Origin: Salvelinus alpinus
Taxonomy: Eukaryota > Chordata > Actinopteri > Salmoniformes > Salmonidae
Assembly: GCF_045679555.1 (NCBI RefSeq)
Contig: NC_092092.1
Location: 14,005,190-14,069,189 of the forward strand
Direction: 5' to 3'
DNA length: 64,000 nucleotides
Shown here: in pieces, positions 1 to 64,000 of the stretch
Layout: every line of letters starts with the position of its first letter
How positions within the stretch are numbered: the stretch's first letter is position 1
The notes under the pieces: generated by a model
What the model was told of the DNA's origin: nothing
What the model saw: the letters and a program-made list of their open reading frames with translations, nothing else
Databases searched by the model: none
Position numbers and translations under genes: made by a program

Positions 1-1518
1 GGCACGGCTAGCCCACTGACTTGGAGGGGGCCCAGCTAGCTAACTGACTTGGAGGGGGCCCAGCTAGCTAACTGACTTGGAGGAGGCCCAGCTAGCTTGA
101 CTTGGAGGGGGCCCAGCTAGCTAACTGACTTGGAGGGGGCCCGGCTAGCTAACTGACTTGGAGGGGGCCCGGCTAGCCCACTGACTTGGAGGGGGCACGG
201 CTAGCCCACTGACTTGGAGGGGGCCCAGCTAGCCCACTGACTTGGAGGAGGCACGGCTAGCTAACTGACTTGGAGGGGGCCCGGCTAGCTAACTGACTTG
301 GAGGGGGCCCGGCTAGCTAACTGACTTGGAGGAGGCCCAGCTAGCTAACTGACTTGGAGGGGGCCCGGGTAGCTAACTAACTTGGAGGAGGCCCAGCTAG
401 CTAACTGACTTGGAGGGGGCCCGGGTAGCTAACTGACTTGGAGGAGACCCAGCTAGCTAACTGACTTGGAGGGGGCCGGCTAGCTAACTGACTTGGAGGG
501 GGCCCAGCTAGCTAACTGACTTGGAGGGGGCCCGGCTAGCTAACTGACTTGGAGGGGGCCGGCTAGCTAACTGACTTGGAGGGGGCCCGGCTAGCTAACT
601 GACTTGGAGGGGGCCCGGCTAGCTAACTGACTTGGAGGGGGCCCGGGTAGCTAACTGACTTGGAGGAGGCCCAGCTAGCTAACTGACTTGGAGGGGGCCC
701 GGCTAGCTAACTGACTTGGAGGGGGCCCGGGTAGCTAACTGACTTGGAGGGGGCCCGGGTAGCTAACTGACTTGGAGGGGGCCCGGGTAGCTAACTGACT
801 TGGAGGGGGCCCGGGTAGCTAACTGACTTGGAGGGGGCCCGGGTAGCTAACTGACTTGGAGGGGGCCCGGGTAGCTAACTGACTTGGAGGGGGCCCGGGT
901 AGCTAACTGACTTGGAGGAGGCCCGGCTAGCTAACTGACTTGGAGGGGTCCGGCTAGCTAACTGACTTGGAGGGGGCCCGGGTAGCTAACTGACTTGGAG
1001 GGGGCCCGGGTAGCTAACTGACTTGGAGGGGGCCCGGGTAGCTAACTGACTTGGAGGGGGCCCGGGTAGCTAACTGACTTGGAGGGGGCCCGGCTAGCTA
1101 ACTGACTTGGAGGGGGCCCGGGTAGCTAACTGACTTGGAGGGGGCCCGGCTAGCTAACTGACTTGGAGGGGGCCCGGCTAGCTAACTGACTTGGAGGAGA
1201 CCCAGCTAGCTAACTGACTTGGAGGGGGCCCGGGTAGCTAACTGACTTGGAGGGGGCCCGGCTAGCTAACTGACTTGGAGGGGGCCCGGCTAGCTAACTG
1301 ACTTGGAGGAGACCCAGCTAGCTAACTGACTTGGAGGGGGCCCGGGTAGCTAACTGACTTGGAGGGGGCCCGGGTAGCTAACTGACTTGGAGGAGACCCA
1401 GCTAGCTAACTGACTTGGAGGGGGCCCGGCTAGCTAACTGACTTGGAGGGGGCCCGGATAGCTAACTGACTTGGAGGAGGCCCAGCTAGCTAACTGACTT
1501 GGAGGGGGTCCAGCTAGC
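1..1518. repeat. 28-bp tandem array (minisatellite)
   Basis: About 54 head-to-tail copies of a 28-bp unit with core cttggagggggcccggctag. The array runs off the left edge of the window. Units differ by few substitutions (cccggctag, cccgggtag, cccagctag, gcacggctag; ggaggag versus ggagggg), with rare 1-2 base indels. It is G-rich on the plus strand. No gene is seen in it. Confidence 0.97.
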
Positions 1519-1529
1519 TTCCTCGACCA

Positions 1530-1640
1530 TCTAGAGGAGGAGGAGGAAGAAGTGGAGGAGGAGGAGCAGGAAGAGGGGGAGGAGGAGGTGGAGGTGAATG
1601 AGGAGGTGGAGGATAAGGAGGAAGAAGAGGAGGGGGAGGT
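1530..1640. repeat. Purine-rich GGA/GAA tract
   Basis: About 110 bases of almost pure purine on the plus strand (gaggaggaggaggaagaag and variants), lying between the 28-bp and 36-bp arrays. It is low-complexity DNA. An open frame through it and the next array is not taken as coding. Confidence 0.9.
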
Positions 1641-1663
1641 CTAGAACAGAGCTGGGCAGGGGA

Positions 1664-3272
1664 TGGAAACACAGATGTAGATGGAAACACAGAGATCAGA
1701 CATCCATCTACTGTAGATGGAACCACAGAGATCAGACATCCATCTACTGTAGATGGAACCACAGAGATCAGACATCCGTCTACTGTAGATGGAACCACAG
1801 AGATCAGACATCCGTCTACTGTAGATGGAAACACAGAGATCAGACATCCGTCTACTGTAGATGGAACCACAGAGATCAGACATCCATCTACTGTAGATGG
1901 AACCACAGAGATCAGACATCCACCTACTGTAGATGGAACCACAGAGATCAGACATCCACCTACTGTAGATGGAACCACAGAGATCAGACATCCATCTACT
2001 GTAGATGGAACCACAGAGATCAGACATCCATCTACTGTAGATGGAACCACAGAGATCAGACATCCACCTACTGTAGATGGAACCACAGAGATCAGACATC
2101 CACCTAATGTAGATGGAACCACAGAGATCAGACATCCATCTACTGTAGATGGAACCACAGAGATCAGACATCCATCTACTGTAGATGGAAACAGAGATCA
2201 GACATCCATCTACTGTAGATGGAAACACAGAGATCAGACATCCGTCTACTGTAGATGGAACCACAGAGATCAGACATCCATCTACTGTAGATGGAAACAC
2301 AGAGATCAGACATCCATCTACTGTAGATGGAAACACAGAGACCAGACATCCACCTACTGTAGATGGAAACACAGAGATCAGACATCCATCTACTGTAGAT
2401 GGAACCACAGAGATCAGACATCCATCTACTGTAGATGGAACCACAGAGATCAGACATCCGTCTACTGTAGATGGAACCACAGAGATCAGACATCCGTCTA
2501 CTGTAGATGGAAACACAGAGATCAGACATCCGTCTACTGTAGATGGAACCACAGAGATCAGACATCCGTCTACTGTAGATGGAACCACAGAGATCAGACA
2601 TCCGTCTACTGTAGATGGAAACACAGAGATCAGACATCCATCTACTGTAGATGGAACCACAGAGATCAGACATCCATCTACTGTAGATGGAACCACAGAG
2701 ATCAGACATCCGTCTACTGTAGATGGAAACACAGAGATCAGACATCCGTCTACTGTAGATGGAACCACAGAGATCAGACATCCACCTACTGTAGATGGAA
2801 ACACAGAGACCAGACATCCATCTACTGTAGATGGAAACACAGAGATCAGACATCCATCTACTGTAGATGGAACCACAGAGATCAGACATCCATCTACTGT
2901 AGATGGAACCACAGAGACCAGACATCCATCTACTGTAGATGGAACCACAGAGATCAGACATCCGTCTACTGTAGATGGAACCACAGAGATCAGACATCCA
3001 TCTACTGTAGATGGAAACACAGAGATCAGACATCCATCTACTGTAGATGGAACCACAGAGATCAGACATCCGTCTACTGTAGATGGAACCACAGAGATCA
3101 GACATCCGTCTACTGTAGATGGAAACACAGAGATCAGACATCCGTCTACTGTAGATGGAACCACAGAGATCAGACATCCATCTACTGTAGATGGAACCAC
3201 AGAGATCAGACATCCATCTACTGTAGATGGCACCACTGTAGATCAGACATCCACATACTGTAGATGGCACCA
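1664..3272. repeat. 36-bp tandem array (minisatellite)
   Basis: About 43-44 copies of a 36-bp unit with core agatggaaccacagagatca. Main variants are aacc/aaac at the start and catccatc/catccgtc/catccacc inside. Because 36 is a multiple of three and the unit lacks stop triplets in several frames, long repetitive open frames occur on both strands. No splice sites, coding bias or domain support translation. Confidence 0.97.
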
Positions 3273-3664
3273 GAGTTCTCCTTAGAAGACAAGTTTTAGA
3301 CACTGTAGATAGCAGACATGAACGCAATAGTGGATACTGTAACAGAGAGAGATACTGTACATTTTGGCATACAGAGAAGGGTGTACTGGCCCTTAAATCA
3401 TTAAATCAGCCCCAGGTGAAAGACAGTACATAAGTTTGAGGCAGGGCCTACAACGGTTGACCAAATCAGTGGTTCTCAATTCTCTCCTCGGGGGCCCTCA
3501 GCCATTTCAGCGCTTCCACAGCTGATTCAACTTGTCTATTAACACATGGCATTTTAACAATATGCCTAGCCAGAACAATTAATGGTTTTTCAAAATGATC
3601 TAGAAATAAGCTTTGAGATGGAGAAAGGTCTTTATAGAACCTCTCTCCATAACGGTTCTATAAA
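3273..3664. other. Non-coding spacer
   Basis: I see no gene or named repeat in these 392 bases. The last part (about 3625-3664) is rich in 'tagaacc' and 'ggttcta' words. It continues at 4155 on the far side of the inserted element, so the two parts were one locus before the insertion. Confidence 0.5.
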
Positions 3665-4149
3665 TATCAGGTATCAAGGAAGTGCAGACTGTGTGAAGTA
3701 ACAAGGTTTATTGTAACAACAGGGACAGGAGAACGACAGGTCAAGGCAGGCAGGGGTCGATAATCCAGAGAGGGGCAAAGGTACAGGACGGCAGGCAGGG
3801 GCTGGGGCAGGCTCAGGGTCAGGTCAGGCAGAGGTCGGTAATCCAGAGTAGTGGGGCGAAGGTACAGGACGGCAGGCAGGCTCAGGTCAGAGACAGGCAG
3901 TGGTCGGACGGGTGGGTACAGGTTCAGGACAGGCAAATGTCAAAAACCAGGAGGACGAGAAAAAGAGAGACTTGGGAAAAACAAGAGCTGAGACAAACCG
4001 CTGGTAGGCTTGAACAAACAAGACGATCTGGCAACAGACAGACAGAAAACACAGGTATAAGTACACAGGGGATAATGGGGAAGATAGGAGACACCTGGAG
4101 GGGGGTGGAGACAAACACAAAGACAGGTGAAACAGATCAGGGCGTGACA
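3665..4149 (-). mobile_element. LTR-like element (probable solo LTR) with 5-bp target duplication
   Basis: Read on the minus strand, the element begins TGTCACGCCC and ends CCTGATA, 485 bp in all. It is flanked on both sides by the direct repeat ataaa (3660-3664 and 4150-4154). It is rich in 'ctgcctgccgtcctgtacct' words, and a minus-strand AATAAA lies near its far end. A TGTCACG start and a 5-bp duplication fit an LTR retrotransposon footprint. The start resembles one end of the element at 36814-37204. The family assignment is inference. Confidence 0.7.
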
Positions 4150-4234
4150 ATAAAGAACCGTAGAAAGGGTTCTATATGGCCCCAAAATGGGATGTAAGTC
4201 AGTTTAGGTGTTGAACCGTATATTAATATAAATC

Positions 4235-4960
4235 TATATATATTTTACCTTTATTTATACAGGTTTATACAGAGAGACCTGGTCCAATAGCAGCAGGGGG
4301 AACAACGTTTCAGACAAAATAACTTACTAATAACAACATTAAACAAAACTATAGACACACATACAGTACAACAATTACATATTACGTTAAAAAAACACAA
4401 ATGTCTTGACTTAAAAACAGCTGTCCTAAAGACAATGACACTCTTGTATGATATTTACATCGATCAAGTGTTTAAACTCCACCAACGTGACTAGATCATC
4501 ACATTTTAAAATGTTCAGGAGAGAATTCCAGGACCACGGAGCTGAGTAACTAAAACTATTTCTACCATGACCTGTTCTAATTCTTGTTACTGTTAGAAGC
4601 AAATGAGAACGGGACCGTAATTGATATTTATTTACCGACCTGACTAAAAAAAGAACAGAGATAAAATGGCATTTTACCCAATATGGCCTTATAAATCAGT
4701 GTATACCAGTGTTTAAGCCTACGTAAGGTCAATGACGACCAGCCAACAGCGCTGGAGAGATCACAATGATGTGTTAGACGTTTCTGATTTGTAATGAACC
4801 TGACGACAGCTTGATACACTGAATCAAGTGCTCTCAGGGAAGTGGTTATACCGTATACTGGGGGTGTTTGGGTAGTGGTTATACCGTATACTGGGGGTGT
4901 TTGGGTAGTGGTTATACCGTATACTGGGGGTGTTTGGAAATAGCCATGCAATAGTTTTTC
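4235..4960 (-). mobile_element. 3' end of an L2/Rex-like LINE, 5' truncated
   Basis: On the minus strand, a frame at 4628-4951 encodes a reverse-transcriptase C-terminal segment of the fish L2/Rex type; recognisable pieces are VYQAVVRFIT, THHCDLSSAVGWSSL and HWYTLIYKAILGK. A non-coding tail follows and ends in a minus-strand sequence like ataaataaaggtaaaat, as expected for a LINE 3' end. No catalytic YxDD part is present, so this is a dead 5'-truncated copy. A small 33-bp repeat sits at its broken end. Confidence 0.8.
4842..4938. repeat. 33-bp repeat, three copies, at the edge of the LINE
   Basis: Three almost identical 33-bp copies with core gtggttataccgtatactgg. The unit is 11 codons long, and on the minus strand the repeats stay in frame with the LINE reverse-transcriptase segment that follows. 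Confidence 0.95.
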
Positions 4961-5235
4961 AATACGGTCAAAACTGTTGTTTTACATGTGAACGTGTAGC
5001 TACTTTTTAAGTTACTAACCTAACAGTCAACTTGTACAATACGTTAGGAGACAAAGCAGATTTCGTTCTTCATTTCACCCGTCACATTATGACGCTTACC
5101 GTAGTTTCTCAGAACAGTCTGTCGCGTGATGGTTTGTAAATAACAACATGAGAAAAAGGGAGCAGCTGTGTCTTTGGTTTCACTTGCTAGTTATCTCAGT
5201 AACTGGCTGAATTAATAAGGAGACTGGGCATCCTA

Positions 5236-6128
5236 TGCAGTGCATTTGGAAAGTATTCAGACCCCTTCCCTTTAACCACATTTTGTTACGTTACAGCCTT
5301 ATTCTAAAATGGATTAAATGTATGTTTTTTTCCTCATCAATCTAAACACAATACCCTATAATGACAAACCGAAAACAGGTTTGTACAGAATTTTGCACAT
5401 TTATTACAAATAAAAACAGAAATACCTTATTTACATAAGTATTCAGACCCTTTGCTATGAGACTCAAAATTGTGCTCATGTGCATCCTGTTTCCACTGAT
5501 CATCCTTGATGTTTCTACAACTTGATTGGAGTCCACCTGTGGTAAATTCAATTGATTGGACATGATTTGGAAAGGCACACACCTGTCTATATAAGGTCCC
5601 ACAGTTGACAGTGAATGTCAGAGCACAAACCAAGCCATGAGGTTGAAGGAATTGTCCGTAGAGCTCCAAGACAGGATTGTGTCGAGGCACAGATCTGGGG
5701 AAGGGTACCAAAACATTTATACAGCATTGAAGGTCCCCAAGAACACAGTGGCCATCATTCTTAAATGGAAGAGGTTTGGAACCACCAAGACTCTTCCTAG
5801 AGCTGGCCGCCCGGCCAAACTGAGCAATCGGTGGAGAAGGGACTTGGTCAGGGAGGTGATCAAGAACCCGATAGTCACTCTGACAGAGCTCCAGAGTTCC
5901 TCTGTGGAGATGGGAGAACCTTCCAGAAGGAAAACCTTCTCCGTAGCACTCCACCAATCAGGCCTTTATGGTAGAGTGACCAGACGGAAGCCTCTCCTCA
6001 GTAAAAGGTGTATGAAAGCCCGCTTGCAGTTTGCCAAAAGGCACCTAAAGGACTCTCAGACCATGAGAAACAAGATTCTCTGGTCTGTTGAAACCAAGAT
6101 TGAACTCTTTGGCCTGAATGCCAAGCGT
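5236..6128 (+). mobile_element. Tc1-like transposon, left half only
   Basis: The left inverted repeat (gcagtgcatttggaaagtat, then tcagaccc) is followed by the typical spacer and the N-terminal part of a transposase. The match to the complete relative at 55788-57530 stops after 'ctgaatgccaagcgt'. The second half of the transposase and the right end are missing, so it cannot move. Classification rests on the terminal sequence and the transposase. Confidence 0.9.
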
Positions 6129-6155
6129 GTTTGGATTCGGTCTTGTGTCAGGTAA
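5637..6155 (+). pseudogene. Tc1-like transposase, truncated and catalytically broken
   Basis: The reading frame opens with MRLKELSVELQDRIVSRHRS, the first helix-turn-helix of Tc1-type paired-like DNA-binding domains. It continues through the GRP linker (RAGRPAKLSNRW, near residues 55-66) and the second helix-turn-helix, and reaches the start of the DDE catalytic domain. Full-length Tc1 transposases are about 340 residues; this stops at 172, and the last ~15 codons come from unrelated DNA. The first catalytic aspartate, normally in WSDETK, is valine here (WSVETK). It is therefore inactive on two counts. The start is the conserved methionine of the family. Confidence 0.9.
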
Positions 6156-6330
6156 ACTGTTGTGTCCTCACCTTTGGTCTAATAATGTTCCCATAATCTC
6201 CAAACTGTTCCCTTTCAATTGCTGCCATGGCTATGCATTTCATATTTCTTCTGTAAATAACAATTCAATTTAGTCCTATCCATAGAGGCCATTTACCACG
6301 AGTGTAAAGGGTTAATGGTTATTTATGGAA

Positions 6331-6474
6331 CCTTAGGAAACAGGTCTTTATAGAACCATGAAGGTTCCATTTAGAACCTCAAGAGCATGGTTCTCTATAG
6401 AACCTTAGGAAACAGGTCTTTATAGAACCATGAAGGTTCCATTTAGAACCTCAAGAGCATGGGTCTCTATAGAA
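6331..6474. repeat. 72-bp tandem duplication, palindrome-rich
   Basis: Two near-identical 72-bp copies made of short inverted words (tagaaccatgaaggttcca; ctctatagaacc). The array of 39-bp units begins immediately after. Confidence 0.85.
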
Positions 6475-6482
6475 CCTTAGGG

Positions 6483-9400
6483 GAGCTAGAAACACAAGCA
6501 TTTAGCTACGTATTACTGTTGGAGCTAGAAACACAAGCATTTAGCTGGGTATTACTGTTGGAGCTAGAAACACAAGCATTTAGCTAGGTATTACTGTTGG
6601 AGCTAGGAACACAAGCATTCAGCTGGGTATTACTGTTGGAGCTAGAAACACAAGCATTTAGCTGGGTATTACTGTTGGAGCTAGAAACACAAGCATATTG
6701 CTAGGTATTACTGTTGGAGCAAGAAACACAAGCATTTAGTTAGATATTACTGTTGGAGCTAGAAACACAAGCTTTTAGTTAGGTATTACTGTTGAAGCTA
6801 GAAACACAAGCATTTAGCTAGGTATTACTGTTGGAGCAAGAAACACAAGCATTTAGCTAGGTATTACTGTTGGAGCTAGAAACACAAGCATATTGCTAGG
6901 TATTACTGTTGAAGCTAGAAACACAAGAATTTAGCTAGGTATTACTGTTGAAGCTAGAAACACAAGCATTTAGCTGGGTATTACTGTTGGAGCTAGAAAC
7001 ACAAGCATTTAGCTGGGTATTACTGTTGGAGCTAGAAACACAAGCATTTAGCTACGTATTACTGTTGGAGCTAGAAACACAAACATTTAGCTACGTATTA
7101 CTGTTGGAGCTAGAAACACAAGCATTTAGTTAGGTATTACTGTTGAAGCTAGAAACACAAGCATTTAGCTACGTATTACTGTTGGAGCTAGAAACACAAG
7201 CATATTGCTAGGTATTACTGTTGAAGCTAGAAACACAAGCATTTAGCTAGGTATTACTGTAGGAGCTAGAAACACAAGCATTTAGCTACATATTACTGTT
7301 GGAGCTAGAAACACAAGCATATTGCTAGGTATTACTGTTGAAGCTAGAAACACAAGCATTTACCTAGGTATTACTGTAGGAGCTAGAAACACAAGCATTT
7401 AGCTGGGTATTACTGTTGGAGCTAGAAACACAAGCATTTAGCTGGGTATTACTGTTGGAGCTAGAAACACAAGCATTTAGCTACGTATTACTGTTGGAGC
7501 AAGAAACACAAGCATTTAGCTGGGTATTACTGTACTGTTGGAGCCAGAAACACAAGCATTTAGTTAGGAATTACTGTTGGAGCTAGAAACACAAGCATTT
7601 AGTTAGGTATTACTGTTGGAGCTAGAAACACAAGCATTTAGCTGGGTATTACTGTTGGAGCTAGAAACACAAGCATTTAGCTGGGTATTACTGTTGGAGC
7701 TAGAAACACAAGCATATTAGCTAGGTATTACTGTTGGAGCTAGAAACACAAGCATTTAGCTGGGTATTACTGTTGGAGCTAGAAACACAAGCATTTAGCT
7801 ACGTATTACTGTTGGAGCAAGAAACACAAGCATTTAGCTAGGTATTACTGTTGGAGCTAGAAACACAAGCATTTAGCTGGGTATTACTGTTGGAGCTAGA
7901 AACACAAGCATTTAGCTGGGTATTACTGTTGGAGCTAGTAACACAAGCATATTGCTAGGTATTACTGTTGGAGCAAGAAACACAAGCATTTAGTTAGGTA
8001 TTACTGTTGGAGCTAGAAACACAAGCATTTAGCTGGGTATTACTGTTGGAGCTAGAAACACAAGCATATTGCTAGGTATTACTGTTGGAGCTAGAAACAC
8101 AAGCATTTAGCTGGGTATTACTGTTGGAGCTAGAAACACAAGCATTTAGCTGGGTATTACTGTTGGAGCTAGAAACACAAGCATTTAGCTACGTATTACT
8201 GTTGGAGCAAGAAACACAAGCATTTAGCTAGGTATTACTGTTGGAGCTAGAAACACAAGCATTTAGCTGGGTATTACTGTTGGAGCTAGAAACACAAGCA
8301 TTTAGCTGGGTATTACTGTTGGAGCTAGAAACACAAGCATTTAGCTGGGTATTACTGTTGGAGCTAGTAACACAAGCATATTGCTAGGTATTACTGTTGG
8401 AGCAAGAAACACAAGCATTTAGTTAGGTATTACTGTTGGAGCTAGAAACACAAGCATTTAGCTGGGTATTACTGTTGGAGCTAGAAACACAAGCATTTAG
8501 CTACGTATTACTGTTGGAGCTAGAAACACAAGCATTTAGTTAGGTATTACTGTTGAAGCTAGAAACACAAGCATTTAGCTACGTATTACTGTTGGAGCTA
8601 GAAACACAAGCATATTGCTAGGTATTACTGTTGGAGCTAGAAACACAAGCATTTAGCTAGGTATTACTGTTGGAGCTAGAAACACAAGCATATTGCTAGG
8701 TATTACTGTTGGAGCTAGAAACACAAGCATATTGCTAGGTATTACTGTACTGTTGGAGCTAGTAACACAAGCATATTGCTAGGTAGTACTGTTGGAGCTA
8801 GAAACACAAGCATATTGCTAGGTATTACTGTTGGAGCTAGAAACACAAGCATATTGTTAGTTATTACTGTTGGAGCTAGAAACACAAGCATATTGTTAGG
8901 TATTACTGTTGGAGCTAGAAACACAAGCATATTGCTAGGTATTACTGTTGGAGCTAGAAACACAAGCATATTGTTAGTTATTACTGTTGGAGCTAGAAAC
9001 ACAAGCATATTGCTAGGTATTACTGTTGGAGCTAGAAACACAAGCATATTGTTAGTTATTACTGTTGGAGCTAGAAACACAAGCATATTGTTAGTTATTA
9101 CTGTTGGAGCTAGAAACACAAGCATATTGCTAGGTCTTACTGTTGGAGCTAGAAACACAAGCATATTGCTAGGTATTACTGTTGGAGCTAGAAACACAAG
9201 CATATTGCTAGGTCTTACTGTTGGAGCTAGAAACACAAGCATATTGCTAGGTATTACTGTTGGAGCTAGAAACACAAGCATATTGCTAGGTATTACTGTT
9301 GGAGCTAGAAACACAAGCATATTGCTAGGTATTACTGTTGGAGCTAGAAACACAAGCATATTGCTAGGTATTACTGTTGGAGCTAGAAACACAAGCATAT

Positions 9401-12400
9401 TGCTAGGTATTACTGTTGGAGCTAGAAACACAAGCATATTGTTAGTTATTACTGTTGGAGCTAGAAACACAAGCATATTGCTAGGTATTACTGTTGGAGC
9501 TAGAAACACAAGCATTTAGCTAGGTATTACTGTTGGAGCTAGAAACACAAGCATTTAGCTGGGTATTATTGTTGGAGCTAGAAACACAAGCATTTAGCTG
9601 GGTATTACTGTTGGAGCTAGAAACACAAGCATTTAGCTGGGTATTACTGTTGGAGCTAGAAACACAAGCATTTAGCTGGGTATTACTGTTGGAGCTAGTA
9701 ACACAAGCATATTGCTAGGTATTACTGTTGGAGCAAGAAACACAAGCATTTAGTTAGGTATTACTGTTGGAGCTAGAAACACAAGCATTTAGCTGGGTAT
9801 TACTGTTGGAGCTAGAAACACAAGCATTTAGCTACGTATTACTGTTGGAGCTAGAAACACAAGCATTTAGTTAGGTATTACTGTTGAAGCTAGAAACACA
9901 AGCATTTAGCTACGTATTACTGTTGGAGCTAGAAACACAAGCATATTGCTAGGTATTACTGTTGGAGCTAGAAACACAAGCATTTAGCTAGGTATTACTG
10001 TTGGAGCTAGAAACACAAGCATATTGCTAGGTATTACTGTTGGAGCTAGAAACACAAGCATATTGCTAGGTAGTACTGTTGGAGCTAGAAACACAAGCAT
10101 ATTGCTAGGTATTACTGTTGGAGCTAGAAACACAAGCATATTGCTAGTTATTACTGTTGGAGCTAGAAACACAAGCATATTGCTAGTTATTACTGTTGGA
10201 GCTAGAAACACAAGCATATTGCTAGTTATTACTGTTGGAGCTAGAAACACAAGCATATTGCTAGGTATTACTGTTGGAGCTAGAAACACAAGCATATTGC
10301 TAGGTATTACTGTTGGAGCTAGAAACACAAGCATATTGTTAGTTATTACTGTTGGAGCTAGAAACACAAGCATATTGCTAGGTATTACTGTTGGAGCTAG
10401 AAACACAAGCATATTGCTAGGTCTTACTGTTGGAGCTAAAAACACAAGCATATTGCTAGGTATTACTGTTGGAGCTAGAAACACAAGCATATTGCTAGGT
10501 ATTACTGTTGAAGCTAGAAACACAAGCATATTGCTAGGTATTACTGTTGGAGCTAGAAACACAAGCATATTGCTAGGTATTACTGTTGGAGCTAGAAACA
10601 CAAGCATATTGTTAGTTATTACTGTTGGAGCTAGAAACACAAGCATATTGCTAGGTATTACTGTTGGAGCTAGAAACACAAGCATATTGCTAGGTCTTAC
10701 TGTTGGAGCTAGAAACACAAGCATATTGCTAGGTATTACTGTTGGAGCTAGAAACACAAGCATATTGCTAGGTATTACTGTTGGAGCTAGAAACACAAGC
10801 ATATTGCTAGGTATTACTGTTGGAGCTAGAAACACAAGCATATTGCTAGGTATTACTGTTGGAGCTAGAAACACAAGCATATTGCTAGTGTATTACTGTT
10901 GGAGCTAGAAACACAAGCATATTGTTAGTTATTACTGTTGGAGCTAGAAAACACAAGCATATTGTCTAGGTTATTACTGTTGGAGCTAGAAACACAAGCA
11001 GTATTGTCTAGGTTATTACTGTTGGAGCTAGAAACACAAGCATATTGCTAGGTCTTACTGTTGGAGCTAGAAACACAAGCATATTGCTAGGTATTACTGT
11101 TGGAGCTAGAAACACAAGCATATTGCTTAGTGTCATTACTGTTGGAGCTAGAAACACAAGCATATTGTCTAGTGTATTACTGTTGGAGCTAGAAACACAA
11201 GCATATTGTTAGGTATTACTGTTGGAGCTAGAAACACAAGCATATTGCTAGGTATTACTGTTGGAGCTAGAAACACAAGCATATTGCTAGGTATTACTGT
11301 TGGAGCTAGAAACACAAGCATATTGTTAGTTATTACTGTTGGAGCTAGAAACACAAGCATATTGTTAGTTATTACTGTTGGAGCTAGAAACACAAGCATA
11401 TTGTTAGTTATTACTGTTGGAGCTAGAAACACAAGCATATTGTTAGTTATTACTGTTGGAGCTAGAAACACAAGCATATTGTTAGTTATTACTGTTGGAG
11501 CTAGAAACACAAGCATATTGTTAGGTATTACTGTTGGAGCTAGAAACACAAGCATATTGCTAGGTATTACTGTACTGTTGGAGCTAGAAACACAAGCATT
11601 TAGCTAGGTATTACTGTTGGAGCTAGAAACACAAGCATATTGTTAGTTATTACTGTTGGAGCTAGAAACACAAGCATATTGCTAGGTATTACTGTACTGT
11701 TGGAGCTAGAAACACAAGCATATTGCTAGGTATTACTGTTGGAGCTAGAAACACAAGCATATTGCTAGGTATTACTGTTGGAGCTAGAAACACAAGCATA
11801 TTGCTAGGTATTACTGTTGGAGCTAGAAACACAAGCATATTGTTAGTTATTACTGTTGGAGCTAGAAACACAAGCATTTAGCTAGGTATTACTGTACTGT
11901 AGGAGCTAGAAACACAAGCATTTAGCTGGGTATTACTGTTGGAGCTAGAAACACAAGCATTTAGCTGGGTATTACTGTTGGAGCTAGAAACACAAGCATA
12001 TTGTTAGTTATTACTGTTGGAGCTAGAAACACAAGCATATTGTTAGTTATTACTGTTGGAGCTAGAAACACAAGCATATTGCTAGGTATCACTGTACTGT
12101 TGGAGCTAGAAACACAAGCATATTGCTAGGTATTACTGTTGGAGCTAGAAACACAAGCATATTTTTAGGTATTACTGTTGGAGCTAGAAACACAAGCATA
12201 TTGCTAGGTATTACTGATGGAGCTAGAAACACAAGCATATTGTTAGGTATTACTGTTGGAGCTAGAAACACAAGCATATTGCTAGGTATTACTGTACTGT
12301 TGGAGCTAGAAACACAAGCATATTGCTAGGTATTACTGTTGGAGCTAGAAACACAAGCATATTTTTAGGTATTACTGTTGGAGCTAGAAACACAAGCATA

Positions 12401-15400
12401 TTGCTAGGTATTACTGTTGGAACTAGAAACACAAGCATATTGCTAGGTATTACTGTTGAAGCTAGAAACACAAGCATTTAGCTAGGTATTACTGTAGGAG
12501 CTAGAAACACAAGCATTTAGCTACGTATTACTGTTGGAGCTAGAAACACAAGCATATTGCTAGGTATTACTGTTGAAGCTAGAAACACAAGCATTTAGCT
12601 AGGTATTACTGTACTGTAGGAGCTAGAAACACAAGCATTTAGCTGGGTATTACTGTTGGAGCTAGAAACACAAGCATTTAGCTGGGTATTACTGTTGGAG
12701 CTAGAAACACAAGCATTTAGCTGGGTATTACTGTTGGAGCTAGAAACACAAGCATTTAGCTACGTATTACTGTTGGAGCTAGAAACACAAGCATTTAGTT
12801 AGGTATTACTGTTGAAGCTAGAAACACAAGCATTTAGCTACGTATTACTGTTGGAGCTAGAAACACAAGCATATTGCTAGGTATTACTGTTGGAGCTAGA
12901 AACACAAGCATTTAGCTAGGTATTACTGTTGGAGCTAGAAACACAAGCATATTGCTAGGTATTACTGTTGGAGCTAGAAACACAAGCATATTGCTAGGTA
13001 TTACTGTTGGAGCTAGAAACACAAGCATATTGCTAGGTATTACTGTTGGAGCTAGAAACACAAGCATATTGTTAGTTATTACTGTTGGAGCAAGAAACAC
13101 AAGCATTTAGCTGGGTATTACTGTACTGTTGGAGCCAGAAACACAAGCATTTAGTTAGGTATTACTGTTGGAGCTAGTAACACAAGCATATTGCTAGGTA
13201 TCACTGTTGGAGCTAAAAACACAAGCATTTAGCTAGGTATTACTGTTGGAGCAAGAAACACAAGCATTTAGCTGGGTATTACTGTACTGTTGGAGCCAGA
13301 AACACAAGCATTTAGTTAGGTATTACTGTTGGAGCTAGAAACACAAGCATTTAGCTGGGTATTACTGTTGGAGCTAGAAACACAAGCATATTGCTAGGTA
13401 TCACTGTTGGAGCTAGAAACACAAGCATTTAGCTACGTATTACTGTTGGAGCAAGAAACACAAGCATTTAGCTAGGTATTACTGTTGGAGCTAGAAACAC
13501 AAGCATTTAGCTGGGTATTACTGTTGGAGCTAGAAACACAAGCATTTAGCTGGGTATTACTGTTGGAGCTAGAAACACAAGCATTTAGCTGGGTATTACT
13601 GTTGGAGCTAGTAACACAAGCATATTGCTAGGTATTACTGTTGAAGCTAGAAACACAAGCATATTGCTAGGTATTACTGTTGAAGCTAGAAACACAAGCA
13701 TTTAGTTAGGTATTACTGTTGGAGCTAGAAACACAAGCATTTAGCTGGGTATTACTGTTGGAGCTAGAAACACAAGCATATTGCTAGGTATTACTGTTGG
13801 AGCTAGAAACACAAGCATTTAGCTGCGTATTACTGTTGGAGCAAGAAACACAAGCATTTAGCTGGGTATTACTGTACTGTTGGAGCCAGAAACACAAGCA
13901 TTTAGTTAGGAATTACTGTTGGAGCTAGAAACACAAGCATTTAGTTAGGTATTACTGTTGGAGCTAGAAACACAAGCATTTGGCTGGGTATTACTGTTGG
14001 AGCTAGAAACACAAGCATTTAGCTGGGTATTACTGTTGGAGCTAGAAACACAAGCATATTGCTAGGTATTACTGTTGGAGCTAGAAACACAAGCATTTAG
14101 CTGGGTATTACTGTTGGAGCTAGAAACACAAGCATTTAGCTGGGTATTACTGTTGGAGCTAGAAACACAAGCATTTAGCTACGTATTACTGTTGGAGCAT
14201 GAAACACAAGCATTTAGCTACGTATTACTGTTGGAGCTAGAAACACAAGCATTTAGCTGGGTATTACTGTTGGAGCTAGAAACACAAGCATTTAGCTGGG
14301 TATTACTGTTGGAGCTAGAAACACAAGCATTTAGCTGGGTATTACTGTTGGAGCTAGTAACACAAGCATATTGCTAGGTATTACTGTTGGAGCAAGAAAC
14401 ACAAGCATTTAGTTAGGTATTACTGTTGGAGCTAGAAACACAAGCATTTAGCTGGGTATTACTGTTGGAGCTAGAAACACAAGCATTTAGCTACGTATTA
14501 CTGTTGGAGCTAGAAACACAAGCATTTAGTTAGGTATTACTGTTGAAGCTAGAAACACAAGCATTTAGCTACGTATTACTGTTGGAGCTAGAAACACAAG
14601 CATATTGCTAGGTATTACTGTTGGAGCTAGAAACACAAGCATTTAGCTAGGTATTACTGTTGGAGCTAGAAACACAAGCATATTGCTAGGTATTACTGTT
14701 GGAGCTAGAAACACAAGCATATTGCTAGGTATTACTGTACTGTTGGAGCTAGTAACACAAGCATATTGCTAGGTAGTACTGTTGGAGCTAGAAACACAAG
14801 CATATTGCTAGGTATTACTGTTGGAGCTAGAAACACAAGCATATTGCTAGGTATTACTGTTGGAGCTAGAAACACAAGCATATTGCTAGGTATTACTGTT
14901 GGAGCTAGAAACACAAGCATATTGCTAGGTATTACTGTTGGAGCTAGAAACACAAGCATATTGCTAGGTATTACTGTTGGAGCTAGAAACACAAGCATAT
15001 TGCTAGGTATTACTGTTGGAGCTAGAAACACAAGCATATTGTTAGTTATTACTGTTGGAGCTAGTAACACAAGCATATTGTTAGGTATTACTGTTGGAGC
15101 TAGTAACACGAGCATATTGCTAGGTATTACTGTTGGAGCTAGTAACACGAGCATATTGCTAGGTATCACTGTTGGAGCTAAAAACACAAGCATTTAGCTA
15201 GGTATTACTGTTGGAGCAAGAAACACAAGCATTTAGCTGGGTATTACTGTACTGTTGGAGCCAGAAACACAAGCATTTAGTTAGGTATTACTGTTGGAGC
15301 TAGAAACACAAGCATTTAGCTGGGTATTACTGTTGGAGCTAGAAACACAAGCATATTGCTAGGTATCACTGTTGGAGCTAGAAACACAAGCATTTAGCTA

Positions 15401-16172
15401 CGTATTACTGTTGGAGCAAGAAACACAAGCATTTAGCTAGGTATTACTGTTGGAGCTAGAAACACAAGCATTTAGCTGGGTATTACTGTTGGAGCTAGAA
15501 ACACAAGCATTTAGCTGGGTATTACTGTTGGAGCTAGAAACACAAGCATTTAGCTGGGTATTACTGTTGGAGCTAGAAACACAAGCATTTAGCTGGGTAT
15601 TACTGTTGGAGCTAGTAACACAAGCATATTGCTAGGTATTACTGTTGAAGCTAGAAACACAAGCATTTAGTTAGGTATTACTGTTGGAGCTAGAAACACA
15701 AGCATTTAGCTGGGTATTACTGTTGGAGCTAGAAACACAAGCATATTGCTAGGTATCACTGTTGGAGCTAGAAACACAAGCATTTAGCTACGTATTACTG
15801 TTGGAGCAAGAAACACAAGCATTTAGCTAGGTATTACTGTTGGAGCTAGAAACACAAGCATTTAGCTGGGTATTACTGTTGGAGCTAGAAACACAAGCAT
15901 TTAGCTGGGTATTACTGTTGGAGCTAGAAACACAAGCATTTAGCTGGGTATTACTGTTGGAGCTAGTAACACAAGCATATTGCTAGGTATTACTGTTGAA
16001 GCTAGAAACACAAGCATTTAGTTAGGTATTACTGTTGGAGCTAGAAACACAAGCATTTAGCTGGGTATTACTGTTGGAGCTAGAAACACAAGCATATTGC
16101 TAGGTATTACTGTTGGAGCTAGAAACACAAGCATTTAGCTGGGTATTACTGTTGGAGCTAGAAACACAAGCA
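6483..16172. repeat. 39-bp tandem array, about 9.7 kb
   Basis: About 248 copies of a 39-bp unit with core ggagctagaaacacaagcat followed by a variable part. Two main unit types exist: one ends tttagctgggtattactgtt (or aggt, acgt), the other has attgctaggt or attgttagtt in that place. Rare longer units carry an extra tactg ('tattactgtactgttgg'). Blocks of one type alternate with blocks of the other, and long stretches recur (compare 8461-8780 with 14451-14770). The open frames on both strands follow from the 13-codon unit and are not genes. Confidence 0.98.
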
Positions 16173-16449
16173 TTTAGCTAAGTTTTAACATCTGCAAGTC
16201 TGTGTATGTGACCAATACATTTTATTTGATCACCGCCATCTAGTGGCCAAAATATATAAATGACAAGATTTGGTTCAGTACTCCAGCACTGCAGGTGGCT
16301 GATAAATCACTAATATTAACTTTACGCTTTTTACAAACACAAAAGAATAAGAAAATGTACTTATTTCAAATGGATATATCCTCATGGTGCTGCCCATGCT
16401 GTCACAGACGGCATAATGGCACAGATACAAAAATGAGTCCTCTATCGGC
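16173..16449. other. Unique spacer; possible retroelement tail at its start
   Basis: The first bases (tgtgtatgtgaccaatacat, then tttatttga) resemble the 3' tail common to salmonid retroelements. This raises the possibility that the 39-bp array also grew inside a mobile element. The rest shows no gene. Confidence 0.45.
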
Positions 16450-19400
16450 AGGGAACCTAGCGGTTAGAGAGGCGAGCCAGCAACCGGAGGGTTGCCTGTT
16501 CGAATCCCAGGTCCGATGGGAGAAATCTGTCGGGAAGTGAGCTGGCAACCAGAGGGTTGCTGGTATCAAATCATAGATGCCATTGCCTGCCATCGTACCC
16601 TTGAGCAACAACAGCTCTCTGGGCTCTAAGTGAGGCAGCCCCACACACCTCTCCACCCCCCTCAACAACAGCTCTCTGGGCTCTAAGTGAAGCATCCCCA
16701 CACACCTCTCCACCCCCTCAACAACAGCTCTCTGGGCTCTAAGTGAAGCAGCCCCACACACCTCTCCACCCCCCACAACAACAGCTCTCTGGGCTCTTAG
16801 TGAAGCAGCCCCACACACCTCTCCACCCCCCACAACAACAGCTCTCTGGGCTCTTAGTGAAGCATCCCCACACACCTCTCCACCCCCCTCAACAACAGCT
16901 CTCTGGGCTCTAAGTGAAGCAGCCCCACACACCTCTCCACCCCCCTCAACAACAGCTCTCTGGGCTCTAAGTGAAGCATCCCCACACACCTCTCCACCCC
17001 CTCAACAACAGCTCTCTGGGCTCTAAGTGAAGCAGCCCCACACACCTCTCCACCCCCCACAACAACAGCTCTCTGGGCTCTTAGTGAAGCAGCCCCACAC
17101 ACCTCTCCACCCCCCACAACAACAGCTCTCTGGGCTCTTAGTGAAGCATCCCCACACACCTCTCCACCCCCCTCAACAACAGCTCTCTGGGCTCTAAGTG
17201 AAGCAGCCCCACACACCTCTCCACCCCCCACAACAACAGCTCTCTGGGCTCTAAGTGAAGCAGCCCCCCACACCTCTCCACCCCCCTCAACAACAGCTCT
17301 CTGGGCTCTAAGTGAAGCAGCCCCACACACCTCTCCACCCCCCTCAACAACAGCTCTCTGGGCTCTTAGTGAAGCAGCCCCACACACCTCTCCACCCCCC
17401 ACAACAACAGCTCTCTGGGCTCTTAGTGAAGCAGCCCCACACACCTCTCCACCCCCCACAACAACAGCTCTCTGGGCTCTTAGTGAAGCAGCCCCACACA
17501 CCTCTCCACCCCCCACAACAACAGCTCTCTGGGCTCTAAGTGAAGCAGCCCCACACACCTCTCCACCCCCCACAACAACAGCTCTCTGGGCTCTAAGTGA
17601 AGCAGCCCCACACACCTCTCCACCCCCACAACAACAGCTCTCTGGGCTCTAAGTGAAGCAGCCCCACACACCTCTCCAACCCCCACAACAACAGCTCTCT
17701 GGGCTCTTAGTGAAGCAGCCCCACACACCTCTCCACCCCCCACAACAACAGCTCTCTGGGCTCTAAGTGAAGCAGCCCCACACACCTCTCCACCCCCCAC
17801 AACAACAGCTCTCTGGGCTCTTAGTGAAGCAGCCCCACACACCTCTCCACCCCCCACAACAACAGCTCTCTGGGCTCTAAGTGAAGCAGCCCAACACACC
17901 TCTCCACCCCCCTCAACAACAGCTCTCTGGGCTCTAAGTGAGGCATCCCCCCACAACAACAGCTCACTGGGCTCTAAGTGAAGCAGCCCCCCACACCTCT
18001 CCAACCCCCACAACAACAGCTCTCTGGGCTCTAAGTGAAGCAGCCCCACACACCTCTCCACCCCCCACAACAACAGCTCTCTGGGCTCTTAGTGAAGCAG
18101 CCCCACACACCTCTCCACCCCCCACAACAACAGCTCTCTGGGCTCTAAGTGAAGCAGCCCCACACACCTCTCCACCCCCCACAACAACAGCTCTCTGGGC
18201 TCTAAGTGAAGCAGCCCCACACACCTCTCCACCCCCACAACAACAGCTCTCTGGGCTCTAAGTGAAGCAGCCCCACACACCTCTCCAACCCCCACAACAA
18301 CAGCTCTCTGGGCTCTTAGTGAAGCAGCCCCACACACCTCTCCACCCCCCACAACAACAGCTCTCTGGGCTCTAAGTGAAGCAGCCCCACACACCTCTCC
18401 ACCCCCCACAACAACAGCTCTCTGGGCTCTTAGTGAAGCAGCCCCACACACCTCTCCACCCCCCACAACAACAGCTCTCTGGGCTCTAAGTGAAGCAGCC
18501 CAACACACCTCTCCACCCCCCTCAACAACAGCTCTCTGGGCTCTAAGTGAGGCATCCCCCCACAACAACAGCTCACTGGGCTCTAAGTGAAGCAGCCCCC
18601 CACACCTCTCCAACCCCCACAACAACAGCTCTCTGGGCTCTAAGTGAGGCAGCCCCACACACCTCTCCACCCCCCACAACAACAGCTCTCTGGGCTCTAA
18701 GTGAAGCAGCCCCACACACCTCTCCACCCCCCACAACAACAGCTCTCTGGGCTCTAAGTGAAGCAGCCCCACACACCTCTCCACCCCCACAACAACAGCT
18801 CTCTGGGCTCTAAGTGAAGCAGCCCCACACACCTCTCCAACCCCCACAACAACAGCTCTCTGGGCTCTTAGTGAAGCAGCCCCACACACCTCTCCACCCC
18901 CCACAACAACAGCTCTCTGGGCTCTAAGTGAAGCAGCCCCACACACCTCTCCACCCCCCACAACAACAGCTCTCTGGGCTCTTAGTGAAGCAGCCCCACA
19001 CACCTCTCCACCCCCCACAACAACAGCTCTCTGGGCTCTAAGTGAAGCAGCCCAACACACCTCTCCACCCCCCTCAACAACAGCTCTCTGGGCTCTAAGT
19101 GAGGCATCCCCCCACAACAACAGCTCACTGGGCTCTAAGTGAAGCAGCCCCCCACACCTCTCCAACCCCCACAACAACAGCTCTCTGGGCTCTAAGTGAG
19201 GCAGCCCCACACACCTCTCCACCCCCACAACAACAGCTCTCTGGGCTCTAAGTGAAGCATCCCCCCACACCTCTCCAACCCCCACAACAACAGCTCTCTG
19301 GGCTCTTAGTGAAGCAGCCCCACACACCTCTCCACCCCCCACAACAACAGCTCTCTGGGCTCTAAGTGAGGCATCCCCCCACACCTCTCCAACCCCCACA

Positions 19401-22400
19401 ACAACAGCTCTCTGGGCTCTAAGTGAGGCATCCCCCCACACCTCTCCAACCCCCACAACAACAGCTCTCTGGGCTCTAAGTGAGGCATCCCCCCACACCT
19501 CTCCACCCCCCACAACAACAGCTCTCTGGGCTCTAAGTGAAGCAGCCCCACACACCTCTCCAACCCCCACAACAACAGCTCTCTGGGCTCTAAGTGAAGC
19601 AGCCCCACACACCTCTCCACCCCCCACAACAACAGCTCTCTGGGCTCTAAGGGAAGCAGCCCAACACACCTCTCCAACCCCCACAACAACAGCTCTCTGG
19701 GCTCTAAGTGAAGCAGCCCCACACACCTCTCCAACCCCCACAACAACAGCTCTCTGGGCTCTAAGTGAAGCAGCCCCACACACCTCTCCACCCCCCTCAA
19801 CAACAGCTCACTGGGCTCTTAGTGAAGCAGCCCCACACACCTCTCCACCCCCCACAACAACAGCTCTCTGGGCTCTAAGTGAAGCAGCCCCACACACCTC
19901 TCCAACCCCCACAACAACAGCTCTCTGGGCTCTAAGTGAAGCAGCCCCACACACCTCTCCAACCCCCACAACAACAGCTCTCTGGGCTCTTAGTGAAGCA
20001 GCCCCACACACCTCTCCACCCCCCACAACAACAGCTCTCTGGGCTCTAAGTGAAGCAGCCCCACATCTCTCTCCAACCCCCACAACAACAGCTCTCTGGG
20101 CTCTAAGTGAAGCAGCCCCCACATCTCTTCTCCAACCCCCAAAACAACAGCTCTCTGGGCTCTAAGTGAGGCAGCCCCACACACCTCTCCACCCCCCACA
20201 ACAACAGCTCTCTGGGCTCTAAGTGAAGCAGCCCCACACACCTCTCCACCCCCCACAACAACAGCTCTCTGGGCTCTAAGTGAAGCAGCCCCACACACCT
20301 CTCCACCCCCACAACAACAGCTCTCTGGGCTCTAAGTGAGGCAGCCCCACACACCTCTCCACCCCCCACAACAACAGCTCTCTGGGCTCTTAGTGAAGCA
20401 GCCCCACACACCTCTCCACCCCCCACAACAACAGCTCTCTGGGCTCTAAGTGAAGCAGCCCCACACACCTCTCCACCCCCCACAACAACAGCTCTCTGGG
20501 CTCTTAGTGAAGCAGCCCCACACACCTCTCCACCCCCCACAACAACAGCTCTCTGGGCTCTAAGTGAAGCAGCCCAACACACCTCTCCACCCCCCTCAAC
20601 AACAGCTCTCTGGGCTCTAAGTGAGGCATCCCCCCACAACAACAGCTCACTGGGCTCTAAGTGAAGCAGCCCCCCACACCTCTCCAACCCCCACAACAAC
20701 AGCTCTCTGGGCTCTAAGTGAGGCAGCCCCACACACCTCTCCACCCCCACAACAACAGCTCTCTGGGCTCTAAGTGAAGCATCCCCCCACACCTCTCCAA
20801 CCCCCACAACAACAGCTCTCTGGGCTCTTAGTGAAGCAGCCCCACACACCTCTCCACCCCCCACAACAACAGCTCTCTGGGCTCTAAGTGAGGCATCCCC
20901 CCACACCTCTCCAACCCCCACAACAACAGCTCTCTGGGCTCTAAGTGAGGCATCCCCCCACACCTCTCCAACCCCCACAACAACAGCTCTCTGGGCTCTA
21001 AGTGAGGCATCCCCCCACACCTCTCCACCCCCCACAACAACAGCTCTCTGGGCTCTAAGTGAAGCAGCCCCACACACCTCTCCAACCCCCACAACAACAG
21101 CTCTCTGGGCTCTAAGTGAAGCAGCCCCACACACCTCTCCACCCCCCACAACAACAGCTCTCTGGGCTCTAAGGGAAGCAGCCCAACACACCTCTCCAAC
21201 CCCCACAACAACAGCTCTCTGGGCTCTAAGTGAAGCAGCCCCACACACCTCTCCAACCCCCACAACAACAGCTCTCTGGGCTCTAAGTGAAGCAGCCCCA
21301 CACACCTCTCCACCCCCCTCAACAACAGCTCACTGGGCTCTTAGTGAAGCAGCCCCACACACCTCTCCACCCCCCACAACAACAGCTCTCTGGGCTCTAA
21401 GTGAAGCAGCCCCACACACCTCTCCAACCCCCACAACAACAGCTCTCTGGGCTCTAAGTGAAGCAGCCCCACACACCTCTCCAACCCCCACAACAACAGC
21501 TCTCTGGGCTCTTAGTGAAGCAGCCCCACACACCTCTCCACCCCCCACAACAACAGCTCTCTGGGCTCTAAGTGAGGCAGCCCCACACACCTCTCCACGC
21601 CCCACAACAACAGCTCTCTGGGCTCTAAGTGAAGCAGCCCCACACACCTCTCCACCCCCCACAACAACAGCTCTCTGGGCTCTCAAAGCCTGAAGCATCC
21701 CCCCACAACAGCTCACTGGGCTCAAGTGAGCAGCCCCCCACACCTCTCCACCCAACAGCTCTCTGGGCTCTAAGTGAGGCAGCCCCACACACCTCTCCAC
21801 CCCCCACAACAACAGCTCTCTGGGCTCTAAGTGAAGCAGCCCCACACACCTCTCCACCCCCCACAACAACAGCTCTCTGGGCTCTAAGTGAAGCAGCCCC
21901 ACACACCTCTCCACCCCCACAACAACAGCTCTCTGGGCTCTAAGTGAAGCAGCCCCACACACCTCTCCAACCCCCACAACAACAGCTCTCTGGGCTCTTA
22001 GTGAAGCAGCCCCACACACCTCTCCACCCCCCACAACAACAGCTCTCTGGGCTCTAAGTGAAGCAGCCCCACACACCTCTCCACCCCCCACAACAACAGC
22101 TCTCTGGGCTCTTAGTGAAGCAGCCCCACACACCTCTCCACCCCCCACAACAACAGCTCTCTGGGCTCTAAGTGAAGCAGCCCAACACACCTCTCCACCC
22201 CCCTCAACAACAGCTCTCTGGGCTCTAAGTGAGGCATCCCCCCACAACAACAGCTCACTGGGCTCTAAGTGAAGCAGCCCCCCACACCTCTCCAACCCCC
22301 ACAACAACAGCTCTCTGGGCTCTAAGTGAGGCAGCCCCACACACCTCTCCACCCCCACAACAACAGCTCTCTGGGCTCTAAGTGAAGCATCCCCCCACAC

Positions 22401-24715
22401 CTCTCCAACCCCCACAACAACAGCTCTCTGGGCTCTTAGTGAAGCAGCCCCACACACCTCTCCACCCCCCACAACAACAGCTCTCTGGGCTCTAAGTGAG
22501 GCATCCCCCCACACCTCTCCAACCCCCACAACAACAGCTCTCTGGGCTCTAAGTGAGGCATCCCCCCACACCTCTCCAACCCCCACAACAACAGCTCTCT
22601 GGGCTCTAAGTGAGGCATCCCCCCACACCTCTCCACCCCCCACAACAACAGCTCTCTGGGCTCTAAGTGAAGCAGCCCCACACACCTCTCCAACCCCCAC
22701 AACAACAGCTCTCTGGGCTCTAAGTGAAGCAGCCCCACACACCTCTCCACCCCCCACAACAACAGCTCTCTGGGCTCTAAGGGAAGCAGCCCAACACACC
22801 TCTCCAACCCCCACAACAACAGCTCTCTGGGCTCTAAGTGAAGCAGCCCCACACACCTCTCCAACCCCCACAACAACAGCTCTCTGGGCTCTAAGTGAAG
22901 CAGCCCCACACACCTCTCCACCCCCCTCAACAACAGCTCACTGGGCTCTTAGTGAAGCAGCCCCACACACCTCTCCACCCCCCACAACAACAGCTCTCTG
23001 GGCTCTAAGTGAAGCAGCCCCACACACCTCTCCAACCCCCACAACAACAGCTCTCTGGGCTCTAAGTGAAGCAGCCCCACACACCTCTCCACCCCCACAA
23101 CAACAGCTCTCTGGGCTCTAAGTGAGGCAGCCCCACACACCTCTCCACCCCCACAACAACAGCTCTCTGGGCTCTAAGTGAAGCAGCCCCACATCTCTCT
23201 CCAACCCCCACAACAACAGCTCTCTGGGCTCTAAGTGAAGCAGCCCCACATCTCTCTCCAACCCCCAAAACAACAGCTCTCTGGGCTCTAAGTGAGGCAG
23301 CCCCACACACCTCTCCACCCCCCACAACAACAGCTCTCTGGGCTCTAAGTGAGGCAGCCCCACACACCTCTCCACCCCCACAACAACAGCTCTCTGGGCT
23401 CTAAGTGAAGCAGCCCCACACACCTCTCCACCCCCCACAACAACAGCTCTCTGGGCTCTAAGTGAAGCAGCCCCCCACACACCTCTCCACCCCCCACAAC
23501 AACAGCTCTCTGGGCTCTAAGTGAGGCAGCCCCACACACCTCTCCACCCCCCACAACAACAGCTCTCTGGGCTCTAAGTGAGGCAGCCCCACACACCTCT
23601 CCACCCCCCTCAACAACAGCTCTCTGGGCTCTAAGTGAGGCAGCCCCACATCTCTCTCCAACCCCCACAACAACAGCTCTCTGGGCTCTAAGTGAGGCAG
23701 CACCACACACCTCTCCACCCCCCACAACAACAGCTCTCTGGGCTCTAAGTGAGGCAGCCCCACACACCTCTCCAACCCCCACAACAACAGCTCTCTGGGC
23801 TCTAAGTGAGGCAGCCCCACACACCTCTCCAACCCCCACAACAACAGCTCTCTGGGCTCTAAGTGAGGCAGCCCCTCACACCTCTCCAACCCCCACAACA
23901 ACAGCTCTCTGGGCTCTAAGTGAAGCAGCCCCACACACCTCTCCACCCCCACAACAACAGCTCTCTGGGCTCTAAGTGAAGCAGCCCCACACACCTCTCC
24001 ACCCCCCACAACAACAGCTCTCTGGGCTCTAAGTGAAGCAGCCCCCCACACACCTCTCCACCCCCCACAACAACAGCTCTCTGGGCTCTAAGTGAAGCAG
24101 CCCCACACACCTCTCCACCCCCACAACAACAGCTCTCTGGGCTCTAAGTGAGGCAGCCCCACACACCTCTCCACCCCCCTCAACAACAGTTCTCTGGGCT
24201 CTAAGTGAAGCAGCCCCACACACCTCTCCACCCCCTCAACAACAGCTCTCTGGGCTCTAAGTGAGGCAGCCCCACACACCTCTCCACCCCCCACAACAAC
24301 AGCTCTCTGGGCTCTTAGTGAAGCAGCCCCACACACCTCTCCACCCCCCTCAACAACAGCTCTCTGGGCTCTAAGTGAGGCAGCCCCACACACCTCTCCA
24401 CCCCCACAACAACAGCTCTCTGGGCTCTAAGTGAAGCAGCCCCACACACCTCTCCACCCCCTCAACAACAGCTCTCTGGGCTCTAAGTGAGGCAGCCCCA
24501 CACACCTCTCCACCCCCCTCAACAACAGCTCTCTGGGCTCTAAGTGAAGCAGCCCCACACACCTCTCCAACCCCCACAACAACAGCTTTCAACAACACAC
24601 CTCTCCAAAAATATGTACATTATGTATGTATTTCGGAGAGGTTGGGTTAAAAGCGGATGTCAAATTTATTTTGGACAATTGTGTGCACTTGACCAATGAT
24701 TAAAATGTGTAGAAA
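16450..24715 (+). mobile_element. tRNA-derived SINE split by internal tandem expansion
   Basis: The left part (16450-16620) has a tRNA-like head with an A-box-like segment (acctagcggttagagaggcg) and a B box (ctgttcgaatccc). The body continues (ccattgcctgccatcgtacc, cttgagcaac). The right part (about 24590-24715) holds the matching 3' body: acctctccaaaaatatgtac, then a stretch with ggttaaaagcgga and gtgcacttgaccaatgat. In an ordinary copy of this SINE type the segment 'acaacagctctctgggctct' occurs once between these two parts. Here it is repeated about 140 times. Naming it one SINE is inference from the two matching halves. Confidence 0.8.
16607..24600. repeat. 57-bp satellite array grown from the SINE interior, about 8 kb
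   Basis: About 140 copies of a 57-bp unit with core acaacagctctctgggctct, followed by aagtgaagcagccccacac and a C-rich spacer. Variants include ctcttagtg, gaggcagcc, gcatccccccac, ccaacccccac and ccccctcaac. They recur in a fixed order over longer periods: near-identical blocks begin around 19803, 21325 and 22933 (steps of 1522 and 1608 bp), and smaller blocks recur about every 609 bp (17938, 18547). A rearranged unit lies at 21680-21760. The 19-codon unit gives long meaningless open frames. Confidence 0.97.
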
Positions 24716-25113
24716 TCTGGGGATGAGGATTGCTACAATGACACGTATTGGACACCTGGATAGTTCAATAATGCCTTTTCTTTTATTGCTATCTAAACTA
24801 GAGATATAATCAAAAGATAATTGTTAGTCATTATCCAGACAGCTGTTAACCTAGCCTGGCATTGCATGTCTCACAGTCTCAGGCATCTAAACACACTGTG
24901 GTCATACATCGCCTTGCAGAACAAGCTAATAAAATCGAACAAAAGTGGGACAACACTGATTTAATTGGCTCAGAATTGTTTGAGAATTAAACCATGACAA
25001 CAGTGTTACATCATACAGAATAACTAGTCAGAGAATGTTTCTGAATACATAAACAGGCTTCCTACTAACTACATTTAAATTATGAAAACAGAAGCATTAC
25101 ACTATAAGGGAGT
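24716..25113 (-). other. 3' flank / probable 3' UTR of tbata
   Basis: This unique AT-rich DNA lies downstream of the tbata stop codon. A minus-strand AATAAA (24782-24787) about 330 bases past the stop could serve as the poly(A) signal. If so, transcription ends close to the edge of the SINE-derived array. No other gene is seen. Confidence 0.45.
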
Positions 25114-25229
25114 CTAATCCTTCTGATCACACTGCTTGTTCTGATCATCCTGGGCAATATGTGGCTTAGTTTCGGGCGGATTCGGGCTTTCTGGGTGGAC
25201 CTCAAGGACCTCTGCTTCTCCAATCATCT
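25114..25229 (-). CDS. tbata: tbata last coding exon
   Basis: The acceptor ttctttcttccag is followed by AG, completing a Glu codon. It reads [20 protein letters not shown], continues to an acidic, Gln/Asp/Lys-rich C-terminus and stops at TAG. The IGEAEVL segment matches human IGEAQVL. A 2.7-kb intron made mostly of 21-bp, GT and 29-bp repeats precedes it. Confidence 0.9.
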
Positions 25230-25600
25230 CTGGAAGAAAGAACAGAAGCTTAGAGAGTAACGGACAAGAGCTAGTCAAATATGTTACCTAACCATGACCA
25301 ACCATGATCTAGCCATGACCAACCATGATCTAACCATGACCAACCATGATCTAACCATGACCAACCATGATCTAACCATGACCAACTATGATCTAACCAT
25401 GACCAACCATGATCTAACCATGACCAACCATGATCTAACCATGACCAACCATGATCTAACCATGATCTAACCATGATCTAACCATGACCAACTGTGACCA
25501 ACCTTGTTGATTGGGAAACAGCCCACATGTCATTCCTTGCTATGAAATACATACAGAACTTTGATGTACGATAGAAACTGGCAAGTAAGGTGCAACCTGC

Positions 25601-25671
<71 letters not shown>

Positions 25672-28600
25672 CTTGTTCAGTAAGAATGCCTAGTGGTGAC
25701 TCAGTCCAATAAATAACCCCCATAGTAGTCATGTACCTTCTATAACCCCCATAGTAGTCCTGTACCTTCTATAACCCCCATAGTAGTCCTGTACCTTCTA
25801 TAACCCCCATAGTAGTCCTGTACCTTCTATAACCCCCATAGTAGTCCTGTACCTTCTATAACCCCCATAGTAGTCCTGTACCTTCTATAACCCCCATAGT
25901 AGTCCTGTACCTTCTATAACCCCCATAGTAGTCCTGTATCTTCTATAACCCCCATAGTGGTCCTGTACCTTCTATAACCCCCATATTAGTCCTGTACCTT
26001 CTATAACCCCCATAGTGGTCCTGTACCTTCTATAACCCCCATAGTGGTCCTGTACCTTCTATAACCCCCATAGTAGTCCTGTACCTTCTATAACCCCCAT
26101 AGTAGTCCTGTACCTTCTATAACCCCCATAGTAGTCCTGTACCTTCTATAACCCCCATAGTAGTCCTGTATCTTCTATAACCCACATAGTGGTCCTGTAC
26201 CTTCTATAACCCCCATATTAGTCCTGTACCTTCTATAACCCCCATAGTAGTCCTGTACCTTCTATAACCCCCATAGTAGTCCTGTACCTTCTATAACCCC
26301 CATAGTAGTCATGTACCTTCTATAACCCCCATAATAGTCATGTACCTTCTATAACCCCCATAGTAGTCCTGTACCTTCTATAACCCCCATAGTAGTCCTG
26401 TACCTTCTATAACCCCCATAGTAGTCCTGTACCTTCTATAACCCCCATAATAGTCATGTACCTTCTATAACCCCCATAGTAGTCCTGTACCTTCTATAAC
26501 CCCCATAGTAGTCCTGTACCTTCTATAACCCCCATAATAGTCATGTACCTTCTATAACCCCCATAGTAGTCCTGTACCTTCTATAACCCCCATAGTAGTC
26601 CTGTACCTTCTATAACCTCCATAGTAGTCATGTACCTTCTATAACCTCCATAGTAGTCATGTACCTTCTATAACCCCCATAGTAGTCCTGTACCTTCTAT
26701 AACCTCCATAGTAGTCATGTACCTTCTATAACCCCCATAGTAGTCCTGTACCTTCTATAAACCCCATAGTAGTCATGTACCTTCTATAACCTCCATAGTA
26801 GTCATGTACCTTCTATAACCCCCATAGTAGTCCTGTACCTTCTATAACCCCCATAGTAGTCCTGTACCTTCTATAACCCCCATAGTAGTCCTGTGCCTTC
26901 TATAACCCCCATAGTAGTCCTGTACCTTCTATAACCTCCATAGTAGTCATGTACCTTCTATAACCCCCATAGTAGTCATGTACCTTCTATAACCCCCATA
27001 GTAGTCATGTACCTTCTATAACCTCCATAGTAGTCCTGTACCTTCTATAACCCCCATAGTAGTCCTGTACCTTCTATAACCCCCATAGTAGTCCTGTACC
27101 TTCTATAACCCCCATAGTAGTCCTGTACCTTCTATAACCCCCATAGTAGTCCTGTACCTTCTATAACCCCCATAGTAGTCCTGTACCTTCTATAGCCCCC
27201 ATAGTAGTCATGTACCTTCTATAACCCCCATAGTAGTCCTGTACCTTCTATAACCTCCATAGTAGTCATGTACCTTCTATAACCCCCATAGTAGTCCTGT
27301 ACCTTCTATAACCCTCATAATAGTCCTGTACCTTCTATAACCCCCATAGTAGTCCTGTTCCTTCTATAACCCCCATAGTAGTCCTGTACCTTCTATAACC
27401 CCCATAGTAGTCCTGTACCTTCTATAACCCCCATAATAGTCATGTACCTTCTATAACCCCCATAGTAGTCCTGTACCTTCTATAACCCCCATAGTAGTCC
27501 TGTACCTTCTATAACCCCCATAGTAGTCCTGTACCTTCTATGACCCCCATAGTAGTCCTGTACCTTCTATGACCCCCATAGTAGTCCTGTACCTTCTATA
27601 ACCCCCATAGTAGTCCTGTACCTTCTATAACCCCCATAGTAGTCCTGTACCTTCTATAACCCCCATAGTAGTCCTGTACCTTCTATAACCCCCATAGTAG
27701 TCCTGTACCTTCTATAACCCCCATAGTAGTCATGTACCTTCTATAACCCCCATAGTGGTCCTGTACCTTCTATAACCCCCATAGTAGTCCTGTACCTTCT
27801 ATAACCCCCATAGTAGTCCTGTACCTTCTATAACCCCCATAGTAGTCCTGTACCTTCTATAACCCCCATAGTAGTCCTGTATCTTCTATAACCCCCATAG
27901 TAGTCCTGTATCTTCTTATACAGTAGAATTCAACTTCAAGACAAACGTTAGCATTACCTGGTTTGTCCTCCTTGCTGATTGGCAGCTGCATTTGGGATGA
28001 ACTGCGAAAGCAAACAAAGCATTTAGTTTCAGGTTCCATAAACCTGGCAAACCTGGTAAACCTGGTAAACCTGGTAAACTGTGGCAAACCTGGTAAACCC
28101 TTTTCTGTTGGTTTGTGAACCACACCAACCTGGTATGAAGTCTTAGTTTTGCATGTCCACAGCTAGTAAGTACCCGTCCTGACAGAGCGGTGTGTGGATG
28201 GCGTCTGGGTACCTCGCACTCAGTCAACCTCTGCTGCCTTGGGAAGACACAGTCCTTCATGGCCTGTTGAATCAACCCCATCACCATGTCCTTCTCTAGG
28301 GAGTCAACAGGGAGTTAGATTCACTGAATCAACCCCCTCACCATGTCCTTCTCTAGGGAGTCAACAGGGAGTTAGATTCACTGAATCAACCCTATCACCA
28401 TGTCCTTCTCTAGGGAGTCAACAGGGAGTTAGATTCACTGAATCAACCCCATCACCATGTCCTTCTCTAGGGAGTCAACAGGGAGTTAGATTCACTGAAT
28501 CAACCCCATTACCATTACTCTCTCTCTCTCTCTCGCTCTCTCTCTCGCTCTCTCTCTCGCTCTCTCTCTCGCTCTCTCTCTTCCTCTCTTCTCCTCTCTC

Positions 28601-31600
28601 TCTCTCTCTCTCTCTTGGTTAGCAGTAGTACAGTATAACGTATTGTTTGCTCTTTGGGGTTTCAGGCTGGGTTCCAACTAAGCACTTTGTGATATCTGCT
28701 GATGTAAAAAGGGATTTATAAATACATTTGATTGATAAATGGATGCCATTTAGGACACAGCCCGTATATGTATGTTTTTTTACCCCTCTGGCCCGCGAGC
28801 AGCAGCCACTGCTGGACCAATGATAAGGAGTCAGTCTGAAGGATTTGACACAGCAGCTCCAGCACCTGTCAAGAGGAGAGAGGAGGAGAGGAGAGAAGGA
28901 GAGAGGAGAGGAGAGGAGGAAAGGAGGGAGGAAAGGAGAGAGGAGGAGAGGAAAGGAGAGAGGAGGAGAGGAATAGAGGAGAGGAGGAAAGGAGGAGAGG
29001 AGGAAAGTAGAGAGGAGGAGATGAAAGGAAAGAGGAGAGGGCCATGACAGGGTGACACAAAACTGAATAGATTTCTCAAGAAATTGAATAATTCTTGTGT
29101 GGTAAACACATCTTCAGCCCTGTTAAAACCTGGTTCTAACATGCTGCCTTTGTCCTGATCTACAGGACAGTCAGAAGCCCTGTTTATACCTGGTTCTAAC
29201 ATGCAGCCTTTGTCCTGATCTATAGGACAGTCTGCAGCCCTGTTTATACCTGGTTCTAACATGTAGCCTTTGTCCTGATCTATAGGACAGTCAGAAGCCC
29301 TGTTTATACCTGGTTCTAAAATGCAGCCTTTGTCCTGATCTATAGGACAGTCTGCAGCCCTGTTTATACCTGGTTCTAACATGCAGCCTTTGTCCTGATC
29401 TATAGGACAGTCAGAAGCCCTGTTTATACCTGGTTCTAACATGCAGCCTTTGTCCTGATCTACAGGACAGCCAGAAGCCCTGTTTATACCTGGTTCTAAC
29501 ATGCAGCCTTTGTCCTGATCTACAGGACAGCCAGAAGCCCTGTTTATACCTGGTTCTAACATGCTGCCTTTGTCCTGATCTACAGGACAGTCTGCAGCCC
29601 TGTTTATACCTGGTTCTAACATGCAGCCTTTGTCCTGGTCTACAGGACAGTCAGAAGCCCTGTTTATACCTGGTTCTAACATGCAGCCTTTGTCCTGATC
29701 TACAGGACAGTCTGCAGCCCTGTTTATACCTGGTTCTAACATGCAGCCTTTGTCCTGATCTACAGGACAGTCAGAAGCCCTGTTTATACCTGGTTCTAAC
29801 ATGCAGCCTTTGTCCTGATCTACAGGACAGTCAGAAGCCCTGTTTATACCTGGTTCTAACATGCAGCCTTTGTCCTGATCTACAGGACAGTCAGAGGCCC
29901 TGTTTATACCTGGTTCTAACATGCAGCCTTTGTCCTGATCTTGTCCACTTTCTGATTGTGCCCACATTTACAGACGGGTGTAGACGATTTAAAAGACACA
30001 TTGTGATCTGATTGTGATCAGATCTTCCTGACCACCTCCGGAGGTATTCAGGCACGTATTGTGTCTGGATATCTTACAAGTGTAAACGGATCTGGACAGT
30101 GAAACCATTTAAATCATCAATATCCTGCCTTCTAAAATCATTGACAGGTGGCACCATTCACTTACAGCATCAATTTGAGTCTTAAAATAAACAACTACTA
30201 TTTTGAAAGCATGGCGCTCCATAAATTTGCATACAGGGAGGTACCAAGAAATCTGGTCACAATGTGGGCAAAGGACACATGTTAGTGGCAGGTATAAATG
30301 AGGCTAGAAAGTTTGTTTCTCGCTCTGTGAATGGAGATGTAATTGCCTCAGGACCCGAGCTCTGTTGAAGTCGGTTAGCCTGGAATCAACTCATACATTC
30401 TCTGTGTATTTCTGTGTATTTCTGTGGAGATTCTGGAGCTTTAATCATTTTTTTCATGTCTAATGACATCAAATCACGTAATCTAACCCAGACAGTCTAT
30501 TCTGATTAATATAATCACGTAATCTAACCCAGACAGTCTATTCTGATTAATATAATCACGTAATCTAACACAGACAGTCTATTCTGATTAATATAATCAC
30601 GTAATCTAACACAGACAGTCTATTCTGATGAATATAATCACATAATCTAACACAGACAGTCTATTCTGATGAATATAATCAGGTAATCTAACACAGACAG
30701 TCTATTCTGATTAATATAATCACGTAATCTAACCCAGACAGTCTATTCTGATGAATATAATCACGTAATCTAACACAGACAGTCTATTCTGATGAATATA
30801 ATCACGTAATCTAACACAGACAGTCTATTCTGATGAATATAATCAGGTAATCTAACACAGACAGTCTATTCTACTGAATATAATCAGGTAATCTAACACA
30901 GACAGTCTATTCTACTGAATATAATCACGTAATCTAACAGACAGTCTATTCTGATTCATATAATCACGTAATCTAACACAGACAGTCTATTCTACTGAAT
31001 ATAATCACGTAATCTAACCCAGACAGTCTATTCTACTGAATATAATCAGGTAATCTAACACAGACAGTCTATTCTGATGAATATAATCACGTAATCTAAC
31101 CCAGACAGTCTATTCTGATTAATATAATCACGTAATCTAACACAGACAGTCTATTCTACTGAATATAATCACGTAATCTAACCCAGACAGTCTATTCTAC
31201 TGAATATAATCAGGTAATCTAACCCAGACAGTCTATTCTGATTAATATAATCACGTAATCTAACACAGACAGTCTATTCTGATTAATATAATCACGTAAT
31301 CTAACACAGACAGTCTATTCTGATGAATATAATCACGTAATCTAACACAGACAGTCTATTCTGATGAATATAATCAGGTAATCTAACACAGTCTATTCTG
31401 ATTAATATAATCACGTAATCTAACACAGACAGTCTATTCTGATGAATATAATCACGTAATCTAACACAGACAGTCTATTCTGATGAATATAATCAGGTAA
31501 TCTAACACAGACAGTCTATTCTACTGAATATAATCAGGTAATCTAACACAGACAGTCTATTCTACTGAATATAATCACGTAATCTAACAGACAGTCTATT

Positions 31601-33044
31601 CTGATTCATATAATCACGTAATCTAACACAGACAGTTTATTCTACTGAATATAATCACGTAATCTAACCCAGACAGTCTATTCTACTGAATATAATCAGG
31701 TAATCTAACACAGACAGTCTATTCTGATGAATATAATCACGTAATCTAACCCAGACAGTCTATTCTGATCAATATAATCACATAATCTAACACAGACAGT
31801 CTATTCTGATGAATATAATCACGTAATCTAACACAGACAGTCTATTCTACTGAATATAATCACGTAATCTAACACAGACAGTCTATTCTACTGAATATAA
31901 TCACGTAATCTAACACAGACAGTCTATTCTGATGAATATAATCACGTAATCTAACACAGACAGTCTATTCTGATGAATATAATCACGTAATCTAACCCAG
32001 ACAGTCTATTCTGATGAATATAATCATGTAATCTAACCCAGACAGTCTATTCTGATGAATATAATCATGTAATCTAACCCAGACAGTCTATTCTGATGAA
32101 TATAATCACGTAATCTAACACAGACAGTCTATTCTGCTGAATATAATCACGTAATCTAACAGACAGTCTATTCTGATTATATTAATCACGTAATCTAACC
32201 CAGACAGTCTATTCTACTGAATATAATCAGGTAATCTAACCCAGACAGTCTATTCTGATTAATATAATCATGTAATCTAACCCAGACAGTCTATTCTGAT
32301 GAATATAATCACGTAATCTAACCCAGACAGTCTATTCTGATGAATATAATCAGGTGATGATTATTTTCTATTATTTATCAAAATGGCCGTTGTTCAACAC
32401 CACATCATGAAATACTTCAGTATCTCATGTCTCTGATCTGCTTTGGTTAATTGATAGTTTAGAGCAATATTTATTTTAGATACATTTTTAATTAAATTGT
32501 TCAGAGGTTTTACAGAGGGAGAATGGAGGGAAACATTTTCCTTTCCCTTTAGAGGGAGAATGGGGAGGAAACATTTTTCCCTTCCCTTTAGAGGGAGAAT
32601 GGGGAGGAAACATTTTTCCCTTCCCTTTAGAGGGAGAACGGAGGGAAACATTTCCCCTCCCTTTAGAGGGAGAATGGAGGGAAACATTTCCCTTCCCTTT
32701 AAGGGAGAATGGAGGGAAACATTCCCCTTCCCTTTAGAGGGAGAATGGAGTGCACTGCAGACAATAATAGTAATAACAGTAATAATAATAATAATAGTTA
32801 GTAGTAGTAGAAGTAATAATAAATTAAATGTATGTACCGCTTGGCTTATAGAGATAATGTGAAAGACTGTACAGTACCATCAGTTCCTGCTGATGTAGAA
32901 CCGGGGCAGGGGGGTGACGGTGGGTCTGAGGCTGGTGGCTACGCTGATAAGCCTGAGAGGAGGGAGGGATGATCCTCCCGGTCTGGGCAGAGTACTGGGT
33001 CTTCCTCCGGACCAGTCCTAGACCCTCCTCTTCATTCTCCTGTA

Positions 33045-33086
<42 letters not shown>

Positions 33087-36000
33087 ATAGAGAAGGTCAA
33101 ACAGACATGATATTTCAGCTACTGTCCAAAATAACGGCAAGAACAATCCCGACGTTATAAATAACTGCTGATGTTGTTTATTAAATGAATGTACTTACAT
33201 CTTTTCTGTCCTGAGTAGAAAGGCTGACCTTTGCAGACAGATCTTTCAACTCCTCTTTCCAGGCTTCTGATAACAGAGCTTTAACGCAAAGAGGAAAGAG
33301 CATAGGCAATGACATCTCACTCCTGTTTATATCATCTACAGTTCCTTCAGAAAGGATTCTTGACTTTTAAAAAGGATTACATTGAGATTGTGCGTCACTG
33401 GCCTACACACCGGCCCCATAATAAGCAGGATTATGTTTTTAGAAATATTTACCAATTAATTAAAAGCTGGAAAGGTACATTTCCTGAAGCTTGTTTTAAA
33501 GTATTTGTGGTTTTGAAACTTTTAAAAATTCTTAATATTGTTTTAATGTTTGTAGTTGAAATGGTTAAAGAGCGGTAGCATTTACAATGTCTCCTACTGT
33601 GTTCTTATTTCTGGCATTGAAGCCATACATGTTTTGGCTAATTTATGCTAATTTCCACTGTTTATAGCTTCTAAACATTTTTAATAATTTGAAGTTAGGA
33701 TAGCCTGAACTTGTGAACGTGGGGATATTGTGTAGTCTATAGAAATGTCTGCATGTGTTTTTGATATGTAGATTAGATTACAGATACTGTACAGATACTG
33801 CAGACTTTTAAATGATATGTGAGCTAAACATTAAATATATCTAAATATATATATAGGAAAACAAAATGCTCTAATCGTACCATCCCCACAACAACAAGAA
33901 CAGCAAATGCTTTAATACATGTAATTTTGTCCATTTTAATTGAAATACTGTAGAATTCCATTCATTCCTATGGAGGACTGCTTTTTCTGGGGAGTACCAA
34001 TATGGCCGACCGGTGGCTTCCAAGCCTCTCATTGGCCAATACATAGCATCATCAGCAACCAAAGGTTTATATACATCATAGGTGGTAGCTAACTAGCTAG
34101 TCTCCCTCAGCATAAGGGTTGGTGGTAGCTAACTAGCTAGTCTCCCTCAGCATAAGGGTTGGTGGTAGCTAACTAGTTAGTCTCCCTCAGCATAAGGGTT
34201 GATGGTAGCTAACTAGCTAGTCTCCCTCAGCATAACGGTTGGTGGTAGCTAACTAGCTAGTCTCCCTCAGCATAAGGGTTGGTGGTAGCTAACTAGCTAG
34301 TCTCCCTCAGCATAAGGGTTGGTGGTAGCTAACTAGTTAGTCTCCCTCAGCATAAGGGTTGGTGGTAGCTAACTAGCTAGTCTCCCTCAGCATAAGGGGT
34401 GGCTAATGCTAATAAGCTAGCGTAAGAAAAAAAATAAGATACTCATTTTTTTTTTATAATAAAAAAAAAAGACCTCTCGTCTCAATGGTGGCACAGGGCT
34501 ACTCATTTCTCCTAAGAGGAGATTCTGTTTTCCTCCTATCTCACCTGTCTATTTCCACATTTGAATTATATGCTGTCACTGTCACTTGTCCAATCAAGCT
34601 TAACATTGTTGTCATCTATCACCCACCAGGTGCACTTAGAGAGTTCCTCAATGAGCTTGACAACTTGAAAAGCTCATTTTCCAACGATGGTTCACCGCTC
34701 ATCGTACTGGGCGACTTTATCCTCCCGATGCCTGACCCTTTTCCAGTCACCTCCCACTCAAGAGGCAATACGCTTGACCTCATCTTTACTAGAGGTTGTT
34801 TTAATCTCACTGTAACCCCCCTCCTGGTCTCTGATCACTACTTAGTTTCCTTTTCTCTCCATCTCTCCTCCAACCCTAAACCCTCAGCCCAGATAGTCAT
34901 GCGTTTCCGCAATCTTTGCTCCCTCTGTCCCCCACTACTTCCTCCTCTTCTATCATATCCTCTCTCCGTTCTGCTCAATCCTTTTCCCTCCTTTTTCCTG
35001 ACTCTTCCTCTTGACCCTACTCTCTTTCCTTTCCCTTTCTGCAACCTTTGATTCTCATTGGCCCCTTTCCGCACAGCCAGCTCAACCTTCCCCTCCCACC
35101 CCGTGGATGACTGATTTACTCTGTGTGAACAGAACAGGGCTCCTGGTAGCTGAGCGGAAATGGAGGAAAACTAAACTTCTGGAGGACCTATCATCCTTTC
35201 ACTCCCTCCTCTTCCTCTGTATCCACTGCTAAAGCCACTTTCAATCACTCAAAATGTCAAGCTTCTGCCTCCAACCCCGGGAAACTCTTCTCCACGTTCT
35301 CCTCCCTCCTTCTTCCTCCTCCCCCTCCTTGTGGACGACTTTGTCAAGGTTGACGACATCTGCTCCTCATTCACTCAGCCTATTGAGTCCACTGGTCCCA
35401 CTCATTCACTCAGCCTCACTGGTCCCACTCATTCACTCAGCCTATTGAGTCCACTGGTCCCACTCATTCACTCAGCCTATTGAGTCCACTGGTTCCACTA
35501 AAGCAGAACTACCCTACGCCTTGACCTCTTTCTCCTCTCTCTCTCCAGATCAAATCCTGCGACTAGTGAGGTTCGGCCACCCAACAACCTGCCCACTTGA
35601 CCCAAACCCTTCCTCCTTTCTCCAGACCATCTCTGGGGACCTTCTCCCAATCTTCACTACCCTCATCAACTCATCCCTGACCTAGCTGCGTTCCCTCTGA
35701 CTTTAAGTTGGCCAGAGTTGCTCCCCTTCTCAAAAAACCAACACTTGACCTCTCTGATGTCAAAAACAACAGGTATCTCTTATTTTTTCAAAACACTTGA
35801 GCATGCTGTCTTGGACCAACTCTCTTGTTATCTTTCTCAGATCAATCTTCTTGACCCTGCTTCAAGGCAGCTCACTCAACTGAGACCGCTCTCCTCTGTG
35901 TCACAGTCTCTACGCTCTGCCAAAGCTGACCCTCTCTCCTCTGTTCTCATCCTCCTAGATCGATCTGCTGCCTTTGACACCGTGAACCATCATATTCTCC

Positions 36001-39000
36001 TCTCCGCCCTCTCAGGGTTGGGCGTCTCAGGCTCTGCACACTCTTGTATTGCATCGTACCTGGCAGGCTGCTCAGACCAGGTGAGATGGAGAGGATCAGT
36101 GTCTGCAACACATACTATCACTACTGGTGTCCCCCCCAGAGCCCACATACTATCACTACTGGTGTCCCCCCCAGAGCCCACATACTATCACTACTGGTGT
36201 CCCCCCCCAGAGCCACTGTAATATCACTACTGGTGCCCCCCACCCCAGAGCCCACATACTATCACTACTGGTGTCCCCCCCCCCAGAGCCCACATACTAT
36301 CACTACTGGTGTCCCCCCCCCCAGAGCCACTGTAATATCACTACTGGTGCACCCCACCCCAGAGCCCACATACTATCACTACTGGTGTCCCCCCCCAGAG
36401 CCCCTGTAATATCACTACTGGTGTCCCCCCCCAGAGCCCACATACTATCACTACTGGTGTCCCCCCCCAGAGCCCCTGTAATATCACTACTGGTGCCCCC
36501 CACCCCAGAGCCCACATACTCTCACTACTGGTGTCCCCCAGAGCCCACGTACTATCACTACTGGTGTCCCCCCCCCCCCAGAGCCCACATACTATCACTA
36601 CTGGTGCCCCCCCCCCCCCCCCCCCCACCCCAGAGCCCACGTACTATCACTACTGGTGTCCCCCAGAGCCCACATACTATCACTACTGGTGCCCCCCCCC
36701 CCCCCCACCCCAGAGCCCACGTAATATCCCTTCTGGTGTCCCCCAGAGCCCACATACTCTCACTACTGGTGTCCCCCAGGGCTCACGTGCATCACTACTG
36801 GTGTCCCCCAGAGTGTAACGGCAGTCTAGCTCTTCCTCCTCCTCGTACGAGGAGAGGCGAGAAGGATCGGAGGACCAATGTGCAGCGTGGTAAGTTTCCA
36901 TGATTTAATAACAAGACAACTAGACAAAATACAAAACAACAAACGTACTAACCGTCACAGTCCCGTGTGGCACAAACACTGACACAGGAAACAACCACCC
37001 ACAAATCCCCAACACAAAACAAGCCACCTATATATGATTCTCAATCAGGGACAACGATTGACAGCTGCCTCTGATTGAGAACCATATTAGGCTGAACACA
37101 GAAACAGACAAACTAGACACACAACATAAAATGCCCACCCAACTCACGTCCTGACCAACACTAAAACAAGCACAACACCTATGAACTCTGGTCAGGACGT
37201 GACACAGAGCCCACGTACTATCACTACTGGTGTCCCCCAGAGCCCACATACTCTCACTACTGGTGTCCCCCAGGGCTCGGTTCTAGGCCCTCTCATCTTC
37301 TCTCTATCCACCAAGTCACTCAGCTCTGTCATATCCTCACATGGTCTCTCCTATCACTGCTATGAGGATGACACTCAACTACTTTTCTCCTTCCCGCTTC
37401 TGACACCTAGGTGGCGACACTCATCTCAGCTTGGATGTCGGCCCACCACCTCAAACTCAACAACACGGAGCTGCTCTTTCTACCGGGAAGGCCTGCCCGC
37501 TCCAAGACCTCTCTCTGTCATGGTTGACAACTCCGCAAAGTGTCCCCCTTCCATAGTGCAATGAACCTTGGCGTGACCCTGGACAACACACTGTCGTTCT
37601 CGCTCCTGCAGGTTCATGTTCTACAGCAGTCGAAGAGTACAACCCTCACACAGGAAGAGGCACAGGTAGTGATCCAGGATCTTGTCCTCTCCCGTCTGGA
37701 CTACTGCTACTCTCTGTTGGCTGGGCTCCCTGCTTGTGTCATCAAACCCCTGCAACTTATCCAGAATGGCGCAGTCCGCCTGGTGTTTAACCTTCCTATG
37801 TTCACCATTGTCACACCGCTCCTCCACACAGTCCACTAGCTTCCAGTCGAAGCTCGCATCATCTTCAAGACCCTGGTGCTTGAGCAGCAAGGGGAACCAC
37901 CCCTCCCTAACTTCAGGCTTTCTTTCTTTCTATTGTGTTATTGAGTGTACGTTTGTTTATGTGTAACTCTGTGTTGTTGTTTGTGTCGCACTGCTTTGCT
38001 TTATCTTGTTCAGGTCGCAGGTGTAAATGAGAACTTGTTCTCAACTGGCCTACCTGGTTAAATAAAGGTGAAATAAAAATATATAAATAACTTCAGGCGA
38101 TGCTCAAACCCTATATCCCAACCCGAGTACTCTGTTCACCACCTCTGGTCTCTTGGCCCTCCCACCCCTACAGGAGGGAGGCTCCCACTCAGCCCAGTCA
38201 AATATCCCAACCCGGGTACTCTGTTCACCACCTCTGGTCTCTTGGCCCTCACACCCCTACAGGAGGGAGGCTCCCGCTCAGCCCAGTCAAATATCCCAAC
38301 CCGAGTACTCTGTTCCGCCACCTCTGGTCTCTTGGCCCTCCCACCCCTACAGGAGGGAGGCTCCCGCTCAGCCCAGTCAAATATCCCAACCCGGGTACTC
38401 TGTTCACCACCTCTGGTCTCTTGGCCCTCCCACCCCTACAGGAGGGAGGCTCCCGCTCAGCCCAGTCAAATATCCCAACCCGAGTACTCTGTTCACCACC
38501 TCTGGTCTCTTGGCCCTCCCACCCCTACAGGAGGGAGGCTCCCGCTCAGCCCAGTCAAATATCCCAACCCGAGTACTCTGTTCACCACCTCTGGTCTCTT
38601 GGCCCTCCCACCCCTACAGGAGGGAGGCTCCCGCTCAGCCCAGTCAAATATCCCAACCCGAGTACTCTGTTCACCACCTCTGGTCTCTTGGCCCTCCCAC
38701 CCCTACAGGAGGGAGGCTCCCGCTCAGCCCAGTCAAAACTCTCCCCTGTCCTGGAACCCCAATGGTGGAACAAGCGGAATCCCTGCTCATCTTCCCAAAA
38801 TGTCGGAAACCTTATTTCTTTGAAGAGTATCTTCAATAACTCTCAAGGCACCCCCGACTATACTAGGATATGATGGGGACCAGAAGAACAGAGCAGGCCA
38901 TGTCATAAGAAGGTAGACAAAAGAGACAATGACTAACAAGAACCTGAGACGGCAACAGACAAGACGCAGAGAAAGTGACAGAAGAGGGCAGATGGAGAGA

Positions 39001-42000
39001 GGCAGAGAAGGGGTGAGCACAGAGTGGACTATCATTTAAAACTGCTCTAGTGTAAGGGTGCAAGGGTGCTTGGGTACTGTGGGATTTATTCTGTTGAGTA
39101 GTATGGAGGTTTATGGCAGTACATTGTAAATGTATGTGTTCCAGACTAGAGAGAGTGTTCTAGACGAGGGAGAGTGTTCCAGGGTGGAGAGGGAGAGTGT
39201 TCCAGACTAGAGAGAGTGTTCCAGGGTGGAGAGGGAGAGTGTTCCAGGGTGGAGAGGGAGAGTGTTCCAGGGTGGAGAGGGAGAGTGTTCCAGACTAGAG
39301 AGAGTGTTCCAGGGTGGAGAGGGAGAGTGTTCCAGGGTGGAGAGGGAGAGTGTTCCAGGGTGGAGAGGGAGAGTGTTCCAGGGTAGAGAGGGATAGTGAT
39401 CCAGGGTGGAGAGGGAGAGTGTTCCAGGGCGGAGAGAGAGAGTGTTCCAGGGTAGAGAGAGAGAGTGTTCCAGGGTAGAAGGAGAGAGTGTTCCAGGGTA
39501 GAGAGGGAGAGAGTGTTCCAGGGTAGAGAGGGAGAGTGTTCCAGGGTAGAGAGGGAGAGTGTTCCAGGGTAGAGAGGGAGAGTGTTCCAGGGTAGAGAGA
39601 GAGAGAGTGTTCCAGGGTAGAGAGAGAGAGTGTTCCAGGGTGGAGGGGGAGAGTGTTCCAGGGTAGAGAGAGAGAGTGTTCCAGGGCGGAGAGAGAGAGT
39701 GTTCCAGGGCGGAGAGAGAGAGTGTTCCAGGGCGGAGGGGGAGAGTGTTCCAGGGTAGAGAGAGAGAGTGTTCCAGGGCGGAGAGAGAGAGTGTTCCAGG
39801 GCGGAGAGAGAGTGTGTTCCAGGGCGGAGAGAGAGAGTGTTCCAGGGCGGAGAGAGAGAGTGTTCCAGGGTAGAGAGAGAGAGAGTGTTCCAGGGTGGAG
39901 AGAGAGAGTGTTCCAGGGTAGAGAGAGAGTGTTCCAGGGCGGAGAGAGAGAGTGTTCCAGGGCGGAGAGAGAGAGTGTTCCAGAGCGGAGAGGGAGAGTG
40001 TTCCAGGGCGGAGAGAGAGAGTGTTCCAGGGCGGAGAGAGAGAGTGTTCCAGGGTAGAGAGGGAGAGTGTTCCAGGGCGGAGAGAGATAGTGTTCCAGGG
40101 CGGAGAGAGAGAGTGTTCCAGGGCGGAGAGAGAGAGTGTTCCAGGGCAGAGAGAGAGAGTGTTCCAGGGCGGAGAGGGAGAGTGTTCCAGGGCGGAGAGA
40201 GAGAGTGTTCCAGGGTGGAGAGGGAGAGTGTTCCAGGGTGGAGAGGGATAGTGTTCCAGGGCGGAGAGAGAGAGAGTGTTCCAGGGCGGAGAGAGAGAGA
40301 GTGTTCCAGGGTGGAGAGAGAGAGTGTTCCAGGGTAGAGAGAGAGAGTGTTCCAGGGTAGAGAGAGAGAGTGTTCCAGGGCGGAGAGAGAGAGTGTTCCA
40401 GGGTGGAGAGAGAGAGTGTTCCAGGGCGGAGAGAGAGAGTGTTCCAGGGCGGAGAGAGAGAGTGTTCCAGGGCGGAGAGAGAGAGTGTTCCAGGGCGGAG
40501 AGAGAGAGTGTTCCAGGGCGGAGAGAGAGAGTGTTCCAGGGTGGAGAGAGAGAGTGTTCCAGGGTAGAGAGAGAGAGTGTTCCAGGGTGGAGAGGGAGAG
40601 TGTTCCAGGGTGGAGAGGGAGAGTGTTCCAGGGTGGAGAGGGAGAGTGTTCCAGGGCGGAGAGAGAGAGTGTTCCAGGGTGGAGAGGGAGAGAGTGTTCC
40701 AGGGCGGAGGGAGAGAGTGTTCCAGGGCGGAGAGAGAGAGTGTTCCAGGGCGGAGAGAGAGAGTGTTCCAGGGCGGAGAGAGAGAGTGTTCCAGGGCGGA
40801 GAGAGAGAGTGTTCCAGGGCGGAGAGAGAGAGTGTTCCAGGGCGGAGAGAGAGAGTGTTCCAGGGTGGAGAGAGAGAGTGTTCCAGGGCGGAGAGAGAGA
40901 GTGTTCCAGGGTGGAGAGAGAGAGTGTTCCAGGGTAGAGAGAGAGAGTGTTCCAGGGTAGAGAGAGAGAGTGTTCCAGGGCGGAGAGAGAGAGTGTTCCA
41001 GGGTGGAGAGGGATAGTGTTCCAGGGCGGAGAGAGATAGTGTTCCAGGGCGGAGAGAGAGAGAGTGTTCCAGGGTAGAGAGAGAGAGTGTTCCAGGGTAG
41101 AGAGAGAGAGTGTTCCAGGGTAGAGAGAGAGAGTGTTCCAGGGCGGAGAGAGAGAGTGTTCCAGGGCGGAGAGAGAGAGTGTTCCAGGGCGGAGAGAGAG
41201 AGTGTTCCAGGGCGGAGAGAGAGAGTGTTCCAGGGCGGAGAGAGAGAGTGTTCCAGGGCGGAGAGAGAGAGTGTTCCAGGGCGGAGAGAGAGAGTGTTCC
41301 AGGGCGGAGAGAGAGAGTGTTCCAGGGCGGAGAGAGAGAGTGTTCCAGGGCGGAGAGAGAGAGTGTTCCAGGGCGGAGAGAGAGAGTGTTCCAGGGTGGA
41401 GAGAGAGTGTTCCAGGGTAGAGAGAGAGAGTGTTCCAGGGCGGAGAGAGAGAGTGTTCCAGGGTGGAGAGGGATAGTGTTCCAGGGCGGAGAGAGATAGT
41501 GTTCCAGGGCGGAGAGAGAGAGAGTGTTCCAGGGTAGAGAGAGAGAGTGTTCCAGGGTAGAGAGAGAGAGTGTTCCAGGGTAGAGAGAGAGAGTGTTCCA
41601 GGGCGGAGAGAGAGAGTGTTCCAGGGCGGAGAGAGAGAGTGTTCCAGGGCGGAGAGAGAGAGTGTTCCAGGGCGGAGAGAGAGAGTGTTCCAGGGTAGAG
41701 AGAGAGAGTGTTCCAGGGTAGAGAGAGAGAGTGTTCCAGGGTAGAGAGAGAGAGTGTTCCAGGGTAGAGAGAGAGAGTGTTCCAGGGTAGAGAGGGAGAG
41801 TGTTCCAGGGTGGAGAGGGAGAGTGTTCCAGGGTGGAGAGAGAGAGTGTTCCAGGGTAGAGAGGGAGAGTGTTCCAGGGCGGAGAGAGAGAGAGTGTTCC
41901 AGGGTAGAGAGGGAGAGTGTTCCAGGGTGGAGAGGGATAGTGTTCCAGGGTGGAGAGAGAGAGTGTTCCAGGGTAGAGAGGGAGAGAGTGTTCCAGGGCG

Positions 42001-42971
42001 GAGAGAGAGAGTGTTCCAGGGCGGAGAGAGAGAGTGTTCCAGGGCGGAGAGGGAGAGTGTTCCAGAGCAGAAAGACCCACAGTAGCTACTGTAATTGAGT
42101 CTTGGCAGTACAAAAGAGACTGAAGATTGCATATATATTGGAACCCAAAATGAATTATTTCATACTGCTTGAGCGTGTGTAAAGCATTTGTTCCTATACA
42201 TTCATGTACATTTTAGTATAGCAAAATTCCCAGGCTTTCCTTGAAATCCTGGTTGGGTGATTCCAGATGTCCTGCTTATAGTATTCCCTCTTGATTCTGG
42301 GATTCTTCTAAACAGGAATTCTGGAAAACCTGGACATTTTTTTGAAAAGTTTTCGGAGGTTTTGCAACGTTTATAAATTCACCTGTTCTGTGTCCGGTGC
42401 TGTATCTGCCTCCGAACACGCTGTGTCCTGCAGGCATGGAGAAAGGTGCTCCCGTACTTGTCCTGAATACCTGACTCTTGATGAGCGGATGGGGGAACAG
42501 AGAGGTGGTCACGTACCAGTCGTCATTCACCATGCATACTGGAATCCCATTTAGACCTATCGAAGAAAAAGAAAGGCGGAGACTGTGTCACAAATGGCAC
42601 CCTATTCCCTATTAACCCTGGTCAGAAGAAGTGCACTACGTAGGGAATAGGGTGCCTTGGTCCAATGCGGTCTCTCACCTTGCATGTGTGTGACTCTGTG
42701 TGGGTGAGGGTTGTGTCTCTCACCTTGGATGTGTGTGACTGTGTGGGTGAGGGTTGTGTCTCTCACCTTGCATGTGTGTGACTCTGTGTGGGTGAGGGTT
42801 GTGTCTGGAGAAGAAGGAGTGGTGACTCAACGCTCCAAAGCGTGGACTGCCCCTAGTGGCCGCGTTGGAAACGTCAGCCGTGCGCGGGATAACGTGATCG
42901 TCATGATGACCCGTGTTCCTGTCAGATAGTTTCTTTTCACCACAGGGATCTGGACTGTTAAAGACCGACAT
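25114..42971 (-). CDS. tbata: Tbata / Spatial protein, eight coding exons
   Basis: The minus-strand exons are 42767-42977 (ATG at 42971), 42383-42556, 33199-33278, 32878-33039, 28784-28865, 28130-28295, 27958-28001 and 25114-25229 (stop at 25114-25116). Each join is AG/GT and in phase; the coding total is 1029 nt, 342 residues, close to the roughly 350 of the human protein as I recall it. Diagnostic segments match TBATA in order: [93 protein letters not shown] and [17 protein letters not shown]. Tbata is a poorly characterised protein reported from thymus, brain and testis; in mouse it has been linked to thymic epithelial cell growth. No signal peptide or membrane segment is seen. The 6th exon's 3' end is the weakest call: a shorter end at 28213 breaks phase unless another small exon exists. 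The introns are packed with tandem repeats. Confidence 0.9.
25285..25492. repeat. 21-bp tandem array
   Basis: About nine copies of ccatgaccaaccatgatcta plus one base, in the last tbata intron close to the acceptor of the final exon. Confidence 0.95.
25602..25668. repeat. (GT)n microsatellite
   Basis: About 33 uninterrupted GT dinucleotides in the last tbata intron. Confidence 0.99.
25709..27915. repeat. 29-bp tandem array, 2.2 kb
   Basis: About 76 copies of a 29-bp unit with core ataacccccatagtagtcc, very homogeneous. Variants are mainly gtggtcc, gtcatg, cctccat and ataatag. It fills the last tbata intron and ends about 40 bases from exon 7. Confidence 0.98.
27958..28001 (-). CDS. tbata: tbata coding exon 7
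   Basis: A 44-nt exon between the acceptor tttgctttcgcag and the donor CCAG/gtaatg. It reads [14 protein letters not shown], matching the human SPFTKSEKPEYIGE across the next junction. Confidence 0.85.
28039..28100. repeat. 12-bp repeat (aacctggtaaac)
   Basis: About five copies of a 12-bp word lie between tbata exons 6 and 7, just downstream (in gene sense) of the preferred exon-6 donor. Confidence 0.9.
28130..28295 (-). CDS. tbata: tbata coding exon 6 (3' end uncertain)
   Basis: The acceptor ctccctag precedes [18 protein letters not shown]. The first donor met is GAG/gtaccc at 28213, but that leaves phase 0 while the next exon needs phase 2. Reading on, the frame stays open to CCAG/gttggt at 28130, which restores phase; the added residues do not resemble the human protein. 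The alternative is a small unseen exon between. The acceptor is present in four tandem copies (28296-28508). Confidence 0.75.
28296..28508 (-). repeat. 57-bp repeat that multiplies the tbata exon 6 acceptor
   Basis: On the minus strand each 57-bp copy contains a splice acceptor (gactccctag) plus the first ~28 bases of exon 6 (from agaaggacatggtgatggg onward). Acceptor AGs lie at 28296-28297, 28353-28354, 28410-28411 and 28467-28468. Only the copy nearest the exon leads into an open frame; the others run into an in-frame TGA soon after ATTCAG. Confidence 0.92.
28519..28618. repeat. CT-rich microsatellite
   Basis: A long tctctctcgctctctc-type pyrimidine run in the intron between tbata exons 5 and 6. 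Confidence 0.97.
28657..28738 (+). mobile_element. Salmonid-type retroelement 3' tail
   Basis: The words ggctgggttccaac, actttgtgatatctgctgat and ttataaatacatttgattga match the common 3' tail of a fish retroelement. Only the tail is present. It ends about 50 bases from tbata exon 5. Confidence 0.6.
28784..28865 (-). CDS. tbata: tbata coding exon 5
   Basis: The acceptor is cctctcttgacag, embedded in a long pyrimidine tract on this strand, and the donor is AGGG/gtaaaa. It reads [20 protein letters not shown], then LLLAGQRG, matching the human helix LVLELLCRILETDLLSAIQFW. It ends in phase 1. Confidence 0.92.
28869..29046. repeat. Purine-rich tract (gaggagaggaaagg)
   Basis: About 175 bases of nearly pure purine on the plus strand. 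On the transcribed sense of tbata this is a long polypyrimidine tract running right up to the acceptor of exon 5. Confidence 0.95.
29101..29940. repeat. 60-bp tandem array
   Basis: Fourteen copies of a 60-bp unit (core tatacctggttctaacatgc, then agcctttgtcctgatc). Variants alternate between cagtcagaag, cagtctgcag and cagccagaag. The 20-codon unit gives an open frame on the minus strand that I reject as coding. Confidence 0.97.
29941..30469. other. Intron 4 spacer, old transposon piece likely
   Basis: No exon is seen here. The part at about 29960-30110 (gatctgattgtgatcagatc, cacctccggaggtattcagg, acaagtgtaaacggatctgg) looks like a fragment of a fish interspersed repeat, but I cannot name it. 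Confidence 0.4.
30470..32355. repeat. 41-bp tandem array, 1.9 kb
   Basis: About 46 copies of a 41-bp unit with core cacagacagtctattctgat, then gaatataatcacgtaatcta. Variants (gattaat, gatgaat, tactgaat; cacgtaa, caggtaa) recur in the same order at about 30900 and 31500, so a multi-unit block of ~600 bp has been duplicated. It lies in the intron between tbata exons 4 and 5. Confidence 0.97.
32512..32752. repeat. 36-39-bp repeat, six copies
   Basis: Copies contain ttccctttagagggagaatg plus ggaaacatttcccc with small length changes. They lie about 130 bases from tbata exon 4. Confidence 0.93.
32762..32822. repeat. AAT/GTA trinucleotide-rich microsatellite
   Basis: Mixed ataata and agtagt runs beside tbata exon 4. 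Confidence 0.9.
32878..33039 (-). CDS. tbata: tbata coding exon 4
   Basis: The acceptor is ttactatacag, only about 10 bases from a (CA)n run, and the donor is ATG/gtactg. Its 54 codons start [20 protein letters not shown] and continue with GRIIPPSS. The key segment is [10 protein letters not shown] (human YSAETGRLIP). A His/Pro/Gln-rich stretch follows, ending in QELM. Confidence 0.92.
33049..33083. repeat. (CA)n microsatellite
   Basis: About 17 CA repeats, some ten bases from the acceptor of tbata exon 4. Confidence 0.98.
33199..33278 (-). CDS. tbata: tbata coding exon 3
   Basis: The acceptor is gcgttaaag and the donor is GAT/gtaagt. It reads [19 protein letters not shown], matching the human LSSEAWKKELKELASRV, and is probably helical. 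It follows a 9.1-kb intron that holds the LINE and the 23-bp array. Confidence 0.92.
33279..34079. other. tbata intron 3 sequence, nothing recognised
   Basis: AT-rich unique DNA. A weak open frame at 33309-33578 has no family resemblance I can see. Confidence 0.4.
34080..34402. repeat. 40-bp tandem array
   Basis: Eight nearly identical copies of a 40-bp unit with core ggtagctaactagctagtct, then ccctcagcataagggttggt. It lies in tbata intron 2, just upstream of the LINE insertion. Confidence 0.97.
34485..34860 (+). pseudogene. LINE endonuclease fragment
   Basis: The frame shows hallmarks of an APE-type LINE endonuclease C-terminal half: [27 protein letters not shown] and [13 protein letters not shown] (the terminal SDH histidine motif). 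The N-terminal third with the first catalytic residues is absent. Beyond about 34860 the frame degenerates into Pro/Leu/Ser-rich translation. It is a dead copy of a nicking enzyme used for target-primed reverse transcription. Confidence 0.85.
36106..36812. repeat. Irregular ~31-45-bp repeat grown inside the LINE RT
   Basis: More than fifteen copies of cacatactatcactactggt plus gtccccccagagcc, with C-run length variation and some units replaced by cctgtaatatcactactgg. The parent sequence is the RT codons around ITTGVPQ. After the LTR-like insertion the array resumes for about two copies (37205-37277) before normal RT sequence continues. Confidence 0.93.
36814..37204. mobile_element. 391-bp LTR-like element with cagag target duplication
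   Basis: It begins TGTAACGGC and ends GTCAGGACGTGACA, flanked by cagag on each side (36809-36813 and 37205-37209). The TG...CA ends and the 5-bp duplication fit a solo LTR. The inner part contains the common salmonid words gattctcaatcagggacaac and gattgagaaccatattaggc. Its reverse complement starts TGTCACG, like the element at 3665-4149. It inserted after the surrounding minisatellite had already expanded. Confidence 0.75.
37919..38087 (+). mobile_element. Retroposed fragment with 11-bp target-site duplication
   Basis: The 169-bp insert starts tttctttctttctattgtg and ends with ctggttaaataaaggtgaaa plus an A/T-rich tail. It is flanked by perfect copies of taacttcaggc (37908-37918 and 38088-38098). 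The tail is the same as that of the insert at 56600-56701. This is the signature of LINE-driven retroposition, here into an older LINE. Confidence 0.88.
38114..38738. repeat. 89-bp tandem array grown inside the LINE C-terminus
   Basis: Seven nearly identical 89-bp copies (core ctctggtctcttggccctcc, then aggagggaggctcccgctca). The single-copy LINE sequence resumes afterwards ([11 protein letters not shown] in translation). The unit is not a multiple of three, so all three frames are open. Confidence 0.96.
39137..42068. repeat. 23-bp tandem array, 2.9 kb
   Basis: About 127 copies of a 23-bp unit with core gtgttccagggcggagagag plus aga. Variants are gggtggag, gggtagag and gggagag. Some units are 21 or 25 bp through gain or loss of GA. 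Stop triplets are absent in all frames on both strands, which produces spurious open frames up to 968 codons. It lies in tbata intron 2. Confidence 0.98.
42069..42382. other. tbata intron 2 start, nothing recognised
   Basis: Unique DNA directly downstream (gene sense) of exon 2. No repeat family is recognised. Confidence 0.4.
42383..42556 (-). CDS. tbata: tbata coding exon 2
   Basis: The acceptor is ttcttcgatag and the donor is CAG/gtgaat. In phase 1 it reads [16 protein letters not shown], then [11 protein letters not shown] and a Gly/Ser/Thr-rich end. The start matches the human segment DLTGKPVCVV. Confidence 0.88.
42590..42665. mobile_element. Palindromic salmonid MITE-like element
   Basis: Inverted arms caaatggcaccctattccct and agggaatagggtgccttgg flank a short centre, within tbata intron 1. 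The same palindrome is at 50373-50485. Confidence 0.75.
42679..42810 (-). repeat. 43/45-bp repeat that multiplies the tbata exon 1 donor
   Basis: Three copies of a segment containing the last ~37 bases of the exon plus its donor (CACATGCAAG/gtgagag). Possible exon ends are at 42767, 42724 and 42679. The middle copy is 2 bases shorter and reads catccaag. Only the first donor is in phase with exon 2. Confidence 0.92.
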
Positions 42972-42977
42972 GATGAT
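42767..42977 (-). CDS. tbata: tbata exon with start codon
   Basis: The acceptor tttctctcacag precedes the exon and the ATG follows six bases later (42971), so there should be at least one upstream non-coding exon. It encodes a fish-type N-terminus, then the most conserved stretch of the family ([21 protein letters not shown]). It ends ATGCAAG/gtgaga in phase 1. The donor and the exon end are copied twice more downstream (see 42679-42810). Confidence 0.9.
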
Positions 42978-43019
42978 CTGTGAGAGAAATATCACAGGGT
43001 TTATTGTGGATATGAAGGG

Positions 43020-43140
43020 TTGATATGGCTCTCCGTTTAGTCGAGCGTGGTGCTCGCACATGGCAGGATTGTGGGTTCGATTCCCGGGTTCACCTGCTTT
43101 GGACCAAAGCCATTGCTAAATGGTACTATTAGAGACAGAT
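43020..43140 (+). mobile_element. tRNA-derived SINE fragment
   Basis: tRNA-like text with a B box (gtgggttcgattcccgg) after gagcgtggtgctcgcacatg, as in the head of common teleost SINEs. It is 5' of the tbata start exon. Confidence 0.6.
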
Positions 43141-43576
43141 CAATTACCATTGAAAGGTAACATTTAAATCCCAAACTATACCAAGCCTTGTTGTGCACAC
43201 ACTGTATATAAATAATATCATGTTGTCATGGAAACTTGAGAAGTCACGTGGACTTCGTAACAGTCTTGTGCAGGCAGATTTAGTGCTGATGTATTTTTTT
43301 AAAATGTTTTTTTATTAAAAACTCTTTTAATAAATAAAATGTAAACTTATCCTACCTCAGAATGTCCACATTAGCCTCTCCTCAGTCTTCAGACTCTGAC
43401 TTAGTGTCCAATGTTTCCCACGTTGCTAGGAGACTCAGCTCTCAACGTGAAAAAGAAAAGCATCCGGTTAACAATGGGGACTGTAACTTCCACCCTGGGC
43501 ATTAATCCCTGAGGAAATCCCTGTATAATCTGAAGCCGTCAACAGAGGCCACGTTCCAAATGGCACGCCATTACCT
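43141..43576. other. 5' flank of tbata coding region, nothing recognised
   Basis: Unique AT-rich DNA. A non-coding first exon of tbata could lie here or further up, but I cannot identify it. I see no CpG-rich promoter. Confidence 0.35.
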
Positions 43577-44036
43577 ACACCGAGTGGACAAAACATTAAG
43601 AACACCTGCTCTTTCCATCACACAGACTGACCAGGTGAATCCAGGTGAAAGATATGATCCCTTATTGATGTTACTTGTTAAATCCACTTCAATCAGTGTA
43701 GATGAAAGGGGAGGAGACGGGTTAAAGAGGGATTTATAAGCCTTGAGACAATTGAAACGTGTATTGTGTATGTGTGTCATTCAGAGGGTGAATGGACAAG
43801 ACAACATATTGAAGTGCCTTCGAACGGGGTTTGGTAGTAGGATCCAGACACATCGGTTTGAGTCAAGAACTGCAAAGCTGCTGGGTTTTTCACCATCAAC
43901 CGTTTCCTGTGTGTATCAGGAATGGTCCACCACCCTAAGGACATTCAGCCAACTGGACACAACTGTGGGAAGTACTGCCCCTAACGATTGAGACTGTACC
44001 GAGGGCAAAAGGGGGTCAACTCAATATTAGGAAGGT
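43577..44036 (+). mobile_element. DNA-transposon remnant (mariner/Tc1-type), right end missing
   Basis: The left end reads ctacaccgagtggacaaaac and attaagaacacctgctcttt. The middle encodes a short degenerate transposase-like frame (LLGFSPSTVSCVYQEWSTT, helix-turn-helix-like). The text runs to tcaactcaatattaggaagg and stops before the right inverted repeat. The 36-bp array begins within 40 bases. The family is recognised by its end sequence, which is common in salmonids. Confidence 0.75.
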
Positions 44037-44066
44037 GTTCTTTAAGCTGGACATCAAGAGAAAGAT

Positions 44067-46848
44067 GAAAGACAATACAGTGTATCCTGGATAGGTCCCA
44101 CTCTGAGACAATACAGTGTATCCTGGATAGGTCCCACTGTAAGACATTACAGTGTATCCTGGATAGGACCCACTCTAAGACATTACAGTGTATCCTGGAT
44201 AGGACCCACTCTAAGACATTACAGTGTATCCTGGATAGGACCCACTCTAAGACATTACAGTGTATCCTGGATAGGACCCACTCTAAGACATTACAGTGTA
44301 TCCTGGATAGGACCCACTCTAAGACATTACAGTGTATCCTGGATAGGACCCACTCTAAGACATTACAGTGTATCCTGAATAGGACCCACTCTAAGACATT
44401 ACAGTGTATCCTGGATAGGACCCACTCTAAGACATTACAGTGTATCCTGGATAGGACCCACTCTAAGACATTACAGTGTATCCTGGATAGGACCCACTCT
44501 AAGACATTACAGTGTATCCTGGATAGGACCCACTCTAAGACATTGTTCGAGTCTATCCTGGATAGGACCCACTCTAAGACATTGTTAGAGTCTATCCTGG
44601 ATAGGACCCACTCTAAGACATTGTTCGAGTCTATCCTGGATAGGACCCACTCTAAGACATTGTTAGAGTCTATCCTGGATAGGACCCACTCTAAGACATT
44701 GTTAGAGTCTATCCTGGATAGGACCCACTCTAAGACATTACAGTGTATCCTGGATAGGACCCACTCTAAGACATTACAGTGTATCCTGGATAGGTCCCAC
44801 TCTAAGACATTACAGTGTATCCTGGATAGGACCCACTCTAAGACATTACAGTGTATCCTGGATAGGACCCACTCTAAGACATTACAGTGTATCCTGGATA
44901 GGACCCACTCTAAGACATTACAGTGTATCCTGGATAGGTCCCACTCTAAGACATTACAGTGTATCCTGGATAGGACCCACTCTAAGACATTACAGTGTAT
45001 CCTGGATAGGACCCACTCTAAGACATTGTTCGAGTCTATCCTGGATAGGACCCACTCTAAGACATTGTTAGAGTCTATCCTGGATAGGACCCACTCTAAG
45101 ACATTGTTAGAGTCTATCCTGGATAGGACCCACTCTAAGACATTGTTAGAGTCTATCCTGGATAGGACCCACTCTAAGACATTACAGTGTATGCTGGATA
45201 GGTCCCACTCTAAGACATTACAGTGTATCCTGGATAGGTCCCACTCTAAGACATTACAGTGTATCCTGGATAGGACCCACTCTAAGACATTGTTTGAGTC
45301 TATCCTGGATAGGACCCACTCTAAGACATTGTTAGAGTCTATCCTGGATAGGACCCACTCTAAGACATTGTTAGAGTCTATCCTGGATAGGACCCACTCT
45401 AAGACATTACAGTGTATCCTGGATAGGACCCACTCTAAGACATTACAGTGTATCCTGGATAGGACCCACTCTAAGACATTACAGTGTATCCTGGATAGGA
45501 CCCACTCTAAGACATTGTTCGAGTCTATCCTGGATAGGACCCACTCTAAGACATTGTTAGAGTCTATCCTGGATAGGACCCACTCTAAGACATTGTTCGA
45601 GTCTATCCTGGATAGGACCCACTCTAAGACATTGTTAGAGTCTATCCTGGATAGGACCCACTCTAAGACATTACAGTGTATCCTGGATAGGACCCACTCT
45701 AAGACATTACAGTGTATCCTGGATAGGTCCCACTCTAAGACATTACAGTGTATCCTGGATAGGACCCACTCTAAGACATTACAGTGTATCCTGGATAGGA
45801 CCCACTCTAAGACATTACAGTGTATCCTGGATAGGACCCACTCTAAGACATTACAGTGTATCCTGGATAGGTCCCACTCTAAGACATTGTTAGAGTCTAT
45901 CCTGGATAGGACCCACTCTAAGACATGACAGTGTATCCTGGATAGGACCCACTCTAAGACATTACAGTGTATCCTGGATAGGACCCACTCTAAGACATTA
46001 CAGTGTATTCTGGATAGGACCCACTCTAAGACATTGTTAGAGTCTATCCTGGATAGGACCCACTCTAAGACATTACAGTGTATCCTGGATAGGACCCACT
46101 CTAAGACATTACAGTGTATCCTGGATAGGACCCACTCTAAGACATTACAGTGTATCCTGGATAGGACCCACTCTAAGACATTACAGTGTATCCTGGATAG
46201 GACCCACTCTAAGACATTACAGTGTATCCTGGATAGGACCCACTCTAAGACATTACAGTGTATCCTGGATAGGACCCACTCTAAGACATTACAGTGTATC
46301 CTGGATAGGACCCACTCTAAGACATTACAGTGTATCCTGGATAGGACCCACTCTAAGACATTACAGTGTATCCTGGATAGGACCCACTCTAAGACATTAC
46401 AGTGTATCCTGGATAGGACCCACTCTAAGACATTACAGTGTATCCTGGATAGGTCCCACTCTAAGACATTACAGTGTATCCTGGATAGAGACCCACTCTA
46501 AGACATTACAGTGTATCCTGGATAGGTCCCACTCTAAGACATTACAGTGTATCCTGGATAGGACCCACTCTAAGACATTGTTAGAGTCTATCCTGGATAG
46601 GACCCACTCTAAGACATTACAGTGTATCCTGGATAGGACCCACTCTAAGACATTACAGTGTATCCTGGATAGGTCCCACTCTAAGACATTACAGTGTATC
46701 CTGGATAGGACCCACTCTAAGACATTACAGTGTATCCTGGATAGGACCCACTCTAAGACATTACAGTGTATCCTGGATAGGACCCACTCTAAGACATTGT
46801 TAGAGTCTATCCTGGATAGGACCCACTCTAAGACATTACAGTGTTTCC
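44067..46848. repeat. 36/39-bp tandem array, 2.8 kb
   Basis: About 76 copies with core gtgtatcctggataggaccc, then actctaagacattaca. A second unit type replaces cattacagtg with cattgttagagtc and is 3 bp longer. Both lengths are multiples of three, so one frame stays open for 461 codons. No other coding evidence exists. Confidence 0.97.
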
Positions 46849-47244
46849 TGGGTTTCGAACGGCCCGAACGGTTTGGCTTACAAAGAACTGGTAGGACCAC
46901 TCTATGGAAAGATGTGACTCACCAACACGATGGTGTTCTTCGTTTTGCTCTACGACCCACAAGCGTCACGGAAATCGTCTGAAGTCGTTACAGCCGATCT
47001 CCCTACTTCTGTCTGTAATGTCCGAACAGTTTGGGCTACACACTCATATGACCCATCCATGGAGAGTTAAGTCTCTCGCGAACACGTACATGTTGGTTGT
47101 GTTGCTCTAGGACGCCCACAAGCCTCACAAGACTCATCTGAAGAGAGCCCGCTACCAACATTTTTTATGGAAATACAAAATGGAAGTAGTGGTTCCATTT
47201 GTGTGGTTGTTCCACTGGATATCATAAGGTGAATGCACCAATTT
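46849..47244. repeat. Unclassified repeat with a diverged internal duplication
   Basis: The stretch 46898-46984 (ttgctctacgacccacaagc, gtctgaag) resembles 47057-47142 (ttgctctaggacgcccacaa, atctgaag), an old duplication with about 160-bp spacing. No coding function is seen. Confidence 0.5.
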
Positions 47245-47305
47245 GTAAGTCGCTCTGGATAAGAGCGTCTGCTAAATGACTTAAATGTTCAATGTAAATG
47301 TAAGT
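47245..47305 (+). mobile_element. Teleost SINE 3' tail
   Basis: It contains gtaagtcgctctggataaga and gcgtctgctaaatgac, a tail widespread in teleost SINEs, ending in ATGTAAATGT-type simple repeats. Confidence 0.8.
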
Positions 47306-47559
47306 AGTTTAGTGCCCCCAAAAAATGGGCAAAACAATAAATCCTGGCCTTTCTTATATCTCTAAGATATAAACAAACGTCCTTTTGATTTATTTTTTGA
47401 CAATCTGTTTATCCATATTTGAATCTGTTATTCAGTGCATTTCTATTGGCTAATAGCAGTAAGGTCAAATTCAAATGAGGATTCAGGAGGTCATGAAAAT
47501 AGACCAGATGAAGCCGAGGTAGATGAAGGATCTGGGGGTGGACTCTGTAGGGTTTGGGG

Positions 47560-47835
47560 TCTCAGGTAGACATCATCGTCAGGCTGCTGTGGTGAGGAGT
47601 CGCCTGAAATTAAAGGACCTCAGCGTTACTCTGGACCCTGAACTCTCTTTTGAAAAACATATCAAGAATATTTCAAAGGGCAGCTTTTTTACATCTTAGT
47701 AACATTGCAAAATTCAGAAACTTTTTTGTCCAAAACTTATGCAGAAAAGCTAATCCATGCTTTTGTCTCTTCTAGATTAGACTACTACAATGCTCTACTC
47801 TCTGTCTGGGGGTATCGTCCCCCGACCTCCCCCTG
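47560..47835 (+). pseudogene. LINE reverse transcriptase C-terminal remnant
   Basis: Degenerate plus-strand coding traces of an L2/Rex-like LINE: TLDPELSFEKHIKNIS, then after frame changes an AKFRNF-like piece and RLDYYNALLS (from agattagactactacaatgc). It has several frame breaks and is a dead fragment. Confidence 0.7.
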
Positions 47836-48002
47836 TCTCAGCCTCCAGATTCTATTTTAAAGATTCAAGTTTTAATGTCACATGCCCACAAAACACCACA
47901 ATGCAGAAGTCAATATCAATGTAATACTAGACAAAAACAAACAAGAAATAAGAATAATAAATATGAATAACACAATAAGTAAGTAAGCAAGCATACTGTA
48001 TA
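47836..48002. other. Unclassified interspersed repeat piece
   Basis: It includes aagttttaatgtcacatgcc and a run of AT-rich text ending in aagtaagtaagcaag. This looks like a fish repeat, but I cannot place it. Confidence 0.35.
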
Positions 48003-48300
48003 CAGGGCATTCAGGAATTATTCAGACCCATTTACTTTTTCCACATTTTGTTACTTTACAGCCTTATTCTAAAATGGATTAAATAAATACAAATTATCCC
48101 CAGCAATCTACACACAATACCCCATATTGACGAAGCAAACAATTGTTTATAGATTTTTTTCTAATTTCTTAGAAATAAAAAAACAGAAATACATTATTTA
48201 CATAAGTATTCAGACCTTATGCTATGAGACTCGAAATCCTGTTGGTCTATTGATCATCCTTGAGATGTTTCTACAACTTGATTGGAGTCCACCTGTAGTA
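48003..48300 (+). mobile_element. Tc1-like transposon left end, truncated
   Basis: It matches the left end of the elements at 5236 and 55788: attcagacccatttactttt, acagccttattctaaaatgg, ataagtattcagaccttatg and ttgattggagtccacctgta. No transposase coding part remains. Confidence 0.85.
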
Positions 48301-48450
48301 AAGGTGCCCTCTAGAGAACAAAACAAGTATTACATTACTACTGCCTTCTAGAGAACAAAACAAGTATTACATCAACTACTGCCCTCTAGAGAACAAAACA
48401 AGTATTACATCAACTACTGCCCTCTAGAGAACAAAACAAGTATTACATAC
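48300..48450. repeat. 37-38-bp repeat, four copies
   Basis: Four copies of ccctctagagaacaaaacaa plus gtattacatcaactact, directly abutting the broken Tc1 end. Confidence 0.93.
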
Positions 48451-49140
48451 ATGAAGGGCACTTTTTGGCATTTGCTGTATGATCGATGAGATACTCCATA
48501 TTGCAAATGTGCGGTCCCTTACTAGACGTCCGCGAATGTTTCTAAAAATTTGCGGACGGCGGCTGGCCGTGCACCGGGGCCAGATCTTCCGGGAAGTCAT
48601 CGAACGAAGTCTCTCGGACATTTGGTTTCCGTTTTATACATTTTTTCAAATTTTGGTCATTTTTCCGCTGTCCCGGTAAATTCCACCAGATGGCGAATGG
48701 AATCTTATTGCAAATGCACAAAACATCACCAATCACGACATGGCCATTCCTCCTAAACGGAAAAGACTTCGAAGACGAAACTTGGTGAGCATAGGTTTGG
48801 ACTAATGGGCTGTTAGCCCCGAAACAAGATGGCATCGAGGCCTCAAAGCTTTTTGAGTTAAGGCCATTTTTCTGGGATTAAAGGTCAAAAACGAAAATAG
48901 AGAGCAAATTTTGACCGCTTCAAGTCAAAGTACATGAACCTACGGTGTCAGGAAAAAAAGAACCAGCCATTTATCTATCGTAATTGAAGCGAAATCGTAC
49001 AATGTATAATTGGTGATGCTCAAAGAAATGCGCTTTTTTCCGAAAAAGTTACAGATCCAGTTGCAGCGTGTTCAGACAAATCTTTTTTAAGTGGGTTTCG
49101 GAGCTCTGCGAGATTTCTGAGATTTTCTGTGATTTTCTGA
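48450..49140. other. Unclassified GC-richer segment, possibly an unknown mobile element
   Basis: Its texture differs from the surrounding DNA, with many CpGs early on (gacgtccgcgaatgtttcta, tttgcggacggcggctggcc, gatcttccgggaagtcatcg). I recognise no open frame, tRNA-like box or transposase. Short inverted words (ccgcgaa / ttgcgga) flank a ~10-base loop near 48530-48557. The similarity of texture to text in other salmonid loci suggests a dispersed repeat; that is an impression, not a search result. Confidence 0.4.
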
Positions 49141-50372
49141 AATAACACACACTCATTCAACCCTCTGTAAATAAGACAGTTCTTAACATAAAGACTTAAA
49201 ACTCAAAATTCTGTAAGAGCCTACCCCAATGAGGATATGTGTTCACTTTCCTGTGTCAACCAGAAGTGCCTTAAATTAGGGTCATAGGGGCTGATTCGAA
49301 GTGTTAAAAAGGTCAGTAGTGTATTTGAGGTTTACAAAAAGGCTTCTAAAGTTTGTAATTTCCACCTAAAAATGTCAGACTTGATATGCCCTAACTAAAA
49401 TGTGAAATAATTTTAATTCACACAATAATTCACATTTCCTGTTGCTGCAGGATTATTTTCCCTGCTATGAGAAACTGGTCAAATTAAGATCCCGCATCTG
49501 TACAAAGTTGTCTATCTCTCCCTGTTGGATTTTGTACTGTTTTAAGTAGTGTTAAGTAGTGTGCAAAGTGCATGTGTGCCAAGTCCTTGTCTATTGATAT
49601 TTCCAAGTGGCAAAGACAGTGTGTGACCGACGTAGCTGCCTGTTTCCTGTATAGTGCACTACTTCTGAGGGTACTAGGGTGCCATTTCAGACACACTTAC
49701 GGCTTTTTAAAAAAATCAGTAGCTGTTACCACAGCTATCTTTTAGTTTGTGTCCGATTGGATCACTAAGGTTTGAAGGGATAGTGATGTTGGAATTACAT
49801 ACGTTGTTGTTCCTGATGATTTTCTGTTTTGATATTCTGTTGTGTTTTGTTCTATTTACTTTTTTGTTGCTGCAAATTGTAACTATTCATCAACCATTGG
49901 GGAAACTGCTTTAACAAATCACCAACATTAGAGTGATTGGGATGCAAGAGCCTGTGTGTGTGTGTGCGTGCACGTTTTACTATACATTACTTGTGAGAAC
50001 CAGAAGTCCTCACAAGAATATTAAACCACTTTTTTTTTGAGAAGTGAGGAAATTTTTCCAGTCCTCGCTTGTAAAAAGGCTATTTTAGGGTTAGAATTAG
50101 GGGTTAGGGTTTAGGAAGAAAACTAGCATGGATCATCCATCAGTCACTACTATTGAAGTCGTCAGTCTGGTTTTTAACCAACGCAGTATTGGAGTGCTGT
50201 TGAGTATGCAACTGTATCATTTAAGAAAATTGTTTGTAAATTTGCTATTGCTATTGTAAATATCATTGTGAATATTTTTGTATCATCTTAATAATTCTTT
50301 GTCCTTTTTAAAGTCCAACTGATCGGCAACACATCCTCCCAAACAAACCCAACATTGACAGAGTCTTCGTGA
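49141..50372. other. Intergenic DNA, little recognised
   Basis: Mostly unique AT-rich DNA. A half copy of the palindromic MITE is at about 49650-49695 (tagtgcactacttctgaggg, agggtgccatttcagac) and a short TG run at 49950-49975. No gene is seen. Confidence 0.4.
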
Positions 50373-50485
50373 CCAAATGACACCCTATTCCCTATATAGT
50401 GCACTATGTTTGACCAGGGCCCATAGGGCTCTTGTCAAAAGTAGTGCACTACAAAGGGAATACGGTGTCATTTGGGACGCCCCCT
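50373..50485. mobile_element. Palindromic salmonid MITE-like element, complete
   Basis: The arms caccctattccctatatagt and actacaaagggaatacggtg, with outer words ccaaatgaca / tcatttggga, form a long imperfect palindrome around cagggcccatagggctctt. Confidence 0.85.
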
Positions 50486-50619
50486 GTGACAGTGTCTTCT
50501 CTCTCCTCTCATAGGTGAACCAATCCAACCGTCTCATTGTCAGCTCTATACGCTGCAGATCTCTGTGGGTTGTGGTTCATCCACTTTAACTAACAGCAGC
50601 GCACCCAGTTAGAATCCAC

Positions 50620-51005
50620 TGTGTCCCAAATAGAACCCTTTTCCCTGTGTAGTGAATCTACTGTGTTCCTAGACAGGTCCTGTCCTTCTGTCATAGGCTT
50701 TGTCCCAAATAGAACCTTTTCCCCTGTGTAGTGAATCCACTGTGTCCCTAGACAGGTCCTGTCCTTCTGTCATAGGCTTTGTCCCAAATAGAACCTTTTC
50801 CCCTGTGTAGTGAATCCACTGTGTCCCTAGACAGGTCCTTCTGTCATAGGCTGTGTACCAAATAGAACCCTTTTCCCTGTGTAGTGAATCCACTGTGTAC
50901 CAAATGGAACCCTTTCCCCTGTGTAGTGAATCCACTGTGTTCCTAGACAGGTCCTTCTGTCATAGGCTGTGTACCAAATGGAACCTTTTTCCCTGTGTAG
51001 TGCAG
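50620..51005. repeat. Irregular tandem repeat of MITE-like words
   Basis: Five to six imperfect copies of tgtcccaaatagaacccttt, tccctgtgtagtgaatccac and tagacaggtcctgtccttct with variable deletions (unit about 60-110 bp). The words resemble one arm of the neighbouring palindromic element. Confidence 0.75.
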
Positions 51006-51021
51006 TACTTTAAAACATGTT

Positions 51022-51085
51022 TTATAAAATATTTAACTAGGCAAGTCCAGTTAAGAACAAATTCGTATTTACAATGACGGCCTAC
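51022..51085 (-). mobile_element. SINE 3' tail, reverse orientation
   Basis: The reverse complement reads as the usual salmonid SINE tail: ggccgtcattgtaaatacga, atttgttcttaactggactt, gcctagttaaata. Confidence 0.8.
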
Positions 51086-51189
51086 CAAAAGGCAAAAGAC
51101 TTTCTGCGGGGACGGGGATTCAAAATAAATAATAAATATAGAACAAAACATGACGACGAGACACCACAACACTACATAGAGACCTAAGA

Positions 51190-51600
51190 CAACAACATAG
51201 CATGGTAGCAACACAACATGGCAACACAACATGACAACAAGATGGTAGCAACACAACATGACAACAACATGGTAGCAACACAACATGACAACAACATGGT
51301 AGCAACACAACATGGCAACACAACATGACAACAACATGGTAGCAACACAACATGATAACAACATGGTAGCAACACAACATGACAACAACATGGTAGCAAC
51401 ACAACATGACAACAACATGGTAGCAACATAACATGGCAACACAACATGACAACAACATGGTAGCAACACAACATGATAACAACATGGTAGCAACACAACA
51501 TGACAACAACATGGTAGCAACACAACATGACAACAACTTGGTAGCAACACAACATGACAACAACTTGGTAGCAACACAACATGGCAGCAGCACCACATGG
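51190..51600. repeat. 27-bp / 15-bp compound repeat
   Basis: About fifteen copies of atggtagcaacacaacatga plus caacaac, sometimes joined by the shorter atggcaacacaacatgac. It sits inside the same retroelement context as the flanking tails. Confidence 0.93.
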
Positions 51601-51689
51601 TACAAACATTATTGGGCCCAGACAACAGCACAAAGGGCAAGAAGGTAGAGACAACAATACATCACGTGAAGCAGCCACAACTATCAGTA

Positions 51690-51800
51690 AGAGTGCCCAT
51701 GATTGAGTCTTTGAATGAAGAGATGTAGATAAAACTGTCCAGCTTGAGTGTTTTTTGCAGCTCGTTCCAGTCGCTAGCTTCTGACCAGGCTGTTTAGGTC
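51690..51800. mobile_element. Retroelement fragment
   Basis: The text gcccatgattgagtctttga, aaactgtccagcttgagtgt and tgcagctcgttccagtcgct is a familiar salmonid interspersed element. Only a fragment is left, and its orientation is not established. Confidence 0.5.
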
Positions 51801-52170
51801 TCTGGACAGAAGTCAGGCACTATGTAGGGTGCCATCTGGGATGTAAGTTCTCTCTGTCTCCCAAGGTCTTCGTCCCTGGTAACGGTCAAGATAGTCACTG
51901 CCATTTCTAGATAAAGATTCAATTAAAATGACATCTCAAGTCTGATAAAGCAATATTCAAATATTTTTTGGGGTGCACAAAAGGTTGTAGAGAAATTCAT
52001 ATAGATGTCGTCTATTCGAGAACTAACATAGTTTTTTGTTGTTGTAAGAACGGACAACGATGATTTAAAAAGCTGTAGCTATCTGCTCTCTTTCAATGTT
52101 ATTCTAGAACTACGTGCATATCATAATTGTTGCTAATTATTGTCAGTATACAAGTGGTATTTTAAAGATT
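51801..52170. other. Intergenic DNA, nothing recognised
   Basis: I see no gene or named repeat here. Confidence 0.4.
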
Positions 52171-52174
52171 TATT

Positions 52175-52412
52175 ACAGACAAGTGCAAAGCTGTCATCAA
52201 GGCAAAGGGTGGCTACTTTGAAGAATCAAAAATATATTTTGATTTAACACTTTTTTGGTTACTACATGATTCCATATGTGTTATTTCATAGTTTCAATGT
52301 CTTCACTATTTTTCTACAATAGTAGAATAGTACAAATAATAGTAGAATAGTACAAATAAAGAAAAAGCCTTGAATGAGTAGGTGTTCCCAAACCTTTGAC
52401 TGGTACTGTACA
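52175..52412. mobile_element. End of a second Tc1-like family
   Basis: The text runs aaagctgtcatcaaggcaaa, tggctactttgaagaatcaa, ttggttactacatgattcca and ends at the terminal repeat cctttgactggtactgtac. A short duplication (tagaatagtacaaataatag) is present. It is an old truncated copy with no transposase left. Confidence 0.8.
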
Positions 52413-53548
52413 TTGACCTCTTGTGTAACTTAGGGGGACTGGGACAGCTATGTTTGACCTACATGTTAATATCGAGCCTATGTGTACTAGTCTATCACCT
52501 GAGTATCTGAGGTGCTACAGATAAACAATATGAATAAAAATACCAGGGCGATGCTAGAGGGGAAAGGGTTAAAACCCAAACAGATTGTAGCAATCTATAG
52601 TTTGTATAAGTTTGTATATTATGCTCAAATAGAGAGAAGGAAATCAAAATGGTACAATCTAAGGTGATTCATTCATAGAAAAACATTGGCCTATTGTCTG
52701 TGTTTGTACATACAATGTACAATCAGTTCATATTCTAATAACTGGTCAGAACAATAAAATAACTAATTGTGATTTTTAGTCTTGTAGTTAGATGATGTGA
52801 CAAGCTAATATTTATCTAATAAATATGTATTGGGATGATACCTGTGTACCTTTGTTTTCTTGTCATTGGTTCTTTTTCTGGTTTGTAAATATGCCTCAAA
52901 TTGAGGCTCAGCCATACGATATACCATATAACTGAATAGTCAGAAGGACACGTTATGTTAATTTGATTTTAAAAAACAGTAATGTATTGTAAATTATTTG
53001 TAAAAAAATGTACAGTAACCACATTTCCATCCACAGTTTTTATGGAAAGTAAACTTGGGAGTCACATGATGATATGGTGAGTGGTCCTCCCACTACGACT
53101 CGGGAAACCATGAAGTTTATTAGTCCAAGGCCAGCAGATAGTGGGTGATATTGAGTCGTTTCCATCTTTACCGTCCAAACGGTAAGCCATTAAATCTAGT
53201 TATGGAGAAAATCGATGCCTTTGCAGCCTGAATGGAGAATGTTATAGGCACTAACGGGTCCACGATGGATATGAGTGTATTGCCGGCTGCATACAATGAC
53301 TTCGAACGGTAAGATGAAACCATCAATATCAGATGAATATCGCCATCTGCCGGCCTTTGGCCTAGCAGTTTATTAGGCTACAGATGAAATAAATGATGAT
53401 GAACTTCACAGGGTGGTGAAAGTGCACGGTGATGAGCTTGATGCTCCTTTCCGATAAATATTGAGTCTTATTCTGGTGACATGATGATCCATGCTTTAGT
53501 GCCGTTTGACCAAATGGTAAGGGTAGGCTACAACGCATCTGCCACACT
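52413..53548. other. Intergenic DNA, nothing recognised
   Basis: AT-rich unique sequence on both strands. Short open frames have no family resemblance. Confidence 0.4.
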
Positions 53549-53766
53549 GACCCTCAACACGGGGGTGAGTGCTCAGTCCCCTCCTGTACTCCCTGTTCAC
53601 CCACGACCGCGTGGCCGCGCACGACTCCAACACCATCATTAAGTTTGCCGACGACACGACGGTGGTAGGCCTGATCACGGACAACGATGAGACAGCCTAT
53701 AGGGAGGAGGTCAGAGATCTGGCAGTGTGGTGCCAGGACAACAACCTCTCCCTCAAAGTCAGCACC
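53549..53766 (+). pseudogene. Non-LTR reverse transcriptase fragment
   Basis: A short fragment with LSPLLYSLFTHD, then the catalytic IKFADDTTVVGLI motif (F-A-D-D) and REEVRDLAVWCQDNNLSLKV. It is a piece of a fish LINE palm domain of a different type from the L2-like copy at 34.5-38.9 kb. Both ends are lost; a Tc1-like end abuts it on the right. Confidence 0.88.
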
Positions 53767-53769
53767 GGT

Positions 53770-54045
53770 GTAATGATCATGCTGTTTAATCAGCTTCTAG
53801 ATAGGCCACACCTGTCAGGTGGATGGATTATATTATTTATTTTGTGGTACTTTTTAACCACAAAGGTCGAGAGCCATGCGTCTTCCCGAAACATGAGCCC
53901 TCCGTGCACACGATTTGAGAGAAATAAATATGTTGTGCATATGGAACATTTCTGGGATCTTTTATTTAATCTCATGAAACATGAGACCAGCACTTTACAT
54001 GTTGCAATTCTATTTCTGTTCAGTGATTATCCAAACCACATTGAC
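53770..54045 (+). mobile_element. Tc1-like end piece (third family)
   Basis: It shares gtaatgatcatgctgtttaa, ccacacctgtcaggtggatg, tttgagagaaataa and tggaacatttctgggatctt with 58405-58585. About 70 unrelated bases interrupt it near 53833-53905. It is classified by its resemblance to known salmonid transposon ends. Confidence 0.65.
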
Positions 54046-54169
54046 CTCTTTACTGCATCTATCTATGCATAGAAACACGTCATGGGATCTAACGCCTAGA
54101 TCACACCAACAGGGTGAAGCGCAAAACAGTACACAGCATCATCTGGATGTGTACAACAAAAGATGAATA

Positions 54170-54250
54170 TTCGCCTTATCAAATGTTATTGGTCACATAC
54201 ACATGGTTAGCAGATGTAATTGCGAGTGTAGCGAAATGCTTGTGCGTCGA
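54170..54250. repeat. Interspersed repeat piece near ppif
   Basis: The text ttattggtcacatacacatg, gcagatgtaattgcgagtgt and agcgaaatgcttgtg is repeated in diverged form at about 57966-58012. Confidence 0.6.
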
Positions 54251-54530
54251 GTTCCATTGGTGTCTCTCGAGCCGAACTGCGCATGTGCAGGCAGTCAAAT
54301 CAAAAGGCACTCCATCAATATAAAGTTGTTTTTGACGGAAATGAAAAACGTGTCAGTTTGTGACTTTCACGAGGTTGGAGTAATAACATGTTCAACTACT
54401 GAAGACATTTACTCGAATCGAGGTTGTGCCTTTAGAGTTCGAGAAAATTAACTAAAGGAATAATGTTTCACATCTCTCATTGCCTTCTCAAAGCCCGGCC
54501 TGATTTTCCCATTCTGTTTCTAAAGCGTTC

Positions 54531-54545
54531 CCGGAAGTCTCGCGA
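54531..54545 (+). promoter_or_regulatory. ETS site overlapping a TCTCGCGA element (ppif promoter)
   Basis: CCGGAAGT (54531-54538), an ETS-family consensus, shares its last T with TCTCGCGA (54538-54545), the palindromic element of TATA-less housekeeping promoters. The pair lies about 150 bases upstream of the ppif start codon. No TATA box is seen. Regulation by these factors is inference from motif and position. Confidence 0.65.
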
Positions 54546-54693
54546 TGTTGCGCCTCCGGGTTTAGAAACGGTTGATATTCTTCCGAGATCTTGGGAAGAA
54601 CTTCCTCCTTGCAGTCACAGCGGCATATGTAACCAGCTAACGTGGTATTTCACGCCATCTCAAGTCCATTTTATGTTTACACCCAGCCTTAAA

Positions 54694-54855
54694 ATGCTAC
54701 TTGCAGCTTTACCGAGTAGGGTCAAGCTCATTTCAGGACGTTCGTTGGCGTTTACCGCCGCTCGGTTGTATTCTGCTGGCCCTGCAGCCGCCAACCCGGT
54801 CGTCTACTTTGACATTGCTGCTGACAACCAGCCCGTCGGAAGAGTAACATTCGAG
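54694..54855 (+). CDS. ppif: ppif exon 1
   Basis: 54 codons ending TTCGAG/gtgagt in phase 0. The frame is also open upstream to 54463, but that part resembles no cyclophilin and holds the promoter motifs, so it is taken as 5' flank. Confidence 0.92.
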
Positions 54856-57232
54856 GTGAGTTCAGTTGTCTTGACTAAGAACTTAATCCGATGGTTTACG
54901 TAGCACGGCTATTAAATGTCCATCTGTTTTGGCCTCGGCCTTTGAAATAACGAGTAGGCATCGTATAATGCACCAGTTACAACTTGAAACCAACGTGAAG
55001 AACGCTCAGTTGGACCTAAGTTACAGCACAACTAATTAGCATGCCGGCCCTGTACAACTAGGCCTACTGTACAAACTAGCTAACTACTAGTATGATTTAA
55101 TCAGCAATTATTTGGTGTATATGCAGCCTGAAACGGATGCCTGCAAAATCGTGTAAATTATTCCTGATATCCACCAGATGCATCAAACTCTTTGTTTTCC
55201 GGCGGAAGTCATTCATTGTCAAATGGAGCAGTCTGTAACGCTACATGCGTTCAATATTTTCAACTCGAGTTGCTTTACAGTGTGGTAGTACAAAGGGAAG
55301 TACAAACTATAACTAACCAGCATTGAACTAGGGCAATGAAAAGCGAAGCATGTATGTCAAATACGGATAATGCGGGCTAGACATTAAGCAAAACAAAACG
55401 TATAATATGCATCTGGTGGACATCGGAATTTAAACCCCAGAACGTTTAACAAAATGACATTTAAACTTACTCAACCGGAATGTCTGCGATTTGGCCTTCA
55501 GTTGTTCGACATTTTAAACGAAGTAAAGCATTGTTTACCAGACTTTGTAGTCGGTATATGGTTCACTTGGGCACCATGAAGTTAGTTTCATATTGGATAT
55601 GTATAGCTATTGAACCAAGCATGACGCTGGGAAAATTGTGCACCGCATTATGGGACTCCCAGTCACGGCCGGATGTGATGCAGCCTGGCCGTGACAATTT
55701 AAAAAACGGACAATACCTTGTGTGTGAATTCAACAACAAAAAAATGATCTTCAATTATTGTACTTTTATTTTATATATATACACACACAGTGACTTCGGA
55801 AAGTATTCAGACCCCTCGACTTTCCACATGTTGATGTCTACATGAGGAAATTGTTTTATTTCATCAATCTACACACCATACCCCATAATGACAAAAACAT
55901 GTTTTTAGTCATTTTAGTAACTTTTCTTAAAACAGAAATACCTTATTTACATAAGTATTCAGACCCTTTGCTATGAGACTCTAAATGGAGTTCAGGTGCA
56001 TCCTGTTTCCATTGATCATCCTTGAGATGTTTCTACAATTTGATTGGAGTCCACCTGTGGTAAATTCAATTGATTGGACATGATTTGGAAAGGCACACAC
56101 CTGTCTATATAAAGTCCCACAGTTGACAGTGCATGTCAGAGCAAAAACCAAGCCATGAGGTTGAAGGAATTGTCAGTTGAGCGCCAAGACAGGATTATTT
56201 CGAGGCACAGATCTGGGGAAGGGTACAAAAACATTTAGGCAGCATTGAAGATCCCCAAGAACACAGTGGCCTCCATCATTCTTAAATGGAAGAAGTTTGG
56301 AACCACCAAGACTCTTCCTAGAGTTGGCCGCCCGGCAAACTGGGGACAAGGACCGTGGTCAGGGAGGTGACCAAGAACCTGATGGTCATTCTGACCAAGG
56401 TCTAGAGTTCCTCTGTGGAGATGAGGGAACCTTCCAGAAGGACAACCATCTCTGCAGCACTCCACCAATCAGGCCTTTATGGTGGAGTAGCCAGATGGAA
56501 GTCACTCCTCAATAAAATACACATGACAGCCCACTTGGAGTTTGTCAAAAGACACCTAAAGACCATGAGAAACACGATTCTCTGGTCTGATGAAACCAAT
56601 ATGTTGTTTGTGTCGCTTTGCTTCATCTTGGCCAGGTCGCAGTTGTAAATGAGAACTTGTTCTCAACTAGCTTACCTGGTTAAATAAAATAAAAAATTAA
56701 GATTGAACTCTTTGGCCTGAATGCCAAGATTCACATCTGGGGGAAACCTGACACTATCCATATTGTGAAGCTTGGTGGTGGCAGCATCATGCTGTGGGGA
56801 TGTTTTTCAGTGGCAGGGACTGGGAGACTAGTTAGGATCGAGGGAAAGAGGAACGGAGCAAAGTACAGAGAGATCCTTGATGAAACCTGCTTCAGACCTC
56901 AGACTGGGGCGAATGTTCCCCTTCCAACAGAACAACGAACCTAAGCAGAGACCTGAAAATAGCTGTGCAGCGACGCTCCCCATCCAACCTGACAGCGCTT
57001 GAGAGGATCTGCAGAGAAGAATGGGAGAAACTCCCCAAATACAGGTGTACCAAGCTTGTACCATCATACCCAAGAAGACTTGAGGCTGTAATCGCTGCCA
57101 AAGGTACTTCAACAAAGTACTGAGTAAAGGGTCTGAATACTTATGTAAATATAATATTTCTGTTTTTAATCTTTTTAAATATAAATTAGCAAACATCTCT
57201 AAACCAGTTTTTGCTTTGCCATTATGGGGTAT

Positions 57233-57263
<31 letters not shown>

Positions 57264-57911
57264 TTGGGCTCCTGAGTGGCGCAGCGGTTCGAATCCAGGC
57301 TGAATCCCATCCGGCCGTGATTGGGAGTCCCATAGGGCGACGCACAATTGGCCCAGCGTCGTCCGGAGTAGGCCGTCATTGTAAATAAGAATTTGTTCTT
57401 AACTGACTTGCCTCGTTAAATAAAATAAATGAGGGGGGGAGGGAAACAATTTCATACATTTTAGAATAAGGCTATAACGTAACAAAATGTGGAGGAAGTC
57501 AAGGGGTCTGAATACTTTCCGAAGGCACTGATTTGTTCTTCATCTTGATTCAGTCATTGTCATGGCATGCTTTACTAGCTATTACCGAGAGAACGGACTA
57601 TCCAACCATGTACCTACCGGCTCTCTAGAAAGTTTGGTAAACAATACTTTCCTGTGGCTATTTTGCCTAAAATTTCAAGCAGCAGAAGGATAACTGGTAG
57701 TTTTTTAAAATATATATTAGTATTCAACATTCTGGCTTGTAAAGAACATTTTACGTGATTTTTGCCGGCATTAGTTTCAGGCTTTATATACCAATTAGTG
57801 TATTACAGCCTGATATAATCAGAATAGCTAGCTGCATGCAACTGACTGCCTCATAACGTATGCTATTTTTTATTTTGCAGCTGAATGCAGATGTTGTGCC
57901 CAAAACAGCAG
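54694..57911 (+). CDS. ppif: Mitochondrial peptidyl-prolyl isomerase F (cyclophilin D), 5' part
   Basis: Exon 1 is 54694-54855 and exon 2 is 57881-57911; intron 1 is 3.0 kb and the remaining exons lie beyond the window. Exon 1 encodes a basic N-terminus without acidic residues for 39 positions (MLLAALPSRVKLISGRSLAF onward), typical of a matrix presequence, with a likely processing site near RLYS/AG at about residue 27. The cyclophilin fold then starts: NPVVYFDIAADNQPVGRVTF. Exon 2 reads LNADVVPKTA, the conserved second strand. Cyclophilin D is a matrix prolyl isomerase that promotes opening of the permeability transition pore and binds cyclosporin A. The start was chosen for its A at -3; an in-frame ATG at 54673 would add seven residues. 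Active-site residues lie in exons not seen. Confidence 0.93.
54856..55787. other. ppif intron 1, left part, with a possible MITE
   Basis: No exon is seen. A perfect 14-bp inverted repeat, tccaccagatgcat (55170-55183) and atgcatctggtgga (55407-55420), bounds about 220 bases. The similarity extends outward with mismatches (ttcctgatatccacc versus ggtggacatcggaa). This looks like a small non-autonomous inverted-repeat element of unknown family. Confidence 0.5.
56155..57110 (+). pseudogene. Tc1-like transposase, disrupted
   Basis: The frame starts MRLKELSVERQDRIISRHRS, then meets a stop codon after about 25 codons (TAG following GYKNI). The rest is traceable through helix-turn-helix, GRP linker and catalytic segments in shifting frames. 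The first catalytic aspartate is still encoded (tctgatgaaacc), but the retroposed insert splits the gene immediately after it. Further traces run to about 57110 (acccaagaagacttgaggct). The gene is inactive. Confidence 0.85.
56600..56701 (+). mobile_element. Retroposed tail fragment inside the transposase
   Basis: The inserted text contains gtttgtgtcgctttgcttca, caggtcgcagttgtaaatga, gaacttgttctcaactagct and tacctggttaaataaaataa. It is the same family as 37919-38087. It separates gatgaaaccaa from gattgaactctttggcctga, which are contiguous in the copy at 5236-6128. Confidence 0.85.
57266..57434 (+). mobile_element. tRNA-derived SINE inside the Tc1 element
   Basis: It starts gggctcctgagtggcgcagc and has a B box gcggttcgaatccaggct directly joined, so about 40 bases of the usual head are missing. 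It continues tgattgggagtcccataggg, ends with cttgcctcgttaaataaaat, and sits beside a short GT run. Compare 58198-58355, where the missing head part is present. Confidence 0.88.
57531..57880. other. ppif intron 1, right part, nothing recognised
   Basis: Unique AT-rich DNA leading into the pyrimidine tract and acceptor of exon 2. Confidence 0.5.
57881..57911 (+). CDS. ppif: ppif exon 2
   Basis: A 31-nt exon between ttttattttgcag and gtaggg. The 31-nt length and the LNADVVPKTA reading match the second exon of vertebrate cyclophilins A and D. Confidence 0.93.
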
Positions 57912-57949
57912 GTAGGGGGAGAACAACTACTATTCCAGATTCAATAGTG

Positions 57950-58025
57950 TTTAATCAAATCAAACTTTATTGGTCACGTACACCATTTATCGCAGGTGCG
58001 GTGAAATGCTTATTAGGTGGTGGGC
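57950..58025. repeat. Interspersed repeat piece
   Basis: aatcaaatcaaactttattg, gtcacgtacaccatttatcg and gcggtgaaatgctta are a diverged relative of 54170-54250, here just inside ppif intron 2. Confidence 0.6.
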
Positions 58026-58197
58026 CTTAGTAGGCCATCTGTTTTTACTTTTAGAGACGATCGATCTCTGTCGAGGGAGGAGCTGTTTTTTACATATTGT
58101 CAAAAAAGAATTCTGAACACATTTCCATTTGTTGCCAATGTCAATTATATATATTTTTTTAATAAATACTTTTATGTTCTCTAGCTGGACAGGCAAA

Positions 58198-58355
58198 CTG
58201 TCTCCCAAGTGGCACAGCGGTCTAAGGCACTACATTTCAGTGCAAGAGGTGTCACTACAGTCCCTGGTTCGAAACCAGGTTGTATCACAACCGGCCATGA
58301 TTGGGAGTCCCATATGGCGGCGCACAATTGGACCAGCGTCGACCGGGGTAGGCAG
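58198..58355 (+). mobile_element. tRNA-derived SINE, 3' truncated
   Basis: The tRNA-like head is complete here: aagtggcacagcggtctaag, then a B box ccctggttcgaaaccaggt. It is followed by gattgggagtcccatatggc and accagcgtcgaccggggtag. The usual tail is absent; the next element begins at once. Confidence 0.88.
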
Positions 58356-58585
58356 TAGCATTGTGCTGTGTGACACAACTGCACATTTTAGTGGCCTTTT
58401 GTCCCCAGCACAAGGTGTACCTGTGTAATGATCATGCTTTTTAATCAACTTTTTTGATATGCCACACTTGTCAGGTGGATGGATTATCTTGGCGAAGGAG
58501 AAATGCTCCCTAACAGGGATGTACAACATTTGAGAGAAATAAGCTTTTTGTGTTTATGGAACATTTCTGGTATCTTTAGTTTCAG
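58356..58585 (+). mobile_element. Tc1-like end piece (third family)
   Basis: It contains gcacattttagtggcctttt, gtaatgatcatgctttttaa, gtcaggtggatggattatct and tggaacatttctggtatctt. It is the same family as 53770-54045. Confidence 0.7.
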
Positions 58586-58834
58586 CTCATAAGTATTCAG
58601 ACCTTTTACTCATTACTTTGTTGAAGCACCTTTGGTAGCGATTACAGCATCGAGTCTTCTTGGGTATGATGCTACGGGCTTGGAACACCTGTATTTGGGG
58701 AGTTTCTCCCATTTATTTTCTGCAGATCCCCTCAAGGGGGGGGGGGATGTATTACATTTTAGAATAAGGCTGTAACGTAACAAAATGTGGGAAAAGTCAA
58801 GGAGTCTGAATACTTTCCGAATGCACTGTGTGTG
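58586..58834 (-). mobile_element. Tc1-like remnant of the 5236/55788 family
   Basis: One end (aagtattcagaccttttact) and an internal transposase part (minus-strand traces such as ASYPRRLDAVIATKGASTK) are fused to the other end: tagaataaggctgtaacgta and tctgaatactttccgaatgc. Most of the element is deleted. Confidence 0.75.
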
Positions 58835-58978
58835 TATAATCATGCCAAATCCTGATTCAACCATTTGAATTCATTGACAGTGAGAGCTAATGAAACACAA
58901 ATTGACAAATTTACAGTAGCTGGCTAGTCTAATCTGTCACATTGGCTAGCTGACAAATTGAAATTTACAGTAGCTAGT

Positions 58979-59676
58979 GTTGATAAAACATGTTTACTGG
59001 AGAACTGAGACGAAGTAGAGACTCTGGACAGGGTGGATGAGGTTTAATTAAATGCAATTTATTCAGAGGTAAAGATATCTGAAATAGCGTGCACGGACCC
59101 TTTCATCAAGCTCAAAATGGAACTCTCCGAAAGAAGCCCAGATAACAGAGTCCATATACATTTTATACAGTACAGAAAGTAGGTTGAGTCTGGAAGTTCT
59201 GGTCCTCTGGTTGGTTCTGATGAGTTGGGCGAGGTCTCCTTCAGGCCAGTATCACTGTCCCATTGGCTCTGAGTAGAGTTCTTTGTCTTCAGAAATGTTC
59301 AGCTAAAACAGGAGATTAGGTGTGTGCGTAGATGTTCCTATTTTGACATTTCTGTGTGTCTCTGTAAAATGTTCAGACTGAAGAGGAGTTTTTGTGTGTG
59401 CGTAGATGTTCCTGTCTTATCTGTGTTTATGAAAGGTTTACGTCAGCCCTCTGTCCTTGGGTATGTGTGTGTGTCTCAGTTTCTCGTGATATTCAGTGCC
59501 AGGCACCCCTTTTCTTATCAGTCTTTATGAAAAGGCCTGTGTCAGCCATCTGTCTCTGGGTGTGTGTGGGTCTCCGTATCTGCTATGAGTTTGTGAGAAA
59601 CCCTGTTTGGAAAGAAGTTAGTTATAACAATGTATTAGCAAATATGCTTGTGTTATAGTAAATGATATTTATTACA
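58979..59676 (-). mobile_element. Retroviral LTR (3' LTR of an endogenous retrovirus remnant)
   Basis: In minus-strand sense it starts TGTAATAAATATC directly after a purine run (agagggggatt). It has a TATA box (TATAAAA, plus 59161-59167) and, about 100 bases on, a poly(A) signal AATAAA (plus 59058-59063). This is the U3-R-U5 order of a retroviral LTR. The exact U5 end is uncertain (a CA near 58979-58992). U3 holds two pairs of imperfect direct repeats: about 77 bp apart with gtgtgcgtagatgttcct, and about 97 bp apart with cttatc...tttatgaaa. They resemble duplicated enhancers. It lies in reverse orientation in ppif intron 2. Confidence 0.8.
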
Positions 59677-60215
59677 AATCCCCCTCTTCACGTCTCCAAA
59701 GAGACGTGACATAAACTAGGTAAAAGTAAGAAAAGCACAAGTAAACAACCAGGGAAACGTTCTCAGAGAGAAAGTTTTATTCCCCCCCTCTTCACGTCTC
59801 ACAAGAGACGTGACATAACTTTAAGCGAATCCAGGCACAAGAAGGGAAACTTTTTCCAGAAGAAAAAGTTTCATATTCCCTCTCTTCACGTCTCCTAAGA
59901 GACGTGACATAAACTAGGTAAAAGTAAGAAAAGCAAAAGTAAACAACCAGGGAAACTTTCTCAGAGAGAAAGTTTTATTCCCCCTCTTCACGTCTCACAA
60001 GAGACGTGACATAACCTTAGGACAAAAGCTACAAGTGGCAAAAAATAGAGTAAACTTTATCAGAAGATAAAGTTTTGATTCCCCCTCTTCACGTCTCCAA
60101 AGAGACGTGACATAAACTTAGGTAAAAGTAAGAAAAGCAAAAGTAAACAACCAGGGAAACTTTCTCAGAGAGAAAGTTTTAATTCCCCCTCTTCACGTCT
60201 CACCAGAGACGTGAC
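59677..60215 (-). repeat. Array of ~100-bp units with two hairpins each, between env and LTR
   Basis: Six copies of a perfect 9-bp inverted repeat, tcacgtctc / gagacgtga with a 4-base loop, are spaced about 100 bases apart (near 59688, 59792, 59886, 59988, 60089, 60193). Each is joined to the run ccccctcttc, which on the retroviral strand reads gaagaggggg, like a polypurine tract. Between them lie five copies of a second hairpin, aaactttctc / gagaaagttt in types 1, 3 and 5. In types 2 and 4 the stem has changed on both arms (gaaactttttc / gaaaaagtttc; aaactttatc / gataaagttt). Odd and even units alternate, giving a ~200-bp dimer. Confidence 0.93.
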
Positions 60216-60237
60216 AAAAGCTATGAATGGCGTTTAA

Positions 60238-60757
60238 TTAGTCATCAGTCCAATAGCCTGGCTCAGCATCCTCCAGGGCAAGCATAGGAAACATCTGTCC
60301 CTTCTCTGCCTGGTTGGGATCAATAGCAGTAGTTATGATCCTAGTGGTCAGCGTTCGAATACATGGAATGCAGCAGCATCCACAAAGCACCAGTATCGCA
60401 GTGAAGACAGATATAGATACCAGTATGGAGGAAACAAGCATCTTATATTTCCCAAACGCATCCATCCAAGAGTTCCACATAGAGGTGTCAACCCCGGAGT
60501 GGTGCTTCATCTTCTCATTAAGTGTACGAAGACCCTCTAAGGCAACAGTAAGACTACCATCAGTTGCTGTGTTATTGGGAATGAAAGTACAACATTGCTC
60601 CCCGAACATGGCACAAACACCTCCGCGTTCAGCCAACAACATATCCACCGCGATTCTATTTTGGAATGCCATCAGGGATGTAGCTGCCAATTGTCCATGG
60701 ACCGCCTCGAAGCCTTGTTGAGTCCAATTACCTAATTTTTTTACCAAAAAACGAGAA
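60238..60757 (-). pseudogene. Retroviral env, transmembrane part only (copy 2)
   Basis: The minus-strand frame encodes the C-terminal part of a gamma-type retroviral envelope transmembrane subunit. A helical heptad region is followed by a disulphide-loop motif of the form C-x6-C-C (GGVCAMFGEQCC), a second helix, one hydrophobic membrane anchor of about 25 residues and a Cys-rich then hydrophilic cytoplasmic tail. The surface subunit, cleavage site and fusion peptide are absent; the frame begins inside the ectodomain just after a stop-containing stretch. It lies immediately upstream (retroviral sense) of the hairpin array and LTR. It is a partial old copy, although this part remains open for 169 codons. 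Confidence 0.85.
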
Positions 60758-60866
60758 AATGTTAAACCCTCAGGTCCATCCCTCTATACAACCTGTACCA
60801 GGTGGGCTCGTCGCCACCCGGGAACTTCAAACCTTCACAACAGGGAGGACAAACATCACTTTTTAT

Positions 60867-62367
60867 TCATTCGACAACCTCTACTACAGCAAACCAAGGG
60901 TCCTCCTCTGTCAGGCCCACTCTCCTGCGAAAGCTTGATTCCGTATCAGCCTCTCCAACTGGAGCATCAAGCAACGGCATCATACCAGAGGTCCTTGCCA
61001 CATCTGTAACAGACTTCTTCAAACAAGGTATGATACAGGCAGCACAGCACATGAGCATAAGAAAAACAACAACTAGAGTCAGAAATCCAGTAACCATCAT
61101 TGTAGTGCACTTACCAAACCAACCACCCAGCCAGGGGAACAGTCCACTCTCCTCCACACCTGCAAGACCCTTCATCTCCACTGATAACTTTGCCAAACCA
61201 CTCAGAGCTTTTGAAATGCTCCCATCCGGACTAGTATTGTTTAGGGACAAACGTGCAACACTGTTCTCCAATCATTTTACATACACCTCCCTGGTTGGCC
61301 AGAATCATGTCCAGTTCTAGTCTATTTTGTCTACTGGTTTGAGAGGTAGCATCCAATCGTTCAGCCATCCCGTAAGTACTGTGTGGGTGTAGTTAACAAA
61401 TCATTGTTGATTATAGTAGATATAATTGATTCAGGCATTCTGCTTAGCATCAACAATAGCTGGGCCAAAAATGGGCAATAAATGCCACAGGCCATCACTC
61501 CTGTTTGATGTCTGGTATTCGTGGGGGACCCCTATTGGGACCCCAACAGGTTGGTGTGCATGTTATCTGTACCCTCGGACCAAGGAGCGTCACGGTTCTG
61601 CCGTCTCCTGGGTTGGTACCGAGTCTCTGTGTCATGTGCAGCTCCCAGAAGTTGGTTAGCTGTAACCTCAATAATAGGCAATGGTGTTATCAGACTGGCC
61701 AAAGCACATGTGCAACGACAATATCCTTTCAAAATGGGGTCAACCGCCTGGCAGGTCCACACATCCACCATACATCAGCAACACCTCTAGTTAATAGTGG
61801 CATTAGTGATGCAGGTAGCAGTAGGGAGCCCTCCATAGTCTATACCCCTACCTGTACCAGTGTTACAGCTGTAATATCCCCCATATGCCTTAACCCCCCA
61901 TGGTGTCTTCTGGGGAGGGACTTCTGGGAACACAAGACTCAGAGTTTTACACAGGGTTGAATTTGGCTTGAACTTTCCAATATGCACATCCAACCTTCCC
62001 CATTACTTAGGGCAAATGGGTGAGCAGCCAGAATAGGTCTGGCATGTCCACATACGACACAGTCCTTTCTATTAAGTGTTTTGTAGGCCAACCACATATT
62101 CTCCCTTTCCTCATATTCAGTTTCAGTCCCCAATTGGTCACTATCTGAGATGTCTTTTACATTTATTACCTGTCCCAGATTGGAGAGCTTAGGTGGTGGT
62201 GTGGGACTTGGTCTTGAAGTGGTGGAGGAGGCCGGCTGAATCCCTGGTCCGTTGGAACTGGTGGTGGTTCTGGCAGCACTGTGATGGTAACATCCCCATC
62301 GTATCCTAAACAGACAGCTCAGGACCACAAGCAGTCCTGTAAAACCCCATCCTCTCCCAGAGAACAC
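60867..62367 (-). pseudogene. Retroviral env, longer copy with frame breaks (copy 1)
   Basis: In minus-strand sense it begins at 62367 with a hydrophobic leader-like segment, followed by a Pro/Ser/Thr-rich stretch and Cys-containing surface-subunit-like text. The frame is broken at several points around 61940, 61780 and 61530. Near 61280 a C-x6-C-C loop is followed by a stop in its own frame, and the downstream ectodomain, membrane anchor (VTGFLTLVVVFLMLMC) and tail to 60867 continue in another frame. At least four breaks are visible, so no full envelope can be made. Its anchor and tail differ clearly from copy 2, so the two are related but diverged segments. I see no gag or pol beside it. 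Confidence 0.78.
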
Positions 62368-64000
62368 ATCATCAGCTAGAGATCAAGCAACACTTTCACT
62401 TCTATGAACGTACACAGTGAGGAAAGGTCGGGGTCAGGGAATTCTTCATTAAGGAGTTGACCCCTGAGCTTTATTAGCAACAGTTCTTCTCCTTAACTCT
62501 GTGATCATTCGGCAGTGTCAGTGTGTCTCACCCTCCAAGTGCGATATGCCCCCAGGTCGAGTGAATCACCTTCTCCTTTAATTCATCTGTAATGCATAAA
62601 ATCTTGGACATACAGGTTTGGTTAACAAACAGTTTCTCATTTGTTCTATCTGATTATATATTTGACTTCTATGCCTATTTTTTAGCTAGAATTTTTTTAA
62701 ATTTTAAATTAGTTTATTATTCAATAGGCCCCATCCTATCCTAGACCACAATGTACCCATCCCCCTCTTGATACCTGGCTCTAGCCAGGTAACAACCTTA
62801 CCTATTCTAAATAATGACTTAGGTAAGAATAGTAAAATATTCTTATGTTCTACATTATCATGTAGGAGCGCCCCTTTCATTTTCCACATGTCCAATTCTC
62901 CCTGTTGTCTCCATTCAGTAACTGTTATCTACCCATTCTGTTATCCATGTCCTGGCGCCCCTTCCGAAACTCCCCTCTCTGCTCTCAAACCTTCAAGGTC
63001 TCAGCAGTGTAGGGAGGGCCTGTCTGTCTGCCCTTTCCCTTATCTGTCTGTAACAACTGTTTTGTTTCCAAATTTTAACTAAATGTCTCACTGTTTGGCT
63101 TCATCTAAACTCATGGATTTTTAGAAAAACATGTCTATGGTGGCAATTTCTAGAGTCCTTACATATTAATTTACCTCAAAACCAGTATACCAAATGACCA
63201 CAAATGCATTATCTACATGACCATCCCCCGAAGCTGATCAGACTTCAAGAGACAGCCATGATGCAGGTCAAAGGTTACAACACCCCCTTACATTCGTGTT
63301 CCATACCATGTCTAGACCTATTAAAGAACCCCTTATCTTTAAAAATTAAACATTTCCTTGTCTAATTAAAACTCAGAAAATAAAACTCTGAATATTCCAT
63401 ATATGAGTGTGCCCCTTTAAGATACCTTGTCTCTGGGAACATGTAAATCCCCTTAACCCAAACGTTTACTACAAACAAAACATAATTACATAGTTATACC
63501 TGTCACAAGAATTTAAAACATGGCCAAGAGGATTAAGTCCTCACCACATTAAAGCTCAGGCTTGGACTTAGGTACCGAGCGGCGACCAGTTAAAAAATAG
63601 TTATTAACCTGACCCGGATTTGCCAATTCAGCACGAGCTCCCGAATGATCAAGCTCAGTTTAATTCCGATGCTACCTAGAAGGGTGTCCGAGGCGTGTAC
63701 GAGGTTGCCAACAACTTACATCTTCAACTTACACTAACTTCTAGTCCCGGACACTGATACAAACTTGAACAGACACTTCAATCTTATGGATACTCCTAGT
63801 TCTAGCAACTAGCCCCATTTCTAAGATGTGTCATTACTTCTCACTTATCTTACGGATACTCCTAGTTGCAACTAGCCCCGTTTCTAAGATATATCAGAAT
63901 AAATGGCAGATATCTTTACACAAGTGCCTTCACATGTAAATACTTTATACCCTGCCATTGGACCTTGTGATTTGTTGTACATCAAGAGCGGGCATATGAC
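62368..64000. other. Region upstream (retroviral sense) of env; no pol or gag recognised
   Basis: I could not find reverse transcriptase, integrase or protease motifs, nor ppif exon 3, on either strand. A diverged 66-bp tandem duplication is at 63781-63900 (cttatggatactcctagttc and cttacggatactcctagttg). The text may be the leader of a gag-pol-deleted provirus or ordinary intron. Confidence 0.4.

What the first reader, a model, noticed from the sequence alone, without database searches (positions are those of the whole stretch)
16450..24715. An 8-kb satellite that grew inside a single SINE
The head of a tRNA-derived SINE lies at 16450-16620 and its 3' body at 24590-24715. Everything between is about 140 copies of one 57-bp internal SINE segment. 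This catches a satellite at its birthplace with both parental flanks still attached, and shows how a dispersed retroelement can seed long tandem DNA. The array edges fall where the unit is single-copy in the SINE, which suggests replication slippage or unequal exchange rather than repeated SINE insertion.
Basis: partly seen in the sequence, partly recalled or inferred. Interest (0 to 1): 0.8.

Follow-up and report, generated by a model that had tools for sequence, protein, structure and literature searches.

The report
Minisatellite grown inside one SINE
A fish-like DNA window holds an 8-kb tandem array that most likely grew by copying an inner piece of one small mobile element, a known way for satellites to start, here apparently with both ends of the element still in place.

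Summary
The array is real: 142 monomers of about 57 bp plus one broken copy, 16606-24606. Its left flank holds a B box (one of 3 strict sites in 64 kb) and an A-box-like stretch that fits the recalled consensus only with an extra base, so a degraded tRNA-type SINE head is likely, not proven. The last copy runs into a 3' body with which its end forms a strong stem-loop. Best reading: an internal segment of one SINE was duplicated and grew in place, partly by large blocks (1339 bp repeated exactly). The decisive test, the unit once in other copies of the SINE, could not be run: the genome search did not answer in nine attempts, and other scans gave no convincing copy. TSDs are inconclusive, and edges are not more diverged than the middle. 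The kind is published: SINE-derived satellites in squamates, some with both SINE ends (PMC10702118). The setting may matter more: about 57% of the window is tandem repeat, and the neighbouring 39-bp array also runs into what looks like a mobile-element end. Verdict: likely a new member of a known kind.

The parts
16446..16605 (+). presumed SINE head (start inferred): A-box-like TAGCGGTTAG 16458-16467, B box GTTCGAATCC 16498-16507
   Evidence: strict B box GTTCGANTCC occurs 3 times in the window, here and at 43075 and 57287; A box fits recalled consensus TRGYNNANNNG only with an extra base. One search found the exact string once and in 0 of 100 shuffles, but that pattern was read off this head. 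No tRNA called
16474..16560 (+). 22-bp stretch present twice in the head (16474-16495, 16539-16560; 86%)
   Evidence: weak: E 0.09-0.13
16606..24576 (+). tandem array of 142 monomers of about 57 bp
18623..19961 (+). 1339-bp block (23.5 units), exact copy at 21753-23091
   Evidence: monomer-level blocks
18841..20053 (+). 1213-bp block, exact copy at 20363-21575
24577..24606 (+). truncated last copy, inner part missing, 3' end ACACACCTCTCC kept
   Evidence: alignment
24599..24642 (+). stem-loop across the right edge: ACCTCTCC (unit end, 24599-24606) with GGAGAGGT (3' body, 24635-24642)
   Evidence: fold of 24580-24660: z -5.53, 0 of 200 shuffles as good; an 8-bp arm alone in 326 of 20000 random stretches
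24607..24717 (+). presumed 3' body of the SINE, not repeated in the window; right end not sharply fixed
   Evidence: sequence; only 12- to 15-bp chance-level matches elsewhere (E 0.76)

Best explanation
An old tRNA-type SINE (about 16446-16605, one unit, about 24607-24717) had an internal segment of about 57 bp duplicated head to tail. Shown: the array, its phase, its two different flanks and exact multi-monomer block repeats. Inferred: the flanks are the two ends of one SINE; the first duplication was a slippage or short-homology event inside it; then unequal exchange or slipped replication lengthened the array, by single or few units and later by blocks of about 10 to 23 units. A 40-bp short monomer, explained by one deletion between two CCCCCCACA stretches, occurs five times, each time between the same two monomer types, so it most likely arose once and was copied within blocks. 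No function is needed; the array is most likely a neutral, length-variable minisatellite.
For: Array anatomy. B box in the left flank, one of three strict sites in the window. Unit end and right flank form one stem-loop. BLAST of head alone and body alone finds no copy inside the array. Identical runs of 23, 21 and 19 monomers against at most 5 in 200 shuffles of monomer order, with exact repeats of 1339, 1213 and 1121 bp. Monomers ending in CTCAA are 8 of the first 13 and 5 of the last 8 but 9 of the 121 between (positions; limits chosen after seeing the data), as if older edges flank a younger middle. Published precedent.
Against: No independent copy of the SINE was found, so the single-copy state of the unit in the parent is not shown. 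The A box fails the plain recalled consensus (0 matches in the head; one extra base needed; that laxer form also matches at 43038). The TSD candidate is no better than chance: 33% of 5000 control pairs score as high. Mean edits to consensus are lower at the edges (1.7 first ten, 1.8 last ten) than in the middle (2.5), the reverse of the simplest unequal-exchange expectation; 40-bp and other indel monomers add to the middle value. Short direct repeats flanking the unit, which one published model asks for, were not established.
Confidence: 0.7

Rival explanations
1. The SINE family as a whole already carries tandem 57-bp repeats (a SINE with an internal VNTR) and this is one long copy; the satellite was not born at this locus.
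For: The head holds a weak internal duplication; SINEs with short internal duplications are mentioned in PMC10702118.
Against: Nothing here tests it directly; no second copy of the family is visible in this window.
Confidence: 0.13
2. The two flanks belong to different elements, and the array only happens to lie between a tRNA-like piece and another repeat.
For: TSD not shown; no consensus match; A box imperfect; left edge joins the head abruptly.
Against: Stem-loop between unit end and right flank; head, one unit and body sum to about 330 bp, within the 100 to 600 bp quoted for SINEs in PMC9659126.
Confidence: 0.13
3. Copy number and the exact kilobase blocks are partly an assembly artefact; the true array is shorter or longer. 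This can be true together with the best explanation.
For: Blocks of up to 1339 bp are identical to the base; no read data here.
Against: The block copies lie at several different distances (3130, 1522, 1608, 609 bp), and the 39-bp neighbour array also has exact blocks, up to 625 bp. No N in the window.
Confidence: 0.15
4. The array is a protein-coding repeat (57 bp is 19 codons).
For: Open frames of up to 564 aa run through parts of it.
Against: Overlapping frames on both strands are open, and 56- and 40-bp monomers shift them.
Confidence: 0.01

Closest known systems
SINE-derived satellites (sSats) of squamate reptiles, Vassetzky et al. 2023, PMC10702118
   Same: Tandem repeat of an internal SINE portion (67 nt in snakes), up to hundreds of units, terminal units running on into the SINE; minor variants have both SINE ends; longer loci are more homogeneous (longest cobra locus 320 monomers, 94%).
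   Different: Fish-like host; both ends kept, the minor form there; one locus seen here; SINE family not confirmed by consensus; chromosome position unknown.
Minisatellites from TEs in human, Ahmed and Liang 2012, PMC3389668
   Same: Local tandem duplication of a TE part; the abstract gives at least 7,276 TRs, 23% of minisatellites/satellites, as TE-derived.
   Different: Of the 6,817 TRs there that two initiation models leave unexplained, the majority have only two units; here 142.
VNTR from SINE B1 in mouse, as listed in reviews PMC6947457 and PMC9659126
   Same: SINE-internal seed of an unstable array.
   Different: 6-bp unit there, about 57 bp here; original paper not seen.

Membership tests
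SINE-derived satellite (sSat) | tandem unit derived from part of a SINE | tested here: inconclusive
SINE-derived satellite (sSat) | terminal unit(s) extended to the SINE terminus | tested here: inconclusive
   first unit continues from the presumed head and the last copy into the presumed 3' body; the SINE termini themselves are inferred
SINE-derived satellite (sSat) | at least four middle monomers, homogeneous | tested here: met
   142 monomers, mean pairwise identity 93%
SINE-derived satellite (sSat) | preference for subtelomeric regions | not testable with these tools
   chromosome position of the window unknown
tRNA-derived SINE | Pol III A and B boxes in the 5' head | tested here: inconclusive
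   strict B box present; A box fits the recalled consensus only with an extra base; exact-string test was post hoc
tRNA-derived SINE | target-site duplication | tested here: inconclusive
tRNA-derived SINE | many dispersed genomic copies | not testable with these tools
   The genome search unanswered in nine calls; no copy elsewhere in the window
minisatellite | unit of 10-100 bp in tandem (definition as in PMC5241972) | tested here: met

The most novel reading that the evidence does not exclude
The window is a regional factory of tandem DNA, where different mobile-element copies are independently turned into long minisatellites. The 57-bp array (SINE) and the 39-bp array 418 bp away (mobile-element 3' end) would be two independent seedings by one local, sequence-indifferent amplification process, such as a subtelomeric recombination hot region.
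Probability: 0.35. Interest if true: 0.55.

Novelty: new member of a known kind. Interest (0 to 1): 0.32.

Why it matters
If right, it is a readable case of a retroelement part becoming long tandem DNA in what looks like a fish, with both parental ends kept, so the order of growth can be worked out unit by unit and tested at the same locus in relatives. The principle is already in print for squamates and mammals. The density of different arrays around it makes the window a good place to ask whether satellite birth depends on the seed sequence or on the region.

Tried and rejected
Coding repeat: rejected, overlapping open frames on both strands, shifted by 56- and 40-bp monomers. Repeated SINE insertion: rejected, no head or body sequence in the array (one search had left in-array rows out of its printout, so the test was run again without unit letters). 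Intact tRNA: ARAGORN gives none; Rfam gives none at gathering scores, and the two weak matches score 17.9 and 15 against gathering scores of 90. Other members of the SINE in the window: the two other strict B-box sites, at 43075 and 57287, resemble the head around the B box only (head scores reached by 49 and 13 of 1000 controls) and not the unit or body (323 to 866 of 1000); at 58250-58560 the head score is reached by 97 of 1000 and unit and body by 849 and 366, and 55600-55720 shows nothing.

Outside copies: pattern scans of viral contigs (none; 26 loci, of which 19 show similarity to the 3' body at E up to 0.1, at most 31 bp long, around the pattern) and genome contigs (none; one locus, L027, with 19 bp of similarity to the unit), and BLAST of the 3' body against phages (none). 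These collections hold bacteria, archaea and viruses, so a miss says nothing about fish. Paper searches for printed SINE motifs (5 of 5 listed, 20 of 22 listed) showed only unrelated titles.

TSD as proof of one insertion: not better than chance. Expectation that edges are more diverged: not met on mean edits. Left flank of the 39-bp array against the upstream part of its presumed parent: no similarity (707 of 1000 controls as good).

Full report
OBSERVATION. TRF covers 16606-24587 with rows of period 57 and 171. An anchor split gives 142 monomers (141 spacings: 113 of 57 bp, 18 of 56, 5 of 40, 3 of 59, 1 of 41, 1 of 47) in 34 sequence types; all pairs together average 93% identity. A broken last copy at 24577-24606 keeps both unit ends but lacks the inner part.

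FLANKS. The left flank holds TAGCGGTTAG and GTTCGAATCC 30 bases apart (16458-16507). One search finds this exact pair once in the window and in 0 of 100 shuffles, but I had read the pattern off the head, so that control shows only that the string is rare. Against box motifs recalled from memory, the B box is strict (one of 3 such sites in the window), while the A box is met only if one extra base is allowed; that laxer pair matches at 16458 and also at 43038. No tRNA is called. A degraded tRNA-type head is therefore likely, not proven. The right flank starts where the last unit ends in ACCTCTCC; this pairs with GGAGAGGT 28 bases further on in single-copy sequence, and the 81-base stretch folds far better than its shuffles (z -5.53, 0 of 200). 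An 8-bp arm alone is less telling (326 of 20000 random stretches), and part of the fold lies wholly within the flank. Head alone and body alone have no copy in the array, and elsewhere only matches of 12 to 22 bp at E 0.09 or worse. Together this makes one element the likeliest source: head, one unit, body, about 330 bp. The TSD test did not help (33% of 5000 controls as good).

WHAT COULD NOT BE SHOWN. The route to the host genome, the genome search, did not complete in nine calls. Pattern scans of prokaryote and virus collections gave nothing convincing, which is uninformative for a fish. From memory I would place the element among fish SINEs of the salmonid kind, whose body I recall as holding one comparable segment; this is a lead, not a test. 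The window fits a ray-finned fish (Tc1/Sleeping Beauty-type transposase domains in the frame 5595-6152; a UnaL2 LINE 3' element at 47232-47285), but no call names the species. The window has other B-box sites, at 43075 and 57287; the stretch around 57287 looks to me, from memory, like a different salmonid SINE. Neither shares the unit or body tested here.

HOW IT GREW. Coded by monomer type, the array contains identical runs of 23, 21 and 19 monomers, where 200 shuffles of monomer order give at most 5; at base level the longest exact repeats are 1339, 1213 and 1121 bp. A 40-bp monomer, explained by a deletion between two CCCCCCACA stretches, occurs five times, always between the same two types: most simply one event, then copying within blocks. 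Monomers ending in CTCAA are 8 of the first 13 and 5 of the last 8, but 9 of the 121 between (positions; limits chosen after looking), as if older edges flank a younger middle. Against the simplest edge model, mean edits to consensus are 1.7 and 1.8 in the outer tens and 2.5 in the 122 between. Large-block unequal exchange, or slipped replication over long distances, fits best; the first duplication is inferred only.

SURROUNDINGS. I merged the TRF rows into 28 intervals, leaving out a few short rows; they cover 36,472 of 64,000 bases, 57%. The 39-bp array at 6482-16187 ends 418 bp left of the SINE array. Its last unit and right flank (16153-16225) align with a non-tandem stretch at 54256-54178 (74.7% over 79 bases, E 3e-7), and part of the flank with 57983-57954 (86.7% over 30, E 6e-4). 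The flank alone scores 46 against that first stretch, above all 3000 controls (maximum 38). Its left flank does not match (707 of 1000 controls as good). So this neighbour also seems seeded from a dispersed element, with one parental end kept. It too shows exact blocks, up to 625 bp.

KNOWN OR NEW. Vassetzky et al. 2023 (PMC10702118; abstract, passages and sections on snakes, localization and Discussion seen) describe satellites from SINE portions in 56 squamate genomes, most with one extended terminal unit, minor variants with both SINE ends, up to 1000 units, leaning to subtelomeric regions; they call it uncertain whether these are restricted to squamates. Ahmed and Liang 2012 (PMC3389668; abstract and section 3.4 seen) count at least 7,276 TE-derived tandem repeats in human. 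Reviews PMC6947457 and PMC9659126 (passages) list further SINE-seeded cases; PMC11955569 (passages) reports SINE- and LINE-derived parts in catfish satellites; PMC12692304 (passages) cites the squamate work. Passages of PMC5241972 and PMC7599744 were seen; of these only the size definition of a minisatellite (PMC5241972) was used. In the listings of searches (20 of 33 listed; 20 of 22), 25, 26, 27 and 58 I saw no title or abstract start that reports this locus or this SINE as a satellite; the library holds open-licence papers only.

VERDICT. The setting, many different arrays side by side with two that seem seeded by mobile elements, is the part most worth following.

Noticed in passing
6482-16187 and 54178-54256: The 9.7-kb 39-bp array runs at its right end into sequence resembling a non-tandem stretch at 54178-54256 (minus strand), and more weakly 57954-57983; a second array that seems seeded by a mobile element, 418 bp from the SINE array.
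   Followed up: partly
1-64000: About 57% of the window lies in tandem arrays of many different units (28, 36, 39, 57, 29, 60, 41, 89, 23, 36 bp and others).
   Followed up: partly
47999-48448: A 38-bp tandem repeat (48305-48448) starts just after the end (48302) of similarity to the Tc1-like copy at 5234-5546.
   Followed up: partly
37975-38113: The 89-bp array (38113-38737) begins 46 bases after a stretch shared with 56602-56688; may also be seeded beside a dispersed repeat.
   Followed up: no
1676-3272: The 36-bp unit has complementary ends and folds as a hairpin (-6.3 kcal/mol as DNA).
   Followed up: no
60238-60783 (minus): A reading frame matches a retroviral envelope family (TLV_coat, E 1.3e-8), probably an endogenous retrovirus fragment.
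   Followed up: no
57287 and 43075: Two further strict Pol III B-box sites; the stretch around 57287 looks, from memory, like another fish SINE, and 58266-58364 resembles 57286-57382 (86% over 99 bases).
   Followed up: partly
16474-16495 and 16539-16560: The SINE head contains a 22-bp stretch twice (86%), possibly a dimeric head or an earlier internal duplication; weak (E 0.09-0.13).
   Followed up: no
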